A stretch of DNA of 64,000 nt. Source: Acidithiobacillus thiooxidans ATCC 19377 (GTDB lineage Bacteria; Pseudomonadota; Gammaproteobacteria; Acidithiobacillales; Acidithiobacillaceae). The position numbers and the translations under genes are program-made. The DNA lies in contig NZ_CP045571.1 of assembly GCF_009662475.1 (NCBI RefSeq), forward strand, positions 1,734,501-1,798,500, given 5' to 3'. How positions within the stretch are numbered: the stretch's first letter is position 1; each line of letters starts with the position of its first letter. The notes under the pieces were generated by a model. That model worked only from the letters and a program-made list of their open reading frames with translations. It did not search any database and had not been told where the DNA came from. Of the stretch, positions 1 to 64,000 are shown piece by piece.

Positions 1-166
1 CAGCAGATGTACCACCTAGTTGGATGAACTCTTTTTCTTGTTGCGCAGTAAGAATTGTTTTTCCAGCGAAATGCAACATGGCAATCAACCTCTCAATGTG
101 AATGCTACATTAGAAGTGTATCACACAAAGTATCCCAACCTCTTTCATGGTTTGGCATACCCATTA

Positions 167-478
167 TCAAGACCCATGCCCAGATTGGATAAGTCTGTCA
201 AACGCTAAACTATTAGCCCTACGGAACGCCTTAAAAAAGGTATTACGGTTTCTCAAATAATCATGCATATTCATCCCCGCCAGGGCAAACAATCGCGCGT
301 ACTCTGGCTCAGCCCTTCTCGTGATTCTGAAAGTTCCGCTATCCGTGTCTTGTATCAGGTTTTCCGAAATGGTTCGCAAAGAGAAACTGCCTAATTCTTT
401 CTCCATGTCAACCAGCAGCGCCTTTGCTTGCGTATCGGAAAAACCACACTCCTGTAACAATTCCTGCATACTTTTCAT
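167..478 (-). CDS. Hypothetical protein, 103 residues
   Basis: I do not recognise this protein. The start is set at the ATG at 478 because AAGGA lies seven bases upstream; the open frame extends nine codons further. It is charged, probably helical and cytoplasmic, with no membrane segment. It is transcribed away from the + strand gene at 702, and the space between them (about 512-701) is one copy of a duplicated intergenic region whose other copy lies at 1570-1757. Function unknown. Confidence 0.5.
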   Translation of the reverse strand: MKSMQELLQECGFSDTQAKALLVDMEKELGSFSLRTISENLIQDTDSGTFRITRRAEPEYARLFALAGMNMHDYLRNRNTFFKAFRRANSLAFDRLIQSGHGS

Positions 479-511
479 AAAACAGTCCTTAAAAGCAACC
501 CACAAAAGTCA

Positions 512-701
512 GAATACCACAGCGATCGTCATCCGCTCGATCCCTTTGGTATTCCTTACCTTTGTGGTTCAACAAAGGCGACCACCGGCAGCGTTATAGC
601 CGGGAATCACTCAGCAGGCCACCCGGTCTGTTTTCCGCCCAATGGGCTACACCACCTCCATTGGGGGCCATGGTGTGCCCTTTACTCAAAGGAGAAACAC
701 C
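512..701 (+). repeat. Duplicated structured leader, copy A
   Basis: This divergent intergenic region resembles 1570-1757 over nearly its whole length. Shared blocks include ATACCACAGC, GCGACCACC, CATCAGCAGGCCA-type and GGGGCCATGGTGTGCCC. Just before the ribosome site a hairpin can form from GGGC, ACACCA and TGGTGT, GCCC (about 653-680). In both copies the repeat separates a minus-strand gene from a plus-strand gene. It probably holds two promoters plus a 5' leader; the promoters themselves are not clear. Confidence 0.6.
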
Positions 702-896
702 ATGATTACCATTGAAGAAGTTTTTGCCATGGATGAGCGGCATTGGGATGACTTCCTGATGCGTGCATCTAAAGATGAAATACGACCGCTTATTTTAGCG
801 TTCCAACGAATGATCCAGGATAATGGAGAATCCAATATATCTAAACGGTATATCCGCCGGTATAAAGAAGCGGTTTCCGTTTACAAGGTCATTTAG
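702..896 (+). CDS. Hypothetical protein, 64 residues
   Basis: The start follows AAAGGAGAAACACC, so the 20 upstream in-frame codons (from 642) belong to the leader hairpin. The product is a small charged, probably helical, soluble protein ending in a basic segment (SKRYIRRYKEAVSVYKVI). No family is recognised. It converges on the minus-strand gene at 889-1245, overlapping it by eight bases. Its leader is copy A of the duplicated leader. Confidence 0.55.
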   Translation: MITIEEVFAMDERHWDDFLMRASKDEIRPLILAFQRMIQDNGESNISKRYIRRYKEAVSVYKVI

Positions 897-1245
897 TGTC
901 ATTTCTGACCTGCTCATACTCATTGACTGCCGCTACCAGTTCTTCTGGTGCGGCTGTCAGACATTTCAATGCCGCGCGCTCACAAGGACTCATAAAACGC
1001 TTTATCCGTAAATCTTTTTCAGACTCGTCAGTCGTCTCTCGAAAAGCTATAACCGCGACACGACGTACGGCATATTGTAAATCTGTCTTGGTTTTGATTT
1101 TTCGTGGGTCAACCCCTGCATACCTGAATTTTGGCCACCAGAATTTCTTGCCATTACCAGTGAACAAAATGCGTCCATCCTCAGCTTCTATAAAAGCCTG
1201 AGTAATATCACTTCCTTCAGAAAGCATCACCTCTGCTGGATCCAT
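889..1245 (-). CDS. Hypothetical protein, 118 residues
   Basis: This soluble protein is not recognised. It has a central FTGNGKKFWWPKF stretch and a glutamate-rich C-terminal half. The ribosome site is weak (GGTTGGTG before ATG). The phrase around GKKFWWPKFRYAGV resembles the GKKMWAPRFVGVTAF peptide encoded antisense to the DHA2 gene at the far end of the window, but that is probably chance. Function unknown. Confidence 0.5.
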   Translation of the reverse strand: MDPAEVMLSEGSDITQAFIEAEDGRILFTGNGKKFWWPKFRYAGVDPRKIKTKTDLQYAVRRVAVIAFRETTDESEKDLRIKRFMSPCERAALKCLTAAPEELVAAVNEYEQVRNDTK

Positions 1246-1332
1246 AGAATCACCAACCTGATTTTAGAAACAGAAACCAATGACATATTTTGACAAACCA
1301 ACGTCAAAAGCCATGTTCATGAGCAAGAAATA

Positions 1333-1521
1333 CTATCTCGAATCCATTTTGACAAGCGACAGTTTCATCGCATTTCTTTTACGCATCATGTCAACCAAAC
1401 GATCTGCATCATCAGGCCGACCTTCCAAAATAGCCAATAAAGCATTTTTCTCTATCTCACTGCCACCCTTGCGGTTTCTGATGCGCTGAGCGGCCTCACA
1501 AAATTCAAAAATTGGTTTCAT
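1333..1521 (-). CDS. Hypothetical protein, 62 residues
   Basis: The ATG at 1521 is preceded by GTGAGG at good spacing; a GTG four codons earlier is part of that ribosome site. The product is small and basic, with a possible helical pair (EIEKNALLAILEGRPDDADRLVDMMRKR). It is divergent from the gene at 1758, separated by copy B of the duplicated leader, mirroring the pair at 167-478 and 702-896. Function unknown. Confidence 0.45.
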   Translation of the reverse strand: MKPIFEFCEAAQRIRNRKGGSEIEKNALLAILEGRPDDADRLVDMMRKRNAMKLSLVKMDSR

Positions 1522-1569
1522 GAAAAACCTCACTAATGATTAAAGCAATTGTTTTACCATAACGGAGAG

Positions 1570-1757
1570 CATACCACAGCAACTGTCACAAACACGGTTC
1601 CTGCGGTATTCCCTACTCTTGTGGTTTATCAAGAGCGACCACCAGCAGCGTCATAGCTGGGATTCCATCAGCAGGCCATCCGGTCTGCTTTCTTACCCAA
1701 CGGGGTACACCTACCCCTTTGGGGCCATGGTGTGCCCCTTTTTCTAGGAGATACACC
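1570..1757 (+). repeat. Duplicated structured leader, copy B
   Basis: Second copy of the leader at 512-701. The pre-ribosome-site hairpin is kept with altered bases: GGGG,T,ACACC pairs with GGTGT,G,CCCC where copy A has GGGC,T,ACACCA and TGGTGT,GCCC. The paired change at the stem base (C-G to G-C) suggests the RNA structure is selected. What it senses or controls is not visible. Confidence 0.6.
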
Positions 1758-1976
1758 ATGCATAATCCTCGCAAAATATTTGAAAATTGGTTAAAGAGCG
1801 CCAGTAATGGCGCAATTTATGCCAAAGCAGACGAAATCAGGTGCCAGTTCGGCACCGACAGCAGCATGAATAGGGCTTGCAGAGTTTTTCTAAAACTCTG
1901 TAAGGAAGAACTCCAGGTCCGTGAGGACTTGGGAGCCCTCGAAAATCGCCGCCAACTCTTGGGAGGTGCAGCATGA
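1758..1976 (+). CDS. Hypothetical protein, 72 residues
   Basis: The ATG at 1758 follows CTAGGAGATACACC. The product is helical with two cysteines near the middle and an AKADEIRCQFGTDSSMNRACRVFLKLCKEEL segment that could be a helix-turn-helix, though this is only an impression. The stop overlaps the start of the next gene (GCATGA), so the two are probably translated together. First gene of a tightly packed run to 3355. Confidence 0.5.
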   Translation: MHNPRKIFENWLKSASNGAIYAKADEIRCQFGTDSSMNRACRVFLKLCKEELQVREDLGALENRRQLLGGAA

Positions 1977-2161
1977 ACCAATATGTGGTTACCAACCGTG
2001 AAGGCGGGCTTTTATTCGGACTGAACGGGACAACCCGACTATCCGGTCAGATGGCCCGTTTTGAAAACCGGGAAGAGGCCGAAAAAGCCATGGAACGGTT
2101 TAACAGCATCTGGGGAGAAAGAGAAGGTTTCTTCACAGATATTGAGGAGGTAGAGGTATGA
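1973..2161 (+). CDS. Hypothetical protein, 62 residues
   Basis: A small soluble protein with alternating beta-like and helical stretches (MNQYVVTNREGGLLFGL, then REEAEKAMERFNSIW). Its start overlaps the upstream stop, and its own stop overlaps the next start by four bases (GTATGA), giving a translationally coupled chain. No family recognised. Confidence 0.55.
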   Translation: MNQYVVTNREGGLLFGLNGTTRLSGQMARFENREEAEKAMERFNSIWGEREGFFTDIEEVEV

Positions 2162-2346
2162 AAAGCTTGCTCTTTGTAGCTCTTTTTATGGTTAGTGGTA
2201 TCACCACCATGGCTCAGGCACATCCTGAAAAAATCAAGATTGATCATTCGGTCTTGAAGATTCAAAAGCCGGTCCATATCCCCACGCACATCAAGGTTAA
2301 ACCTGTGATTATCACATTCACAGAAATCGAGGAGATATTCTCATGA
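2158..2346 (+). CDS. Small exported protein, 62 residues
   Basis: The N-terminus is a clear signal peptide: MKS, a hydrophobic core (LLFVALFMVSGITTM) and an AQA-H cleavage-like site near residue 21. The predicted mature part is only about 40 residues and rich in lysine, histidine and proline (HIPTHIKVKPV). This suggests a small periplasmic peptide. The stop overlaps the next ATG (TCATGA). Confidence 0.55.
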   Translation: MKSLLFVALFMVSGITTMAQAHPEKIKIDHSVLKIQKPVHIPTHIKVKPVIITFTEIEEIFS

Positions 2347-2435
2347 TACTCCTCATTTTTTTCTTGTGCATAGCAACCGGCTATCTCATCAGCGTCCCGA
2401 TTCGTCGGGCACTGATCACCAAAGGCTGGATTTAA
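2343..2435 (+). CDS. 30-residue membrane peptide
   Basis: A short frame begins at the ATG overlapping the upstream stop. It encodes one hydrophobic segment (MILLIFFLCIATGYLISV) followed by a basic tail (RRALITKGW). The coupling, the hydrophobic character and the neighbours of the same type support it. Role unknown. Confidence 0.45.
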   Translation: MILLIFFLCIATGYLISVPIRRALITKGWI

Positions 2436-2444
2436 GATGTTCCC

Positions 2445-2469
2445 CCTCGTGGGTATTACACCCACGAGG
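2445..2469 (+). terminator. Perfect hairpin, terminator-like
   Basis: A 10-base perfect stem (CCTCGTGGGT and ACCCACGAGG) closes a five-base loop. No T-run follows, so it may be a leader or RNA-stabilising hairpin for the gene at 2540 rather than an intrinsic terminator. Confidence 0.5.
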
Positions 2470-2539
2470 CCGGACGCGGCGCGTGGTGTTTCTTCGTTTG
2501 GGACGCCAGTTAACGCCGTTTGTCGGCAAGGAGCAAGTT

Positions 2540-2704
2540 ATGAACTACAAGCAAATAGCTACTCATGCAGCCTATGCAGCTATTGCTGGTCTTGCTAAAA
2601 TGGCCTTAACAGGCTCGGCAGATCCAGTGAGTATTACGGCTACATTTGTGCTAGGCGTAGTAGCAATTATCTTTGATATCATTGACCACAGGAGTGGAAA
2701 ATGA
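2540..2704 (+). CDS. Small membrane protein, 54 residues
   Basis: The ATG at 2540 follows GCAAGGAGCAAGTT. There are two hydrophobic segments, roughly residues 8-24 and 32-47, and a charged tail (DHRSGK), which suggests a small two-pass membrane protein. The stop overlaps the start of the next gene by four bases (AATGA). No family recognised. Confidence 0.5.
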   Translation: MNYKQIATHAAYAAIAGLAKMALTGSADPVSITATFVLGVVAIIFDIIDHRSGK

Positions 2705-2889
2705 ACGATTATGAGGATTTCGCATCCAAAGTCGTCGGTAACGGCATACTGATTATCATGTTCATGGCCATTTTCTTTGGCAACACACAGGATATTGGCT
2801 ATGCCGCTATGGTCGATGTTTTTATATTACTCGGGTGGCTGCTTTATATGTACATGAAGCACCCGGATCATTTCAAATCAAAAAAGTAA
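2701..2889 (+). CDS. Small membrane protein, 62 residues, paralogue of 3164-3355
   Basis: Two hydrophobic segments (about residues 13-27 and 33-51) precede a basic tail. The core VVGNGILIIMFMAIFFGN with TQDIGYAA is clearly related to LGNCILIVTGVAIFCGN with TADLGYAA in the product of 3164-3355, so the two genes are diverged duplicates. Membrane location is inferred from hydrophobicity; function unknown. Confidence 0.55.
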   Translation: MNDYEDFASKVVGNGILIIMFMAIFFGNTQDIGYAAMVDVFILLGWLLYMYMKHPDHFKSKK

Positions 2890-2894
2890 ACCCG

Positions 2895-2920
2895 ATGGAG
2901 CCCGCTAAAACGGGTTCCAT
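2895..2920 (+). terminator. Hairpin after small membrane gene
   Basis: A 10-base stem (ATGGAGCCCG and CGGGTTCCAT, with one G-T pair) closes the loop CTAAAA. The T-run is minimal (TTC), so it may be a leader element of the gene at 2959 rather than a terminator. Confidence 0.4.
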
Positions 2921-2958
2921 TCTTACGCTACGTGCTTTGGGTATGCAGGAGCAATATC

Positions 2959-3171
2959 ATGAATATACCGGACGGTCTAATGGTTGGCGGTGCTGGCATC
3001 ATCGTTATCGCATCCATAATGGTCGGTATCGTTGCATACATAGTCAAGAGAGAAATCCGACAGCATGAAACGAATGGAATCTCCAAAGACAAACCAGACA
3101 CACAAAACCTACCAAAACACTCCATAGTCATTTGTGTTTTGACGGAACGCCAAGGTCAACCTGATGACTGA
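2959..3171 (+). CDS. Small single-pass membrane protein, 70 residues
   Basis: The ATG at 2959 follows CAGGAGCAATATC. A glycine-rich hydrophobic segment (about residues 8-29) is followed by a polar, basic cytoplasmic-type tail. The stop overlaps the start of the gene at 3164. Function not recognised. Confidence 0.5.
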   Translation: MNIPDGLMVGGAGIIVIASIMVGIVAYIVKREIRQHETNGISKDKPDTQNLPKHSIVICVLTERQGQPDD

Positions 3172-3355
3172 TCTGGGCACATTCCTGGGCAACTGCATTC
3201 TTATCGTGACGGGTGTCGCCATCTTTTGCGGTAATACAGCCGACTTAGGTTATGCCGCCATTTTTGGCATTGTCGTCATACTAGGCGCTTTCGCTTACGA
3301 ACTGATGACCAACAAAGCATATCGCCACAGAATTAAAAACTGTTTCAAAAAATAA
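3164..3355 (+). CDS. Small membrane protein, 63 residues, paralogue of 2701-2889
   Basis: Overlaps the previous gene by eight bases. Two hydrophobic segments and the motif AIFCGNTADLGYAAIFG match the product of 2701-2889. The C-terminus is basic (HRIKNCFKK). This is the last gene of the packed run before the IS30-type insertion. Confidence 0.55.
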   Translation: MTDLGTFLGNCILIVTGVAIFCGNTADLGYAAIFGIVVILGAFAYELMTNKAYRHRIKNCFKK

Positions 3356-3426
3356 ATTCACAGCCGATCCTTACAGGGTCCATATTCCGATCTATCAACC
3401 ACTCGGATAACCGGCGCGCTCTAAAA

Positions 3427-4475
3427 TGAAGTGCAACACCTCTGGTCGAAGGCAGACGGAGGTGAGAGATGGCCAGAAAATACAGGCAATTGTTGCCCGA
3501 TCAGCGAAACCAGATACAGCGTGGATTGAATCAGGGGCTGAGTATTCGTGGCATTGCCAGGCAGTTGGGCCGAAGCCCTAGCACGATCAGTCGGGAGATT
3601 CAGCGAGGTCGTGTGGAAGAGACCTATGACGCCGTATGCGCTCGGGAAGAAGCGCAGAGGCGCCGACGCAAGGGAGTCAGGAAGTTGACTGAAGGTTCGC
3701 CTTTAACCCTCGCGGTGACACACGCTATTCTGCAAAGGAAGTGGTCACCGGAGCAGATAGCGGGGAGGTTGCGGATGGACTATCCCGAAGACAAACAGTG
3801 GCACGTCTCTCATGAGACTATTTACCAGTTTATCTATGCCCACTCGGCGGGTGAACTGCGCAAGGCATTGATTGCAGGGCTGCGCAGAGGGCACAGCAAA
3901 CGCAAGCCCCGCACACGAGGTAAAGACCGTCGTGGCGGGATCACGAACATGCGCTCAATCCGTGAGCGCCCGGAGGAAGCACAAGCTCGCGAAGTACCCG
4001 GTCACTGGGAAGGCGACCTGATCAAGGGGGCATTCAATGCCAGTGCTATTGGCACGTTAGTGGATCGTAGCAGTCGCTTCGTCATCCTCGCGCGAGTGGA
4101 GGATGCTACGGCAGAAGCGATCCTGGAAAGCTTTACGCGGCGTTTGCGTACGCTGCCCAAGAGCTTCCGGCAAACGCTCACCTATGATCAGGGCCGCGAA
4201 ATGGCTCGGCATCAGGAACTGGAGCGAAATACGGGCATATGTGTTTATTTCGCTGACCCACATAGCCCCTGGCAGCGTCCGACCAATGAAAATACGAATG
4301 GCCTACTGCGTCAGTATTTCCCCAAGGGCACGGACTTATCCGAATATTCGCAACGGCGTTTGACTCAGGTAGCGGAGGAACTCAATAATCGGCCCAGGAA
4401 ATCCTTGGGATTCCGAACTCCAGCCGAAGTGATGGCACAGCAAATCAGGCAGTTAAACAGCGGTGTTGCACTTCA
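3427..4475 (+). mobile_element. IS30-family insertion sequence
   Basis: A 14-base perfect inverted repeat (TGAAGTGCAACACC at 3427-3440, its complement at 4462-4475) brackets a single transposase gene, giving about 1.05 kb. The short flanks (AAA and AAC) give no convincing target duplication. The transposase stop codon lies just outside the right repeat, so either the true end is a few bases further right or the stop comes from target DNA. Confidence 0.85.
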
Positions 4476-4482
4476 AACTTGA
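3469..4482 (+). CDS. IS30-family transposase
   Basis: A DDE transposase that moves its own element. The N-terminal third has the helix-turn-helix of the family (SIRGIARQLGRSPSTISREI, about residues 25-44). The C-terminal rve-type catalytic domain shows GHWEGDLIKG, TLVDRSSRF, TYDQGREM and NENTNGLLRQYFPKGTDL. At 337 residues it is the usual length and looks intact. Its ribosome site is GGAGGTGAGAG. It is the only recognisable transposase inside the accessory element. Confidence 0.93.
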   Translation: MARKYRQLLPDQRNQIQRGLNQGLSIRGIARQLGRSPSTISREIQRGRVEETYDAVCAREEAQRRRRKGVRKLTEGSPLTLAVTHAILQRKWSPEQIAGRLRMDYPEDKQWHVSHETIYQFIYAHSAGELRKALIAGLRRGHSKRKPRTRGKDRRGGITNMRSIRERPEEAQAREVPGHWEGDLIKGAFNASAIGTLVDRSSRFVILARVEDATAEAILESFTRRLRTLPKSFRQTLTYDQGREMARHQELERNTGICVYFADPHSPWQRPTNENTNGLLRQYFPKGTDLSEYSQRRLTQVAEELNNRPRKSLGFRTPAEVMAQQIRQLNSGVALQT

Positions 4483-4623
4483 AACCGCCACCTTTCAGCC
4501 TTTTGACGTTGGCTGCGCCATGGCTGCATCCACATCCAGCCATCACTAATCAGTACTTTCATCCGCTTTACCGCCCATAACGTCCCGTTTAAGCATAAGC
4601 CCTTTCCAGAAACACCAGACGCA

Positions 4624-4657
4624 AGTGTTTATCAAGGCCCGCATCTTGATAAACACT
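4624..4657 (+). terminator. Strong 13-base-pair hairpin
   Basis: AGTGTTTATCAAG and CTTGATAAACACT form a perfect 13-base stem with an eight-base loop, followed by the T-rich TTCTTTGGCTTTT. It lies between the IS and the gene at 4716, so it is either a terminator or a leader hairpin. The rest of 4483-4715 holds nothing recognisable. Confidence 0.55.
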
Positions 4658-4715
4658 TTCTTTGGCTTTTACCACGGAACGAGGCCGTTTCCCTCGAATT
4701 CAAAGGAGCCTAATC

Positions 4716-5201
4716 ATGTTGATTTACGCCTTGATACTCTTGTGCGTGTTTGTTGCCCTGGTCACCATCGGCCACATTGCGCTACAGAAAACTTCGAACA
4801 CACAAAACGCAGCGGCAGCCCCAAAACCTGCCCCAACACCAACGGCTCCGGCGGCTCCGGTTCCACACACGGTCACCACAGCTGCCTATGCGCCAACCCA
4901 ACCAACCCAACGTTCAGCGGCTTCGAAACCCGCACCACGGCGCCGCTCTGCACCACGGAGCTCCAACAAGGCCCCTCAAAAAGCACCGCGCAATGCCTCA
5001 ACCAGCACCGTCTATCCAACGGAACCTCCCGCAAATACCCTGTCAGATGTTGATTTTCTACAACCCGCAGACGATGACTTCCAGGTGCTGGATGACAGTT
5101 GCCTGAACTTCGATGTGCCCGACTACATGAATATCAATCATGACAGCATGGATGAATCCAATTTCAATGTGGACGGTAGCGGCAATGATGAGGACATCTG
5201 A
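4716..5201 (+). CDS. Membrane-anchored proline/alanine-rich protein, 161 residues
   Basis: The ATG at 4716 follows AAAGGAGCCTAATC. One N-terminal membrane segment (about residues 2-23) is followed by a low-complexity Ala/Pro/Thr-rich linker (residues 30-70), a basic Arg/Ser/Lys stretch (75-105), and a very acidic C-terminus ending NDEDI. This layout fits a tethered, mostly disordered protein. It overlaps the next gene by 17 bases. No family recognised; the low complexity would hide homology. Confidence 0.55.
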   Translation: MLIYALILLCVFVALVTIGHIALQKTSNTQNAAAAPKPAPTPTAPAAPVPHTVTTAAYAPTQPTQRSAASKPAPRRRSAPRSSNKAPQKAPRNASTSTVYPTEPPANTLSDVDFLQPADDDFQVLDDSCLNFDVPDYMNINHDSMDESNFNVDGSGNDEDI

Positions 5202-5601
5202 TCGCATCATCCGCAGTACGCATTTCATCGCCATGTTGATGGCCCTGCTTTTACTCGGTACGGGTTTTTATTTGTTAGCTAAAACGGGGGTTTTTGTCAT
5301 CGACAGTATTTGGGATGCCACCATACTGGACGCCATGACGGAAGGCACCATTGTCCGCGTTCTTGACACGATAATCGTTCTCGAAATGGTTTTTGTGGTG
5401 CTTAATCTGGACCACAAACAACACATTAACGTGGGCATGGCATTGGATGTCGCAGCGACCATTACCATTCGGGAGTTAGTGCTGGCTATTTATTCCAAGC
5501 ACCATGCTAATGCCATCCTAATCATTCTACTGGCCATTGCCGTTCTGGTGTCATTGCGCGTGTTGTACAGTTTCAGCAAAAGGAGGTTGTCTCATGAGTA
5601 A
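5185..5601 (+). CDS. PsiE-like four-pass membrane protein
   Basis: About 138 residues with four hydrophobic segments, at approximately residues 12-33, 56-73, 80-98 and 105-122. The pattern of a short membrane protein with VLEMVFVVLN, then an ALDVAATITIRELVL segment and a basic C-terminus ([10 protein letters not shown]) resembles the phosphate-starvation-inducible PsiE family. That is a resemblance of layout and a few residues, not proof. The ATG at 5185 (or 5188) lies inside the end of the previous gene. Its end overlaps the next start. Confidence 0.5.
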   Translation: MMRTSDRIIRSTHFIAMLMALLLLGTGFYLLAKTGVFVIDSIWDATILDAMTEGTIVRVLDTIIVLEMVFVVLNLDHKQHINVGMALDVAATITIRELVLAIYSKHHANAILIILLAIAVLVSLRVLYSFSKRRLSHE

Positions 5602-5809
5602 AATGCATCTTATCTGGTCTCCCGTAAATGATGCATGGATCAGTTTCTTTGGAGACAGTCCGTGTTCCATACGCGGGGAGAATTTTTTTAGTACCATTCA
5701 ACAAGCGCGTGCAGCCATCAAAGCGGCCGGCCTACGCCTTTATTCTGTAGCGCCTGGCACCTACTTGATAGCCAGTATGGAAGGAGGTTCAAATGCGCGT
5801 CAACCTTGA
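5594..5809 (+). CDS. Hypothetical protein, 71 residues
   Basis: AGGAGGTTGTCTC precedes the ATG at 5594, inside the end of the PsiE-like gene. The small soluble product has a beta-then-helix pattern ([16 protein letters not shown], then [14 protein letters not shown]). Its last 17 bases overlap nrdB, so it is co-translated with ribonucleotide reductase. Function unknown; position suggests at most a link to nrdB expression. Confidence 0.5.
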
Positions 5810-6812
5810 AGACAAACGTATCATCAATGGGCGTGCGGACGTCAATCAACTGGTCCCTTTCAAGTATCAGTGGGCTTGGGACAAGTATCTCGCCGCCTGC
5901 GCCAATCACTGGATGCCCCAGGAAATTCAGATGTCCCGTGATATCGCTCTCTGGAAAGATCCCAAGGGCCTCACGGACGATGAACGCCGTATTATCAAGC
6001 GTAATCTCGGATTTTTTGTGACGGCAGACAGCCTCGCCGCCAACAACATTGTCCTGGGCACCTATCGGCACATTACTGCGCCGGAATGCCGCCAGTTCAT
6101 GTTGCGGCAGGCTTTTGACGAAAGTATTCATACTTTCGCCTATCAATACATCGTGGAAAGTCTGGGCCTGGATGAAGGCGAGATTTTTAATATGTATCAC
6201 GAGGTCCCATCGGTACGGGATAAGGATACCTTTCTCATGCCATTCATTGATGTGCTTGCGGACCCCCATTTCAAAACGGGGACTTTCGAAAACGACCAGA
6301 CCATCTTGCGTTCCATCATCGTTTTTGCGGCCATCATGGAAGGTCTTTTTTTCTATGTAGGTTTCAGTCAAATTCTGGCAATGGGCCGGCAAAACAAAAT
6401 GATGGGTTCTGCAGAACAGTATCAATACATTCTGCGGGATGAATCCATGCATTGTAATTTTGGCATTGACCTGGCCAATCAGTTAAAGGCCGAAAATCCA
6501 CACCTATGGACGGAAGCCTTTCAGCAGGAAATCATTGGTCTGATTCGTCGCGGGGTGGAACTGGAATCGGCATATGCCGATGACACAATGCCGCGCGGCG
6601 TGCTTGGCCTGAATGCCCACGTATTCAAGGAATACGTCCGATTCATTGGCAATCGGCGCCTGGCACAACTCGGTTTGCCTCAGCAATATCCCGGTATACA
6701 AAACCCTTTCCCGTGGATGAGTGAAATGATGGACCTGAAAAAGGAAAAGAATTTCTTTGAAACCCGGGTAACGGAATACCAGACCGGCGGTTCGCTCAGT
6801 TGGGATGACTAA
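5793..6812 (+). CDS. nrdB: Ribonucleotide reductase class I, beta subunit
   Basis: This is the ferritin-like radical-generating subunit that works with NrdA to make deoxyribonucleotides. Metal ligands are placed by spacing against the E. coli enzyme: D79, E110, H113, E183, E217 and H220. Y117 is at the tyrosyl-radical position (ExxHxxxY, as in E115/H118/Y122). It therefore looks like a tyrosyl-radical rather than a Phe-substituted (Chlamydia-type) enzyme. At 339 residues it is a normal length. The ribosome site is GAAGGAGGTTCAA, and the start overlaps the upstream small gene. Its partner nrdA is 16 kb downstream, an unusual separation, with the PRTRC cassette between them. Presence on an accessory element suggests the element supports its own DNA synthesis. 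Confidence 0.95.
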
Positions 6813-6843
6813 TTCCCTCTCATTATTCACATCAACTTATCTC

Positions 6844-6870
6844 TCCCATGCGGGTGTATTCCCGTATGGG
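6844..6870 (+). terminator. Hairpin downstream of nrdB
   Basis: CCCATGCGGG and CCCGTATGGG form a ten-base stem with one G-T pair and the loop TGTATT. It is followed by AAGACAC rather than a T-run, so it may stabilise the nrdB transcript or act as a leader for the gene at 6937. Confidence 0.4.
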
Positions 6871-6936
6871 AAGACACATTCCAGTCGCATGGGTTCACGC
6901 TCTCGCATTGTCTGGACAATGCACCAGGAGGCTAAC

Positions 6937-7128
6937 ATGGACTGGAAATTCGCGGCTCGCCGTTTGGCTAAGGATTTAACCCATGTTGCTCACGGTTCTG
7001 CGGTTGCTATTTTTGCTGCTGGCTGGTTTTCCAACACCATGGAAGCCGCCGTCGTTGCAGCCGGCGCTTGGGTAGTCATCCGTGGTTGCGCCTTCGTCCT
7101 CGACGCTTGGGCCGGCCCTGCTCCTTAA
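6937..7128 (+). CDS. Small membrane protein, 63 residues
   Basis: CAGGAGGCTAAC precedes the ATG at 6937. After a basic amphipathic start (MDWKFAARRLAKDL) there are two alanine-rich hydrophobic stretches, about residues 20-47, and a short C-terminal segment. It is one of many tiny membrane proteins on this element. Function unknown. Confidence 0.5.
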   Translation: MDWKFAARRLAKDLTHVAHGSAVAIFAAGWFSNTMEAAVVAAGAWVVIRGCAFVLDAWAGPAP

Positions 7129-7194
7129 GAACGATGCGTGTATCTCATGTGGTATAATGATATGCGTATTATTAATTTATAGGGGTAGGAAATC

Positions 7195-7326
7195 ATGGAT
7201 GCATTCAATGCACTGCTCTATGCGGCCCTGGTTCTTTGTAGCGGATGCGTCGGTATGACCGCATTCATCATCTACATGGGAGAACGCCAGGAACGCCAGA
7301 GGAAAATACAACACGGTTCCAAGTGA
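7195..7326 (+). CDS. 43-residue single-pass membrane peptide
   Basis: GGGGTAGGAAATC precedes the ATG. The peptide has one hydrophobic span (about residues 4-27) and a strongly basic tail (ERQERQRKIQHGSK). TATAAT at 7153-7158 is a plausible -10 element, though no good -35 is visible at the right distance. The size and layout match neighbouring small membrane genes. Confidence 0.45.
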   Translation: MDAFNALLYAALVLCSGCVGMTAFIIYMGERQERQRKIQHGSK

Positions 7327-7371
7327 CATGGTTCTGTTCTTAATTAAACGGCGGCAAAAGCTGCCCTCATA

Positions 7372-7412
7372 AGCAAGCACACATCCCAAAAGGATTGTGT
7401 GCTTTTCTTTGT
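7372..7412 (+). terminator. Probable intrinsic terminator
   Basis: GCACACATCC and GGATTGTGTGC pair with one bulged base around a loop of As, followed by TTTTCTTTG. It ends the small-gene run that started after nrdB. The rest of the gap to 7566 contains only a short GCGGG/CCCGC hairpin near 7521. Confidence 0.6.
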
Positions 7413-7566
7413 TTATCAATAAAGAAAAGCACATTAACCTTTCTGGTACCCTGTACCCCGGCGCTCACGGTTATCGGGCTATTCAAACTGCAGAAATTTC
7501 TCTGCACTCTTACCCTTGCGGGATTAGGCCCGCCTGGGCCACCCGCTCCTTACAAGGAGCCTTGTC

Positions 7567-7947
7567 ATGTTGCACACGCAATCTTTCCAACGTACCACCC
7601 CGATTCATTTTGTCGAAATGGATACGGAGGTCCCTCAAGAAATCAGCATGGATGCTGGCTTCATTCACACCGTCATTTTTTCCAGTGAGGCTTTTGCGCT
7701 GATTCGCTGGCGTCCTGGGGAAGACTCCAAAAAACATATTTTCGAACCGAGCGAAGACCGCTTATGGAACGTGCTGTGGATGGCCCAATTAGCCATTCGC
7801 GCCAATCCTGATGCAGAAGAAACGATGTTCGCAGCGCGTCTGATGCCAAAAGTTGGCGGCGGTCAATACCCGGAAATCGCGCGTTTCAGCGCAAAATGCA
7901 CCACAACCATTGATGGTCGCCCGGCGGTCAAAATAGACCTGGCTTAA
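7567..7947 (+). CDS. Hypothetical protein, 126 residues
   Basis: CAAGGAGCCTTGTC precedes the ATG at 7567. The protein is soluble, with mixed strands and helices, and is not recognised. Its last 85 bases (7863-7947) are duplicated imperfectly at 8713-8797, after the coiled-coil gene. This suggests a past tandem duplication or an insertion that left a second 3' end. Confidence 0.55.
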   Translation: MLHTQSFQRTTPIHFVEMDTEVPQEISMDAGFIHTVIFSSEAFALIRWRPGEDSKKHIFEPSEDRLWNVLWMAQLAIRANPDAEETMFAARLMPKVGGGQYPEIARFSAKCTTTIDGRPAVKIDLA

Positions 7948-8056
7948 TTGATTGAACAAGCCTGCGTAATACTTCCACAATCACATTATGCAGGCATTCA
8001 AAGAACGTTCTGTAAGGCGTTGCGATCCTCAGAAACAAAGGAGTAATATCTTGTAT

Positions 8057-8551
8057 ATGAGCACATGGAAATCACCAGTAGCCTTGTACAAGGCTCTCGT
8101 TGAGGCGAAAGTCTCCACAGATACCGCGACTGAGGCCGCTCAGTCCGTGGTGGATGACATTCGAACAGTGATTAATAACCTGGCTACCAAGCAGGAATTA
8201 ACGCAAGAGATTTTGGCAGCCCGAAAAGATCTCAGGCACGAAATCCTGCTGACCAAACGTGAGCTTCAAAATGAAATTCACGCGACAAAGAACGAACTTC
8301 AAAGCGAAATTCGTGAGACGAAGAGCGAGATCCAAGCGACGAAAATCGAACTTCAAAGCGAAATTCACGCGACGAAGAGCGAGATCCAGACAACGAAGAT
8401 CGATCTTCGCGCTGAAATCAAAGTGCTGGAAACCAAAATGGATAGCAAGTTTAAAATCATGCAAGTTTACATGGTAATCATCGGCATATTGGCGGCCTCT
8501 TCCAGCCCGATTTTCGCCCCTCTGGTCAAAGTTATCGAACACCTGCTGTAA
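8057..8551 (+). CDS. Coiled-coil protein with C-terminal membrane anchor
   Basis: About 164 residues. The middle (about residues 40-130) is a long coiled coil built from near-identical units such as ELQSEIHATKS and EIQATKI, seen in the DNA as repeats of GAACTTCAAAGCGAAATTC. A hydrophobic segment near the C-terminus (about residues 137-157) should anchor it. The layout resembles CCDC90/DUF1640-like small bacterial proteins. A TTG at 8051, seven bases after AAAGGAG, is an equally good start. The repetitive coil may vary in length between strains by slippage. Function unknown. Confidence 0.6.
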   Translation: MSTWKSPVALYKALVEAKVSTDTATEAAQSVVDDIRTVINNLATKQELTQEILAARKDLRHEILLTKRELQNEIHATKNELQSEIRETKSEIQATKIELQSEIHATKSEIQTTKIDLRAEIKVLETKMDSKFKIMQVYMVIIGILAASSSPIFAPLVKVIEHLL

Positions 8552-8712
8552 TCCCCTCTCAGGATAAGCACTGTATCCAGTGCCATCCTGTACCTTCCCT
8601 AATATCGCGTCATAGTCCTCGCATCATCAACGCGCAGTCCCCCATTTCATCGAAAAATCTCCGATGGGAGGATGGGGATGTACGTCTTTTGTGTGGATAT
8701 GTCGCCTTCACC

Positions 8713-8797
8713 TCAATACCCGAGAATCGCGCGTTTCAGCGCGAAATGCACCACACCCCTTGATGACCGGCCGACGATCAAAATAGACCCGGCCTGA
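8713..8797 (+). pseudogene. Duplicated 3' end of the 7567-7947 gene
   Basis: These 85 bases align without gaps to 7863-7947, keeping the reading pattern from TCAATACCCG to the stop codon (TGA here, TAA there). No start or 5' part is present, so it is a dead fragment. It lies inside the otherwise gene-free stretch 8552-8872, where only a CCCATTTCATCG/CGATGGGAGGATGGGG-type hairpin region is also seen. Confidence 0.7.
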
Positions 8798-8872
8798 TAT
8801 TTTCAACTTCCAATCTCGGCATGCTGCGGCTGTTGTAACCAGTCGTGATTGGACCTGCAAAAAGGAGTTTTT

Positions 8873-9124
8873 ATGTATAGCACTGAAAAAGATCACGAAG
8901 TCGTTATTGTGATGGAAGGCGGTTTAATCCATGAGGTCATGATGAACGAGGCCGCAAAGGCTCGCGTCAGAATTACCATCGTGGATATGGACACAGAAGG
9001 AACAACCCTTGATGTCCATACCGATCTGTCCGGAAACGAAATCACCATCGAACAATACGGTGAAAAGAACTCTAGCGGTCCATGCGAATACATGGACCAT
9101 ATCCTCAGTCTGGTAAAGGAGTAA
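8873..9124 (+). CDS. Hypothetical protein, 83 residues
   Basis: AAAAGGAGTTTTT precedes the ATG at 8873. The acidic, beta-rich product (VVIVMEGGLIHEVM, VRITIVDMDTEG) ends three bases before the parB start, so it probably shares the parB transcript. It is a plausible cargo or accessory gene of the PRTRC operon, but it is not one of the named PRTRC families. Confidence 0.5.
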   Translation: MYSTEKDHEVVIVMEGGLIHEVMMNEAAKARVRITIVDMDTEGTTLDVHTDLSGNEITIEQYGEKNSSGPCEYMDHILSLVKE

Positions 9125-9127
9125 ATC

Positions 9128-10783
9128 ATGGAAGTAGTCGTCAGCAGCATCGTAGAAGGCGTCAACCCCCGTCGTTACTTTGACGAGGAGGAGATGCAGG
9201 AGCTGACCCGCAGCATTAAAGCGAACGGCATCTTGCAACCTATTGCTGTACGTCAAAATGCCGAGGGCAAATACACCATCATGGCGGGGCACCGTCGTTT
9301 TCGTGCCGCGCAAACGCTGAAATTAGATAAAGTCCCAGTCCACCTGGTGGACGGAGACGAAGATGAGATCGCTCTCATCGAAAACAGCGTCCGGGCCGAT
9401 ATGAGTCCTGCTGAGGAATGTGAGGCCGCCGCCAAAATCCTCCGCAAGATGAAAGGTGACATTGTGGAAGCGGCGATCCATCTGGGATGGACCGAAGACA
9501 AGCTACGCCGTCGGGTCGCCTTGTCTGCCTGCAGCCAGAAGGTCCGTGATGCGCTTGCAGAACGGAAGATCAAATTGGGCATTGCCGAGTTGCTGGCAAC
9601 CGTTCCGGAAACCGAAAATCAGGACAAAGCGCTGGAAAAGATTGTTGCCAATAATCTGAGCGTCGTCGAAGTCAAACACTTCCTGGCCAAGCTGACGCAG
9701 AAGTTGAGTTCTGCCATTTTCGACCGTGCGGAATGCGCACAATGCCGCTTTAACACGGCCGTGCAATCCTCCCTCTTTTCCGAACTGGTGGCCGATGACA
9801 GTTTTTGCACCAACGCCGATTGCTTCTCCAAAAAAACGGAGGAAGCGGCGAACATCAAGGCGGAAGCGTTGAAGGAAAACGTCCAAACCGTTCGCGTCGT
9901 CAGTCTGCAGGACACGCAGGAAAACTTTACCAAACTGTCCGAACAGGGTGGCCATGGTGTCGGTTGTGACCAGTTCCGGTCCTGCCACTCCTGTGCCAAA
10001 TATGGCGCGGTAGTCTGGCTGACCCCCGGACATGAAGGCGAAGTCGAACAGGATATTTGCTTTGACCTTGACTGTCACGCCCAAAAGGTGGCTGCAGCAC
10101 ATCCGGCTCCAGTGATCGCCCCAACTACCGGACCTGATTCTGTCGAGACAGGCGCATCGCCTGGACTGGATGATGACGGGCTGGAAAACGCGAGTTGCGG
10201 TGAGAACAATCAGGATAACACCGGTTCTTGCTGCGGCTCTTCGACCCCTGCGGAAACACAGTTTATCAGCAGCGCGATTATCGAATACCGCCGGAACCTC
10301 TGGAACATGGTGGCGAAAAAGATGATAGCGGCCGATCTGGAAAAAGGCCGTACCATTTTGCTGGCCCTTGTTATTAATGGACGTTCTTCGACGACCGATA
10401 AGTACAAAATCGAATCGGTACTGAAGAAATACGATGTGCAATCCAGTAGCTTTGAGGCCCTTTGTTCGGATATTGATAGCAAAGACATGGCCCTGCGCCT
10501 GTCTGCAGCCTCTGCGGCTACCGCCTTTGACAGTTTGCAGCATTCCGAAGTGCAAAGCATCCTCCACTACCTTCGCCCGAACCTGGGAGACTTCTGGAAG
10601 ATGGATGCGGATTACCTAAAGCTGCTCACCAAAGCCCAGATTCGCGCGGTCTGCGATGAGTTGGGCATCTCCGAAAAGCTGGAAAGCAAGGTCTTCACTG
10701 ATAAGAAAGAAGCCCTGGTGAAAGCCATCATGGAATCAGGTATCGATTTTGCCGGCCTGGTCCCCGCTCACTTGAATTATTGA
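9128..10783 (+). CDS. PRTRC-system ParB-family protein
   Basis: A 551-residue ParB/Spo0J-type DNA-binding protein, first of the PRTRC (ParB-related, ThiF-related) cassette. The N-terminal ParB domain shows VNPRRYFDEEEMQELTRSIKANGILQPI, then MAGHRRFRAAQ and IENSVRADMSPAEE, with a following helix-turn-helix (EAAIHLGWTEDKLRRRVAL). The long C-terminal half is cysteine-rich (ECAQCRFNT, CTNADC, CRSCHSC-like and CFDLDCH), which suggests zinc binding. ParB proteins bind centromere-like sites and many are CTP switches; whether this one partitions DNA or regulates is not known. The three tandem repeats just downstream at 10868-10916 are a candidate binding site. No ParA is visible in the window. Confidence 0.88.
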   Translation: MEVVVSSIVEGVNPRRYFDEEEMQELTRSIKANGILQPIAVRQNAEGKYTIMAGHRRFRAAQTLKLDKVPVHLVDGDEDEIALIENSVRADMSPAEECEAAAKILRKMKGDIVEAAIHLGWTEDKLRRRVALSACSQKVRDALAERKIKLGIAELLATVPETENQDKALEKIVANNLSVVEVKHFLAKLTQKLSSAIFDRAECAQCRFNTAVQSSLFSELVADDSFCTNADCFSKKTEEAANIKAEALKENVQTVRVVSLQDTQENFTKLSEQGGHGVGCDQFRSCHSCAKYGAVVWLTPGHEGEVEQDICFDLDCHAQKVAAAHPAPVIAPTTGPDSVETGASPGLDDDGLENASCGENNQDNTGSCCGSSTPAETQFISSAIIEYRRNLWNMVAKKMIAADLEKGRTILLALVINGRSSTTDKYKIESVLKKYDVQSSSFEALCSDIDSKDMALRLSAASAATAFDSLQHSEVQSILHYLRPNLGDFWKMDADYLKLLTKAQIRAVCDELGISEKLESKVFTDKKEALVKAIMESGIDFAGLVPAHLNY

Positions 10784-10790
10784 TGCATCA

Positions 10791-10823
10791 CCACCCTGCC
10801 GAGTAGGACTCGGCAAGGTGGTT
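10791..10823 (+). terminator. Hairpin at the end of parB
   Basis: CCACC..GCCGAGT pairs with ACTCGGC..GGTGG, with a two-base internal mismatch and loop AGG, followed by TTTATT. A second hairpin, GGCTCTC/GAGAGCC, lies at about 10836-10855. Together they may terminate or attenuate parB transcription before the downstream operon. Confidence 0.6.
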
Positions 10824-10867
10824 TATTCCTGGGGGCTCTCTATATGGAGAGCCGCCTTTCCTCTGCT

Positions 10868-10916
10868 GTGTCTGCACACGGCATGTGTTGCACACGGCAT
10901 GTGTCTGCACACGGCA
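10868..10916 (+). repeat. Three tandem 16-17 base iteron-like repeats
   Basis: Three head-to-tail copies: GTGTCTGCACACGGCAT (10868-10884), GTGTTGCACACGGCAT (10885-10900) and GTGTCTGCACACGGCA (10901-10916). Each holds the inverted pair GTGT/ACAC. They sit between parB and the gene for PRTRC protein E. Such clusters act elsewhere as replication iterons or ParB centromere sites, so this is a candidate parS or origin. The sequence shows only the repeat and its position. Confidence 0.7.
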
Positions 10917-11034
10917 AAGGAAAGGTTTACGCACTTTTAGTGCCGCACCGGACGTTTCCGGATCTATCGTTTGCCGGTCTGACCGCGCAAATTTCCTACC
11001 CGCCCAACCGGGCATTCATACGGAGTATAAAACC

Positions 11035-11424
11035 ATGTTCTTTGATGAACTTGCTGAACTATTAAAAGATTACGCGGTAACCACCATGGTCTTTTCCATG
11101 GATGGGGAGCGTATGCGCATCAATGTGTTGCCGAAAGCGACAGAAGGCAAAAGCGACCCGATACCTTTGTCATTGTGTGCGAGTCCCGCTGAACTGAATG
11201 TCGGTTTTATGGACGCCATGAAATCTTATCGTGAACGCATTGCATCACTGGCCGAACAGGTGGCTGAATTCGAAAAACAGGCCCAAGCAGCAGCTAAAGA
11301 AGCCGCTGAAAAAGCCAAAGCGAAGACGGCCACTCCCGCTAAAACCCCCGCCAAAAAGCCGGAACCTGCCGCTGCCCCGCAAAAGGCAAAACAACCGGCT
11401 GAAGACCTTGGCGATCTATTTTAA
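11035..11424 (+). CDS. PRTRC system protein E-like
   Basis: A 129-residue protein. The N-terminal half has strands (TTMVFSMDGERMRINVLPK) and the helical PAELNVGFMDAMKSYRERIASL. The C-terminal half is a low-complexity Lys/Ala/Pro-rich tail (about residues 80-120) ending AEDLGDLF. Position directly before protein C, size and tail fit the PRTRC E family; the sequence signature is weak. ATACGGAGTATAAAACC precedes the ATG. It begins the operon E-C-F-B-ThiF. Confidence 0.75.
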   Translation: MFFDELAELLKDYAVTTMVFSMDGERMRINVLPKATEGKSDPIPLSLCASPAELNVGFMDAMKSYRERIASLAEQVAEFEKQAQAAAKEAAEKAKAKTATPAKTPAKKPEPAAAPQKAKQPAEDLGDLF

Positions 11425-11435
11425 GGAGATATGGC

Positions 11436-11639
11436 ATGATCGAAGTTGAATCCATTACCCGCGTTTTCAAATACAACGGGATTTCCTTGCCGGATCCCAA
11501 TCCGACGCTACCCATCGAAACTGTCCGCTCTGTGTACGCCCATCAGTATCCTGAACTCGGATCTGCCGATGTGCAGTCCGAAATCAAGGGCAAAAAGCAG
11601 ATCGTGACCTTCCAGAAAGTGCTTGGGCACAAGGGATAA
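11436..11639 (+). CDS. PRTRC system protein C, ubiquitin-like
   Basis: A 67-residue protein with the family pattern: RVFKYNG, then LPDPNPTLPIETVRSVYAHQYPEL, then VTFQKVLGHKG. This family is described as a prokaryotic ubiquitin-like fold. The C-terminus ends in a single glycine (GHKG), not a GG pair. It could be the modifier conjugated by the neighbouring E1-like ThiF and E2-like protein B, but conjugation by PRTRC systems is not established as far as I know. AAGGAGATATGGC precedes the ATG. Confidence 0.85.
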   Translation: MIEVESITRVFKYNGISLPDPNPTLPIETVRSVYAHQYPELGSADVQSEIKGKKQIVTFQKVLGHKG

Positions 11640-11671
11640 TCCCATGGCCTCGCTCCTGGAAAGACTCAACG

Positions 11672-11690
11672 GAGCCCCCGAAAAGGGGGC
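11672..11690 (+). terminator. GC-rich hairpin between genes C and F
   Basis: AGCCCCC and GGGGGCT pair perfectly around GAAAA. No T-run follows, so partial attenuation or RNA processing within the operon is more likely than full termination. Confidence 0.4.
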
Positions 11691-11726
11691 TACCCCGTAC
11701 CCCAAACTGACAAAGGAGATGCAGCA

Positions 11727-12770
11727 ATGCGCCTATTCTCTGGAAAGAATGGTAACGCGCCCCGACTGGCGTGCCCAACATCCCCTACGCAAGCCGAAAC
11801 ACGTTCTGTCACACCTGCCGCCCATGTTCTGAGCTTGCCCAGCCTGTCTCCAGAGATTCCGTGGATTTACTCGGAATCGTGCAATGCCAAAATCCTGAAT
11901 TTAGGCAAATCACTCATGGAGATAGGGGTAAAGCTGGAGGACTCGGAAAGCCAATCTATTCAAGAGATTGTGCATACAGCAACCGAAAAGTTCATGGATG
12001 AGATTTTTGGTCATCACCTCGATGATTTACACATAGAGGAAAATGAGGGTGATGACACGTTAATCTTGACGTTTTCATTACCGCTTGAAGATGCACCGAC
12101 ATTCGTTTGCCATGAAAAGCTACAGGCCATGCATCAAAAAGCGAATGGTTTGGTGGAATACGCCCTAAACACGCTCTATCGATCCCCTATCTCCGTGATG
12201 ACACCCGGAGATCTGATGGGTGTCATAGAGATGGTTGAGTGGCTTGGTAGCGATGACGAAACCGAATACCTCCTGGAAATGGAAGCGGACGGCATCCCTG
12301 AAGAGGACGTGAACGTACTTCGCAAAACCGATGTGCTCCAGGTCATCCCGCAATGGACTCTGGACGCCTGCTATGCAAAAACGGACCTCAGAATCCAGGT
12401 CAAAGAAAAATCCCTGAATCGGCAAGAAAGGGAACTCCTGAAACTGCTGGACCAGCTTTCACAAATGACGCCCGTCAAAATACCATCGAAACCCAATCGG
12501 TACGAAAAGTACGGATTGACGCAAGGTTATAGCCAATTTGCCGGCATCATGTTGATGGATAACGGAGAGCCAGGCGGCCTCTGTTACCAAATGCTGGACC
12601 ACCTGTATCAACGCGGCATGGAGAGTGGAGAAGCCGAAGACAACGCCGTTTTCATGCTGGATATCACACCACAAGAAAATGTACGTGACTGGGTAGAATT
12701 GTTGCAGGACTGCAGCACCATTTTAACGCTCATTCACCGTATATTGCCCTTTCTCGGAGAAAAACTATGA
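11727..12770 (+). CDS. PRTRC system protein F-like
   Basis: A 347-residue, mostly helical acidic protein. CAAAGGAGATGCAGCA precedes the ATG. The C-terminal part contains NRYEKYGLTQGYSQFAGIML and a helical end (WVELLQDCSTILTLIHRIL). Assignment rests mainly on the fixed gene order C-F-B-ThiF and on length. The N-terminal 50 residues are Ser/Pro-rich and may be disordered. No enzymatic motif is visible. Its stop overlaps the start of gene B by four bases (TATGA). Confidence 0.75.
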   Translation: MRLFSGKNGNAPRLACPTSPTQAETRSVTPAAHVLSLPSLSPEIPWIYSESCNAKILNLGKSLMEIGVKLEDSESQSIQEIVHTATEKFMDEIFGHHLDDLHIEENEGDDTLILTFSLPLEDAPTFVCHEKLQAMHQKANGLVEYALNTLYRSPISVMTPGDLMGVIEMVEWLGSDDETEYLLEMEADGIPEEDVNVLRKTDVLQVIPQWTLDACYAKTDLRIQVKEKSLNRQERELLKLLDQLSQMTPVKIPSKPNRYEKYGLTQGYSQFAGIMLMDNGEPGGLCYQMLDHLYQRGMESGEAEDNAVFMLDITPQENVRDWVELLQDCSTILTLIHRILPFLGEKL

Positions 12771-13495
12771 ACACCAGTTTTCATATCGAAAGCCACAGCA
12801 TGCAGTTGCGTTCTGCCATCCTCCTGTATGGAAATGGGGGTCATGTAGACTATGCCACACAGCATCCTGTTGGTCAGAATTCAGACAACGCGCCCGTCAT
12901 TCTCCCGGGTTCTGCGTTAACGCAAGAAGAGCTTGCCAGTGCGTATCAAGCCTTACTGGGGAAGACGCCCTTACAGATGTTGGATAATCGCACCTTAGCG
13001 TTCAATGTATCCACTTTGGTGTTCTGGTCAGAACCCCAGGTCCGGACCACCTATTTTGATTGTCCGGAACCGATGGGCAAAAGATCCGGCCCCGTGCCGC
13101 ATCCCGGTCTCGTATTTGTTTGGCAAGATCATGGATTGTCCGTGTTTGCTGTCAAAGGGCGTAAAAGACCGTCCTTGAACACGCCCCTGTTTAAGGCCCC
13201 TTACATGAATGTGTATGCTGGGGGTTCAATTTGCATGGGCAATGTGAAGGTTCCCAAACCGGAACCCGGCAATATATCGGCTTGTGAAGCGGCCTTTTTT
13301 CAATCCCGTTTTACCCATGCGAATCACGCCACGCAGGTCCAGTATCCCGGCGGCATTTATACTTTGTGGGTGGATCTTCTGGCGTCCAAAGCGAATCGCT
13401 TTCCAGAACAAGCCCTGGCACCCATGGAACCGGTTCATGGCAAGCAGCAATTCACCATGGCCGACCTTCTATCCAAAGCGGGGGATTTGTCATGA
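12767..13495 (+). CDS. PRTRC system protein B, E2-like (UBC-fold family)
   Basis: A 242-residue protein of a family classed as prokaryotic E2-like. The hallmark region is NVYAGGSICMGNVKVPKPEPG, with C156 in the place expected for an E2 active cysteine. Upstream strands include LVFVWQDHGLSVFAVKG. It overlaps F on one side and ThiF on the other (CATGA), so the three are translationally coupled. Inferred role: accept the protein C modifier from the ThiF-like protein. No E3 or JAB-type deconjugase (PRTRC protein A) was found in the window. Confidence 0.82.
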   Translation: MNTSFHIESHSMQLRSAILLYGNGGHVDYATQHPVGQNSDNAPVILPGSALTQEELASAYQALLGKTPLQMLDNRTLAFNVSTLVFWSEPQVRTTYFDCPEPMGKRSGPVPHPGLVFVWQDHGLSVFAVKGRKRPSLNTPLFKAPYMNVYAGGSICMGNVKVPKPEPGNISACEAAFFQSRFTHANHATQVQYPGGIYTLWVDLLASKANRFPEQALAPMEPVHGKQQFTMADLLSKAGDLS

Positions 13496-14313
13496 CGCAT
13501 CGTTATCTATTTCAAAAGCCTAACGATGGCAGTTTCTATGCGACCCCGACCATCGTAGTCATAGGGGCCGGTGGTACCGGTTCGCAATTATTAACGGGAC
13601 TCTCCAGAATGGTTGTCGCACTTCAAAGCCTCAACATGGCAGCCCCCGAGGTGATTGTGTGTGACCCGGATACGGTGAGTAGAGCCAACGTGGGACGGCA
13701 ACTGTTTTCACCGTCAGACATTGGGCAATCAAAAGCGCATACGCTGGTAAACCGAATCAATCAGTATTTCGGTTTAAACTGGCAGTCTTATCATGGCAAA
13801 TTCACACCTAAAATAGCCAAGTCCAGAGTCATATACATTTCCTGTGTGGACAGTCGTAGTGCGCGCCAGGAAATCTACGAGGCCATCAAGGAAAGCGCTT
13901 CGTACTGGCTAGACTTAGGCAATAACAACCACTCAGGGCAGGCGATATTGGGAAATTCCGATTTTCATAAACGGAACCCCTCTGCAAAAAGAAAGTATTG
14001 CCTGCTACCGACCGTTGCCGATCTCTTCCCGGAAATCATGGATGCTTCCATAGCGGAAGACGAGGATACCCCGTCCTGCAGCCTGGCAGAGGCCTTGGTC
14101 AAGCAGGATTTAATGGTGAATCAGACGGTAGCTACCCATGCCCTGGAATTGTTGTGGCAGCTGTTAAGGCATGGTGAGATCCATTATCACGGTTTTTTCT
14201 TTGATAACCGTAACTTCTCCCTCCAATCCTTGCCCATTGACCGCGACCATTGGAAACGGCTGATGAAACAGGCCAAAAAATATCGAAAACCAGTCAGCGC
14301 GCAAGCGGCCTGA
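13492..14313 (+). CDS. PRTRC system ThiF-family (E1-like) protein
   Basis: A 273-residue adenylating-enzyme fold. The nucleotide loop is IVVIGAGGTGSQLLTG (about residues 21-36). It is followed by CDPDTVSRANVGRQLFSPSDIGQSKA, matching the E1/ThiF pattern of D, N, R, Q residues, and by SCVDSRSARQEIYEAI. By family knowledge it would activate a ubiquitin-like C-terminus using ATP. The true start is the ATG at 13492, overlapping gene B; the frame is open well upstream. It ends the operon, followed by a strong terminator. Confidence 0.88.
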   Translation: MTHRYLFQKPNDGSFYATPTIVVIGAGGTGSQLLTGLSRMVVALQSLNMAAPEVIVCDPDTVSRANVGRQLFSPSDIGQSKAHTLVNRINQYFGLNWQSYHGKFTPKIAKSRVIYISCVDSRSARQEIYEAIKESASYWLDLGNNNHSGQAILGNSDFHKRNPSAKRKYCLLPTVADLFPEIMDASIAEDEDTPSCSLAEALVKQDLMVNQTVATHALELLWQLLRHGEIHYHGFFFDNRNFSLQSLPIDRDHWKRLMKQAKKYRKPVSAQAA

Positions 14314-14332
14314 CCCAACCCATTACCCACTC

Positions 14333-14352
14333 CCCCGCTTGCGGGGTTTTTT
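14333..14352 (+). terminator. Intrinsic terminator of the PRTRC operon
   Basis: CCCCGC and GCGGGG pair around TT and are followed by six Ts. It ends the E-C-F-B-ThiF operon. Confidence 0.85.
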
Positions 14353-14533
14353 CCATGGCATTCCACGAGTGCCATCGAACAAACCAGCAAGTTTTTTGGC
14401 AAAAGCCACGGCACGCACCGCTATGCGTTTTCCACTATCTGTTCGGGTATCTATGAACCTGACAATCCAAAAACTGCGCGCATTGCTGCGCACATAGCAC
14501 TCCCCTTGTTCAACATTTATCGAGGACTGAACC

Positions 14534-14746
14534 ATGGAAAATTGGACATTGCATTACAAGAACACGGTGTATGGTGTTAACAACGGCAAGGTCACGGAAC
14601 ACATCATCGCCTCCGGACTGAGCATGCATGATGCCCTGCAACTCCAAAGCCAGGGACTCCTGTTTCCCTCAGTGAATGCAGCGCGGGCTTATATCGAAAA
14701 AACCTGTGCTTCACGGGAACAGAATAACCCCACAGACCGTTCTTAA
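14534..14746 (+). CDS. Hypothetical protein, 70 residues
   Basis: ATCGAGGACTGAACC precedes the ATG, a weak but usable ribosome site. The product is small and soluble, with WTLHYKNTVYGVNNGKV strands followed by helices (MHDALQLQSQGL, NAARAYIEKTC). No family recognised. Confidence 0.45.
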   Translation: MENWTLHYKNTVYGVNNGKVTEHIIASGLSMHDALQLQSQGLLFPSVNAARAYIEKTCASREQNNPTDRS

Positions 14747-14783
14747 ACCCAGGAAGAATCACCATGAAAAAAGGAGATCAAAT

Positions 14784-15077
14784 ATGAATCATATCCTTAT
14801 ATGGTCTGTCATCTTGCTTTTCAGTATGCAGGCCATTATCGCTGTCGGGATTATTCGGGTTGTTTCTGAAGACAGCCTGATAAAGAAAATTGCTTTAGGC
14901 GTTGGTATCGTTGATATATTCGTCTTTCTTACATCAATGATAGAGGTCATATACGCTGCATTTGGCGTACCTGTTGGCCCAATGCGGTTACTCATCAATC
15001 TGGGAGCGACGGCTACCACTATGGTTATTTTTTGGAGCCTACGTTCATGGCAGGAGAAAAACCATGAACGCCCATGA
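14784..15077 (+). CDS. Three-pass membrane protein, 97 residues
   Basis: AAAAAAGGAGATCAAAT precedes the ATG at 14784. Three hydrophobic segments lie at about residues 3-24, 32-53 and 62-82, with charged ends. Its end overlaps the next small gene by 14 bases. Function unknown. Confidence 0.5.
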   Translation: MNHILIWSVILLFSMQAIIAVGIIRVVSEDSLIKKIALGVGIVDIFVFLTSMIEVIYAAFGVPVGPMRLLINLGATATTMVIFWSLRSWQEKNHERP

Positions 15078-15192
15078 AGCTAACGACCTCTTTATGTGGG
15101 CGATGCTCATCCTGTTTTGTACGGGATGGGTATTCGCCCTGCTTATCGGCCTCTCCGCCGATCATTTCCTCAAGAAAGGAGACCGCAAATGA
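15064..15192 (+). CDS. 42-residue membrane peptide
   Basis: The start lies inside the previous gene and the stop overlaps the next start (AAATGA). One hydrophobic span (about residues 10-31) is followed by a basic tail (DHFLKKGDRK). Coupling on both sides supports it as real. Confidence 0.45.
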   Translation: MNAHEANDLFMWAMLILFCTGWVFALLIGLSADHFLKKGDRK

Positions 15193-16178
15193 GTACCACC
15201 TACACCTGCAAACGGCAGGCCAACGTGTTCCTGAACAAAGACGGTGAACGCATATTCATCATGAATGAGGTGACCTATGACAGTAATGTGTTCCCGCATA
15301 CGCCGAGAATACACGTCTTCCATATTGGCGACCTCAAAAGCACGATGGAGAAGATCTTTTCCTATGCTGCTGATGTGGAAGGGGGCATGTTGGCCAGCCC
15401 CAACGGTCGATTAACCCCGGAGGGATACATCAAGTCGTGGATTGAATGCATCAAGCGGCCTTACTTCTATGATCCTGAGCAGCCGTTGGATTTTGAGTTT
15501 TACCGGCTGTATCCAGGCATCAAAAGGGGGTTTATTGAGGCTGTAGAAGAACGTGGAACACCGAAAACGGTCCTGAATCATTATGATTTAGCGATAAAAT
15601 TTCACGCTTATTCAAGCATCCCAAAAACTTTTTCCAACGACGGATACCCGTATGTTGGAGAATCCACAATTACCGGATACATGCCTAACAAATGCCATGA
15701 AACGCCTCCGCCACATCCAACCCACTTTATCCGGCTGGATGATAAATATGAGCCCTATTACATCCAGATGGATGAAAACGGGGTGGGTATCTCTGCACCT
15801 GTATGGCCTTACCGAGCTATCGGGCACTACATCGAAAGCCTATATGAGCAGGAGTTTTCACACCCTGGTTCGTATAAAGCGTGTATAACGTCATTCCGGG
15901 ATTTCCTGAAAACCCTGCCCGAAACCAACCCAGGCAACGTTCTGTGCGTCGTAAAGCCCATTGAATCGTCCGACGATGAATACATGGCCAAACGAAAGCG
16001 GGAACTGATCGATGAATATGGTAACGGTTCGTTTGATTTGGAATCTGTACCATCGGACAAGCGCTATTACATCTTCAATGGGCCTGTGCGATTCACGCTC
16101 AAGGACACCTCAGACTGGATGGCACATGGTTACGGCAGCAGTCAGCCCGTTCAAGTGCAAGAATCACTGTTCTTATGA
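15189..16178 (+). CDS. Hypothetical protein, 329 residues
   Basis: AAGAAAGGAGACCGCAA precedes the ATG at 15189. This medium-size soluble protein is rich in tyrosine and proline and shows no nucleotide-binding or metal motif that I recognise. The ordered composition and lack of repeats suggest a folded enzyme or structural protein. Its last recognisable segment is YGSSQPVQVQESLFL. It is the largest wholly unknown gene of this part of the element. Confidence 0.6.
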   Translation: MSTTYTCKRQANVFLNKDGERIFIMNEVTYDSNVFPHTPRIHVFHIGDLKSTMEKIFSYAADVEGGMLASPNGRLTPEGYIKSWIECIKRPYFYDPEQPLDFEFYRLYPGIKRGFIEAVEERGTPKTVLNHYDLAIKFHAYSSIPKTFSNDGYPYVGESTITGYMPNKCHETPPPHPTHFIRLDDKYEPYYIQMDENGVGISAPVWPYRAIGHYIESLYEQEFSHPGSYKACITSFRDFLKTLPETNPGNVLCVVKPIESSDDEYMAKRKRELIDEYGNGSFDLESVPSDKRYYIFNGPVRFTLKDTSDWMAHGYGSSQPVQVQESLFL

Positions 16179-16221
16179 CATCAGGCGATTGCTAACCAAA
16201 GTCATTTGATACTGAAAAAAC

Positions 16222-16245
16222 ACCCGCAAGTATCCACTTGCGGGT
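16222..16245 (+). terminator. Hairpin, possible terminator
   Basis: ACCCGCAAGT and ACTTGCGGGT pair perfectly around ATCC and are followed by CTTATCC. It could end the 15189 transcript or serve as a leader of the gene at 16278. Confidence 0.5.
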
Positions 16246-16277
16246 CTTATCCATGCGTAACAACAAAGGAGATTATT

Positions 16278-16535
16278 ATGCAAGCCATTGGCGTAGAAAC
16301 GTCTACCACCGCTGACATTGACCCTGGCTTTATTACCCGCGTCATTTCCGTCTTGAATAAAGACGTCTACGGCGACCAAGAGTTACAAATGTCACATACG
16401 CTGCTTCAATTGCAGCAAAAAGCCGCAGAAGAAGGCGCCGAATACATCACCGGCATCCGCTTTATGGTGGTGCCAAGCCATGACCATCCCGGCGTCATGC
16501 TGATGGCGGCTTACGGAACCATCAGCCTACATTGA
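16278..16535 (+). CDS. Hypothetical protein, 85 residues
   Basis: AAAGGAGATTATT precedes the ATG. The product has helices in the middle (QMSHTLLQLQQKAAEEGAEY) and a hydrophobic strand-like end (GVMLMAAYGTISL). The pattern of a helix followed by GAEYITGIRF recalls small oligomeric dodecin or YbjQ-type folds, but this is only an impression. Function unknown. Confidence 0.5.
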   Translation: MQAIGVETSTTADIDPGFITRVISVLNKDVYGDQELQMSHTLLQLQQKAAEEGAEYITGIRFMVVPSHDHPGVMLMAAYGTISLH

Positions 16536-16792
16536 TGCTTTGTATCAATTGTACGATTTCTTCAATACCCATGACTAATTGATTTGACCTGCCTGCCCCT
16601 GTTTTCTACAGGGGCAATACGCATAGTATTCATACCAAAATCCTGCATTTTGTTATGAAGATTATTCCTGTGACCAGCACATTCAACTGGATACCACCTT
16701 ATCGGTTTTTCTATATCCGATAGATTTTTCAACACACTGCCACCGCAGTTTCTTTTAGCGCCCACGCGCGCATCATGCACAAGGAGTCAAAT

Positions 16793-17743
16793 ATGGAACG
16801 CGAAGCGTTTTCAATGCCTGAATCCATCATCAGCATGGAAGATGACACCATTCGTGTCGGGCAACTGGTGTACTCAGGGAATTTGTTTTCCCAAGAATAC
16901 GGCATCATCACGGCTATCCACGGTGAACAGACGCATCCGCAAGGTTTTGGATTGGTTCTGAACACCACCAAAATGGCCGAGCTTGATATCGTCTTTTCAT
17001 CAGGGGAACGGTCTTATCACGTCCCTGAAAATGTCATCAGACACCTGCCATGGAAGCTATTTGGCAATACCTTTTCCGCTTCTGAAATTGAAAATGCCAT
17101 CCATTTTGCTGAGGCAAGAGACCAACGCAAGGCGATAGAAAAGGAGGCTGCCAAGGCCAAATTTATCGCGGAAATGGAGCGGTTACGGAAGGAATACCCG
17201 CAATTACTGGTTGCTGCCGATGAAACCGACCACAGAAAACGCGCGGCCAAAAACATGCGCATTCTGCTCAAGCAATTCAAGGGCTGCAAGTTTTCCGTGA
17301 GGACAGACGACAACTCAATCCGAGTCTCATGGATGGATGGCCCGACTGTCCCGCAAGTAAATGAAATCATCAATGCTTTCAAAGCGGGTAATTTTGACGG
17401 CATGACGGATAGCTACGAGTACCAAGAATCTCCGTGGAATGAGCTATTTGGGTCTGCCATGTATGTTTTTTCCGATCGCGGCTACTCAGAAGATCTCCTG
17501 AAGCGATCAGTGGTTTATTTGTGGAAGAGATTGCCCGGCAATCTCCATGGAATTCCACAACCTGAAAATCCAGCAGAGGTATTCACCATGACACCCAGGC
17601 AGATACCAGAACTCAACATGACCTTCGGCGAAGCCGTTAATTCTCTGGCCTACCAATTCGACTGTTTAAATAGCCGATATGTCCGGGCCTACGGCTGTTC
17701 TGGCGGATTTTTGATCCCTGAATCAGAAGCAGAAGCCGCCTAA
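16793..17743 (+). CDS. Hypothetical protein, 316 residues
   Basis: CAAGGAGTCAAAT precedes the ATG at 16793. The N-terminal part looks beta-rich (IRVGQLVYSGNLFSQEYGIITAI), like a small barrel. A charged helix follows (residues 100-145), then a domain containing SVRTDDNSIRVSWMDGPTVPQVNEIINAF. The latter recalls LPD29-type and related accessory domains found on plasmids, with low certainty. Upstream, 16536-16792 holds no gene. Confidence 0.5.
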   Translation: MEREAFSMPESIISMEDDTIRVGQLVYSGNLFSQEYGIITAIHGEQTHPQGFGLVLNTTKMAELDIVFSSGERSYHVPENVIRHLPWKLFGNTFSASEIENAIHFAEARDQRKAIEKEAAKAKFIAEMERLRKEYPQLLVAADETDHRKRAAKNMRILLKQFKGCKFSVRTDDNSIRVSWMDGPTVPQVNEIINAFKAGNFDGMTDSYEYQESPWNELFGSAMYVFSDRGYSEDLLKRSVVYLWKRLPGNLHGIPQPENPAEVFTMTPRQIPELNMTFGEAVNSLAYQFDCLNSRYVRAYGCSGGFLIPESEAEAA

Positions 17744-17776
17744 ACACCATCCATTGCTTATTATTAGGAGCTATTT

Positions 17777-18157
17777 ATGTACCCAGAAAATTTCGGTCAA
17801 CTGGCCTACGATTACAGCAACAAAAAGAATTTCTTGAACAAATCAGCCGCCTTGCTGCGTACTGTCGCCAAGGGGTTCCCTGACCTGGATTGCCGGGTCA
17901 AAAAAAATGAAGGCGGCATCGCTGTAGGGGGTGACGTCTACCTATACGTCAATGGCGTCGAAAAAGGCGTCCTGGTCACTATTACGCATTCACCTATCAG
18001 TAGCCAGCGTGCGGACGGCGTTATTTGCTACCTGCAACCCCGCCTTCCAGACAAAACCGGTAAATTCACGGTATTACCCGTGAATGCACCCAACCGCTAT
18101 GTAGCGCTGGATGCCCAGCGTATCCAGGCAGAAGTCCAGCGCATGCTCGCTGCCTAA
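17777..18157 (+). CDS. Hypothetical protein, 126 residues
   Basis: TATTAGGAGCTATTT precedes the ATG. A helical N-terminus (about 1-35) leads into a beta-rich domain (GGIAVGGDVYLYVNGVEKGVLVTITHS). No membrane segment or catalytic motif is visible. Function unknown. Confidence 0.5.
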   Translation: MYPENFGQLAYDYSNKKNFLNKSAALLRTVAKGFPDLDCRVKKNEGGIAVGGDVYLYVNGVEKGVLVTITHSPISSQRADGVICYLQPRLPDKTGKFTVLPVNAPNRYVALDAQRIQAEVQRMLAA

Positions 18158-18175
18158 TCGTTCTCTCTACCATTT

Positions 18176-18262
18176 GCCCGGGATCAATTTGATCCCGGCC
18201 CCCCTCTTTTCAGGTAATGCCTGAGCCAAACATCCAGCCACCCACTGCAGGTTGTTTGGCTC
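18176..18262 (+). promoter_or_regulatory. Two consecutive hairpins before the methyltransferase gene
   Basis: CCGGGATCAA and TTGATCCCGG form a near-perfect palindrome at about 18177-18197, and GAGCCAAACA pairs with TGTTTGGCTC (18223-18262) around a 20-base loop. The first may terminate the upstream gene; the second may belong to the leader of the next. Confidence 0.45.
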
Positions 18263-18361
18263 AAGCATGACGTTTCAAACCTCCCAAAGTTTTTGTGTTT
18301 TGCACCGTGACCCGGCACGCCAACCGGGATTCTGACTCGCATTCCCATGGGAGAATCCAAT

Positions 18362-19444
18362 ATGTTTTCTACACTGAGCTCTGGCGAACGCCAGAACCAC
18401 AATAAACTCGCGCGCGGTTATTACCGCACAGATGATTCCACAACCCAAGGCATTTGCCATGCCTTAGCCCTCCAGGGCGATAAGGCCGTTCTTTTTGACC
18501 CCTGCTGCGGCGAGGGCATTGTCGCATCCGACCTCCAAAAATATCTTGGAGAAGATCAATGCACCACATACGGCGTCGAAATAGCGGGTGAGCGCTTCAA
18601 AAAATCCGCTGCCATCCTGCAAAATGTCTTGCATGGAGACGCCTTGTATTTGGTCGCCTCATCAAGCTGGGCCAGTCTGCTTTTCTTCAACCCCCCTTAT
18701 GATTGGGTCAAAGTCAAAGACAAGCGGCTGCGCCTGGAACAATTGTTCTGGGAAGCCCATGCCAGTCGTTTAATACCCGGCGGCGTCCTCGTCGCCGTAC
18801 TCCCGGACTATCTGTTTTATCGGGATGCCCCGCGTATGGCGGAGTTTTTTTCCAACTATCTGCAAAAAGGAACGACGCTGGTCTACCGTGCGGATACGGA
18901 TAAATTCAAACAAATCGTGGTGATTGGGTATCGCAAAAAAAGCGAAGCCGGGAAAGCATTGGACCCAGACATTGATCTGCGTAATCTCCTGCTGACTCCA
19001 GACGCCGAGCTGCCAGCCCTGCCCAAAGAACCTTTAGCCACCCCTTTCCTCATCCCCGATGGCCGGACACCGGATACTTTCCGGATAAACCATCTGACCA
19101 AGGAATACGTCGAAATGGTGCTGGCGAAAAATCCACAGTTTGACAAGGAGGTGCAACAATTCCTCCAGACACAGAATGCACTCTCTCAAAAATTGCGTTC
19201 TGTACGGCAGTTACGCGATGGACATATTCCTGCGCTGTTGGCATCTGGTGGATTGGATGGGCACCTGGAAGATGAACAGGGACGCTTTCTGGTCCGAGGC
19301 ACTGTGCAAACCGTGATGGAAGTATTGGAAGGCGCGGAAGCCGAAGAAACCCAGAAAAAAACGGTTACCACCAGTGTTCGTAAGCATATTACACAGATTC
19401 TGGCGTGGGACCTCTCCAATTTTCAGTTAATAAGGATTTCATGA
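18362..19444 (+). CDS. SAM-dependent DNA methyltransferase-like protein
   Basis: A 360-residue protein with the SAM-binding motif LFDPCCGEG (D46) and the catalytic-type motif NPPYDW (N110 to Y113) of N6-adenine/N4-cytosine methylases. It resembles the DUF6094 group found on plasmids and integrative elements. The C-terminal third is helical, with a coiled stretch (VQQFLQTQNALSQKLRSVRQL). The start at 18362 follows GGGAGAATCCAAT. Its stop overlaps the next gene, and the SNF2 helicase follows, so the three probably form one operon. No cognate restriction enzyme is visible. A role in protecting the element or marking replication is inference. Confidence 0.78.
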   Translation: MFSTLSSGERQNHNKLARGYYRTDDSTTQGICHALALQGDKAVLFDPCCGEGIVASDLQKYLGEDQCTTYGVEIAGERFKKSAAILQNVLHGDALYLVASSSWASLLFFNPPYDWVKVKDKRLRLEQLFWEAHASRLIPGGVLVAVLPDYLFYRDAPRMAEFFSNYLQKGTTLVYRADTDKFKQIVVIGYRKKSEAGKALDPDIDLRNLLLTPDAELPALPKEPLATPFLIPDGRTPDTFRINHLTKEYVEMVLAKNPQFDKEVQQFLQTQNALSQKLRSVRQLRDGHIPALLASGGLDGHLEDEQGRFLVRGTVQTVMEVLEGAEAEETQKKTVTTSVRKHITQILAWDLSNFQLIRIS

Positions 19445-20097
19445 TGAATCAGGCATTAGATCAAGTGGAAATCTCTGGAGAAAAATTGTTTTGTGATGCC
19501 CTGGGCGTCACCACGCTCTCCGGAAAACGTTACTTCACCGTAGCCAGTCTTATCGGTCGGCGCAGTGCCATGGACTATGCGCTGCCCTCCATTCACAAAG
19601 GGGACGCCATTCGATATGAGAAAAATCTGTTTTTTTCCATCGGTCCCCAACGCTATATGGGGAAGAAAGGCACCCTTTCTGATGGCATTCTCAAAACCCT
19701 CATCATCCCCAACCAGCATCTTCAGATCCACAACGAAGAGCAGGATAAAAAGGACGAAAAGGACGCAGAAAACAAAATGCTGTCCGATATAAAAACCGTT
19801 TTCTGGTATGGCGAACAGGATAATACAGAGGATTTACTCTGGAACACCCTGCGGCAGTCTCCTGTTCCGGTTCTGGATACCTGGAAAAAACCCATCATTC
19901 AGATCCTTCGGGATGTATCCGCCATTGATGAGTTGTGCGCACAAAACGGTGCCAAAGCTTCCGGACAGGAACGCATCATCCCCATTGATTTTGTCATTGG
20001 CAACACCCAATGGGGCGGGTTTTCCCTCCATGTCAGCGATGATGATATGGCTTCTGCCGTACAGTTTCTTTTACGCAGCAAACGTATCGCTGCCTAA
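19441..20097 (+). CDS. Hypothetical protein between methylase and helicase, 218 residues
   Basis: The ATG overlaps the methylase stop; another ATG follows directly. The protein is soluble, with a basic stretch (PQRYMGKKGTLSDGILKTL) and a lysine/aspartate-rich linker near residues 100-110. Its fixed place between a methyltransferase-like gene and an SNF2-like helicase suggests it works with them. No family recognised. Confidence 0.6.
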   Translation: MMNQALDQVEISGEKLFCDALGVTTLSGKRYFTVASLIGRRSAMDYALPSIHKGDAIRYEKNLFFSIGPQRYMGKKGTLSDGILKTLIIPNQHLQIHNEEQDKKDEKDAENKMLSDIKTVFWYGEQDNTEDLLWNTLRQSPVPVLDTWKKPIIQILRDVSAIDELCAQNGAKASGQERIIPIDFVIGNTQWGGFSLHVSDDDMASAVQFLLRSKRIAA

Positions 20098-20113
20098 CGA
20101 AAGGAGTCCATTT

Positions 20114-22816
20114 ATGGATTTTCATGTCCAGGAAATGCCCATGACCGAATTCATGGGTCGATTTTCGGGTCAACTCTTTGAGAAAGCCAAAAACTTTCTC
20201 GACCCGGAATATCAGCACGGCGATCCTCAGCATGCCCATATAGCCGCCCGTCTGGATAGTATCGGGATGTTGCGGCAACCTTTCCCGGCACAACGGGAGG
20301 TCATTGAGGCCGGATCCGTGCATCTTTACGAAGAGCAAGCCAAGACCATCGTTCTTTCTCAGGACATGGGTACGGGCAAAACGCTCTGTGGCTCCACTAT
20401 TGCCATAATGGGAGAAAGACCACAACGCGTCATCGTCGTGGTGCCACCTCACCTCGTCGGCAAATGGGCACGCGAATTGGAGATTACTTTCCCCCAAGTC
20501 GTCGTGCATAAAATCAATCATGCAGGAGCTATTGAAGTCCTCGAAAAGGCCTATCAGAAAAACCCCGGCCCGCCCAAAATCCCAGAGTTCTGGATTATCG
20601 GTCGGGTTCGATTGCGGATGTCTTACCGGATAGAACCTGCGACCCTCATCCGCCGGAAAAAAGGGAACGGCGGATGGTATCACACCCATCATTACTGCCC
20701 CGATTGTGGGGGCACTGTGATGATGCCGGCACCGAAAGAGGACAAAGACAAAGAAAGCAGCATCGGGGACATGACGCTCTATTCCGGGAATGCGGACGGA
20801 GAAGCTGGCCCTGCGCATTCTTTTTGTCATGCAGACGAGGCCTGGCTCAGCAAAAGGCGAACCTGTCAGCATGTCCTTTATCCCTCCGATCCGTACAAGG
20901 TCACCCAAGGCTGCGGTGCTGCCCTCTGGAAGGCCACCCGCCTGCATCAGAAGTCTCCCGAAGAAACCTTGTCCACGGCGCTTTCTGCGCTACCCGGATT
21001 GGGCAAAGTCACCATCCAAAAGTTGATGACCCATGACGGGCAGACGGTCCGCCATATTCTTCGTGACTTATCCAATGGCGATATTCACCCAGCCCTGGCG
21101 CAATTACTGAAGCCTGCGGCCATCAAAAAAGTGCGGTCCTATTTGGACCGTACCGGCTTTACGGTGGGAGACGGTAACTATGCGCCCGTCGAATACATCA
21201 AACGCAAAATGCGTAGGGGCTGGTTTGATGTGGCCCTGTTTGATGAACTGCACGAATTAAAAGGGGACAACACGGCTCAGGGGGTCGCCTTTGGCATCCT
21301 GTCCGGTTGCTGCAAAAAAACCATCGGTCTCACCGGCACTCTGGTGGATGGTTATGCGGCCTCTTTGCACCCGCTTCTATTCCGAAGCGACCCGGAAAGC
21401 ATGCTCCGTCTGGGATATGGTGCCCATGATGGCGCACGTTTTCAGCGCGAAATGGGGATCGTGAAAGAAATCGTCACGGTCATCGAAGAAGACGGGCTGA
21501 AATCGGCACGCGGTAAAAAAGTGTACCGACAAACCCGTAATCTGCCCGGGCTGCATCCTACGGTGGTTTCTCACCTATTGTTGCCCAATGCCCTGTTTCT
21601 GGAATTACCGGATATCGAGAAAAGTCTCCAGTCTATGGCTGAGGAAAAAGGGTATCCGCCCGTGCGCTTGTTACCCAGCTATCGGGAAACCTTTGTCCGT
21701 ATCCAAATGCCTGAACAGCAGAAAGCATCTGTCAGGACGTTCTGCACGAATCTTATCAAGGCGTTAAAAGAAGCGCTGAAGGAAGGCTATGGGCAAAAAA
21801 TCATGGGGCCGGTCATGTCTGCCGCGCTCTATGCCGCCGACGGAGCATTCCAAAAGGTGGTCTGCCAACCGCGTCTTTACAGCAAACCTATTGAAGTACT
21901 CCATCCCATTGCGCGTGAAGACGAACTTTTGGAAAAGGAAATCTTCATGCGGGATCTGGTGCGCCGCGAGTTGGCCCATCATCGTAAGGTGCTCATTTAC
22001 ACCATCTACTCGGACAAGCTGGACCTGACGCAGCGTTATCAGTCCATCTTGAAAAAAGAGGGCATAGATGCGCGGGTGCTGAAATCTTCGGTGCCCACAG
22101 AAATCCGGGAAGACTGGGTACAGGATGCCTTGAAGGATGGGTGCGAGGTTCTGATCTGTAATCCCAATCTGGTGAAAACCGGTCTGGACCTTTTTGACTT
22201 CACCAGTATTCTGTTTATGCAAACCGGCTACAGCACGGACACCGTGTTGCAGGCTTCCCGTCGCTCCTGGCGTATTGGACAAACGGAACCAGTCCGCATC
22301 TACTTCGCCGCTTATGACGAGACGCCGCAAATGACCGCGATGTCGCTGATGGCGAAAAAAATCCGGGTTTCCACACAAGCCAAGGGAAACATCTCCGATA
22401 GCGGGCTGTCCGCCGCTGTGGAAGAGCAGGATACCGATGATTCCGGTTCATTGATGGCGATTGCCAATCAATTCCTCGATGGTCTGCGTGACCATAGTCA
22501 CGATGCCATTACCGGCGCCATTTCCACCCTGAGTGAAGATTGCACCGACGGGGAGTTCCGGGCCAACAGTATGCGCGATATTCAACACATGCTGGCTGGT
22601 AGCAAACCCATCGACAAAAACCAGACCTCCATCAACACCTGCACATCCGCTGAAGATGGGCAGCCGAAAGAAGAAGAACTGGATATTTTGTCTCTGGTGT
22701 TCGGCGCTGCACAAATGGCTGCACCCCGCCCTGCACCCCAAAAGAAGAAGCCCGCTTCCCGACCACCTTCCCGAAAGAAGGATACCGGTTTTATGGAATT
22801 GGACCTCTTTTCCTGA
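20114..22816 (+). CDS. SNF2/SF2-family helicase with zinc-finger insertion
   Basis: A 900-residue ATP-dependent DNA translocase. Motif I is DMGTGKT (residues 84-90), the Walker B box is DELH (377-380), motif III is GLTGTL, and motif VI is QASRRSWRIGQ (from residue 713), the SNF2-like form. A large insertion between motifs I and II carries CPDCGG and further cysteines (CQHVLYP, CGAALW), probably a zinc ribbon, and a helix-hairpin-like LSALPGLGKVTIQKL. The C-terminal tail is proline/lysine-rich and ends GFMELDLFS. The start at 20114 follows AAAGGAGTCCATTT; a longer open frame upstream is not used because it would overlap the preceding gene. Likely role: remodelling DNA or removing proteins during replication or defence. 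Confidence 0.88.
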   Translation: MDFHVQEMPMTEFMGRFSGQLFEKAKNFLDPEYQHGDPQHAHIAARLDSIGMLRQPFPAQREVIEAGSVHLYEEQAKTIVLSQDMGTGKTLCGSTIAIMGERPQRVIVVVPPHLVGKWARELEITFPQVVVHKINHAGAIEVLEKAYQKNPGPPKIPEFWIIGRVRLRMSYRIEPATLIRRKKGNGGWYHTHHYCPDCGGTVMMPAPKEDKDKESSIGDMTLYSGNADGEAGPAHSFCHADEAWLSKRRTCQHVLYPSDPYKVTQGCGAALWKATRLHQKSPEETLSTALSALPGLGKVTIQKLMTHDGQTVRHILRDLSNGDIHPALAQLLKPAAIKKVRSYLDRTGFTVGDGNYAPVEYIKRKMRRGWFDVALFDELHELKGDNTAQGVAFGILSGCCKKTIGLTGTLVDGYAASLHPLLFRSDPESMLRLGYGAHDGARFQREMGIVKEIVTVIEEDGLKSARGKKVYRQTRNLPGLHPTVVSHLLLPNALFLELPDIEKSLQSMAEEKGYPPVRLLPSYRETFVRIQMPEQQKASVRTFCTNLIKALKEALKEGYGQKIMGPVMSAALYAADGAFQKVVCQPRLYSKPIEVLHPIAREDELLEKEIFMRDLVRRELAHHRKVLIYTIYSDKLDLTQRYQSILKKEGIDARVLKSSVPTEIREDWVQDALKDGCEVLICNPNLVKTGLDLFDFTSILFMQTGYSTDTVLQASRRSWRIGQTEPVRIYFAAYDETPQMTAMSLMAKKIRVSTQAKGNISDSGLSAAVEEQDTDDSGSLMAIANQFLDGLRDHSHDAITGAISTLSEDCTDGEFRANSMRDIQHMLAGSKPIDKNQTSINTCTSAEDGQPKEEELDILSLVFGAAQMAAPRPAPQKKKPASRPPSRKKDTGFMELDLFS

Positions 22817-22822
22817 TTCACC

Positions 22823-22906
22823 CCGGACCGGTCAGCACGACCCGTCCGGCTTTTCTATAAAAATAGGTCAGTGGAGCACCCTGCTGTATGGGGTGCTCGT
22901 TTTTTT
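22823..22906 (+). terminator. Two tandem intrinsic terminators
   Basis: First, CCGGAC,C,GGTC pairs with GACC,C,GTCCGG and is followed by CTTTTCT. Second, GAGCACCC (22874-22881) pairs with GGGTGCTC (22891-22898) and is followed by GTTTTTTT. They close the methylase-helicase operon. The rest of the 409-base gap before nrdA holds a structured leader and a copy of the 22-base repeat. Confidence 0.85.
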
Positions 22907-23158
22907 GAGCGGTTATTCTTCGTGACTGTTCAAAAAAACGCCAAAAAAGGCACTTATTGTCACCAAACCCTGCCCAAAATCTCTGCATACTCTCTGCATA
23001 AACCCTTTTCTGGATCGGGTTTATCCCAGAACGCGCAAGATCCGTTTCCACTGGCGCACCCGGCGTTTTAACGCCCACTCAGCCTGAGCCCAAAGAATGC
23101 CTGGCTATGGCCCCTCTTCGGCCAAATCCAGACATTTTTAACGCCTTATGCCCATAGG

Positions 23159-23180
23159 CCGTTACCGGACGTAAACCGGA
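23159..23180 (+). repeat. 22-base dispersed repeat, copy 1, in the nrdA leader
   Basis: The core GTTACCGGACGTAAACCGG, flanked by CC and A, occurs identically at 28636-28657 and 33731-33752. All three copies are intergenic, on the + strand, and upstream of a coding region, here 46 bases before nrdA. CCGG on each side of ACGTAAA can form a small hairpin. A GGGCA/TGCCC hairpin follows at about 23197-23212. Possible operator or RNA element. Confidence 0.75.
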
Positions 23181-23225
23181 ACACCCATTCTTAACGGGCA
23201 TTTTTGCCCCTCAACAGGAGGTATC

Positions 23226-28238
<5,013 letters not shown>

Positions 28239-28286
28239 CAGCGTGTTCGTCGAGTTCATCTCTTTATAACTGTTTTTATTTCATGC

Positions 28287-28312
28287 GTGCCCGTTGATTC
28301 GGGCACCCCTTT
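28287..28312 (+). terminator. Probable nrdA terminator
   Basis: GTGCCCG and CGGGCAC pair perfectly around TTGATT, followed by CCCCTTTTC. It lies 48 bases after nrdA and just ahead of the ribosome site of the next gene, so termination may be partial. Confidence 0.65.
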
Positions 28313-28326
28313 TCGAGGTGTTTCTG

Positions 28327-28566
28327 ATGCCACTCCCCTTACCTGGAAAATCTGCGGAAAGATCGGAATGGTTGGCCGCTTACGAAGCCCATTATCAGCA
28401 CTATCTCTCCATGGTTCATCCTGACCGAATGGGTATAGCCTGGAGTCATTCCATGGTGGAATCTTCCCTGGGACCGCACTGGTGGCATCTGTTTGGGCCA
28501 CATGAGCGGACCTTATCTGGATGGAAGCATTTACAATCCACCGCAAAATCCCATCGTTCTGAATAA
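28327..28566 (+). CDS. Hypothetical protein, 79 residues
   Basis: CGAGGTGTTTCTG precedes the ATG. The product is histidine- and tryptophan-rich (YEAHYQHYLSMVHPDRMG, LGPHWWHLFGPHERTL). No family recognised. It lies after the nrdA terminator and is possibly expressed by read-through. Confidence 0.5.
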   Translation: MPLPLPGKSAERSEWLAAYEAHYQHYLSMVHPDRMGIAWSHSMVESSLGPHWWHLFGPHERTLSGWKHLQSTAKSHRSE

Positions 28567-28635
28567 TCCGCACAAGGTATTTTCCCCAACCTATCGTCCT
28601 TCGAGAGGCTGGGAAAAACCCCTTACGTCGAAAGA

Positions 28636-28657
28636 CCGTTACCGGACGTAAACCGGA
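28636..28657 (+). repeat. 22-base dispersed repeat, copy 2
   Basis: Identical to the copies at 23159 and 33731. It is followed by a leader with the hairpins CCCCC,A,ATGGG / CCCAT,G,GGGG (about 28669-28695) and GAGGG/CCCTC (about 28710-28727), then the gene at 28745. Confidence 0.75.
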
Positions 28658-28744
28658 TTATTTAACACCCCCCAATGGGCGCTTTCCCATGGGGGACTGC
28701 TCACCTGCGAGGGTAATTACATCCCTCTTGGGGAAGGAGCAATT

Positions 28745-28876
28745 ATGCGTCATTACAAAGCGGTCGCAATAGCGGTAGCAACTTCCGGCCTTATTGCCGA
28801 GAAGTGGGAATTAGACCTTGCGGCAGGTGCTGCATGGTTATTTTTGCAGGAATGCACCCTTCATTGTTCGCGTTAA
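28745..28876 (+). CDS. 43-residue peptide
   Basis: GGGGAAGGAGCAATT is a strong ribosome site for the ATG at 28745. The peptide is alanine-rich and moderately hydrophobic (AVAIAVATSGLIAEKWELDLAAGAAWLFL) and ends with two cysteines. The structured leader and repeat copy 2 upstream support real expression. Function unknown. Confidence 0.45.
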   Translation: MRHYKAVAIAVATSGLIAEKWELDLAAGAAWLFLQECTLHCSR

Positions 28877-29033
28877 AAACGAACAGGGCATTGTGCCGGC
28901 GAGGCTTGAACATGTGCTATCACAAGAGTGGATTCTGAAAAAACAGGATTACCCACATCAATTCTTTTACACACTGTCTGCGCGTGGCGCACAGGTTGCG
29001 CGAGAGGCGAACAACGTTACGGCATGGTTGTAA
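28827..29033 (+). CDS. Doubtful small protein, about 68 residues
   Basis: This frame overlaps the 28745 gene by 50 bases. It has no ATG: the start would be GTG at 28827 or TTG at 28818, with poor ribosome sites. The C-terminal part (LEHVLSQEWILKKQDYPHQFFYTLSARGAQVA) looks like the wing region of a winged-helix protein. It may be the 3' part of a frameshifted gene that began at 28745. Confidence 0.3.
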   Translation: MLHGYFCRNAPFIVRVKNEQGIVPARLEHVLSQEWILKKQDYPHQFFYTLSARGAQVAREANNVTAWL

Positions 29034-29072
29034 CAACTTAATACCATGTCTTCATTACAGGAGGTGTCTATT

Positions 29073-29603
29073 ATGCGTGTTTTTACGGACAAAAAAACGG
29101 GGAAGACCTTTGTGGAAATACCAACCAGGGCTCCGTCCAAGATGCAGATTTATGCGAAAACCTTGGCCTTTGCCACAGGCAAAACGCTCAAAACCATGAT
29201 TCGAGAAGCTACAGAGCGTTTTCTGAAAGAGAAACCTTGGGAGCACGGATTGAAGTGGCGGCCGACCAAGGGATTGACCTATACAGTGAAAGATCAGATC
29301 GGCCAAAAAGAGGCCACAGGCTGGATGCAGGTCAATATCCGGTTACCAGCGGAATTAGGGAATGCTTTGGAGAAGCTGGCTGTTCAGCAGAATGTATCGG
29401 TCTCTTCCGTAGGCTATACCCTGTTGTATTGGTGGACGTGGTGGGTGTATCCGCCGGCGTCTGAACGCGCACGGCGCGAGGCGATTCTTCGTCGCGATTC
29501 TAAGGAAATGGAAAAAAACGAAAAAGAATACCTCAACAAAAAGCGCCAAGAAGCAAAGCAGGATGATAATGACAACGACGACTCCCCTGACACGGAGGTG
29601 TAA
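29073..29603 (+). CDS. Possible ribbon-helix-helix protein, 176 residues
   Basis: CAGGAGGTGTCTATT precedes the ATG at 29073. The segment MQVNIRLPAELGNALEKLAVQQNVSVSSVGYTLLYW (about 90-125) has the strand-helix-helix pattern of RHH DNA-binding domains. A second, weaker unit may be at the N-terminus (MQIYAKTLAFATGKTLKTMIREATERFL). The C-terminus is a charged tail, basic then acidic. It may be a small regulator or plasmid-maintenance protein. Confidence 0.5.
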   Translation: MRVFTDKKTGKTFVEIPTRAPSKMQIYAKTLAFATGKTLKTMIREATERFLKEKPWEHGLKWRPTKGLTYTVKDQIGQKEATGWMQVNIRLPAELGNALEKLAVQQNVSVSSVGYTLLYWWTWWVYPPASERARREAILRRDSKEMEKNEKEYLNKKRQEAKQDDNDNDDSPDTEV

Positions 29604-29711
29604 TGGTACATCGGCATTAAAAATTAAACGTAGCACTATTTTTTGTGCCCCTGTAAAATGATAGGAAGCCTCGTACTGTAGCTCCTATCACACAATTAAA
29701 GGAGAGTATTT

Positions 29712-29828
29712 ATGCCATTCCAGGTGGGGATCATCGTCACACTGGTCGTCTTCGTCATTGGTGCAGGATTGCTAACAGCATTCGCAATCCGTGGCATCAA
29801 GAATGAAGATAAGCAAGCAGGTAAGTAA
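29712..29828 (+). CDS. 38-residue membrane peptide
   Basis: TTAAAGGAGAGTATTT precedes the ATG. One hydrophobic span (about residues 4-26) is followed by a charged tail (RGIKNEDKQAGK). Its strong ribosome site and likeness to other tiny membrane genes here support it. Confidence 0.5.
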   Translation: MPFQVGIIVTLVVFVIGAGLLTAFAIRGIKNEDKQAGK

Positions 29829-30132
29829 GTCATTTCTTGCCAGGCCTGATCATCACCACTCACAAGCCGCCGCTCAGTCATCTCATTGATGCTGCGCGGC
29901 CTCTCCTGCTATGAAAACCATACTTATTTTTCAAATAAACAAAGGATGTTTGGGTATCTGAAAAATTTGTTGCTTATATGCGACTCTTTACTGGCCGTTA
30001 CCAGGGAACGAGCACTACCCAAAAAGGTACACAATCCCTATAGACACCACCAGCTTTAGGTCTGTCATTTATTATGGTTGCCATTTTGACAGATTAATCA
30101 GACAAATTTACCCTGCCAGAAAGGACAGCTTT
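29829..30132 (+). other. Gene-free leader region
   Basis: 304 bases with no convincing frame. It contains GGCCGTTACCAGGGAACG near 29994, a degenerate relative of the 22-base repeat. It also contains GGTTGCCATTTTGAC at 30076-30090, which recurs exactly at 32188-32202. It ends in the ribosome site of the gene at 30133. Confidence 0.5.
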
Positions 30133-30306
30133 ATGGATACTGCCATGCAAGAAGCGACCACATTCATGTTTTGGGTAATGATCTTTGGGATCGCCGGTCT
30201 CATTTCCATGATATCTTTCGCGTGGTTCTTCAGCGAAAATGAAGTGCGGCGAAGGCTGGCAAAAAAACACAGGCCAAAAGAGAGCATGAAGGAGCAAAAA
30301 CTATGA
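30133..30306 (+). CDS. 57-residue membrane protein
   Basis: AAAGGACAGCTTT precedes the ATG. A single hydrophobic segment (about residues 10-33) is followed by a strongly basic tail (NEVRRRLAKKHRPKESMKEQKL). The last four bases overlap the next start, so the pair is coupled. Confidence 0.5.
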   Translation: MDTAMQEATTFMFWVMIFGIAGLISMISFAWFFSENEVRRRLAKKHRPKESMKEQKL

Positions 30307-30533
30307 ACGAAAAAGTCAACAAAGTTGCAAAGACGCTTCTGATCTCAGCAGGAAATGTATTCACCATTCTATTTTTTCTGTCGGCAGCCATTGCCGCAAT
30401 GGTAGGGCGATGGGATATTTCAGCCGGCTCTTTAGTAGTGGTGTTTATTGGTGTAGTGATTCTGTACGCCACCAAGCAATTACCATTGTCTTTGAAAGAT
30501 CTGGATGACACGAAGAATCACAAGCAAACCTAA
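30303..30533 (+). CDS. Two-pass membrane protein, 76 residues
   Basis: The start overlaps the upstream stop and follows AAGGAGCAAAAACT. Hydrophobic segments lie at about residues 17-34 and 41-58, with charged ends. It is probably an inner-membrane partner of the 30133 product. Confidence 0.5.
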   Translation: MNEKVNKVAKTLLISAGNVFTILFFLSAAIAAMVGRWDISAGSLVVVFIGVVILYATKQLPLSLKDLDDTKNHKQT

Positions 30534-30780
30534 CATAACCTCTTAGCCGTTCCGCCTCACTGGGAAGCATGAAATTCCCCAGTGGGGATATCTGTATCCT
30601 CCGATGGTCTTTTTTTTGCAAAACACCTCTTTTGGGGTTGGGCATCCCCCAACCTTTCCCATACCTACTACCTGTCGTGGTTATGGGAAAGGTTTCCCTG
30701 ATCCTTTGGATCCGTTACTGGACGTTACCAGAAACCCCGTAGTCAGTGATGCAACTGACTCTGTTACAGGAGTGTACCTC
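30534..30780 (+). promoter_or_regulatory. Structured 5' leader
   Basis: 247 bases with no gene but several hairpins: CACTGGG/CCCAGTG, AACCTTTCCCAT/ATGGGAAAGGTT (about 30650-30694), GATC-CTTT-GGATC, and AGTCAGT/ACTGACT. A degenerate copy of the 22-base repeat (CCGTTACTGGACGTTACCAG) is at 30712. The AACCTTT hairpin has a counterpart at about 32269-32308 with different stem bases. Confidence 0.5.
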
Positions 30781-31005
30781 ATGAGAAACCCATCATTACC
30801 TGTGCTTGTTGTTGACCCCAAAGGACATGTCTACGTCAAAAAAGAACAGCATACCCTACGAGGTTATGTGGGTATGGCTTTTGACTATGTTCTGCAGCAA
30901 TTCGTGCTTATCGATATGGTGCGCGGCATCCTGGAATACCTCGTATCCACAGATTTTGAAACAGCACAACTCGAACTGGAATATATGTTTGGGAAATTTT
31001 CTTAG
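30781..31005 (+). CDS. Hypothetical protein, 74 residues
   Basis: ACAGGAGTGTACCTC precedes the ATG. A strand-rich start (LPVLVVDPKGHVYVKK) is followed by helices. The protein is small and soluble. No family recognised. Confidence 0.5.
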   Translation: MRNPSLPVLVVDPKGHVYVKKEQHTLRGYVGMAFDYVLQQFVLIDMVRGILEYLVSTDFETAQLELEYMFGKFS

Positions 31006-31055
31006 CCATCTACAGGCTATCCGCTAATCACCTACTGAATTTATAAGGAGTTTAT

Positions 31056-31172
31056 ATGTCTGATTTAGAATTTGATGGCACCACCGTGGAGTTCAATGGC
31101 GGCGCATCACTGCTCAGAATCCATGGAGTACCAACCCGGTACAGGAAGGCGTGGTACCGGCAATCTGTATGA
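31056..31172 (+). CDS. 38-residue frame, probably the 5' part of a frameshifted gene
   Basis: The strong ribosome site TAAGGAGTTTAT and the ATG at 31056 open a short frame (MSDLEFDGTTVEFNGG). It stops inside the start of the next frame, which has no good ribosome site of its own. The simplest reading is one gene broken by a frameshift near 31100-31150, but a genuine 38-residue peptide is possible. Confidence 0.4.
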   Translation: MSDLEFDGTTVEFNGGASLLRIHGVPTRYRKAWYRQSV

Positions 31173-31513
31173 ATCGTATCGGGCATGTATTTCACGATGA
31201 GGTAGAAACTGGATGGCTATCACAAGTCATTCAGAACTCGGTTGCGCCGAGTGATCCAAATGAATATCACACCATCAGCATGGATGAGCTTCCTGCGGCT
31301 TGCAAAAAAGCAGCCTATCGGGAAATGGCCTCTTTATTGTTCGGTTACACACCAGACAGCGCACCTGCCTTGCGGAAATTTACCGTCGTCCGTTCCGACC
31401 ATTTCTTCGAGTGCCTGGCTGAAAACGAGACCCATGCTGCAGAACAAGCCATTGATGCACGGCCAAACGAGGAAATACAAAACGTCGTTCTCACGGATTA
31501 CGCGGTTTTGTAA
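31151..31513 (+). CDS. Hypothetical protein, up to 120 residues, possibly the 3' part of a frameshifted gene
   Basis: The soluble product contains GHVFHDEVETGWLSQVI and DELPAACKKAAYREMASLL. The frame is open upstream of the GTG at 31151 back to 31076 without an ATG, and AGGAAGG sits too close to that GTG. See the entry at 31056 for the frameshift reading. Function unknown. Confidence 0.4.
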   Translation: MVPAICMNRIGHVFHDEVETGWLSQVIQNSVAPSDPNEYHTISMDELPAACKKAAYREMASLLFGYTPDSAPALRKFTVVRSDHFFECLAENETHAAEQAIDARPNEEIQNVVLTDYAVL

Positions 31514-31544
31514 TCCACCATACAACCACACTCAGGAGTATTTC

Positions 31545-32051
31545 ATGAGAGCTAACGATTTTGTCAAACAAGCAGAAAAATGTCGCACCGATAAGGAAGC
31601 TGAAGCCCTGTGTGAAAAATTGCAGAGCGCTTTTCTTGGCACCCCGGAATTCTGTGGGTTTTCTGCCGATAATGCGGAATCCTATATGGAGGGTGAGACA
31701 CCGCATCTGCATTTTGAAATGAATTACGCCATTAGCAATGTCTACATTTTAGCAGTTGAGCCCATTATTCGTGAATCTCAACTGAGTATAGGCATCGCAC
31801 TGCAATTCATGAATGACGGACTTGGCCTGCATAGCAGGTCCTGGACAACCAAAGACGAGGAGGTCATTGAAGTCGGTAAAGACAGTGATATCACCATCGA
31901 AGCACTGGCTCAGGATGCCCTTCAACTTGCGTTCGATTTTCACACCAAACTTGCTGAAGAGTCCGGCCTGGGCTTCACGCACGATGCAGCAAGAGCCGCT
32001 GTGGAAGCAGCTTGGGCGAAAAAGTCATATCTTCAGAAAAACAATCGCTGA
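31545..32051 (+). CDS. Hypothetical protein, 168 residues
   Basis: CAGGAGTATTTC precedes the ATG at 31545; an upstream open stretch in the same frame is ignored. The protein is acidic and soluble, with a helical start (FVKQAEKCRTDKEAEALCEKL), a beta-rich middle and a helical end. No family recognised. Confidence 0.5.
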   Translation: MRANDFVKQAEKCRTDKEAEALCEKLQSAFLGTPEFCGFSADNAESYMEGETPHLHFEMNYAISNVYILAVEPIIRESQLSIGIALQFMNDGLGLHSRSWTTKDEEVIEVGKDSDITIEALAQDALQLAFDFHTKLAEESGLGFTHDAARAAVEAAWAKKSYLQKNNR

Positions 32052-32443
32052 AGTAGATAAGCGAGGTTTCGACGCGTTATGGCTCAACCTTTTTCTCATT
32101 GCGCCGTCCACATTTTTGATTAAGTCCCAACCCGGCATTATCGGGAACTCACCCGGCAAGGGCGTTCCCGATATGCAGTCAATATTCGGTTGCCATTTTG
32201 ACGAATCAATCTGGCAACTCTGCACCGAAAACGCATTTAAATGAGCACAAGGTCTGGGCTGATATAGCCCAACCTTTTCTAACCGAACTGGCCACAGCTT
32301 CGTTAGAAAAGGTTTCAGATTTTTCACGCTCGTTATCCGAGTCGCCACCCAGCGTTATAGGGAATATCCGCCCTTACAGGGCATACATCCCCATCGGGAA
32401 ACTCACCCGGTCGGGGAGTTCCCAGCTCATTCAGGAGAATTCC
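32052..32443 (+). promoter_or_regulatory. Duplicated, hairpin-rich leader
   Basis: 392 bases without a convincing gene. Two related halves are visible: CGGGAACTCACCCGG followed by GTTCCCG (about 32140-32168), and CGGGAAACTCACCCGG followed by GAGTTCCC (about 32394-32423). A strong hairpin AACCTTTTCTAAC/GTTAGAAAAGGTT lies at about 32270-32308. GGTTGCCATTTTGAC at 32188 matches 30076. It looks like a leader that was duplicated, the first copy having lost its gene. Confidence 0.5.
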
Positions 32444-32899
32444 ATGATGAAATACTTGAAAGCTGTTGTTGCTCTTATTGCTGTGGTTGCTCTAGCCGGT
32501 TGCGCCATGCAGCCACTTTCCTATCATCGGTACGCCTACACGGAAAATCTCCGAACCCAAGCTTTGGCAGAAGGTACGGTCATCCGTTGTCAGCCTATCC
32601 GCATCCGTAATGTCGGCGGTCAGTCGGCTAACAGTTTTGCGGGCGGCCTGGGCGGCGCGGCCGTCGGGTTTGCCATTTCCTCCACCCCTATAGCGGCCAT
32701 AGCTGGCGCATTAGGTGGAGCAATTCTCGGCCATGCACTGACCCCAGACGCCCACAAAGGAACTGAGGTCATGGTGAAACTCGACGATGGCCAGCTGTTG
32801 GGGGTTCCGGAAGTCGGCAACCCTCACCTGGTAGCGGGTGAGCAAGTGGCCATTTTGCGCGGAGAACACGGACGCACGCGCGCCGTTCCATTGCACTAA
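32444..32899 (+). CDS. Glycine-zipper outer-membrane lipoprotein
   Basis: A 151-residue protein with a lipoprotein signal ending LAGC (cysteine at about residue 19). After a short polar part comes the glycine-zipper segment GGLGGAAVGFAISSTPIAAIAGALGGAILGHAL, typical of the SlyB/17-kDa-antigen group. The C-terminal part is a small beta domain (VMVKLDDGQLLGVPEVG). CAGGAGAATTCC precedes the ATG. It probably inserts in or lines the outer membrane. It is one of the few element genes with a clear envelope role. Confidence 0.8.
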   Translation: MMKYLKAVVALIAVVALAGCAMQPLSYHRYAYTENLRTQALAEGTVIRCQPIRIRNVGGQSANSFAGGLGGAAVGFAISSTPIAAIAGALGGAILGHALTPDAHKGTEVMVKLDDGQLLGVPEVGNPHLVAGEQVAILRGEHGRTRAVPLH

Positions 32900-32945
32900 T
32901 CATCAATGCCAGGGCCTCAAACCCTGGCCGTATCATGGAGGCAAA

Positions 32946-33326
32946 ATGAAAGCTGTAATCACCCAAAAAAACGTAGAACATGGTCGATTGCCTAATAAGC
33001 TAATGATCAATGTTTACACTGGTGTGGCGAACAATGAAAACATTGTTACGTTAAAGTTCTACATCAATAAAAATAACGATTCTGACTATGTTTATGCAAC
33101 TTTGCTGGTTGCAGACATAGAGCAAGGCGTTGAGATATTTTCCAGCGTAAAATGTCGCGCAGTGGGCACTGATGGTCAATCATCAGCTTTTGCGCGCGCA
33201 TTGGAAGCTGCTGGCATACAAGTTGATGAAGTCATATCCGGTGCCGGGCATCCAGCTATAAAGGGTGCCATAAGTGCCATCATGAGAGCGCTGGGCTACA
33301 CCGAATACAATGTAATCAACGTGTAA
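32946..33326 (+). CDS. Hypothetical protein, 126 residues
   Basis: CATGGAGGCAAA precedes the ATG. The N-terminal half is beta-rich (LMINVYTGVANNENIVTLKFYI) and the C-terminal half helical (SSAFARALEAAGIQVDEVISGAGHPAIKGAISAIMRALGY). The codon use looks more AT-rich than its neighbours. Function unknown. Confidence 0.5.
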   Translation: MKAVITQKNVEHGRLPNKLMINVYTGVANNENIVTLKFYINKNNDSDYVYATLLVADIEQGVEIFSSVKCRAVGTDGQSSAFARALEAAGIQVDEVISGAGHPAIKGAISAIMRALGYTEYNVINV

Positions 33327-33404
33327 AACCGGCAATCAATCTCAAACACAAATCTACGGCGATGGCTATTTTGTCAATTACTGATGTCTTATCAGGAGCT
33401 TAAC

Positions 33405-33617
33405 ATGACGAAGATTAAATACTGCTACATCACCAAACGGCAGATTTACACTAATGAACTCTGCGTCGAAGGAAAAACCGCGAACGGCCATTTGCTGTTC
33501 GGTTTTTTTACGCAGGAAACCTACCCGGGAAGTTGGCGGGAACAAGCGCTACGGCGCGTTCCCTCTGCTTATATTCCGGTTTTCCAGGCCAACGCCCCAG
33601 CAAAGCTGCGCGCCTGA
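33405..33617 (+). CDS. Hypothetical protein, 70 residues
   Basis: ATCAGGAGCTTAAC precedes the ATG. The basic beta-rich product (KIKYCYITKRQIYTNELC, NGHLLFGFFTQ) is unrecognised. A terminator follows. Confidence 0.45.
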   Translation: MTKIKYCYITKRQIYTNELCVEGKTANGHLLFGFFTQETYPGSWREQALRRVPSAYIPVFQANAPAKLRA

Positions 33618-33644
33618 TTCTCCTTTTCCATCTGTACTAACGCA

Positions 33645-33678
33645 AAGCCACCGAACCTCTCCGTTCGGTAGCTTTTCT
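33645..33678 (+). terminator. Intrinsic terminator
   Basis: AAGC,C,ACCGAAC pairs with GTTCGGT,A,GCTT around CTCTCC and is followed by TTCTC. It separates the previous unit from the second ParB operon. Confidence 0.75.
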
Positions 33679-33730
33679 CATATATTTCGCGGGATATATC
33701 AGAAAAGCTTGGTCTTACGCCAGTTCCTGG

Positions 33731-33752
33731 CCGTTACCGGACGTAAACCGGA
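33731..33752 (+). repeat. 22-base dispersed repeat, copy 3
   Basis: Identical to the copies at 23159 and 28636. It is followed, as in copy 2, by a run of Cs (TTTAACCCCCC-type sequence) and then by the gene at 33837. Confidence 0.75.
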
Positions 33753-33836
33753 TCTCATTTAACCCCCCTATCGCGCCATACGCGCATCTCCCCATCCCCA
33801 TTTGAGCGTCTCCATGACGCACAACAAGGAGTAGCT

Positions 33837-34538
33837 ATGCCTATTTATGATGGAACCAGCACGGGCGGTACCCGTGGCTGCGGCTCTCGGGTCAAAGGCG
33901 GCATTTACCTTTGCACCGGATTATCGGAGCACGGATCTCCGCTGGAAGCTTTTTTAATCGACCCCGTGGTGCCCTTTGATGCGGCTCCCGGGGAATCTTT
34001 CAGAACCCCGATCCTTCGGGAAAATCCCTACATCCCCGGGGTCTTTGATGCCTATGTCTGGGTCGGAGAGTCCTTCTACCCGTCCCTGGTGGATTATGTA
34101 GAGGAAACCCGTCAAAAAGGGGCCTCTCGGCGGGTCAGCCCACTGCTGGACCTCAGCAAACTGACCCCAGGGAAAAGCCGGATGATTTTTATTCATCCCA
34201 AAGCTTATACCGAACACCTCAACCTCCCCGCTAACGGTTGCCCCAAAGCCATAGAAGATCATGGCAAGGATGAACCGTGCATCGGCGCTCATTGGCACTA
34301 TGCAAAGTCCCTGGGCAGTTTGATGACCGGTGACCAAACCGCCTCTATTGGCGACGTCACCTATTCATTGCCTGAACAACAAGACGCCCCGGAAGACTGC
34401 CGACCGGGACTTTTCCTCGCGCTGCCAATTACTCACATCGAGTTTGAGGATAACGGCGAAGCCTTACCCAAGTCGGTCACCGAAGCATCAGAGGCAGGAT
34501 ATGACGTCCTGGTGATGCATGACCCACAAGGAGCCTAA
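33837..34538 (+). CDS. Hypothetical protein, 233 residues
   Basis: CAAGGAGTAGCT precedes the ATG. The glycine-rich start (GTSTGGTRGCGSRVKGGIYLCTGLSEHG) leads into a mixed domain with VWVGESFYPSLVDYVEETRQKG and GCPKAIEDHGKDEP. It is not a JAB protease: no HxH pattern is present, so it is not PRTRC protein A. It lies two bases before a ParB-like gene and is probably functionally tied to it. Confidence 0.55.
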   Translation: MPIYDGTSTGGTRGCGSRVKGGIYLCTGLSEHGSPLEAFLIDPVVPFDAAPGESFRTPILRENPYIPGVFDAYVWVGESFYPSLVDYVEETRQKGASRRVSPLLDLSKLTPGKSRMIFIHPKAYTEHLNLPANGCPKAIEDHGKDEPCIGAHWHYAKSLGSLMTGDQTASIGDVTYSLPEQQDAPEDCRPGLFLALPITHIEFEDNGEALPKSVTEASEAGYDVLVMHDPQGA

Positions 34539-34540
34539 TC

Positions 34541-35197
34541 ATGGTCAAAACCACTTTTAAAAACACCCTCATGTGTGGGGTATTCGTTGATGATTTACCT
34601 CTCCATCGCATCGAAATCCCAGATGGCAAGGCCCCGCGCAATCTCGTGCGCAGTATCCGTGAACAGGGGCTTATAGAACCACCCGTTCTTCTGGAAACCC
34701 ATTATGGCGAGCAGATTTTCCAGGTTCTCGCCGGTATTCGGCGTCTGCAGGCTATCCGTGAAATCAATCCGGAGGCCCATGTCGTGGCGATTATTCGCAA
34801 TGACGCGCAGGCCAGTCCCGCCGTCACCATTACCGAAAATCTGGTGCGGTCCAGAAACTACGCGTCTGAAATACAGGCATTCAGAGAACTGCATAAGCAG
34901 TCCCTGAGTGATGATGATATTCAGAAGCAGCTGGGCCTGTACAAGCGCGACGTCAAAAAACTCGCACAACTTTCCAATCTTTCGGACAAAGCAGAAAAAG
35001 CCCTGGAGAACGGCAAGATAGCTCCTTCAGCGGCTTTGGTTTTGGCCAAGATGGGGAAACATCAACAGGATGATTTCTTTGCAGAACATCCCGATTCCGT
35101 CTCCCGATACACCCTGGCATCCGTCAAGGACTGGAGAATGAAGCAGTTATTGCCCGATTCTCAATTGTCCTTCCTCGCGGATATGCCCTTCAACTAA
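34541..35197 (+). CDS. Second ParB-like protein, 218 residues
   Basis: The N-terminal ParB domain is visible: APRNLVRSIREQGLIEPPVLL, then VLAGIRRLQAIRE and the TITENLVRSRNYASEI box. A helix-turn-helix follows (DDDIQKQLGLYKRDVKKLAQL). It is shorter than the PRTRC ParB at 9128 and lacks its cysteine-rich half. AAGGAGCCTAATC precedes the ATG. It may be a partition protein or a regulator of the downstream primase operon. Confidence 0.8.
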   Translation: MVKTTFKNTLMCGVFVDDLPLHRIEIPDGKAPRNLVRSIREQGLIEPPVLLETHYGEQIFQVLAGIRRLQAIREINPEAHVVAIIRNDAQASPAVTITENLVRSRNYASEIQAFRELHKQSLSDDDIQKQLGLYKRDVKKLAQLSNLSDKAEKALENGKIAPSAALVLAKMGKHQQDDFFAEHPDSVSRYTLASVKDWRMKQLLPDSQLSFLADMPFN

Positions 35198-35205
35198 GGA
35201 CATTC

Positions 35206-35676
35206 ATGATGAGCAAAGTACAAAAGCATCACACGATGATGACCGGTAACGGCGAGGTCTTGCATCCGGTCAGTCTTTTTGATTTTTCAGATATCGACGA
35301 ACCCCCTGCACAGCCGAAGCGGAAACCATCCCGCGCCCATTCCAGGGCCATTCCAGTCAATGACATCGATTTTCTGGATGATCTGTTTGATGACGAGCCT
35401 GTTCCGGATTTTACCGGTGAAGAAAGGCTGGAATTACACAAAGCCCTGCTTGAAAAGTCTTGCGAGCAGCTGCACGAGGCCATTGAACAGCGCGATCTTC
35501 CGTTAATTCGGGACATTCTCAGCTGGTTCAGCGACCCCTCTTGGCGACCTTATGGATTCCGTGTCTGCGCGGCATTAACCGACGTGGACCCGGAAGTCTT
35601 TCTTTATCAAACCTTCCTGAATCTGCAAAAAAAAGGCATCACGGAGGAAATCTTATGCTTGAATCCATCCCATTAA
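35206..35676 (+). CDS. Hypothetical protein, 156 residues
   Basis: ACTAAGGACATTC precedes the ATG pair at 35206. The N-terminal 70 residues are basic, then very acidic, and probably disordered (DIDFLDDLFDDEPVPD). The C-terminal half is helical with a WFSDPSWRPYGFRVCAALTDVDPEVFL segment. It overlaps the next gene by 22 bases. Position in a ParB-primase operon suggests a replication accessory role. Confidence 0.5.
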   Translation: MMSKVQKHHTMMTGNGEVLHPVSLFDFSDIDEPPAQPKRKPSRAHSRAIPVNDIDFLDDLFDDEPVPDFTGEERLELHKALLEKSCEQLHEAIEQRDLPLIRDILSWFSDPSWRPYGFRVCAALTDVDPEVFLYQTFLNLQKKGITEEILCLNPSH

Positions 35677-35930
35677 CCGGTCTCAAACCGGTTTCTTCAA
35701 ATCTGTTTTATCAGTCCCTGGCAGGGGCTGAGCCCCACGACCCCATCACGGTAACCGCTTCCAGAAGTGCCACCTGCTCTACGCCTGGTCAGGATGTTTA
35801 TATTGACCGCGAAAGGCAATGCATCATCACTCGAACCAGTTCCGGCATCTATGTCTCTCAGCAGAAAGGTCCGGAGGCGCTGGATGCCCAAATCGCTCTC
35901 CTGGAACGCCTCTCTCGTCTGCATTCCTGA
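35655..35930 (+). CDS. Hypothetical protein, 91 residues
   Basis: GGAGGAAATCTT precedes the ATG, which lies inside the end of the previous gene. A polar N-terminus is followed by strands (DVYIDRERQCIITRTSSGIYVSQQ) and a short helix. No family recognised. Confidence 0.45.
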   Translation: MLESIPLTGLKPVSSNLFYQSLAGAEPHDPITVTASRSATCSTPGQDVYIDRERQCIITRTSSGIYVSQQKGPEALDAQIALLERLSRLHS

Positions 35931-35999
35931 ACGGCAAAAGATTTTTTAGCCGGCAGTCCTCATGACTGTCGGCATTGCGCTTTGTACAGGAGAATATTT

Positions 36000-37169
36000 A
36001 TGCAAAAACGTTATGACGCTGCGGTTGTGCGGCAGGAGGCGCGTGACCAGTGGGATATGATACTCAGTTATCTGGCACCCGAAATTGAACCCGCCCTCCA
36101 GCATCCAGGCAAACACATCCCCTGCCCCGTTCATGGCGGTAAGGACGGATTTCGTGTTTTCAAGGATGTTCGGGAAACGGGCGGTGGAATCTGTAATACT
36201 TGTGGCAGCCAGTCCGATGGTTTTGCCTTGTTGATGTGGTTACGCAACTGGGATTTTGTCACCACCCTGAAAGCCGTGGCAGAATTACTTGGTACGGGTG
36301 AACTTCAGGAATTTACACAACGGCGGGCGCCCGCCCCGCCCAAGGTGCCAGAACGGATGAATGCCAGTAAGCGGTTAAGCGATACCTGGACCCAAAGTAT
36401 TCCGATAACGGATACTCGGGCAAAGGCGGCGAGAAATTATTTTGAATCTCGCGGTATTCCTTTGGAAGGTTGGTTGCATTTAATCCCCAACCCAGATGCG
36501 GTCATCCGGTTTCATCCCAGCCTGACTTATTATCAGGAGGGTGAACTCAACGGCCGTTTCCCCGCTCTCTTGTGTCTGGTCACCGCCAAAAATGGCGATG
36601 CGGTCAATCTGCATCGCACTTATCTCGATCCGGAAGGGCATGGAAAGGCTCCAGTATCCGCACCCAAAAAGTTGATGACGCCATTGCCTGGGAAAAGCAC
36701 GTCTGGCGCAGCCATTCGGCTCGGTCCCGTCGTCAATGGCGTCGTACAGGGTGCCGAAGGTCTGGAAACGGCTGCTGCGATCATGACCGCCCGGCAAAAA
36801 CCTGTGTGGGGTCTCATTTCGGACACCATGATGGCGGCCTTTGAACCACCCGATGAGGCCCACAGTGTCGTTTTATGGGCAGACAAGGACAGGCCACAAA
36901 TGATTCATGGCAAGCAGGTCTGCCCTGGTATAGAAAGCGCGCAAAAAGCGGCACTACGATTGCATGAGCAGGGCCGTAGAACCCGTATTGTGTTACCCCA
37001 ACATCCGATTCCAGAAGAGGCAAAATCCCTCGATTGGCTGGATGTATTCAATCTCTACGGAGCCGAGCAGGTAGGACCGGCACGGTCAGTCGTGCAAATA
37101 CCCGCGCATGGATCCAAACAATCGTCGGGGTTACTTTCCCGGGTCGCCTCTATCTGGCGGGCCGTTTGA
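36000..37169 (+). CDS. DNA primase with zinc finger and TOPRIM domain
   Basis: A 389-residue protein. The N-terminal zinc finger has C42, H45, C65 and C68 (CPVHGG..ICNTCG), as in phage P4, TraC and DnaG-type primases. A TOPRIM-type domain follows with E253 (EGLETA) and D295/D297 (WADKDR), expected to bind catalytic metal. It lacks a fused helicase, so it probably works with another helicase of the element or host. ACAGGAGAATATTT precedes the ATG at 36000. This is strong evidence that the element replicates its own DNA. Confidence 0.85.
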   Translation: MQKRYDAAVVRQEARDQWDMILSYLAPEIEPALQHPGKHIPCPVHGGKDGFRVFKDVRETGGGICNTCGSQSDGFALLMWLRNWDFVTTLKAVAELLGTGELQEFTQRRAPAPPKVPERMNASKRLSDTWTQSIPITDTRAKAARNYFESRGIPLEGWLHLIPNPDAVIRFHPSLTYYQEGELNGRFPALLCLVTAKNGDAVNLHRTYLDPEGHGKAPVSAPKKLMTPLPGKSTSGAAIRLGPVVNGVVQGAEGLETAAAIMTARQKPVWGLISDTMMAAFEPPDEAHSVVLWADKDRPQMIHGKQVCPGIESAQKAALRLHEQGRRTRIVLPQHPIPEEAKSLDWLDVFNLYGAEQVGPARSVVQIPAHGSKQSSGLLSRVASIWRAV

Positions 37170-37220
37170 TAACACAAAGATCATATTCAAAATTACCTCG
37201 CATTGACCACTTTAGTTCCA

Positions 37221-37250
37221 AACCGCATCTTTTCAGGTGCGGTTTTTTTT
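37221..37250 (+). terminator. Intrinsic terminator after the primase
   Basis: AACCGCA and TGCGGTT pair around a short loop and run directly into nine Ts. Confidence 0.88.
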
Positions 37251-37362
37251 GGCTTCTGTCCGTATGGACCAGTACTGGCTGTCTCCAGATCTCCCCATGC
37301 ACCCATTCAGGTGCTTTCACGCAACCGGGAGAACCGGTTTTTAATACACAAGAGAGGTAATT

Positions 37363-37725
37363 ATGATCCATGTAACCGTTGAGATGGACGTCCTGGCTAC
37401 GGCCACCCTGTCCTACCCTGATGACGCACTGAAAGACATCGTTGAACGGGTCGATAACGACCGCGACCAGTTCATCAAAAAACTCAAGCTTAACCGAAAA
37501 TCAGCAACCTCCATGGTCATCGTTGAGGTCCATGACAACCAGGGCCAGAGAATCATGGGACGTACGCTGGTTGAACCCAACTATGCAGATGCCGGCTGTT
37601 TCCTGGAATCAGCCATTATGAACACCACTCCGAAAGACATGTACACCGCTCTCCATAGCCTGTGCATGGATGAGGAATATATTGTGGGAATGCTACCGCA
37701 CCTTGCGCGGAAGTTCCTCCCCTGA
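37363..37725 (+). CDS. Hypothetical protein, 120 residues
   Basis: AAGAGAGGTAATT precedes the ATG. The N-terminal half is beta-rich (IHVTVEMDVLATATLSY) and the C-terminal half helical. No family recognised. It is the last intact element gene before the tRNA. Confidence 0.5.
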   Translation: MIHVTVEMDVLATATLSYPDDALKDIVERVDNDRDQFIKKLKLNRKSATSMVIVEVHDNQGQRIMGRTLVEPNYADAGCFLESAIMNTTPKDMYTALHSLCMDEEYIVGMLPHLARKFLP

Positions 37726-37742
37726 AGACGTACCCGGTTGTC

Positions 37743-37785
37743 AGCCCGTAGCCTCTGAGCATCCGCTCATGCTGCGGGCTTTTTT
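37743..37785 (+). terminator. Intrinsic terminator
   Basis: AGCCCG pairs with CGGGCT, with an inner GAGC/GCTC stem, and is followed by six Ts. The remaining 37786-38038 has no gene, only the direct repeat AAAGTAAACGTAAA near 37850-37873. Confidence 0.75.
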
Positions 37786-38038
37786 GTGTCTGAAAAGTGC
37801 GGAAACCTGTCATGTGCCGTCATGCGGAATCATGCAAGCGCAAGGCTGAAAGTAAACGTAAAGTAAACGTAAACGGTCCCAGCCGGTTAGTGATGATTGA
37901 TTAAATTTGAGGAAAACCATCATAAGATACGTCCCTAAAACTATCGGCCACGCTTTTTATCACATTGAATAAAAAGAAGATATTAACGGTTGAACAATAC
38001 GATACAAGCATGTAGAATAATCACAGTTTAAAGGCATT

Positions 38039-38114
<76 letters not shown>

Positions 38115-38238
38115 AATAAAACAAAGTTTTAGACTTTTATCTAAGCCTTTTTTCTTTGCCATATCGAATTTGCACCGTAATTGCACCACAGTCCAGTCTG
38201 GTTTAACCTCTCGTTAGATACTCATTGCGGGAGGCTAT

Positions 38239-38842
38239 ATGGCATCTATCATTCCAAGTTATGACAGAGAAGGTGAGCGTATCGGCTGGCAGGTTGCTGT
38301 CCGTAAAAAGGGGTTCCCTGCTCAGTACAAAACCTTTCGGACACGGAAAGAAGCGGAAGGATGGGCCACCATCACCGAATCCGAAATGGTGCGTGAGGTT
38401 TGGAGAGACCGTAGCGAAGCGGAAAGCACCACGCTCAAGGAGTGTCTTGAGCGATACGCGCAAGACATCATACCGACGAAAAATGGCGACGGTCGCCGTG
38501 AACGAGGGTTTGCTCGACAATGGCAGGCCCGACCAATTGCTTGTTGCTTTATGGCTTCCATTGATGGTCAAGATGTCTCGGCATCCATTAAAGAAATGGA
38601 ATCCGAGGGTAAAGCGGCGAATACGATACGGCTGCACCTTGCCCTACTCTCTCATTTGTTTGAGGTTGCTCATAAGGAGTGGCGCATGGCATCCCTCATC
38701 AATCCTGTTGAACTAGTGCGCAAGCCCAAATTGCCCCAAGGCCGTGACCGTCGCTTAGTGGATGACGAAGAATCCCGCCCACTATCCGCCTGTCAGTCCA
38801 TCAATCCAGAGCTGGCGTCGATTGTCCGGTTTGCCTGCGGGC
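38239..38842 (+). pseudogene. Truncated tyrosine-recombinase integrase
   Basis: The N-terminal part is that of a phage integrase: the arm-type domain (SYDREGERIGWQVAVRKKGFPAQYKTFRTRKEAEGWA) and the core-binding region (AANTIRLHLALLSHLFEVAHKEW). Sequence homologous to integrases ends at about LASIVRFA, before any catalytic Arg/His/Tyr. The frame then runs antisense into the gene remnant on the minus strand and stops at 38904. It is therefore inactive. Confidence 0.85.
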
Positions 38843-39222
38843 GTGAGTCCACCCCTGGCATGTTCCGGGCAGGCCACATACCAGTAACCGTCACGGACCA
38901 ATAAGGTGCCCGGCAAACCGCAGTGCTCACAAATTCGGCGGGAGCGATTCTCATATTCTTCGACGATCTAAAACAGCGCATGTTTCTGCCGGTCTGTCAA
39001 CACGCCGTCATAGCCATAATAATAACGCATTGTCCCGAATTTCTGTTTGACTTCATGGACGTGAATACGAATGCCATGCCCCTGACCGTAGATTTCCAGC
39101 GTCTGTGACAAAGCACAAAGCAATGGATACCAGCCGTCTTCGCACCAGAAATGATTTTCCCGGTAGTGGCTGTACAGTGCGGGATAATCCCGCCGCAAGG
39201 CCTGTTCCAAGGCAATATCCAT
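38838..39222 (-). pseudogene. Zinc-finger-containing small protein, broken by an amber codon and truncated
   Basis: The frame starts at 39222 (MDIALEQALRRDYPALY) and reads VHEVKQKFGTMRYYY. It meets TAG at 38968-38970, then continues in the same frame with IVEEYENRSRRICEHCG and GYWYVACPEHARGGLTP. CEHCG and CPEH look like a zinc ribbon. The likely original codon at the stop was CAG. The 3' end is lost at the junction with the integrase remnant. Such proteins are common on mobile elements; function unknown. Confidence 0.7.
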
Positions 39223-39273
39223 GTGTATTTTCTCCCCTTATTTTTCTTTAGAGCACGGGCGCATTTCCCAGCG

Positions 39274-39369
39274 TTACGCGCTCCATTCCGGTGGCCGTAG
39301 CATGGCATCGTGATTGCCCAGCACTGGATAAAACCAGGGCGCATCCAACAGATCCAATGCCGCAGCGCT
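39274..39369 (-). pseudogene. Fragment of a calcineurin-like phosphoesterase
   Basis: 31 codons read AALDLLDAPWFYPVLGNHDAML and then stop. The GNHD box is the metal-binding motif of lambda-type protein phosphatases and related phosphoesterases. Both the 5' end and the rest of the domain are missing, so it is a relic between two other minus-strand genes. Confidence 0.6.
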
Positions 39370-39371
39370 GT

Positions 39372-39641
39372 TTATTCGGAAACCTGCACGTCATTGGGCA
39401 GGCGGTCATCGTCTGCCAGATAGTAACGTCCGATATCCACCAAGCCTTCGCGCAGGCTCAGTTCGACGGGCGTTTTTGGATCACGCGCGGACATCGGGTC
39501 GAAATCTTTGTCCAGCAGATTTTGTTCAATGCCATTCCAGATGGACAGAAAAACATCTGAACGCTTATTACCAGCGGCTTCCACGTCCTGTTTGAGTTTT
39601 TCGCCAAGTGCGAGGAGTTGATCTTTGTGGGATGCGGTCAT
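39372..39641 (-). CDS. Hypothetical protein, 89 residues
   Basis: AAAGGAGGCTGAC gives a strong ribosome site for the ATG at 39641. The acidic product contains LLALGEKLKQDVEAAGNKRSDVFLSIWNGIEQNLLDK. No family recognised. It appears to be the only intact gene left of the element inserted beside the tRNA. Confidence 0.5.
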   Translation of the reverse strand: MTASHKDQLLALGEKLKQDVEAAGNKRSDVFLSIWNGIEQNLLDKDFDPMSARDPKTPVELSLREGLVDIGRYYLADDDRLPNDVQVSE

Positions 39642-40353
39642 GTCAGCCTCCTTTTTGTGGAATGACAGTAGTCTGTAGCATATCAAATATATACATTCTT
39701 TTCAGATATCCTGTACTATGGCAGCATGCGGTTTTGTTTTTTTGGTTATACAAAAAATCAGATCGAAAGCTCCCTCCTCCTTCTGTCATCAATGTCTACA
39801 ACGCTGACTGCATTTGTTGCGCCATAGTCTGGTCTGGACGATGAATTTCTGCAGGGAGTGTGTGCTGATACTTTTCGGGTTGGGAGTGAAATGGTAAAAG
39901 CTTTGTGAAACTTTTAGCTGGACAGGGCCTGATTGGGCTGCTCTGCAGTTCTTCCAACCAAGGGCAGGCCCAGACTGAAAGCAGTCGTTCGTATCAGGAG
40001 GATTGCCGTACATAAAAATTTTAATCAACTGCTTGCTGATGTTTGCTCGATAGCATAGTAATATTTATTACAATATGACCGTATCAGAATCTGCCAGAGG
40101 TATTTAAACAGGTAGTTTTTTTCTTATATGGATTATATTGAGCATACGCAGAAAGGATTCTGCACGGTTTGATGCGGTTCCCGTGGAGAGTATAGCACGA
40201 CTTCACTAAGCTGATCCCCTTGAAATTCTTTCTGAAAATTTTGGCTTGCGGTCTTGGAAGCCTACATTCCATCAAAAAAGTCTCACAACATTCGCATTGA
40301 AAGAAGCTAATATATCAAGGTAGAATCCATCTAGGGAGCGCATAGGTTTATTT
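39642..40353. other. Gene-free region upstream of the LysR regulator
   Basis: About 700 bases with no convincing gene on either strand. The stretch 39840-39990 holds short open frames but no ribosome sites. AGACTGAAAGCAGTCGTTC near 39972 resembles AGACTGAAAGCGGTCATTC at 46899 in an IS5-type relic, so part of this may be IS debris. AT-rich sequence near 40030-40080 may hold the regulator promoter. Confidence 0.4.
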
Positions 40354-41352
40354 ATGAATAACAAGCAAAATCAAGAAGAAAAATCGCGATCCTTTCATTC
40401 GCTTTTGCGCCATGTGACTTTTCGGCAATTGCAGATTTTTTCTACGGTTATTCGCATGAAAAGTTTTACCAAGGCAGCGGATGAGCTCTTTCTGGCACAG
40501 CCAACCATCTCCTTGCAAATGAAAAAACTAGGAGAAGCGATAGGGCTTCCTTTATTTGAATCAAGCGGAAAAGAAATTCGACCCACTGATGCCGGTCAGG
40601 ATCTGTATGCAGCCTGCCGGGAGCTATTTCGTACTTTTGAAAACCTGGAAACACAACTTGCTGATCGCAAGGGAATACGTCGGGGAAAATTACGCTTGGG
40701 CGTGGTGACTACTGCCAAATATATTGCTCCGGAGCTACTGGCGGCTTTCGGTCAGCAATTTCCCGGCATCGAGTTTGCCATGACAGTCAGCAATCGCGAT
40801 GAAATCATTCAACGCATCCAGAATGGGGAAGATGATCTCTATGTCATGGGACAGGTACCCGACAACGAGGTTGATGTAGAGGCTATTCCTTTTGCATTGA
40901 ATCCCCTGACGGTCATGGTACCGCGAGGACACCCTCTTACCCGTCAAAAAAAACCTGTCCCACTGCACGCTGTTGCAGAAACTCCCTTTCTCATCCGGGA
41001 ACCGGGATCAGGAACGCGGCATGCTTACTTGCGCCTATTTGAGGAACAAGGCTTGCGGCCCCGGATCACTATGGAGCTCAGCAGCAATGAAGCGATCAAG
41101 CATGCTGTAGCAAGCAGTCTGGGAATATCCATTCTCTCCATTCATTCACTGGCACTGGAAGGAACCAGTGGCCCCATTGAGGTCCTCGAGACGGAACAGT
41201 TTCCAATCTTGCGTAAATGGTTTTTGGTCTATCCCCGAAACCGGCAACTCTCCCTAACAGCAGGAAAATTTTTGGACTTCTCTGTTTCTCAGGAACCCTT
41301 CATTACTAATCGCCTCGTGCAGTTATGGCCTGAACTGGCTCGATATCTCTAA
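40354..41352 (+). CDS. LysR-family regulator, CbbR/CmpR type
   Basis: A 332-residue transcription factor. The helix-turn-helix is at about residues 25-60 (FRQLQIFSTVIRMKSFTKAADELFLAQPTISLQMKKL). The LysR substrate-binding domain follows, with the AIKHAVASSLGISILSIHSL segment. Its sequence and its place directly upstream of dabB-dabA in the same orientation suggest it controls inorganic-carbon uptake, as CbbR-type proteins control carbon-fixation genes. The effector is unknown. Confidence 0.85.
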   Translation: MNNKQNQEEKSRSFHSLLRHVTFRQLQIFSTVIRMKSFTKAADELFLAQPTISLQMKKLGEAIGLPLFESSGKEIRPTDAGQDLYAACRELFRTFENLETQLADRKGIRRGKLRLGVVTTAKYIAPELLAAFGQQFPGIEFAMTVSNRDEIIQRIQNGEDDLYVMGQVPDNEVDVEAIPFALNPLTVMVPRGHPLTRQKKPVPLHAVAETPFLIREPGSGTRHAYLRLFEEQGLRPRITMELSSNEAIKHAVASSLGISILSIHSLALEGTSGPIEVLETEQFPILRKWFLVYPRNRQLSLTAGKFLDFSVSQEPFITNRLVQLWPELARYL

Positions 41353-41474
41353 TAATTTCCGCGCGGACTTGATATATTTATAAAAGTAAATATATTTAAT
41401 TTATATATTAAATTAGAATAAATATTAAAATTTTATTACTGTCTTCCTCGGTCATTTGAACCCTGGAGGTAAGT
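41353..41474 (+). promoter_or_regulatory. AT-rich promoter region of dabBA
   Basis: The stretch from 41370 to 41435 is almost pure A and T, with several T-N11-A pairs of the LysR-box type, but no single site stands out. CCTGGAGGTAAGT is the ribosome site of dabB. Confidence 0.4.
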
Positions 41475-43166
41475 ATGTTTTCAATAGGTTCCATTCCCTG
41501 GCTTACAGGAGCGTTGCTGGCAGCATTGCCTGCCGGACTGATTGTAGCCGCCATTCCCAATGCGCGGACAACAAGACAATCCGCTCTGTCTTATCGTTAC
41601 CGCGTACGTTGGGCGGCGATCTCCGCCTTGGCGATAGCAATAGCTGCAGATATTGGTTTTTTTTGGGGCGCACGAAGTGATTTGATCATCACGGAAATTC
41701 CTCTTGCCGTTCTGCATTTTGATTTTCCCTTGTCAATTGCCGTCAATGGTTTGACCTTGCTCCTGGCCACTCTGGTGTCTTTCGTGATTGTCATGATTGC
41801 GCAGTACAGCGTCGGCTATCTGGATGGCGATCCTCATCAAGCCCGTTTTTTTCGTCTGCTTGCACTTACGGGCGGTTTTTTTCTGATCGCTGTGGTTTCA
41901 GGAAATATCGGCCTGTTTACCCTGGGCATTATCATCATGGGGTTCAGCCTGAACAAGCTCTTGAAGTTTTACGCTGATCGGCCCAAAGCGATCATGGCCG
42001 CCCATAAAAAGTCGCTTTTTACCAGAGCCGCCGATATGGCCCTGGTGGCGGCTACCCTGCTCATCGGGCAGCAAGTTGGCAGCCTCGAGTTTGCTTCCAT
42101 CCGTTACTTTGTGGAGCACTCGGAAAGTATTCCCTGGGCTTTGCAGCTGGCTGCCTGGTTGATTGTGATGGCAGTGATTCTGAAAAGCGCTCATTTTCCT
42201 TTTCAAGGCTGGTTGATTCAGGTCATGGAGGCACCGACCCCGGTATCCGCTTTGATGCACGCGGGCGTGGTATATAGTGGTGCCATTATAGCCCTTCGCA
42301 CCAGTTCGCTCTTGATACGCGTTCCTGATGCACTGATTTTACTGGGTTTCATGGGCCTTGCTTCGGTGATTATTGCCTCGCTGGTCATGACTACCCAGAC
42401 TTCCATCAAATCCATGCTGGCTTGGTCAACTACGGCGCAACTGGGATTCATGTCACTGGAATTGGGTCTTGGCCTGTTCCCTCTGGCATTGCTGCACTTG
42501 ACGGGTCACTCGCTTTACAAGGCGCATGCGTTTCTGTCTTCGGGCAGTGTCACCGATCAATTGCGGCAAGTACCAACCGGGGGTAAGAAAATACCCGGCA
42601 TGGGTTCATGGCTATTGGCGACGGTGCTGGGAGCGCTGATTGCCGGGGGAGGTGCATGGCTTTTCGGAGAAAATCCACTCCAAAATCCGACCTGGTTCGC
42701 ATTGGTGATGATTGTCGCCATAGCTATCTCGCAGATCATGATCAGGGGCTTTCTGTTCAGCACGATGCCTGATCGGGTTACGTCCTTAATCGTTGCCATA
42801 AGCATGGGGTTTACCTATCTGGTTCTGCATACACTTTTTGTGTGGGGTTTCACTTCAAATCTGACCCGCTCCTTGCCCGTTGTATCGGTTTCCTACCTCG
42901 CACTGGTTGCCTTGACGGCCATAGGGTTTCTGATACTGAGCTGGTTACAGGGTCCCGGACGCAGATTGTTGCCTCAAAATCTGCAGATGATCCTGTTTAC
43001 CCATCTTTACAATGGGTTATATACAGATTACTGGGTAGAGCAGATTTCGCATCGCTTTTGGTCCGAACGCGTCAGTGTGCAACTCCCACGCAAAAATCTT
43101 GCCGTGGAATCCTTACAAACCATCGCACAAAACCAGAATATTCCTGAAAAGTCTGGAGGCATCTAA
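41475..43166 (+). CDS. dabB: DabB, membrane subunit of the DAB inorganic-carbon pump
   Basis: A 563-residue member of the NuoL/MrpA proton-antiporter family with about 14 hydrophobic segments. Signature stretches are YSVGYLDGDPHQARFFRLLALTGGFF and the ligand-like core KSAHFPFQGWLIQVMEAPTPVSALMHAGVVYSGA. In Halothiobacillus and Bacillus, DabB forms a complex with DabA that is driven by an ion gradient to trap bicarbonate. The stop overlaps the dabA start (TAATG). It would supply CO2/bicarbonate for autotrophic growth in acid, where dissolved inorganic carbon is scarce. Confidence 0.92.
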   Translation: MFSIGSIPWLTGALLAALPAGLIVAAIPNARTTRQSALSYRYRVRWAAISALAIAIAADIGFFWGARSDLIITEIPLAVLHFDFPLSIAVNGLTLLLATLVSFVIVMIAQYSVGYLDGDPHQARFFRLLALTGGFFLIAVVSGNIGLFTLGIIIMGFSLNKLLKFYADRPKAIMAAHKKSLFTRAADMALVAATLLIGQQVGSLEFASIRYFVEHSESIPWALQLAAWLIVMAVILKSAHFPFQGWLIQVMEAPTPVSALMHAGVVYSGAIIALRTSSLLIRVPDALILLGFMGLASVIIASLVMTTQTSIKSMLAWSTTAQLGFMSLELGLGLFPLALLHLTGHSLYKAHAFLSSGSVTDQLRQVPTGGKKIPGMGSWLLATVLGALIAGGGAWLFGENPLQNPTWFALVMIVAIAISQIMIRGFLFSTMPDRVTSLIVAISMGFTYLVLHTLFVWGFTSNLTRSLPVVSVSYLALVALTAIGFLILSWLQGPGRRLLPQNLQMILFTHLYNGLYTDYWVEQISHRFWSERVSVQLPRKNLAVESLQTIAQNQNIPEKSGGI

Positions 43167-45574
43167 TGAATACAAGCAATACAGTAAATACCGAACAACT
43201 TTTTGATCGAGTGATGCGCCGGATTGCTCCGGTCTGGCCCCTGGACAGTTTTGTAGCCGTCAATCCTTATTGGGGGTTCGCCGACCAACCTTTTTCGCAG
43301 GTAGCCGCACAGCTTCAGGAGACGGTTGGCGAGCGGGTATTGATGGATCGACGCTGGTATGCAGATCTTCTGCAAACGGGCAAGCTGGATATGGCCGATA
43401 TTCTTCAGGCCGCAGAAGATCTGGGCCAGTCCACAGACGAAGGAGACTGGAGAGCCTATCTCCGGGAAGATCCCGAATTACCCATGCGCCTGCCCCGATT
43501 GCCGGAATTAATGGATCGTCGGGGACATGCTTCCATTTCACAGTACGTGGTAGAGCAGATCAGTCACTTTTTGGCGGCCTATTATGATCGGGGGCAATCC
43601 TTGTGGAGTTTTCCCAAGGACAACCGGCTGGGACTCTATGCGACTTGGCGGCAATACACCCTTACGGATCGTAGCCTGGGTCCTTTAGGACTCAAAAAAA
43701 TTCGTCCCGGGCTGCTCGCTATGCCAGCCGATGCGGCACAGGCGAGAATATGGGCCTTGCAACATCTGGCCATTCCAACAACTGCAGAAGAGGCCTATTT
43801 ACTGGTACTCCTGAAATCCGTTGGAGGCTGGGCCAGCTGGTGTCGTTATCTGCTTTGGCAGGCAGAATTGCAAGGCGATCAGCAAGAGGATCTCGCTGAT
43901 TTACTCACCATCCGCATGGTTTGGGAAGCGCTTCTGCGTCAGGTAGCGCAACCCAAGATCATCGAGCGTTGGCGGAAACAGATTGAGGGATGGATTGTTG
44001 ACAACAAAACTTCGGATAATGCCAATGCCGAGCGGGGAGAAGTGCTGCTGCGCGCAACGGAAATAGCCTACCGTCGACAGGTGGCAACGAAAATTCGTCG
44101 CTCACCGGCGCAAAAATCCCAGAGCAAAGCTCAGGTACAGGCTGCCTTTTGTATTGATGTCCGTTCGGAAGTGTTTCGGCGGCATCTTGAGGGTGTTTTG
44201 CCTTCGCTGGAAACGATTGGATTCGCAGGATTCTTTGGCGTGTTAATGGATTATCAGCGACAGGGAGATGCTGGAGCAAGAACACAGTCGCCCGTCCTGC
44301 TCAACCCCAGTGTGCATGTCCAGGAAGAGGCACCCGAAGCCGTTATTCAAAACCGATTTCGTCGCTTACGCCGGGGAGCTGCATGGAAACAATTCAAACT
44401 TTCGGCCTCGTCCTGTTTTTCTTTCGTGGAAACCGCCGGTCTGTCTTATGTGGGCAAGCTACTGGCAGACAGCTTAGGATGGCACCGGGCTTCCGTACCC
44501 CCCGACGAAGCAGGTTTGAATGCAGCGGAAAGAGCCAGTCTGCAGTGTGTTCTGCCCGGGTCGTTAACCCTGCAGGAACGAACCGCCATGGCTGAGTTTA
44601 TTCTGAATGGTCTGGGTTTGAATCGGGGAATGGCCCCCATGGTTCTACTCGTAGGTCATGGTAGTTCCACCACCAATAATCCGCACCGTGCGGGACTGGA
44701 TTGTGGCGCTTGTGCCGGGCAAACCGGGGAGGTAAACGCCAAAGCTGCAGCGCGTTTGCTCAATGATGCCGGGGTTCGGGAGGCTTTGGTGCAAAAAGGT
44801 TGGGATATAAAGCCTGATACCTGCTTTGTGCCGGCGCTGCACGATACCACTACGGATCAGGTGGAGATTTTGGGTGAGTGGAATAACCCCAGACTGGACA
44901 ACCCGCTTCTCGAAGAAGTACGTGAGGCGCTGGCTAAGGCAGCCAACCTTACCCGACTGGAAAGGATATTGCGCCTGGAGGCTAATCTGCAGGATCAGGA
45001 CGCTGTCGCCAAAAATATGAACTTCCGGGGCCGCGACTGGTCGCAGGTCCGTCCCGAATGGGCATTGGCAGGTAACGCCGCTTTCATCGCTGCTCCACGC
45101 TGGCGCACGCGGGAAATGAACCTGGGAGGGCGCGCCTTTCTTCACGACTACGATGTAGCCAAAGATCCGGATTTTGCAGTTTTGACGCTGATTATGACGG
45201 CACCGCTGATTGTGGCCAACTGGATCAACATGCAGTATTACGGCTCTATTGTGGATAACCAGCGCCAGGGCTGTGGGAACAAGGTGCTGCATAACGTGGT
45301 GGGAGGCACTATCGGGGTTCTGGAAGGGAACGGGGGGGATCTGCGTATCGGTCTTTCTGAACAGTCCTTGCGGGATAGTAACGGAGGGCTTCAGCACGAG
45401 CCATTGCGTTTGTCTGCCTTCATTGAAGCGCCAACGGAGGTGATGGATCGCATCATCGGGAATAGCACGATTCTGGGCCAGCTTGTTGATAATCGCTGGC
45501 TCACTATTGTGCAAATTGCTCCCGATGGCAGTCTCTTTGAGCGTCGTGCCAAAAATCAGTGGGTATTGATGTAG
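43166..45574 (+). CDS. dabA: DabA, carbonic-anhydrase-like subunit of the DAB pump
   Basis: An 802-residue DUF2309 protein. Zinc-site residues by comparison with the Halothiobacillus enzyme are C329 and D331 (FCIDVRSE), H498 (VGHGSSTTNNPH) and C513 (LDCGACAG); the H-to-C spacing of 15 is the same. It is cytoplasmic and works only with DabB. Ribosome site GTCTGGAGGCATCT. The gene looks complete and, with dabB, forms an intact two-gene operon in a region where many other genes are broken. Confidence 0.93.
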   Translation: MNTSNTVNTEQLFDRVMRRIAPVWPLDSFVAVNPYWGFADQPFSQVAAQLQETVGERVLMDRRWYADLLQTGKLDMADILQAAEDLGQSTDEGDWRAYLREDPELPMRLPRLPELMDRRGHASISQYVVEQISHFLAAYYDRGQSLWSFPKDNRLGLYATWRQYTLTDRSLGPLGLKKIRPGLLAMPADAAQARIWALQHLAIPTTAEEAYLLVLLKSVGGWASWCRYLLWQAELQGDQQEDLADLLTIRMVWEALLRQVAQPKIIERWRKQIEGWIVDNKTSDNANAERGEVLLRATEIAYRRQVATKIRRSPAQKSQSKAQVQAAFCIDVRSEVFRRHLEGVLPSLETIGFAGFFGVLMDYQRQGDAGARTQSPVLLNPSVHVQEEAPEAVIQNRFRRLRRGAAWKQFKLSASSCFSFVETAGLSYVGKLLADSLGWHRASVPPDEAGLNAAERASLQCVLPGSLTLQERTAMAEFILNGLGLNRGMAPMVLLVGHGSSTTNNPHRAGLDCGACAGQTGEVNAKAAARLLNDAGVREALVQKGWDIKPDTCFVPALHDTTTDQVEILGEWNNPRLDNPLLEEVREALAKAANLTRLERILRLEANLQDQDAVAKNMNFRGRDWSQVRPEWALAGNAAFIAAPRWRTREMNLGGRAFLHDYDVAKDPDFAVLTLIMTAPLIVANWINMQYYGSIVDNQRQGCGNKVLHNVVGGTIGVLEGNGGDLRIGLSEQSLRDSNGGLQHEPLRLSAFIEAPTEVMDRIIGNSTILGQLVDNRWLTIVQIAPDGSLFERRAKNQWVLM

Positions 45575-45658
45575 TTGTTTCCAGGGTATGGAACAGGATT
45601 CCATGCCCATATCAGCTACACAAACAGCCTAAAAGCAATCTTATTAGGGGAGAACGCC

Positions 45659-46537
45659 ATGCATTCAAAACCATTCCCAACCAATCAGGAGTCTATGTCT
45701 TATTATTTAAAAAAACATATTGCATTTATAACAAAACATGGAAAAGAGGCGGTAATTATTCCAGTTCTAGAAAAAAATTTGCAATGCTACATAACGCATG
45801 TAAAGCATTACGATACTGATCAACAGGGTACTTTTACCCGAGATATTGAAAGGGTTGACAATCAGTTAAATACTGCCCGACATAAAGCAAGGATTGGCAT
45901 GGAGATGAGCGGGCTCAATTTAGGCTTGGCCAGTGAAGGTGCTTTTGGCCCAGATCCTTTTACGGGTTTGATCCCCTGGAATCGAGAAATCATTGTACTC
46001 ATTGACAATGAGACAAAGACTGAAATTATAGGAGAAGCACAAGGGCCGGGTAATCACCAGCATCTCATCACTTCAAATTGGTCAGAAGCATTAACTTTTG
46101 GTAAAAAAGTGGGATTTCCTGACCAGTTAATCATTATTCGGCCTGATCATGAAAGTGATAACAGGATAATAAAAAACATAACCAGTTGGGATCTATATGA
46201 AAAAATATTCCATGATGTGATTAACAACTCCACTACAGGATATGCTTTTATTGAAACAGATGGTCGGGCTTACGCCAATCCGAAGAGGATGGAAATGATT
46301 GCCAAGGCAACAAAAGATTTGCTCATAAAAATGCAATCCTGTTGTCCTGACTGCGGAACTCCCGGATTTACTGTAATCGAGCGCTTTCCAGGATTGCCTT
46401 GCAAGAACTGCAATGGACCTACCAAGATATTTTATATGGATTTATACGCATGTCAAAAATGTGGAGAACACAGGGAAATAAGATGCACAGATCAGGAATG
46501 GGCGGATCCTCTTTATTGCGATTTTTGCAATCCATGA
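45659..46537 (+). CDS. DUF6671-like zinc-ribbon protein
   Basis: A 292-residue cytoplasmic protein. The C-terminal third carries four Cys pairs of zinc-ribbon type: CCPDCG, CKNCN, CQKCG and CDFCN (about residues 220-291). The N-terminal part includes NTARHKARIGMEMSGLNLGLASEGAFGPDPFTG, which recalls the DUF6671 family. GGGGAGAACGCC precedes the ATG at 45659. It lies 84 bases after dabA and may share its transcript. Function unknown. Confidence 0.65.
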   Translation: MHSKPFPTNQESMSYYLKKHIAFITKHGKEAVIIPVLEKNLQCYITHVKHYDTDQQGTFTRDIERVDNQLNTARHKARIGMEMSGLNLGLASEGAFGPDPFTGLIPWNREIIVLIDNETKTEIIGEAQGPGNHQHLITSNWSEALTFGKKVGFPDQLIIIRPDHESDNRIIKNITSWDLYEKIFHDVINNSTTGYAFIETDGRAYANPKRMEMIAKATKDLLIKMQSCCPDCGTPGFTVIERFPGLPCKNCNGPTKIFYMDLYACQKCGEHREIRCTDQEWADPLYCDFCNP

Positions 46538-46624
46538 TCATGTTAATATTTTTTTATGCATATCGAAAAAACTCTCTATTTCGATTGTATATGATAAAAG
46601 ATAAACAGTTGGAAGGAACAGGAT

Positions 46625-46980
46625 ATGACCGATGAAGCCCAGAAAAAGCGCGATCAAAACCGACCTGTTTTCCGCAGATCTGTACCATCGGAACAGGGTC
46701 AGTTGAAATCCACTTCTGCGGATTGGCTGCCATATCGATTTTACGGCACTAGCAGCGCAGGTATATGGCGCCACCCATCGGTCGATGGGTGGCCGCACGT
46801 CCTATCCCACCGAAGTTATGCTGCGGATCCTGGTATTGAAGGTCTGTATAATCTGTCAGATGAACAGCTATCGGATGACGGTAATTGTTGCAATTGCAGA
46901 CTGAAAGCGGTCATTCAGCAGCGGAAAGCAAATGGCCCAAAGCAGTTATCCAAGTTGAGTATCACCAGTGCCCGGAGCTA
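46625..46980 (+). pseudogene. IS5-type transposase relic
   Basis: Fragments of an IS5-group N-terminus appear in shifting frames: HIDFTALAAQVYGATH and YPTEVMLRILVLK in one, GLYNLSDEQLSDD in another. The DDE core and both ends are gone. It is a decayed insertion sequence. Confidence 0.65.
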
Positions 46981-47033
46981 GGCCATAAATTGCTTTATCT
47001 GGCCGATACATTGCTGTGAAAATTCAATGTGAT

Positions 47034-47284
47034 TCATAAACTGAATCTGGCTGGGGTAAAAAACCCAGGGTCTATTATCCTTTTGAAGCTCAGTTTCAGC
47101 AGCAGGTGATAGAAAATCATTTCCTGATGATTTCGGGGAAGTAGATCGATACCCAGCCATAGATGATCCCCGTGGAGTAGTACTTCAACATCACTACCGA
47201 TCTCCACGTCAAAGGTGGAACCTGCGGACCAGCGACTCGAGGCCTCTACCCTGAAATGGAGGTCATGCTTGACACCGTACTATG
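47034..47284 (-). pseudogene. Gene remnant cut by the mer promoter
   Basis: An open frame without a start codon reads HFRVEASSRWSAGSTFDVEIGSDVEVLLHGDHLWLGIDLLPRN and so on to a stop at 47034-47036. Composition looks like a real protein, perhaps PilZ-like, but this is a guess. Its 5' end runs into the mer promoter, so arrival of the mer module may have truncated it. Confidence 0.4.
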
Positions 47285-47300
47285 CTACGGCATCTATAGT
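47269..47300 (+). promoter_or_regulatory. MerR-type mer promoter
   Basis: TTGACA (-35) is followed by the dyad CCGTA-CTATGC-TACGG and then TATAGT (-10) after 20 bases (19 to CTATAG). The extended spacing with the operator between the two boxes is the hallmark of promoters controlled by MerR. The spaced sequence is close to the classical mer operator. Confidence 0.8.
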
Positions 47301-47356
47301 CCTTAGTAGACATGTTGAAGAACGCTTCTATCCAGGTGAGTGGAGGTTCAGACGTT

Positions 47357-47776
47357 ATGAATACTAAAGTCAGTAAATCGGATCCACAGGGATCTGGCTG
47401 CGCCACCAATAACTCGAATATGCAGAATGTCCGACCAAGGGGGCTATGGGGGTTGTTAGTAGCGGTCGTAGTGGGTTTCCTGGCTTCCGCTTGCTGTGTC
47501 TTGCCGCTATTGCTGATTGTGGCTGGTGTAGGCGGCGCATGGATGGCTAACTTGCGGGTGCTTGATCCTTACGCCCCTTACCTGGATGTGGTCGTGTTGC
47601 TTTTTTTGGGATACGCCCACGTTCAGAATTATCGCGAAAAAAAGGCGCTGGCCTGTAGTTCGTGTTCGATGGTTGGACGATTGGGCCGTTGGCAATCCCC
47701 TCTTTTATGGGCGGGTACCGTTTTGGTTATTGTCTTTCTGGCATTGCCGCATGTGTTGCCCGGCTTGTTGATGTAG
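47357..47776 (+). CDS. merT: Mercuric ion transporter MerT
   Basis: A 139-residue inner-membrane protein with three hydrophobic spans. The vicinal cysteines C46-C47 are in the first span (LASACCVLPLLLIVAGVGGAWMANL) and a second pair is in the loop (ALACSSCSM). MerT moves Hg(II) from periplasm to the cytoplasmic reductase. GTGGAGGTTCAGACGTT precedes the ATG at 47357. The N-terminal tail is about 25 residues longer than in Tn501 MerT and carries an extra cysteine. Confidence 0.88.
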   Translation: MNTKVSKSDPQGSGCATNNSNMQNVRPRGLWGLLVAVVVGFLASACCVLPLLLIVAGVGGAWMANLRVLDPYAPYLDVVVLLFLGYAHVQNYREKKALACSSCSMVGRLGRWQSPLLWAGTVLVIVFLALPHVLPGLLM

Positions 47777-47811
47777 TTCTTTTAAATTGCAATGAACTCA
47801 AGGAGACTAAA

Positions 47812-48168
47812 ATGCACATAAAGATAAATTCAGGAAAAAATCTGGTGTTAATATCTGCGCTTTCACTGCTGGCAAGTGGCGTGCTCGCTATGTCTTTCGC
47901 GTGGGCTGGCACGCCTTCTTCTGCTGCTGTCGTGCAGGCAGCTTCTGTTACGTCGGTATTCAGCGTGCCGTCAATGAGCTGTGGGGATAAGGCCTGTGAA
48001 ACGGCTATTTATATTGCACTGCATCGCATCCCGGGTATGCAGCATATCCATATTGATGACATGAAAAGGACGGTGACGGTGACCTATGATGCCAAAAAAG
48101 TGAGCCCGTCTGTTCTCCTGAAAACCTTTAGGAATATTGGGTATCCGGCTTCTTTGGCGCATGCTTGA
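47812..48168 (+). CDS. merP: MerP-like periplasmic protein with an atypical metal site
   Basis: A 118-residue protein with a signal peptide (about residues 1-32). A heavy-metal-associated fold follows: VFSVPSMSC, TVTVTYDAKKVSPSVLLKTFRNIGYPASL. The usual GMTCxxC site is replaced by SMSCGDKAC, so the cysteines (C57 and C62) are four residues apart instead of two. By position it is MerP, which passes mercury to MerT. AAGGAGACTAAA precedes the ATG. Confidence 0.78.
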   Translation: MHIKINSGKNLVLISALSLLASGVLAMSFAWAGTPSSAAVVQAASVTSVFSVPSMSCGDKACETAIYIALHRIPGMQHIHIDDMKRTVTVTYDAKKVSPSVLLKTFRNIGYPASLAHA

Positions 48169-48180
48169 TTCGCGTATTGA

Positions 48181-49863
<1,683 letters not shown>

Positions 49864-49881
49864 CGGATAAGGAAAGCCATC

Positions 49882-50010
49882 ATGCGTCAGGATCACATGG
49901 AAAGAGGGCTGCAAAATTTATTGAGAGAATTCCCGCTCCAGTCTCGAGTCATGAACGAACCGGTTTTCAGCAGAATTTTCACCTTCTGCAAGGAAATGTG
50001 TCATGACTGA
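49882..50010 (+). CDS. 42-residue peptide between merA and merR
   Basis: ATAAGGAAAGCCATC precedes the ATG. The peptide ends with a cysteine-histidine segment (RIFTFCKEMCHD). Its stop overlaps the merR start by eight bases, so it may couple merR translation to the operon. It matches no known mer protein that I recognise. Confidence 0.45.
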   Translation: MRQDHMERGLQNLLREFPLQSRVMNEPVFSRIFTFCKEMCHD

Positions 50011-50467
50011 GCCATCTCATCGACAAGGTTATCGTATTGGCGAAGTGGCCAGTGCTGCCGGTGTCCATGTCGAAACGGTACGCTATTATGAACGGGAAGG
50101 TCTTATCGTGCAGCCCAAGAAGCCGCATCTTGGATCCCGTCGGTATCCCGAGGAGACTATTGCCCGCATTCGGTTTATCAAGCACGCCCAAAAGCTTGGC
50201 TTTACCTTAAAAGAAGCGCGTGAACTCCTTCTGTTGCAGACCAACAAAACCCAAGCCTGTGGTGCAGTACTGCATCAGGCAAAAATCAAACAATCTGCGG
50301 TGCTTGCAAAAATTCAGGCTTTGCGAAGACTGGAAATCGTATTGGCCCGTCTAATTCAGGATTGCCAACAAGAATATCCCAACCAGCATCATGCGTGTCC
50401 GATTTTGGAATGCCTGGAAGCAGATGACGCAAACATGGATGATTTGCTTACGGACGCGGAAGAATGA
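50003..50467 (+). CDS. merR: Mercury-responsive regulator MerR
   Basis: A 154-residue regulator. The N-terminal winged helix (YRIGEVASAAGVHVETVRYYEREGLI) binds the operator at 47275-47290. The mercury ligands are C86 and C121, 35 residues apart as in Tn501 MerR (C82 and C117), with C132 or C137 as the third. It is last in the operon and on the same strand as its targets, rather than divergent as in the transposon operons, which implies autoregulation within the operon. AAGGAAATGTGTC precedes the ATG. Confidence 0.9.
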   Translation: MTEPSHRQGYRIGEVASAAGVHVETVRYYEREGLIVQPKKPHLGSRRYPEETIARIRFIKHAQKLGFTLKEARELLLLQTNKTQACGAVLHQAKIKQSAVLAKIQALRRLEIVLARLIQDCQQEYPNQHHACPILECLEADDANMDDLLTDAEE

Positions 50468-50769
50468 TGATGATGGCCTTGAGCCAATTCGGCTGGAAAT
50501 GATATGGAAATCATTCAACGAATTTTTAACGCCGTATTAATTGCCGCTCTTTTTTGTTCGATACCGGAACAGTCTTGTGCAAAAGCCGTTGCCAAGACAA
50601 CTCCATCAAAATCTGGGCTCCAAGGTGCGCTTCGTGGGTATAGCACTGGATGGCAAAAGATCTGCTGAGAAATTTATAGATAAGCCCAAATTGATAGGCT
50701 TTCACGTTAAAACATATTTTAAGTTTATTTTTATAAAACATCTCATTTAGGATTTGGAATATACTTAAC

Positions 50770-52377
50770 CTGAAGTTTCACCGATTTTCATGAGGAATAG
50801 GTCGCCGCATGTTACGCCACCATACGCATGAGCATCTGCGTGAATGATTTATGAGGGGGTTGGCAGAGATGGGGCCAAAGTCCCAGAAAATGGTCGGAGA
50901 GTGCTTCATCTGCAATCAGTTTGCGGACATCGGAGAAGGCGAAACTGGTCCGTCCCTTGACGATATGGCGGCGCTTGGGGTCGGCCGTGATCCGGTCGGC
51001 GTAAATCCAGGTCAGGGTCGTGGCGAGCAGGCAGAAATGGAGGTGGTTGGTGACGGCATCAGCGGTCCGGTTCTGGCTGCGGGCGCTCCCGATTTCCTGT
51101 TTGATTTCTTTGAAGCCGGCCTCGATTTTCCAGCGGGCACCATAGTATTCGATGATCTGGGTGACAGAGAGCGTCAGATCTGTCGTGAAGAACGCCACCC
51201 ACTGGGTTTTGCGAAAGACCCAGACCACCCGTACCGGGCAGCGCAGGGTTTTGAGCAGGCAGACTTGATCATAGGCGCGTATCTCCCGCGCTTTGCCATA
51301 AAGCTGGGCTGTGTACTTTTGCGCCTGCGCCCGCAAAGACGTCGCCAGCTCGGTCACTGAACCGCAACGATCCCCATATTTGCGGGGCCGACCCTTGGCG
51401 GTCCGGGCCGCATCCGCTGGCTCTGCATATAGGACCGTACTACTGCGCAAGCGGGACAACAGGTGGATGGATGGTTCCGCTGCATTCAGGGGTTTCCACA
51501 GGCCATTGTTCCCGAACCAGCTGTCGCAGACGATCAGAGGAGAGTGGCAGCTGAAATGGGTAGCCACCGGCAGGATCATGGCCGCAGCCTGGGCCATTTT
51601 TGACTGAAAGACCGGCACCCGTCCATGACGGCGGACGTTGATCTTGCCGGCCGCAATGTCCTTCTGCCGATGGTAGAAGCGACAGCCCAGCGGCAGACAG
51701 GCCCAGCGGCCTTTGATGGGCTTGAGCAGGCCGAGCATGACGATATTCTGTGCCCAGGGATAAGTGGGATGATTCACCTTGGCGGTATGATCGAAGAAAA
51801 AGCCGCAGCCGAAGATCCGCTTACCGGTTTTGTCGTTGAGGGTGTCATCGAGGGCCAGGATCAAGCGCCCATCGACCAGCGGGGACGGAATCAGATTCCA
51901 GGCAATCGGCCAGAGGCGATCCCAGGCCAGCTGAGTGGAGGCCATGAAGAGGTAGAAACGGCGGGCGTTCACATCCAGGCCAAAGAGGGTCTGCAGGGAG
52001 CGCAGCAGATTGCTGCTCATGGAGGAGGTGAAGGGGACCATGATAGCCAACAGGATAAAGGGGAACCATTGAGCCCGTTCGCGCCCTAGTCGCGAATCCG
52101 AAAATGCCGATTGGAAAGGGAGGAGTAAATCGCGTAGCATGGACATCGAACAGGGCCTCTTGCGTTTTATAATCAGTGAGTTAATGAGCATTCATTATAT
52201 CACGGAAGGCGGTTCTGTTCACCTTTATCTAACTGATTCACAAGAAATAAAACAAAAAAAACAGGGTAACCAAATAGCTCGAAAATAAGTATTATTCATG
52301 AATAATCACGATATTTAATGACCGACATTTTTGTTGACCATGCCGATTTTCCTCGCGGAAAAACGGTGAAACTTCAG
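50770..52377 (-). mobile_element. Intact DDE insertion sequence with 8-base target duplication
   Basis: Inverted ends (CTGAAGTTTCACCG at 50770-50783 and its complement at 52364-52377, imperfectly extended to about 26 bases) are flanked by the direct repeat TACTTAAC at 50762-50769 and 52378-52385. The element is 1608 bp with one transposase gene. The clean duplication shows simple, fairly recent transposition. The stretch from merR to the left end (50468-50769) holds no clear gene. Confidence 0.93.
50812..52146 (-). CDS. IS4-superfamily transposase
   Basis: A 444-residue DDE transposase. Motifs include LILALDDTLNDKTGKRIFG (first D), LIVCDSWFGNNGLWKPL (second D), and YYGARWKIEAGFKEIKQEIGSARSQNRTADAVTNHLHFCLLA (the Y-(2)-R-(3)-E-(6)-K box of IS4-type enzymes). 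The start is set at 52146 after AGAGG; a longer frame begins at 52191. It looks intact and active. I cannot assign the exact IS4 subgroup. Confidence 0.88.
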   Translation of the reverse strand: MSMLRDLLLPFQSAFSDSRLGRERAQWFPFILLAIMVPFTSSMSSNLLRSLQTLFGLDVNARRFYLFMASTQLAWDRLWPIAWNLIPSPLVDGRLILALDDTLNDKTGKRIFGCGFFFDHTAKVNHPTYPWAQNIVMLGLLKPIKGRWACLPLGCRFYHRQKDIAAGKINVRRHGRVPVFQSKMAQAAAMILPVATHFSCHSPLIVCDSWFGNNGLWKPLNAAEPSIHLLSRLRSSTVLYAEPADAARTAKGRPRKYGDRCGSVTELATSLRAQAQKYTAQLYGKAREIRAYDQVCLLKTLRCPVRVVWVFRKTQWVAFFTTDLTLSVTQIIEYYGARWKIEAGFKEIKQEIGSARSQNRTADAVTNHLHFCLLATTLTWIYADRITADPKRRHIVKGRTSFAFSDVRKLIADEALSDHFLGLWPHLCQPPHKSFTQMLMRMVA

Positions 52378-52440
52378 TACTTAACCTGTTGGCACGTTCA
52401 GGAGACGGTATATTCCTTGAGTGTGATTTTCATGGGTGGT

Positions 52441-52822
52441 TATGAAATTCATGTCACTTTAAAATTTATGTTTTCTGCAGCGATTTGCACCGAAGAACAG
52501 TGCGCAACAGCCCTGGAATCGGCGCGTTGGCCAAACGGATTTCACTACCCCCGCTGTGGCAGAACCCGGCATTCTGTTCTGAAATGCGGCTCGCGCAAGA
52601 CCTTTCAGTGCAGCCATTGTCGTTATCAGACTTCGTTGATTGCCGGAACACTTTTTCAAGGAACGTATTTGCTTTTGACCCTTTTATTTCTGGCCATTTA
52701 CCCGATCAGCCAGGCGAAAACCGGGATATCCGCGTTTGTGCTGAGTCGTCAACTCGGTGTCAGCTAACCCACGGCCTGGCGCATCCATCACAAGCTCATG
52801 CAATTCATGCTGGAACGCTAAG
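52441..52822 (+). pseudogene. IS1595 (ISXO2-like) transposase relic
   Basis: The N-terminal zinc-ribbon region is recognisable: RWPNGFHYPRCGRTRHSVLKC and QCSHCRYQTSLIAGTLFQGT, then ISQAKTGISAFVLSRQLGVS. A TAA at about 52765 replaces the expected Tyr codon, after which PTAWRIHHKLMQFMLER continues in frame before another stop. The catalytic part is missing. Confidence 0.8.
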
Positions 52823-53017
52823 TTCTCTAACTGGGCTGAGGCTCGGGCAATGGTTCCATTCAGCGGAATTATTGTGCCAATCAGGCAACTATTATGAATA
52901 ATACGGTGACATGATTTATAATAGTTTGCAAGTATAGCGAGATCTCCAATCCTTATTTATGTTACTGATAAAGCAGCACATTTGCAGTTCATCCCTTTGC
53001 ATAAGGATCAAGTTTTA

Positions 53018-53923
53018 ATGCCAATCTTATCGGAAACTCCTCAAACACCTACCGAGGCAGATCTCCTGCAGCAATTACCCGAGGAGGAACGTCAGCGCAT
53101 TCAAGAGCGCTGGCGAATCTATCAACTCCGTCACCATCCTTCCTGGTGGCGACGCCTCCTCCTATTCCTAAGTCTGATTGGGCCTGGAATCCTTGTCATG
53201 ATCGCGGACAACGATGCGGGAGGTGTTATCACCTATGCGCAGACAGGCGCAATGTATGGCATTGGTTTTTTTATTCCTTTCCTGTTACTGATGATTCCCG
53301 TAGCTTACATTGTACAGGAGATGACCGTTCGCCTTGGCGCGGTGACTCATCGGGGGCACGCCGAAATGATCTGGGGACGCTATGGTGCTTTTTGGGGCGT
53401 GTTCTCACTGCTTGATCTCACCATCGCGAACATCCTGACCTTGGTAACTGAGTTTATCGGCATTCGAATAGGCATGAGCATTTTTTCCGTGCCCCCTTAT
53501 CTTTCTGTGCCCATTGCTTGGGTTTTCGTGGCTTCGATCATGATCTTTCCGCATTACAATACTTGGGAACGCGTGGCTCTGTGGATTGCTGCTGGAAACA
53601 TCGTTTTCGTACCGCTGGCCATTGCCGCGCATCCGGACTGGAGCCAAGTCGTTGCCGCAGTTGGCAGTTGGCATATTCCCATCGGCACCGCTCTAGGTGC
53701 CTTTACCTATGTCATTCTGGCTAATTTGGGCACTACGATTGCACCCTGGATGCTGTTTTTTGAGCAAGCATCGGTAGTGGACAAGGGACTCACCATTCAT
53801 GATATTCCTGGTGGTCAGGCAGACACGGCTATCGGCAGCCTCTCCATGGGAGTCATCGCCGATGCGCCAATACAGCGACCAATTCGCGTCCATCCAGTGC
53901 ATGCAGCAAACCATCAGAAATGA
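53018..53923 (+). pseudogene. NRAMP-family metal transporter, 3' truncated
   Basis: About 280 residues of a proton-coupled divalent-metal transporter. The first membrane segment has GPGILVMIADNDAGGVITYAQTG, the variant of the DPGN metal motif seen in a bacterial NRAMP subgroup. A later segment reads GTTIAPWMLFFEQASVVDKGL. About eight membrane spans remain of the usual eleven or more. Homology ends near SLSMGVIA at about 53863, where the frame runs antisense into an M48 peptidase fragment. The ATG at 53018 follows ATAAGGATCAAGTTTTA. The product is unlikely to work. Confidence 0.82.
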
Positions 53924-54122
53924 TCAAAGCAGTATGTTTCCCCAGACCCGTAGAAAATGAAATGAGGATATCTCCGGGCAGTCGATACAGGTCGGAAAGT
54001 GATCCAATCCACAGCACTCGACCAATCTTTACACCATATTTAAAAACAGTGGCATTACAGAGAATAAATGACCTCAAAAAGCCAAGAAGCACCACGTTAC
54101 ATGCCCACTGAGCCGCACCCAC
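53863..54122 (-). pseudogene. M48-type metallopeptidase fragment
   Basis: The frame reads PGDILISFSTGLGKHTALIISDGLLHALDGRELVAVLAHRR, matching M48/HtpX proteins up to VLAH. The following glutamate and second histidine of HExxH are lost at the junction with the NRAMP gene. The start would be GTG at 54122, just after the L,D-transpeptidase stop, so the two were probably one operon. Confidence 0.7.
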
Positions 54123-54126
54123 CGGA

Positions 54127-54704
54127 TCATGGCATCACCGTCACAGGCGTACCGATATGTATCATCCCATAGGCCCGTTGTGCTGCTTTTAATGGCAACT
54201 CCACACAGCCAGTGCTTTGCCGAAATCCATACGCCAGACGGGGGAAATAGTGTACTGCCCGGCCATCCCAGAAATAATTCACGAAGCGCACATCTGGATC
54301 GTTACAACACTCACCATGGGGGAAACAACCGGTCATGCGCGTGCTTGGAAAGCGCGCATACACCGCCCAGGTACCGTTAGGCGTGTTTGCACCGGGCACG
54401 CCCGTATTGGTCAGACTGTGCAAAATCCATTTACCGCTGTTTGTTGCCAAAAAATCCAGAGCGCCGAAAAGCAAAGGTGATCCCGGAGAATTCGGTGTGT
54501 GCGCCTGAAGCGCCGACGGCGTACCAGAGGGCCATATAACCACCAAATTTGTGGATTGGCCGTATGTAGGCCGGTCAGGCCCACCTGCCCCGGTAAATAG
54601 TGCAGTTGCGCTAAATCACGAGCCACCTGTAACCAAACCGGTGGAATGGCCGTGCCCGCCTGATCTACGGAAAAAATCGCACCAATTTGCCATACCGTGA
54701 GCAT
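54127..54704 (-). pseudogene. L,D-transpeptidase (YkuD), probably frameshifted
   Basis: The C-terminal frame (54127-54546) has the YkuD core FWDGRAVHYFPRLAYGFRQSTGCVELPLKAAQRAYG with catalytic His and Cys (STGCV). It has no ATG. A second frame (54411-54704) starts at an ATG and encodes a plausible N-terminus (WLQVARDLAQLHYLPGQVGLTGLHTANPQIW). The two overlap near 54530-54560, where a one-base shift would join them. L,D-transpeptidases make 3-3 cross-links in peptidoglycan. Confidence 0.6.
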
Positions 54705-54828
54705 CGGTGTCGGCGAGCAGGCCTACCGTATAGCCGATCCCATAAAAACAGTAAACGGACTGATACTCCCCACTGAACTCAGCCGGAGTAAGTTAGTAGC
54801 CGCCATCCAGGTGGTTCCCGATAACGCC

Positions 54829-57033
54829 CTAGCTTCGTGGGGTTCTGCCCATGAGTTTTTCCACCTCCAACACCTGCAGGGTCGTGGCTAGCACGGTATC
54901 TGGATTAAGACTTATGGAATCTATACCCAGCTGCACCAGAAATTCTGCCATCTCTGGATAGTCCGAGGGCGCCTGACCACAGAGTCCTGAATGAATGCCA
55001 TTACGTGCGCAGCCTTCCACCGCGAGACGGATCATCTCCTTCACTCCGTCGTCACGTTCGTCATAATCAAAAGCAACAATTTGTGAATCCCGGTCAACTC
55101 CTAAAGTGAGTTGGGTCAGATCATTGCTGCCAATAGAAAAGCCGTCGAAGCGTTTGGCAAACTGGTCAATAAGGATGACATTATTGGGAATCTCGCACAT
55201 GGCGTATATTTTCAGCCCCTGTTCGCCACGCTTTAAACCAAACTCTGCCATTTTGGCCAACACAGCATCGGCTTCCTGCACTCGGCGCACAAAGGGCAGC
55301 ATGAGGATGACATTATCCAGTCCCATATCTTCCCGGACTCTGCGCATCGCTGCACATTCAAGGGCAAAGCCTTCTGAATAGTCTGGATGCGCATAACGGG
55401 AGGCCCCACGAAATCCGAGCATGGGATTGTCTTCGCTGGGCTCAAACCAGCGACCCCCCAGTAACGAGGCATATTCGTTAGACTTGAAGTCGGACATACG
55501 CACTACCACAGGCTTGGGATAGAAGGCGGCTGCAATGGTGCCGATCCCTTCAGAGAGCCGCTGAACGAAAAAGTCGGCAGGATTATCAAAACCGATAACC
55601 AGTTGAGCCAGGGCTGTCTGCTCTTCTTTATCCTCCACTTTTTCGGGATGGAGAAGCGCCATCGGATGGGCCTTGATGGCACTATTGATAATAAACTCCA
55701 TGCGCGCCAGACCAATGCCATCATTGGGCAGCATACTGGTCTGGAACGCGATTTCGGGATTACCCAGATTGATCATGATCTCTGTAGCCGGGCGCTGCAG
55801 CGTGGCCAAATCCGTATGTCGAATTTCAAAAGGAAGAGCGCCAGCATAGACAAAGCCTTTGTCACCTTCGGCACAGGATACCGTGATAACTGCACCGTCC
55901 TGCAGTACCGTTGTGGCATTGTCGGTGCCGACTATGGCAGGTATCCCCAGTTCGCGGGCAATGATGGCAGCATGGCAAGTGCGTCCACCACGGTTAGTCA
56001 CGATCGCCGCAGCTTGTTTCATGACAGGTTCCCAGTCTGGTGTAGTGGTATCTGCCACGAGAACCTCTCCGGGACGAAAGGTACTGAGATGCGCCACATC
56101 AGCTATGAAGCGTACCGGTGCGGAAGCAATTTTGGCACCCACAGCCCGTCCAGTAGCCAATACCTGACCACGGGTCTTGAGTAAATATTCTTCCAGAACT
56201 TGTCCCTTTTTCTGGGAAGATACGGTTTCCGGGCGGGCCTGAACCATATAGAGCTGACCATCCAGGCCATCCTTGGCCCATTCCATATCCATGGGCCGAC
56301 TCTCGCCGACTTTTTGGCTGTAATGTGCTTCGACCTTGACAGCATAGTCTGCCAAAGTCAGTACATCACTATCGGTAAGGCAGAAGTGCTCTCTTTCGTT
56401 TTGAGAGGTGGGTACATTGCGAGTCTGGTTGTGAGTGTGGCCCTCTGCATAGATCATTTTGATCTTTTTGCTTCCGAGAATGCGCCGTAAAACAACCTTT
56501 TTCCCACGCCTGAAACCAGGCTTGAAAACATAATACTCGTCTGGATCTACTGCACCTTGAACCACATTCTCTCCCAGTCCCCAGGAGGCGGTAATGAAGA
56601 CTACATCGCGAAAACCTGTTTCCGTATCCAGAGAAAACATGACGCCGCTGGTAGACAAATCCGAGCGTACCATCTTCATAATGCCTATGGACAAGGCCAC
56701 CTTGAAGTGGTCAAAGCCCTCATCAATCCGGTAGTGGATGGCACGATCGGTAAAAAGGCTGGCAAAACAGCGTTTACAGGCGTCAAGTAAGGCGGCATCA
56801 CCAGATATATTAAGGTAGGTATCCTGCTGACCGGCAAAACTTGCTGTTGGCAAATCTTCGGCGGTCGCTGAGGAGCGTACAGCCACCGTCAAGGTGGGAC
56901 CATATTCCCTCTTCAGTTGTGTATAGGCAGAGAGAATTTCTTCCTGGAGATCAGATGGTAAAGGGGCACTGTAGATGATCTCACGGGCTGCCGCTCCTCG
57001 CCGTGCCAAATCCTGCACATCGTTCGGATTCAG
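54829..57033 (-). pseudogene. ppsA: Phosphoenolpyruvate synthase, 3' part
   Basis: About 730 residues of PpsA, which makes phosphoenolpyruvate from pyruvate with ATP. The nucleotide-binding part (VAVRSSATAEDLPTASFAGQQDTYLN), the phospho-histidine domain (GGRTCHAAIIARELGIPAIVG) and the PEP-binding barrel (GSNDLTQLTLGVDRDS, CGQAPSDYPE) are intact to the C-terminus. The first 74 codons lie at 58449-58670, beyond an IS256-type element. Removing the IS and one copy of CGGATTCAG restores the frame (LDGLNPNDVQDLARRG). An internal ATG could give a shortened protein. Confidence 0.92.
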
Positions 57034-58448
57034 GAGCTATAGTCAAATCTGGTGTATGAGCATTTTCTGACATAGATCAGGCGGCGGTCTGTTGATCATC
57101 CGGCAGGGTGAGGTTAGCCGGTAAGCCATCGATAAATTTCACCCCTGCAAAAAGCTGCAGGACTTTCTCTGGAGCATAAATCCCAATCCAGCGTTTTTCA
57201 GCCTGCTGCAGCATCTTGAAACCCAATCCCAGAAAGCTGCTGCGTGATACACAGTTCTTCGTCCGGGTAGTCCGGTGGCGTACCGTAGCGAAGGTGGACT
57301 CAATGGCATTGGTGGTCCGGATATGCCGCCAGTGTTCGGCTGGAAAATCATAGAAAGCGAGCAATTCAGCCCGATCTTTTTCCAGTTTAGCCACGGCCTT
57401 GGGATACTTTGCCTGGTAATTGCGCACAAACACGTCCAGTGCTTTTTCCGCAGCCTGGCGATTGGCGGCCATCCAGATTTCCTGCAACGCTGCCTTGGCT
57501 TTGCTCTGTTGGGCTTTGGGAAGTTCGTTGAGAATGTTGGCGGTCTTATGCACCCAGCAGCGTTGCTGACCAGTTTCGGGATAGGCTTCATCCAGTGCGG
57601 CCCAAAACCCCATGGCACCATCCCCAATGGCGAGCAAAGGGGCCGCCTCCAGACCGCGCGCCTGCAGGTCACGCAGGATCTCCAGCCAGGAAGCTTTGGA
57701 TTCGCGCAGGCCGTCACTGACACTGACCAGCTCTTTCTTGCCCTCTGCCGTCACGCCGATAATCACCAGCAGGCAGATACGCGGATCCTCCTCCGCACGG
57801 AGGTTCGTATAAATACCGTCTACCCACCAGTAAGCATAGCGCTTTCCCTGTAGGGAGCGGTGTTGCCAATGGGCATACTCTTGCGCCCACTCCGCCTTGA
57901 GACGTCCCAACACCGCAGGTGAAAGTCCCTTGGCCTCATCACCCAGCAAAATGGAAAGGGCTTCCTGCATGTGGCCGGAAGACACCCCATGCAGATAGAG
58001 CCAAGGTACTGTAGCGGCTACCGTTCGTGATTTGCGTACATACGGAGGCGCCAGTACCGAATTGAATTTGATCCCCGATCCTGAGCGGTCCCGCACCTTG
58101 GGTACTTTGACGGGTACCGGACCCAGAGCGGTCATGATCTCGCGCTCCGGCAGATGCCCATTACGCACGACCGCCTGACGCCCATCAACCATCCGCACTG
58201 TCGCAAATTCTTCCAGCAATACCGCCACCTCTGCCTCTATGGCCTGCTCAATCAGAGAGCGTGCCGCGCGTCGAAGTATCCCTTCAATGCCCAGACCCAA
58301 CTCTCCCATCCCACCTGCTATTACGGTATTCTTTTCCACGGCGTACTCCTTATGTTGCTCTTTGAGTCGGAAACCCTTTGTAGCAACAGTACGCCACCTC
58401 ATTCAAGCCAGTTGTAACGCGCCCGTACACCACTTTCGAGCATAGCTC
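57034..58448 (-). mobile_element. IS256-family insertion sequence within ppsA
   Basis: Imperfect inverted ends begin GAGCTAT and share TGGTGTA further in. The 1415-base element is flanked by a 9-base direct repeat CGGATTCAG at 57025-57033 and 58449-58457, the usual duplication size for this family. It carries one transposase gene, on the same strand as ppsA. Confidence 0.93.
57077..58339 (-). CDS. IS256-family (mutator-type) transposase
   Basis: A 420-residue transposase. Features include the N-terminal EGILRRAARSLIEQAIEAEVAVLL and the catalytic residues in WVDGIYTNLRAE, LLAIGDGAMGFWAAL and HIRTTNAIESTFATVRHRT. The GTG at 58339 is chosen because AAGGAGTACGCC precedes it. The gene looks intact. 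Confidence 0.93.
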   Translation of the reverse strand: MEKNTVIAGGMGELGLGIEGILRRAARSLIEQAIEAEVAVLLEEFATVRMVDGRQAVVRNGHLPEREIMTALGPVPVKVPKVRDRSGSGIKFNSVLAPPYVRKSRTVAATVPWLYLHGVSSGHMQEALSILLGDEAKGLSPAVLGRLKAEWAQEYAHWQHRSLQGKRYAYWWVDGIYTNLRAEEDPRICLLVIIGVTAEGKKELVSVSDGLRESKASWLEILRDLQARGLEAAPLLAIGDGAMGFWAALDEAYPETGQQRCWVHKTANILNELPKAQQSKAKAALQEIWMAANRQAAEKALDVFVRNYQAKYPKAVAKLEKDRAELLAFYDFPAEHWRHIRTTNAIESTFATVRHRTTRTKNCVSRSSFLGLGFKMLQQAEKRWIGIYAPEKVLQLFAGVKFIDGLPANLTLPDDQQTAA

Positions 58449-58670
58449 CGGATTCAGTCCATCCAGTGCCTCGTGCAAATGCTCCCAAGCCTCGGCCTTA
58501 TCAAGCATGGTACGGTAAGCCTCAGCGGTAACAGCAAAACCGTTGGGCACTCGTACGCCCAGTGCTGTGAGCTCTTGAAACATTTCACCCAGGGAGGCAT
58601 TTTTGCCACCCACCAGAGATACGTCTTCAATATGTATTTCATTGAAAAAACGAATATATTTTGCAACCAT
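58449..58670 (-). pseudogene. ppsA: Phosphoenolpyruvate synthase, 5' part
   Basis: The first 74 codons of ppsA, starting MVAKYIRFFNEI with GGAGGATGTC as ribosome site, and including VGGKNASLGEMFQELTALGVRVPNGFAVTAEAY. The frame then runs into the IS256 element. The promoter should lie in 58671-58916, shared with the divergent permease gene at 58917. Confidence 0.92.
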
Positions 58671-58916
58671 GACATCCTCCTGAAGGCGAAAAAACTGTTG
58701 TACTCACCGATTACGCGAGCTCTCGTCCTATTTTAGTATGACAGGACGCGTATGTACTTTTTGATCTTTCTAAACCATAGTTGGTGATGCGGTGTTGCAC
58801 AAGTCGATCTATTCATTATTCTACCTAAAATTCAAAGCCTGAATGGCCATTTCCACCGGGGTGGTTTATGTAACCACTTCATACTCTAAGGGATTTATAA
58901 AATAACAGTATTTCCA

Positions 58917-59684
58917 ATGATTATCAGTTTTGTGCAAAGCGAGGTGGGGCGCTCTATCCTTCTCTTTTTTGCCGGCCTGATTGCAGGATTTATCAATGTG
59001 CTGGCGGGTGGAGGTTCACTGCTCACTCTGCCGGTCCTCATTCTTGCCGGCTTAAATCCTATTGTAGCCAATGGGACTAACCGAATAGGTATTTTGTTAG
59101 AGAACCTGACTGCAACGCGGCATTTTCAGCAACGGCAACCCATTAACCTTCAGCAAGGTGGAATGCTGGCCCTTTGGACGATACCCGGTGCGGTGACGGG
59201 AGCCATACTGAGTATCAACATCAGCAATCTATGGTTTCAGCGACTGTTAGTCATTGTCCTTCTCATCGGTGCCGCCACACTGCTATTTCCCAAAAGAACC
59301 CATTTTTTGTCAGGCAAGCGGAGGGATGGTCAAGCCTCACCATGGCTCTATCCAGCCTTGCTTGGGTTGGGGTTTTATGGAGGATTTATTCAAGCGGGGA
59401 TCGGTTTCCTTTTTATCTTGGTTCTGAGCAATCTTTTGGTCCAAAATCTCTCCACAGTAACAGCCTACAAAACCTTAATTATTGGCATTTATACCCTTCC
59501 GACCCTCTTTATTTTTGCCTGGACAGGGGCGGTGCGTTGGGAACCGGGCATGATCATCGCTGTCGGCGGTATTCTGGGGGCACGATTTGCTGCCAGAATC
59601 ACCTTGGGGCGGCGTGGCGAAATATGGATCAAGGTTGCAGTGGTGATCATGGTAGTCGTTTTGGCTACCAAATTGTGGGCCTAG
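58917..59684 (+). CDS. TauE/SafE (TSUP) family membrane permease
   Basis: A 255-residue protein with about eight hydrophobic spans. The N-terminal AGLIAGFINVLAGGGSLLTLPVLILAGLNPIVANGTNR and the second-half LGLGFYGGFIQAGIGFLFIL are the two family repeats. Members export sulfite, sulfoacetate or related organosulfur anions, or import others; the substrate is not shown by the sequence. In a sulfur-oxidising host a sulfur anion is plausible. It is divergent from ppsA. Confidence 0.88.
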   Translation: MIISFVQSEVGRSILLFFAGLIAGFINVLAGGGSLLTLPVLILAGLNPIVANGTNRIGILLENLTATRHFQQRQPINLQQGGMLALWTIPGAVTGAILSINISNLWFQRLLVIVLLIGAATLLFPKRTHFLSGKRRDGQASPWLYPALLGLGFYGGFIQAGIGFLFILVLSNLLVQNLSTVTAYKTLIIGIYTLPTLFIFAWTGAVRWEPGMIIAVGGILGARFAARITLGRRGEIWIKVAVVIMVVVLATKLWA

Positions 59685-59953
59685 CAGTCGGTCGAATTTA
59701 GCCTCGGGTAGCCGCTCGTCAGCAGGTGGGTAATGAGATGGTGCTCAACACCCATGGACAACCCTCCCCTCCGGCTTCGCCAATGTCGATCTCAAGGCCT
59801 TTACAGATGAATTCTATCACCGGCTGACGGATGGCCCACCCCACCCGATGCCGGGAACTCCTGAGTATATCGTTCGAGATGCCGCATCTTGCAAGCGGCA
59901 GGGATAACGTGGCGATTTTAGGATCCGGAAACGCAGAACTATGCAGCCAAGCC
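59685..59953. other. Gene-free spacer between two genes
   Basis: No start codon or ribosome site supports a gene. A short + strand frame reads FTDEFYHRLTDGPPHPMPGTPEYIV, which looks coding but is unassigned, so this may be gene debris. Confidence 0.4.
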
Positions 59954-60394
59954 TTACATTTTGACTTCGGCCCAACCTTCATTATGACGTTTCATCAGCT
60001 CTGCCATGCCTCCAGCCACTACACTCACTCCGGGAGCCAACTGACGCGCCGTAATATGCAGTCGACGCATGGATGTTTGGCAGGCTACGAAGCGGACTCC
60101 ACGCATCTGTAAAATGGTAATTTCCATGGCATCTGGAGCATTCTTCAAGAGCATTTGCAGGCCAGGCCCCCAGGCCAACACTTCCAACCGGGCAGGTGGA
60201 ATGCCGACCTTGTGGACGATGTGAGCGACTGCACCAAGAGTCATCGACCATGCCGATGGTTTTGCTGAGTCGACTTCAAAGAGCATTCGGTAAGGTCCAT
60301 GGCCCCAAGCAGGCGCATCGGCAGCTTGCGCTACTTCAAAACTCATTGAAAGTGAATAACAAAGCAGAATAGTTATAAGCCATTTCATAATCAT
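59954..60394 (-). CDS. Exported DsrE/DsrF-like protein
   Basis: A 146-residue protein with a signal peptide (MKWLITILLCYSLSMSFEVAQA, cleavage near residue 24). The rest follows the DsrE-like fold, with KVGIPPARLEVLAWGPGLQMLLKNAPDAMEI and VRFVACQTSMRRLHI, where the cysteine is the conserved one. Family members act in sulfur relay or sulfur-related electron transfer; this one would be periplasmic. Confidence 0.75.
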   Translation of the reverse strand: MIMKWLITILLCYSLSMSFEVAQAADAPAWGHGPYRMLFEVDSAKPSAWSMTLGAVAHIVHKVGIPPARLEVLAWGPGLQMLLKNAPDAMEITILQMRGVRFVACQTSMRRLHITARQLAPGVSVVAGGMAELMKRHNEGWAEVKM

Positions 60395-60472
60395 ATTAAA
60401 GCTCCATTGTTAATGCGCACCTTCGGCAGAAGTATGTTCAAACAAATCTATGCTATGTTTGGCAATAAGACC

Positions 60473-62536
60473 CTATCCACATGAGTTTTCTATTTTCCGG
60501 TTCCAATAAGCAGATACGATGGCGTGCTCGAAAGCCGCAGCTGCTTGATCCACATCGGTCCAGTCATCGTGAAAGGAAGACGCGATCAACTGTTCTCGCA
60601 GTGCTGCCATGGTTCGGTGGTAATCCTGATGGAGCCGTTCCAGACCCTTGTCGTCATCCAGCCCTAAGCTGCGGATATAGTGATGGCCGGGACAGGCGGT
60701 AGCGTCCGCCAATGTTTCATAATCGGTTAAATGCGGAGCCTGGCGAATCGTTTTTTTCAGGGCATTATGGGCGGCGATTTGTTTGGCATAGAATCCGAGC
60801 AGACTGCTAGGATGCGGACGATCATAGCCGGGTGCGCGTTGGAGAAATACCTGTAGTTCTGATATGGGCATGGGCCTGGCGATGGCGTAGCCCTGAAGGA
60901 ATTGTGCGCCCGTGACCATAATCGCATCCAGAATGTCCTCTGTTTCCACGCCCTCCACGACTAGATCCACGCCCATGCCAGCAGCGAGGTCCTGAATGGC
61001 CCCCACAAAATGCAGGTCTTGAGGTCGCTGTTCCAGGGAGCGAATAAAGCCCTGGTCAAGCTTGATCTCATCAATAGGCAGATCCTTGAGTCGCAGCAGA
61101 GAATTATAGGCACTTCCCACATCGTCCAGAGCCAGCCGGACGCCCAGTGCTTTTATTTCCAGGAGATGATCCAGTGCCTTCTGCTGTTCCAGGAAATCAT
61201 TTCCCTCCAAAATCTCCAGAGTAATACGAGAGGGGTCCGTCGCGCTTTGCGCGATCACTTTCTGCAGACCGGTGATGCAGTCTTTCGCGACGGAGCGCGG
61301 ATCCAGATTCACAGAGACCCACAAGGACCATTCTGGCGAATCCAGAAGAGACAGATCGGTCAAGGACTGCGCCAAGACTTTTTGAGTCAGATCAGAAAGA
61401 TTGGCAACCTGCAATTGCGGCAGAAACTTTGCTGGTGGCCACAGGGCACCATCCGTATCCCGCAGTCGTGCTAAAGCTTCCAGACCGACCACCCTGCGTG
61501 TCCGACCATCCAGGATGGGTTGATACCAGACTTCCAGAGCCCCGGCATCCAGCAGTTTTTGTGCAGGAGTAGGTTTTGTCTGCGGATTTTCACCAAAGAG
61601 CACCCAGAAGCGATCCCGGTAGGCCATGTTTTTCTTGCTCTCGTAGAGGGCCTGATCGGCCAGACGCAAGAGTTTGTCTCCCGTGTCTGTATCTTGAGAG
61701 GGGTAAAGGACGACTCCCATACTCGCTCCGATCTGAACACTTGCACCATGGCTCAACGAAATAGGGGCGGTGATAAGGTCCTCGATTTTTTTCAGGATGC
61801 CGGCAAGATCATCCAGATTCTGAAGATCTTCAAGCAGCAGAACGAATTCATCTCCGCCCAGGCGGGCGACGAAGTCAGATTTGCGCAAGGCTTCGGGTAA
61901 GCGTTTTCCGAGGGTGATCAGCACTTCGTCACCGGCCTCATGGCCATAGGTATCGTTCACGGGTTTGAAGCCGTCCAGATCCAGCATGCAGACCGCCAAA
62001 AACCGGAGGTGGCGGGTGGCGCGGACCATGGCCTGTTCCATCTGGATTTCCAGAAAGCGTCGGTTGGGAAGATCGGTCAGATCGTCGTGAAACGCCATTT
62101 GTTTAATGCGCTCCTCGGCTTCCTTTTGTGCAGTGATGTCACGACCGATAATCATGATACCAGCGCGTTCACCATTCACTTTGAACAAAGGTAGCTTTCG
62201 TGTTTCATAGGTCGACTGCTGGCCATCTTCACGAAGCATTTTTTCTTCAACAATGACCAGTTGTTTGGCTTGCCAGGCCTTTTCATCATCCGCGATGCAG
62301 GCTACGTGAATATCCCGAAAATCCGGATGCAATTCCGCCAGTTCCATATCGGTTTTGCCCTCCCATGGAATTCCTTCCAGATGAAAGAGGCGTTTAGCAG
62401 ATTCATTGACAATCTGCCAGCGACCTGCACCATCCTTGAAAAAGAACGCATCCGGGAGGGCTTCGAGTAGCGCAAACAAACGCTCGCTAAGAGGAGAGGG
62501 CTCTTGCGTATGGTAAGGGAGAAAGTGTTCCTTCAT
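60473..62536 (-). CDS. PAS-GGDEF-EAL protein with a C-terminal zinc-binding-like domain
   Basis: A 687-residue cyclic-di-GMP protein. A PAS domain (about 20-135) contains LPDAFFFKDGAGRWQIVN. The cyclase domain (about 150-315) has an intact RLGGDEF. The phosphodiesterase-type domain (about 340-575) has GLEALARL, LEILEGNDFLE and the IDEIKLDQGF and VVEGVETEDI boxes, so both catalytic motifs look near-intact. The last 100 residues (AHNALKKTIRQ, DATACPGHHYIRSLG) resemble a CZB zinc-sensing domain. No membrane span is seen, so it is cytoplasmic. It may link metal or redox state to biofilm behaviour. Confidence 0.88.
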   Translation of the reverse strand: MKEHFLPYHTQEPSPLSERLFALLEALPDAFFFKDGAGRWQIVNESAKRLFHLEGIPWEGKTDMELAELHPDFRDIHVACIADDEKAWQAKQLVIVEEKMLREDGQQSTYETRKLPLFKVNGERAGIMIIGRDITAQKEAEERIKQMAFHDDLTDLPNRRFLEIQMEQAMVRATRHLRFLAVCMLDLDGFKPVNDTYGHEAGDEVLITLGKRLPEALRKSDFVARLGGDEFVLLLEDLQNLDDLAGILKKIEDLITAPISLSHGASVQIGASMGVVLYPSQDTDTGDKLLRLADQALYESKKNMAYRDRFWVLFGENPQTKPTPAQKLLDAGALEVWYQPILDGRTRRVVGLEALARLRDTDGALWPPAKFLPQLQVANLSDLTQKVLAQSLTDLSLLDSPEWSLWVSVNLDPRSVAKDCITGLQKVIAQSATDPSRITLEILEGNDFLEQQKALDHLLEIKALGVRLALDDVGSAYNSLLRLKDLPIDEIKLDQGFIRSLEQRPQDLHFVGAIQDLAAGMGVDLVVEGVETEDILDAIMVTGAQFLQGYAIARPMPISELQVFLQRAPGYDRPHPSSLLGFYAKQIAAHNALKKTIRQAPHLTDYETLADATACPGHHYIRSLGLDDDKGLERLHQDYHRTMAALREQLIASSFHDDWTDVDQAAAAFEHAIVSAYWNRKIENSCG

Positions 62537-62753
62537 GTTTTTATGTTCTCGGAGGTTCCATTAATCCGCTTGAATGAGAATATGATGCTTGAAACCCTGG
62601 CAACAGGAAAGAGGATCCTTTCGGATGGTTTTGCTGCAATGTCTAACCACCGGAATACTGTGCCATGCTGTTGCGACATCCTTATGCCAGAGGCGACGGT
62701 CTTAAGTGCTTAGTATATTCTGAGCATCGTCCCTGACCGGAGTCCAGACAAAC

Positions 62754-63550
62754 TTATTTATTGTAGAACAATGCATTGCTGAGGCTTGCCAGCATTCCCG
62801 CCAAAGGTCGGGTATCGGTATCGGCCGGAAGTACCAGCATCAGAAGCGTATCCGCCCCTGCTGCTGCAAAAAAGGCAGCATGGCGATGACAGCGAATGGT
62901 GATTTCCTGCATATTGCATTCAGCAAGACCCGCGCTGATGTGCTCAGCCAGACGCATGACCGCTGCACCGGCAACCCCAATAATGGTTTCGTCGGCAACG
63001 GTCTCGCCCGTCTGAAAAAGCACCGTGCCTTCATTGGCAATCAGCGCTACGCCCTGTATGTCCGGGGTAAGGGTATGGGTCCAAAGTCTGCTACCTGAAA
63101 ATTGCCCACAGAATGCATGTAATGCGCCGGGATGATAAAAAGATCCTGCCCCGCCAGATTCACTTCCATACCTTGCGGCGGGATGCCTATCACCCTTCCC
63201 GCCGTCATCCCTTTGGAGCAGAAGTGCGGCAGAAAACGGGTCCACTCGTTGGCAATGAGAATCTTCGCGTCGGTAATCAGCAGCCATCCATTTGCAGAAG
63301 CAACGATATCCGGGTCCTCATGAGAGGCAAACACATAATCCAGATGCGCTGGCAGGAAATAGCTGGCCATCTCTGCCAGCAGATTCTTGTAGGTGAGGTT
63401 ACCACCGGGGTCCAGAAGCATACCTTCGCCGTTATGGACGATGAGAAACTGATTGGCTTGAATGCCTTCACCCTCTACCAGATCGGTGAAGACAATACAT
63501 TTATGGATGCCATTATATTAAAGTACCGTACTCAATGCCTGATTCCTCAT
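62754..63550 (-). pseudogene. Broken metallo-beta-lactamase-fold protein joined to a roadblock-like fragment
   Basis: The right part encodes an ODP-type metallo-beta-lactamase fold: KCIVFTDLVEGEGIQANQFLIV, LLDPGG, and the metal motif FASHEDPD. It has no upstream start, only a TAA before the readable part. It ends at about 63080 in HSVGNFQ. In another frame the left part (to 62754) reads GVALIANEGTVLFQTGETVADETIIGVAGAAVMRLAEH, a small roadblock/LC7-like domain. A deletion probably fused two neighbouring genes out of frame. Confidence 0.6.
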
Positions 63551-63841
63551 TAAAGTGAGCCCAAGACCCAAACAGTATTTTTCAATAACTAATATACCTA
63601 ATAATCATCCGTGATAATACGAATGATTCCATAAAATACTTTTGGGGGCCTGCGCCGCGCCCATCAAAAAAGAAACATTCTGGTAATAATAAGTTTTGAT
63701 TAGGAAAATTATCCTTGCACGGGCCTTGGTTCTGCCCCGAATTGGCAATTTCTGGTTTACCAGGATAGACTCACTTACGACGTTTTCCGGAAATCGAGTA
63801 TTTTCTTTTACAACTTCTAGTGCGGAACCTGCGCCGCTATA

Positions 63842-64000
63842 ATGCTGATGAACCAAGCAAAGTCGGAAAGCCGTTACTCCAACGAAACGGGGAGCCCACA
63901 TCTTCTTGCCATTACCATCGCCGTAATGGCTTGCATTATCATGAATGTCCTGGACATCACGATTGTCAATGTGGCATTGCCGCATATGGAGGGATCGCTT
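63842..64000 (+). CDS. DHA2-type MFS efflux transporter, 5' end only
   Basis: The frame from 63842 (or the ATG at 63848) reaches the window edge. It encodes a polar N-terminus, then LLAITIAVMACIIMNVLDITIVNVALPHM, the first membrane segment and motif of 14-span DHA2/EmrB-type drug exporters. The rest lies outside the window. The 63551-63841 gap holds no gene. Confidence 0.75.
   Translation, partial: MLMNQAKSESRYSNETGSPHLLAITIAVMACIIMNVLDITIVNVALPHMEGSL

What the first reader, a model, noticed from the sequence alone, without database searches (positions are those of the whole stretch)
9128..14352. ParB plus a ubiquitin-like conjugation set (PRTRC cassette) on an element that carries its own nucleotide reductase
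In order: ParB, protein E, ubiquitin-like C ending in glycine, F, E2-like B with a candidate active cysteine (C156), and an E1/ThiF-like protein with GAGGTGS. Genes F, B and ThiF overlap by four bases each. The families are known; what the cassette does is not, as far as I know. The JAB deconjugase (protein A) and protein D are absent from the window, so this may be a reduced form. A ubiquitin-like modification acting on a segregation or replication protein is a possible job.
Basis: partly seen in the sequence, partly recalled or inferred. Interest (0 to 1): 0.85.

Follow-up and report, generated by a model that had tools for sequence, protein, structure and literature searches.

The report
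Ubiquitin-like tagging cassette without its protease
A probably mobile stretch of bacterial DNA carries a small ubiquitin-like tagging kit whose tag protein is made ready to use, and comparison with about 150 related gene sets suggests that the kit's missing protease is the one that trims the tag elsewhere.

Summary
In detail: ParB, E, C (ubiquitin-like), F, B (E2-like) and ThiF (E1-like) lie in that order at 9128-14313, with 4-bp F/B and B/ThiF overlaps. It is a PRTRC cassette, corresponding to operon type 6d predicted in 2006 (PMC1779556). E1 and E2 cysteines, adenylation residues and C's terminal glycine are intact; models of B and C align best with E2s and with ubiquitin-type folds, at modest Z. 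Protein A (JAB) was not found anywhere in the genome; a D-like actin lies 63 kb left of the window beside conjugation genes.

New here: among 155 loci with complete C, B and ThiF, C ends exactly at glycine in all 61 where A was not found, while 67 of 94 with A carry 1-100 residues beyond it. I wrote the prediction down after ten loci; it held in the other 145. A tree-aware test supports it (p about 5e-7; controls ParB .066, F .35), though independent switches are few. So A most likely matures C, and this is a recurrent A-less variant with ready-made C rather than a broken cassette. "Modifies ParB" is unproven: ParB is linked in 61 of 133 loci. PRTRC plus nrdB on an ICE is published (PMC3826726). 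Targets remain unknown.

The parts
9128..10783 (+). PRTRC ParB-family protein (551 aa) with a four-cysteine motif after the HTH
   Evidence: TIGR03734 456 bits, PF02195, PF17762; each of the four Cys is conserved in 63 of 74 aligned relatives
11035..11424 (+). PRTRC protein E (about 129 aa from the likely ATG; the ORF opens at 10885)
   Evidence: TIGR03741 73.5 bits; found in 127 of 133 loci with 4 kb or more upstream of C
11436..11639 (+). Protein C, ubiquitin-like modifier, 67 aa, ends ...GHKG with nothing after the glycine
   Evidence: TIGR03738, PF14454; AF2 mean pLDDT 86, aligned with ubiquitin; G64 and G67 invariant in 70 sequences
11727..12770 (+). Protein F, role unknown; start codon uncertain
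   Evidence: TIGR03742 30 bits, below cut-off; PF14456 alpha-hel2 19 bits, below cut-off
12767..13495 (+). Protein B, E2-like conjugating enzyme, Cys156, Asn148, His184
   Evidence: TIGR03737, PF14460; residue counts; AF2 mean pLDDT 90, first 34 rows of the second-look alignment are E2s
13492..14313 (+). ThiF-family E1-like adenylating enzyme, GAGGTGS, Cys196
   Evidence: TIGR03736, PF00899; best sequence matches among solved structures are NEDD8 and SUMO E1 subunits; residue counts
13492..13495 (+). B/ThiF 4-bp overlap, the place where protein A (JAB, about 640 bp) sits in relatives
   Evidence: Gene order ParB-E-C-F-B-A-ThiF in 6 of the first 10 plasmid relatives; A not found in this genome
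5793..6812 (+). Context: nrdB, second copy beside another nrdB elsewhere in the genome
   Evidence: PF00268 294 bits; matches at 85.5% and 89% identity on the two other PRTRC contigs of the genus
23226..28238 (+). Context: nrdA interrupted by two intein regions
   Evidence: PF02867, PF00317, PF03477, Hint, intein-splicing and LAGLIDADG matches

Best explanation
The locus is an A-less PRTRC cassette: a mobile-element ubiquitin-like conjugation set. ThiF adenylates the C-terminal glycine of C (Gly67) and takes it onto Cys196; C passes to Cys156 of B and from there to an amine of a target. Shown: the genes, the intact catalytic residues, no A found in the genome, and fold similarity at modest Z. 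Shown by comparison: in the 155 loci counted, a C with residues beyond the glycine always comes with A, and where A was not found C always ends at the glycine. Inferred: A is the JAMM protease that trims C at that glycine; here C is born mature, so A could be lost. The element then has no dedicated protease to take C off again, so tagging may be one-way, or host proteases may remove it. Targets are unknown. Most likely they belong to the element's own DNA replication and maintenance, because the cassette occurs on plasmids, conjugative elements and phage contigs, often with SSB, DnaN, DnaB or ParB genes nearby.
For: Profiles. ThiF: the four glycines of the adenylation motif, D58, N66 and R69 each in 169 of 172 rows (3 gaps), Cys196 in 172 of 172; B: Cys156 in 164 of 165 (one gap), Asn148 in 162, His184 in 158; A: the two JAMM His in 101 of 101, Glu and Asp in 100, Ser in 99. 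C: two glycines of GxKG invariant in 70. Tail rule: A not found, 0 of 61 with a tail; A found, 67 of 94; prediction written after ten loci with a complete C; in the 145 others 0 of 57 and 63 of 88. Dependent-trait model LR 34.9, p 5e-7; controls ParB p .066, F p .35; 0 of 1,367 retained simulations (of 5,000) left all A-less tips without a tail. Without A the ThiF match begins within 70 bp of B's stop in 55 of 61 loci; with A the distance is 585-1,233 bp. Best sequence matches of ThiF among solved structures are UBA3, SAE2, UBA5, UBA1 and Cap2; no ThiF or MoeB among the 23 at E 0.1 or less. Second-look structure alignment: for B the first 34 entries are E2s; C residues 7-66 align on 1-76 of 1ubq, Z 4.5.
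Against: No adduct has been seen and no target is known. Fold Z-scores (5.2 for B, 5.1 for C, the latter to protein G) lie below the tool's own caution level, and Foldseek alone gave no match at E 0.001 or less for B or C. Of 94 A-bearing loci, 27 have no tail, so A must do something else there or be kept by history. The tree has only 8 changes of A and 13 of the tail; the independent-pairs test has 4 supported pairs and cannot reach 0.05. Several fitted rates lie at the bounds, and the root is a midpoint. Absence of A was judged within the fetched stretch; whole genomes or records were checked for 5 A-less cases only (G000, G176 and three plasmids). C ends KG, not GG. PAPS-reductase-like genes near some cassettes leave room for sulfur chemistry.
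Confidence: 0.72

Rival explanations
1. It is mainly a partition system: ParB and the actin-like D segregate the element, and C, B and ThiF are accessory or regulatory without protein conjugation. This is how published annotations file it.
For: PMC3826726 treats ParB/ThiF as a partition system of A. caldus ICEs (passages); PMC7466150 marks PRTRC as an active partition system (passages); PMC4465626 lists PRTRC proteins among partitioning proteins (passages). ParB lies first in the window cassette, and a D-like actin is in the conjugation-gene region to the left.
Against: ParB is linked in 61 of 133 loci that all have B, C and ThiF, while E is found in 127 of them. Partition does not explain near-invariant E1, E2 and JAMM catalytic residues or the link between A and the C tail.
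Confidence: 0.13
2. C is a sulfur carrier: ThiF adenylates it, it becomes a thiocarboxylate, and B or neighbours use the sulfur for a nucleotide, cofactor or tRNA.
For: ThiF-family E1; ubiquitin-type C; PAPS-reductase-like genes annotated within the fetched flanks of 3 plasmid cassettes and a similar-looking ORF in L007 (read by eye only).
Against: E2-type Cys with Asn and His near-invariant in B; best solved matches of the E1 are NEDD8, SUMO and ubiquitin-type E1s, not ThiF/MoeB, at E 0.1 or less; no rhodanese domain matched in ThiF; C ends GxKG, not GG.
Confidence: 0.09
3. The window copy is a decaying remnant: A was lost by deletion and the rest no longer works.
For: A is not found in the whole genome; F scores below its cut-off.
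Against: All six frames open, catalytic residues kept, 4-bp overlaps kept, and C ends exactly at glycine as in the 60 other A-less loci counted.
Confidence: 0.06

Closest known systems
PRTRC (ParB-related, ThiF-related cassette), NCBIfam TIGR03734-TIGR03742
   Same: ParB, E, C, B and ThiF pass their curated cut-offs; same order as plasmid relatives apart from A
   Different: No protein A; F below cut-off; D-like actin below cut-off and about 73 kb from the cassette
Operon type 6d of Iyer et al. 2006 (PMC1779556; section 14 and table passages read)
   Same: Small beta-grasp protein with C-terminal glycine, E2-like protein with a conserved His after the Cys, E1-like protein without rhodanese, helical protein
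   Different: That paper says that where JAB is not fused to the E1 a JAB gene is always immediately adjacent; in this locus and 60 others of 155 none was found
PRTRC on ICEAcaSM.3 of Acidithiobacillus caldus (PMC3826726, passages read)
   Same: PRTRC and nrdB on an integrative conjugative element
   Different: The passages seen report nrdB only; this region also has an nrdA with two intein regions
Bil, Bub and CBASS Cap2/Cap3 bacterial ubiquitin-like systems
   Same: E1, E2, ubiquitin-like protein and JAB logic (Bub and Cap recalled); BilC is reported to trim BilA to expose its glycine (PMC11354881, passages)
   Different: Separate E1 and E2 genes and PRTRC families; PADLOC matches ThiF only to the E1 part of E1-E2 fusions, at most 33 bits, and does not match C, E, F or B

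Membership tests
PRTRC system | PRTRC ParB, E, C, B and ThiF above curated cut-offs, in one run | tested here: met
   TIGR03734, TIGR03741, TIGR03738, TIGR03737, TIGR03736
PRTRC system | Protein F (TIGR03742) | tested here: inconclusive
   30.3 bits against cut-off 58.4, E 2e-7, right position
PRTRC system | Protein A, JAB (TIGR03735); usual, but not found in 61 of 155 loci, so not treated as defining | tested here: not met
   none in G000; matches in 6 of the 11 genomes or records searched
PRTRC system | Protein D (TIGR03739) | tested here: inconclusive
   158 bits against cut-off 214.8, 63 kb left of the window; actin-like by Pfam
Operon type 6d (Iyer 2006) | Small beta-grasp protein with C-terminal Gly | tested here: met
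   PF14454, two glycines of GxKG invariant, ubiquitin-type alignments at Z 4.4-4.9 (modest)
Operon type 6d (Iyer 2006) | E2-like protein, conserved Cys, conserved His downstream of it | tested here: met
   PF14460; C156 164 of 165, H184 158 of 165
Operon type 6d (Iyer 2006) | JAB gene adjacent to the E1 gene | tested here: not met
   B and ThiF overlap by 4 bp
Ubiquitin-like conjugation cascade (works like) | E1 adenylation residues and catalytic Cys | tested here: met
   169-172 of 172
Ubiquitin-like conjugation cascade (works like) | UBC fold in B | tested here: inconclusive
   first 34 entries are E2s, but Z at most 5.2; no Foldseek match at E 0.001
Ubiquitin-like conjugation cascade (works like) | Covalent adduct on a target | not testable with these tools
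   needs mass spectrometry
Known defence E1-E2 systems (PADLOC) | E1-E2 fusion | tested here: not met
   only the E1 part of fusion models, up to 33 bits; B unmatched and encoded separately

The most novel reading that the evidence does not exclude
PRTRC exists in two natural modes: a reversible mode with A, which trims C and could remove it, and a one-way mode without A, in which C is encoded mature and conjugates have no dedicated deconjugase. Mobile elements have switched between them several times, and the window element uses the one-way mode to mark its own replication or maintenance proteins irreversibly.
Probability: 0.3. Interest if true: 0.78.

Novelty: new variant of a known kind. 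Interest (0 to 1): 0.62.

Why it matters
In the passages I saw, PRTRC appears as a plasmid or ICE partition cassette, as a predicted operon or as rows of a transcript table; none tests its function. The A/C-tail rule turns the prediction into something testable: it names the protease, its substrate and the exact bond, and it says which cassettes can be rebuilt from the fewest parts. An A-less cassette such as this one should need no processing step, so E1, E2 and C from this window form a minimal set for a reconstitution assay. If conjugates are found, ubiquitin-like modification would be shown to serve mobile elements across plasmids, conjugative elements and phages.

Tried and rejected
Window ORF 34541-35197 (second ParB-like) and 38239-38904 (next to tRNA-Lys): the first is a ParB_N match just under its cut-off, the second has no Pfam match, so I do not call it an integrase. 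Element ends by repeats of the tRNA-Lys 3' end: none in 1,620,001-1,798,500; ends stay undefined. Conserved C-terminal motif in protein E as a docking peptide: only 65 of 147 fit the pattern tried; dropped. Sequence relatives of B or C among solved structures: none credible. Foldseek for B and C: no match at E 0.001 or less, and its listed top 50 rows for B hold no E2. RNA families at 4500-18500: none. Another JAB as stand-in for A: one match at the cut-off at C1:400427, which looks like RadC to me by eye (family recalled, not scanned). The search for 'PRTRC' also returned Rhizobium papers; in the one I opened (PMC6436695) the six places shown match only the plasmid name pRtrC..., so it is not evidence. 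In a B. thetaiotaomicron transcript table (PMC10434189, passages) PRTRC E, B and ThiF rows carry second-column values of 0.35-0.44, which I take for p-values; I draw nothing from them.

Rows dropped before counts: L010 and L011 (short duplicates of L119 and L121); loci lacking a complete C, B or ThiF; L052, whose C frame has an internal stop followed by an in-frame GTKG end (A-less, so it would not have countered the rule). L111 and L114 were scored as tailed by an alignment slip and corrected after reading that both end at Gly. Some loci are near-copies: 57 distinct C sequences among the 61 and 90 among the 94; the tree used 152 distinct ThiF rows.
Full report
Setting. The window is C1:1734501-1798500 of a one-contig, 3.416-Mb genome. 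No call names the organism; I think of Acidithiobacillus from gene content and from the A. caldus paper, which is recall and inference. PRTRC B is found in 3 of 31 genomes of the order (own included, all in one genus), in 5 of 398 genomes drawn from the phylum (own included) and, by tblastn with the window's B, in 305 of 72,556 plasmid records.

Observation. E probably starts at 11035. F/B and B/ThiF overlap by 4 bp.

A and D. Protein A gives no match in the whole genome; the same profile matched in 6 of 11 genomes or records searched, among them both other PRTRC genomes of the genus. The genome's one match to the general Prok-JAB model is at the cut-off and looks like RadC (family recalled). 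A D-like protein (158 bits, cut-off 215; actin-like by Pfam) lies at C1:1670043-1671059, 63 kb left of the window, next to a TraI_2 protein and a TraG/TraD-type coupling protein, with VirB4- and TrbI-type genes further right. The cassette therefore probably sits on a conjugative element, but I could not define its ends. D apart from the rest is also described on Azotobacter pAcX50f (PMC4465626, passage).

Enzymes. Over the relatives collected, the four glycines of the ThiF adenylation motif, D58, N66 and R69 are each kept in 169 of 172 rows (3 gaps) and Cys196 in 172 of 172. In B, Cys156 is kept in 164 of 165 (one gap), Asn148 in 162 and His184 in 158. In A, the two JAMM histidines are kept in 101 of 101, Glu and Asp in 100 and Ser in 99. 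C has two invariant glycines in its GxKG end over 70 rows. The best sequence matches of ThiF among solved structures are NEDD8 E1 (UBA3), SUMO E1, UBA5, UBA1 and Cap2, with no ThiF or MoeB among the 23 at E 0.1 or less.

Folds. B modelled with 83 sequences has mean pLDDT 90.3; C with 70 sequences 86.3. Foldseek alone finds nothing at E 0.001 or less for either. In the second-look alignment of Foldseek's top 1,000 chains, the first 34 entries for B are E2 enzymes (UBE2S Z 5.2, rmsd 3.9, 100 residues, model 73-217). For C the best row is protein G (Z 5.1), and about 38 of the 50 rows shown name ubiquitin or a ubiquitin-like protein (FAT10 Z 4.9; 1ubq Z 4.5, rmsd 3.2, 60 residues, model 7-66 on 1-76). 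These Z values are modest and alone would not settle the fold; with the curated profile matches they agree with E2 and beta-grasp.

The A/C-tail rule. In 6 of the first 10 plasmid relatives the order is ParB-E-C-F-B-A-ThiF; three others (L016, L017, L019) have no A annotated, and one (L014) has only B-A-ThiF of the seven annotated in the stretch. Reading their C proteins suggested that residues beyond the glycine occur only with A; I wrote the prediction down. 155 loci with complete C, B and ThiF were counted (dropped and corrected rows are under Tried and rejected). A not found: 61, tail in 0. A found: 94, tail in 67; 17 tails are 1-5 residues and 50 are 47-100. Leaving out the ten loci that had suggested the rule, the counts are 0 of 57 and 63 of 88. 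The 74 loci scored with profiles frozen on the earlier set give 0 of 23 and 31 of 51. A JAMM-like motif search within 5 kb of ThiF found nothing in the 61. Genus-mates of the window genome, G009 and G005, have A and a tailed C.

Is it only shared ancestry? On a ThiF tree of 152 rows A changes at least 8 times and the tail 13 times. A model in which the two traits depend on each other fits better than independence (LR 34.9, 4 df, p 5e-7). Two controls on the same tree do not reach that: ParB against tail, p .066; F against tail, p .35. Of 5,000 simulations in which the tail evolved independently, 1,367 reached 45-90 tailed tips, and none of these left all A-less tips without a tail. Weak points: fitted rates at bounds, midpoint root, absence of A judged mostly within fetched stretches, and an independent-pairs test with only 4 supported pairs (no opposing case, but too few to reach 0.05).

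Meaning. The simplest reading is that A cuts C after the glycine, as BilC is reported to do for BilA (PMC11354881, passages), and that A can be lost once C is encoded without a tail. In 55 of 61 A-less loci the ThiF match begins within 70 bp of B's stop, whereas with A the distance is 585-1,233 bp. Twenty-seven A-bearing loci have a tail-less C, so A may also remove C from targets there; A-less elements would then lack that step.

What it may act on. Among 133 loci with at least 4 kb upstream of C, E is found in 127, F in 84, A in 84 and ParB in 61. ParB is therefore common but not part of the core. In 145 loci of 11 kb or more the recurring neighbours outside the core include tyrosine integrase (25 loci), DnaB helicase (24), phage CII-type regulator (20), SSB (16), DUF932 (14) and DnaN (13) (clusters, one representative each identified; other large clusters had no Pfam match or were not scanned). 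Of four viral-contig loci sampled with PHROGs, one carries portal and terminase genes and one a portal gene, so some PRTRC sets are phage-borne. The neighbourhood points to DNA replication and upkeep of mobile elements, but no target is shown.

Nucleotide reductase. The nrdB beside the cassette is 90% identical to the nrdB elsewhere in the genome; its nrdA is 55% (N part) and 62.5% (C part) identical to the other copy and has two intein regions. Both other PRTRC contigs found in the genus carry nrdA and nrdB; among the remaining loci only one weak nrdA-like match appeared. ICEAcaSM.3 with PRTRC and nrdB is published (PMC3826726, passages).

Literature. Iyer et al. 2006 predicted this operon type as 6d and state that, where not fused to the E1, a JAB gene is always immediately adjacent (section 14). 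In the held open-access library, searches listed no title on an experimental study of PRTRC, and the passages opened do not mention the A/C-tail rule. Subscription papers are not held and most listed papers were not opened, so this is not proof of absence.

Verdict. A PRTRC cassette with intact frames and catalytic residues, of a recurrent A-less variant. The family is known; the rule linking A to the C tail is, as far as these searches show, new, and it makes the protease step testable.

Noticed in passing
window 23226-28238: The nrdA near the cassette is interrupted by two intein regions (Hint, LAGLIDADG and homing-endonuclease matches); another nrdA lies elsewhere in the genome.
   Followed up: partly
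window 9128-10783, residues about 203-232 of ParB: A four-cysteine motif (CxxC...CxxxxC) after the HTH, each Cys conserved in 63 of 74 PRTRC ParB relatives, could bind zinc; role unknown.
   Followed up: partly
L132, L153 (viral contigs): PRTRC core genes lie on contigs with phage portal (both) and terminase (L153) genes, so the conjugation set is also phage-borne.
   Followed up: partly
L029, L031, L044, L104, L121 and others: Fifty A-bearing loci have C tails of 47-100 residues, long enough to be a second released protein rather than a simple cap; no function was tested.
   Followed up: no
L083, L099 and similar Bacteroidota loci: The set is E-C-B-ThiF without A or detected ParB and F; between C and B L099 has a protein of 408 aa with no Pfam match, member of a 22-locus cluster.
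   Followed up: no
window 18347-22816: A DUF6094 methyltransferase and an SNF2-like helicase follow the cassette; the helicase is 45% identical to one on the PRTRC contig of G009.
   Followed up: partly
L007 3190-4254: An ORF that looks IscB-like by eye (recalled, not scanned) lies left of the window.
   Followed up: no
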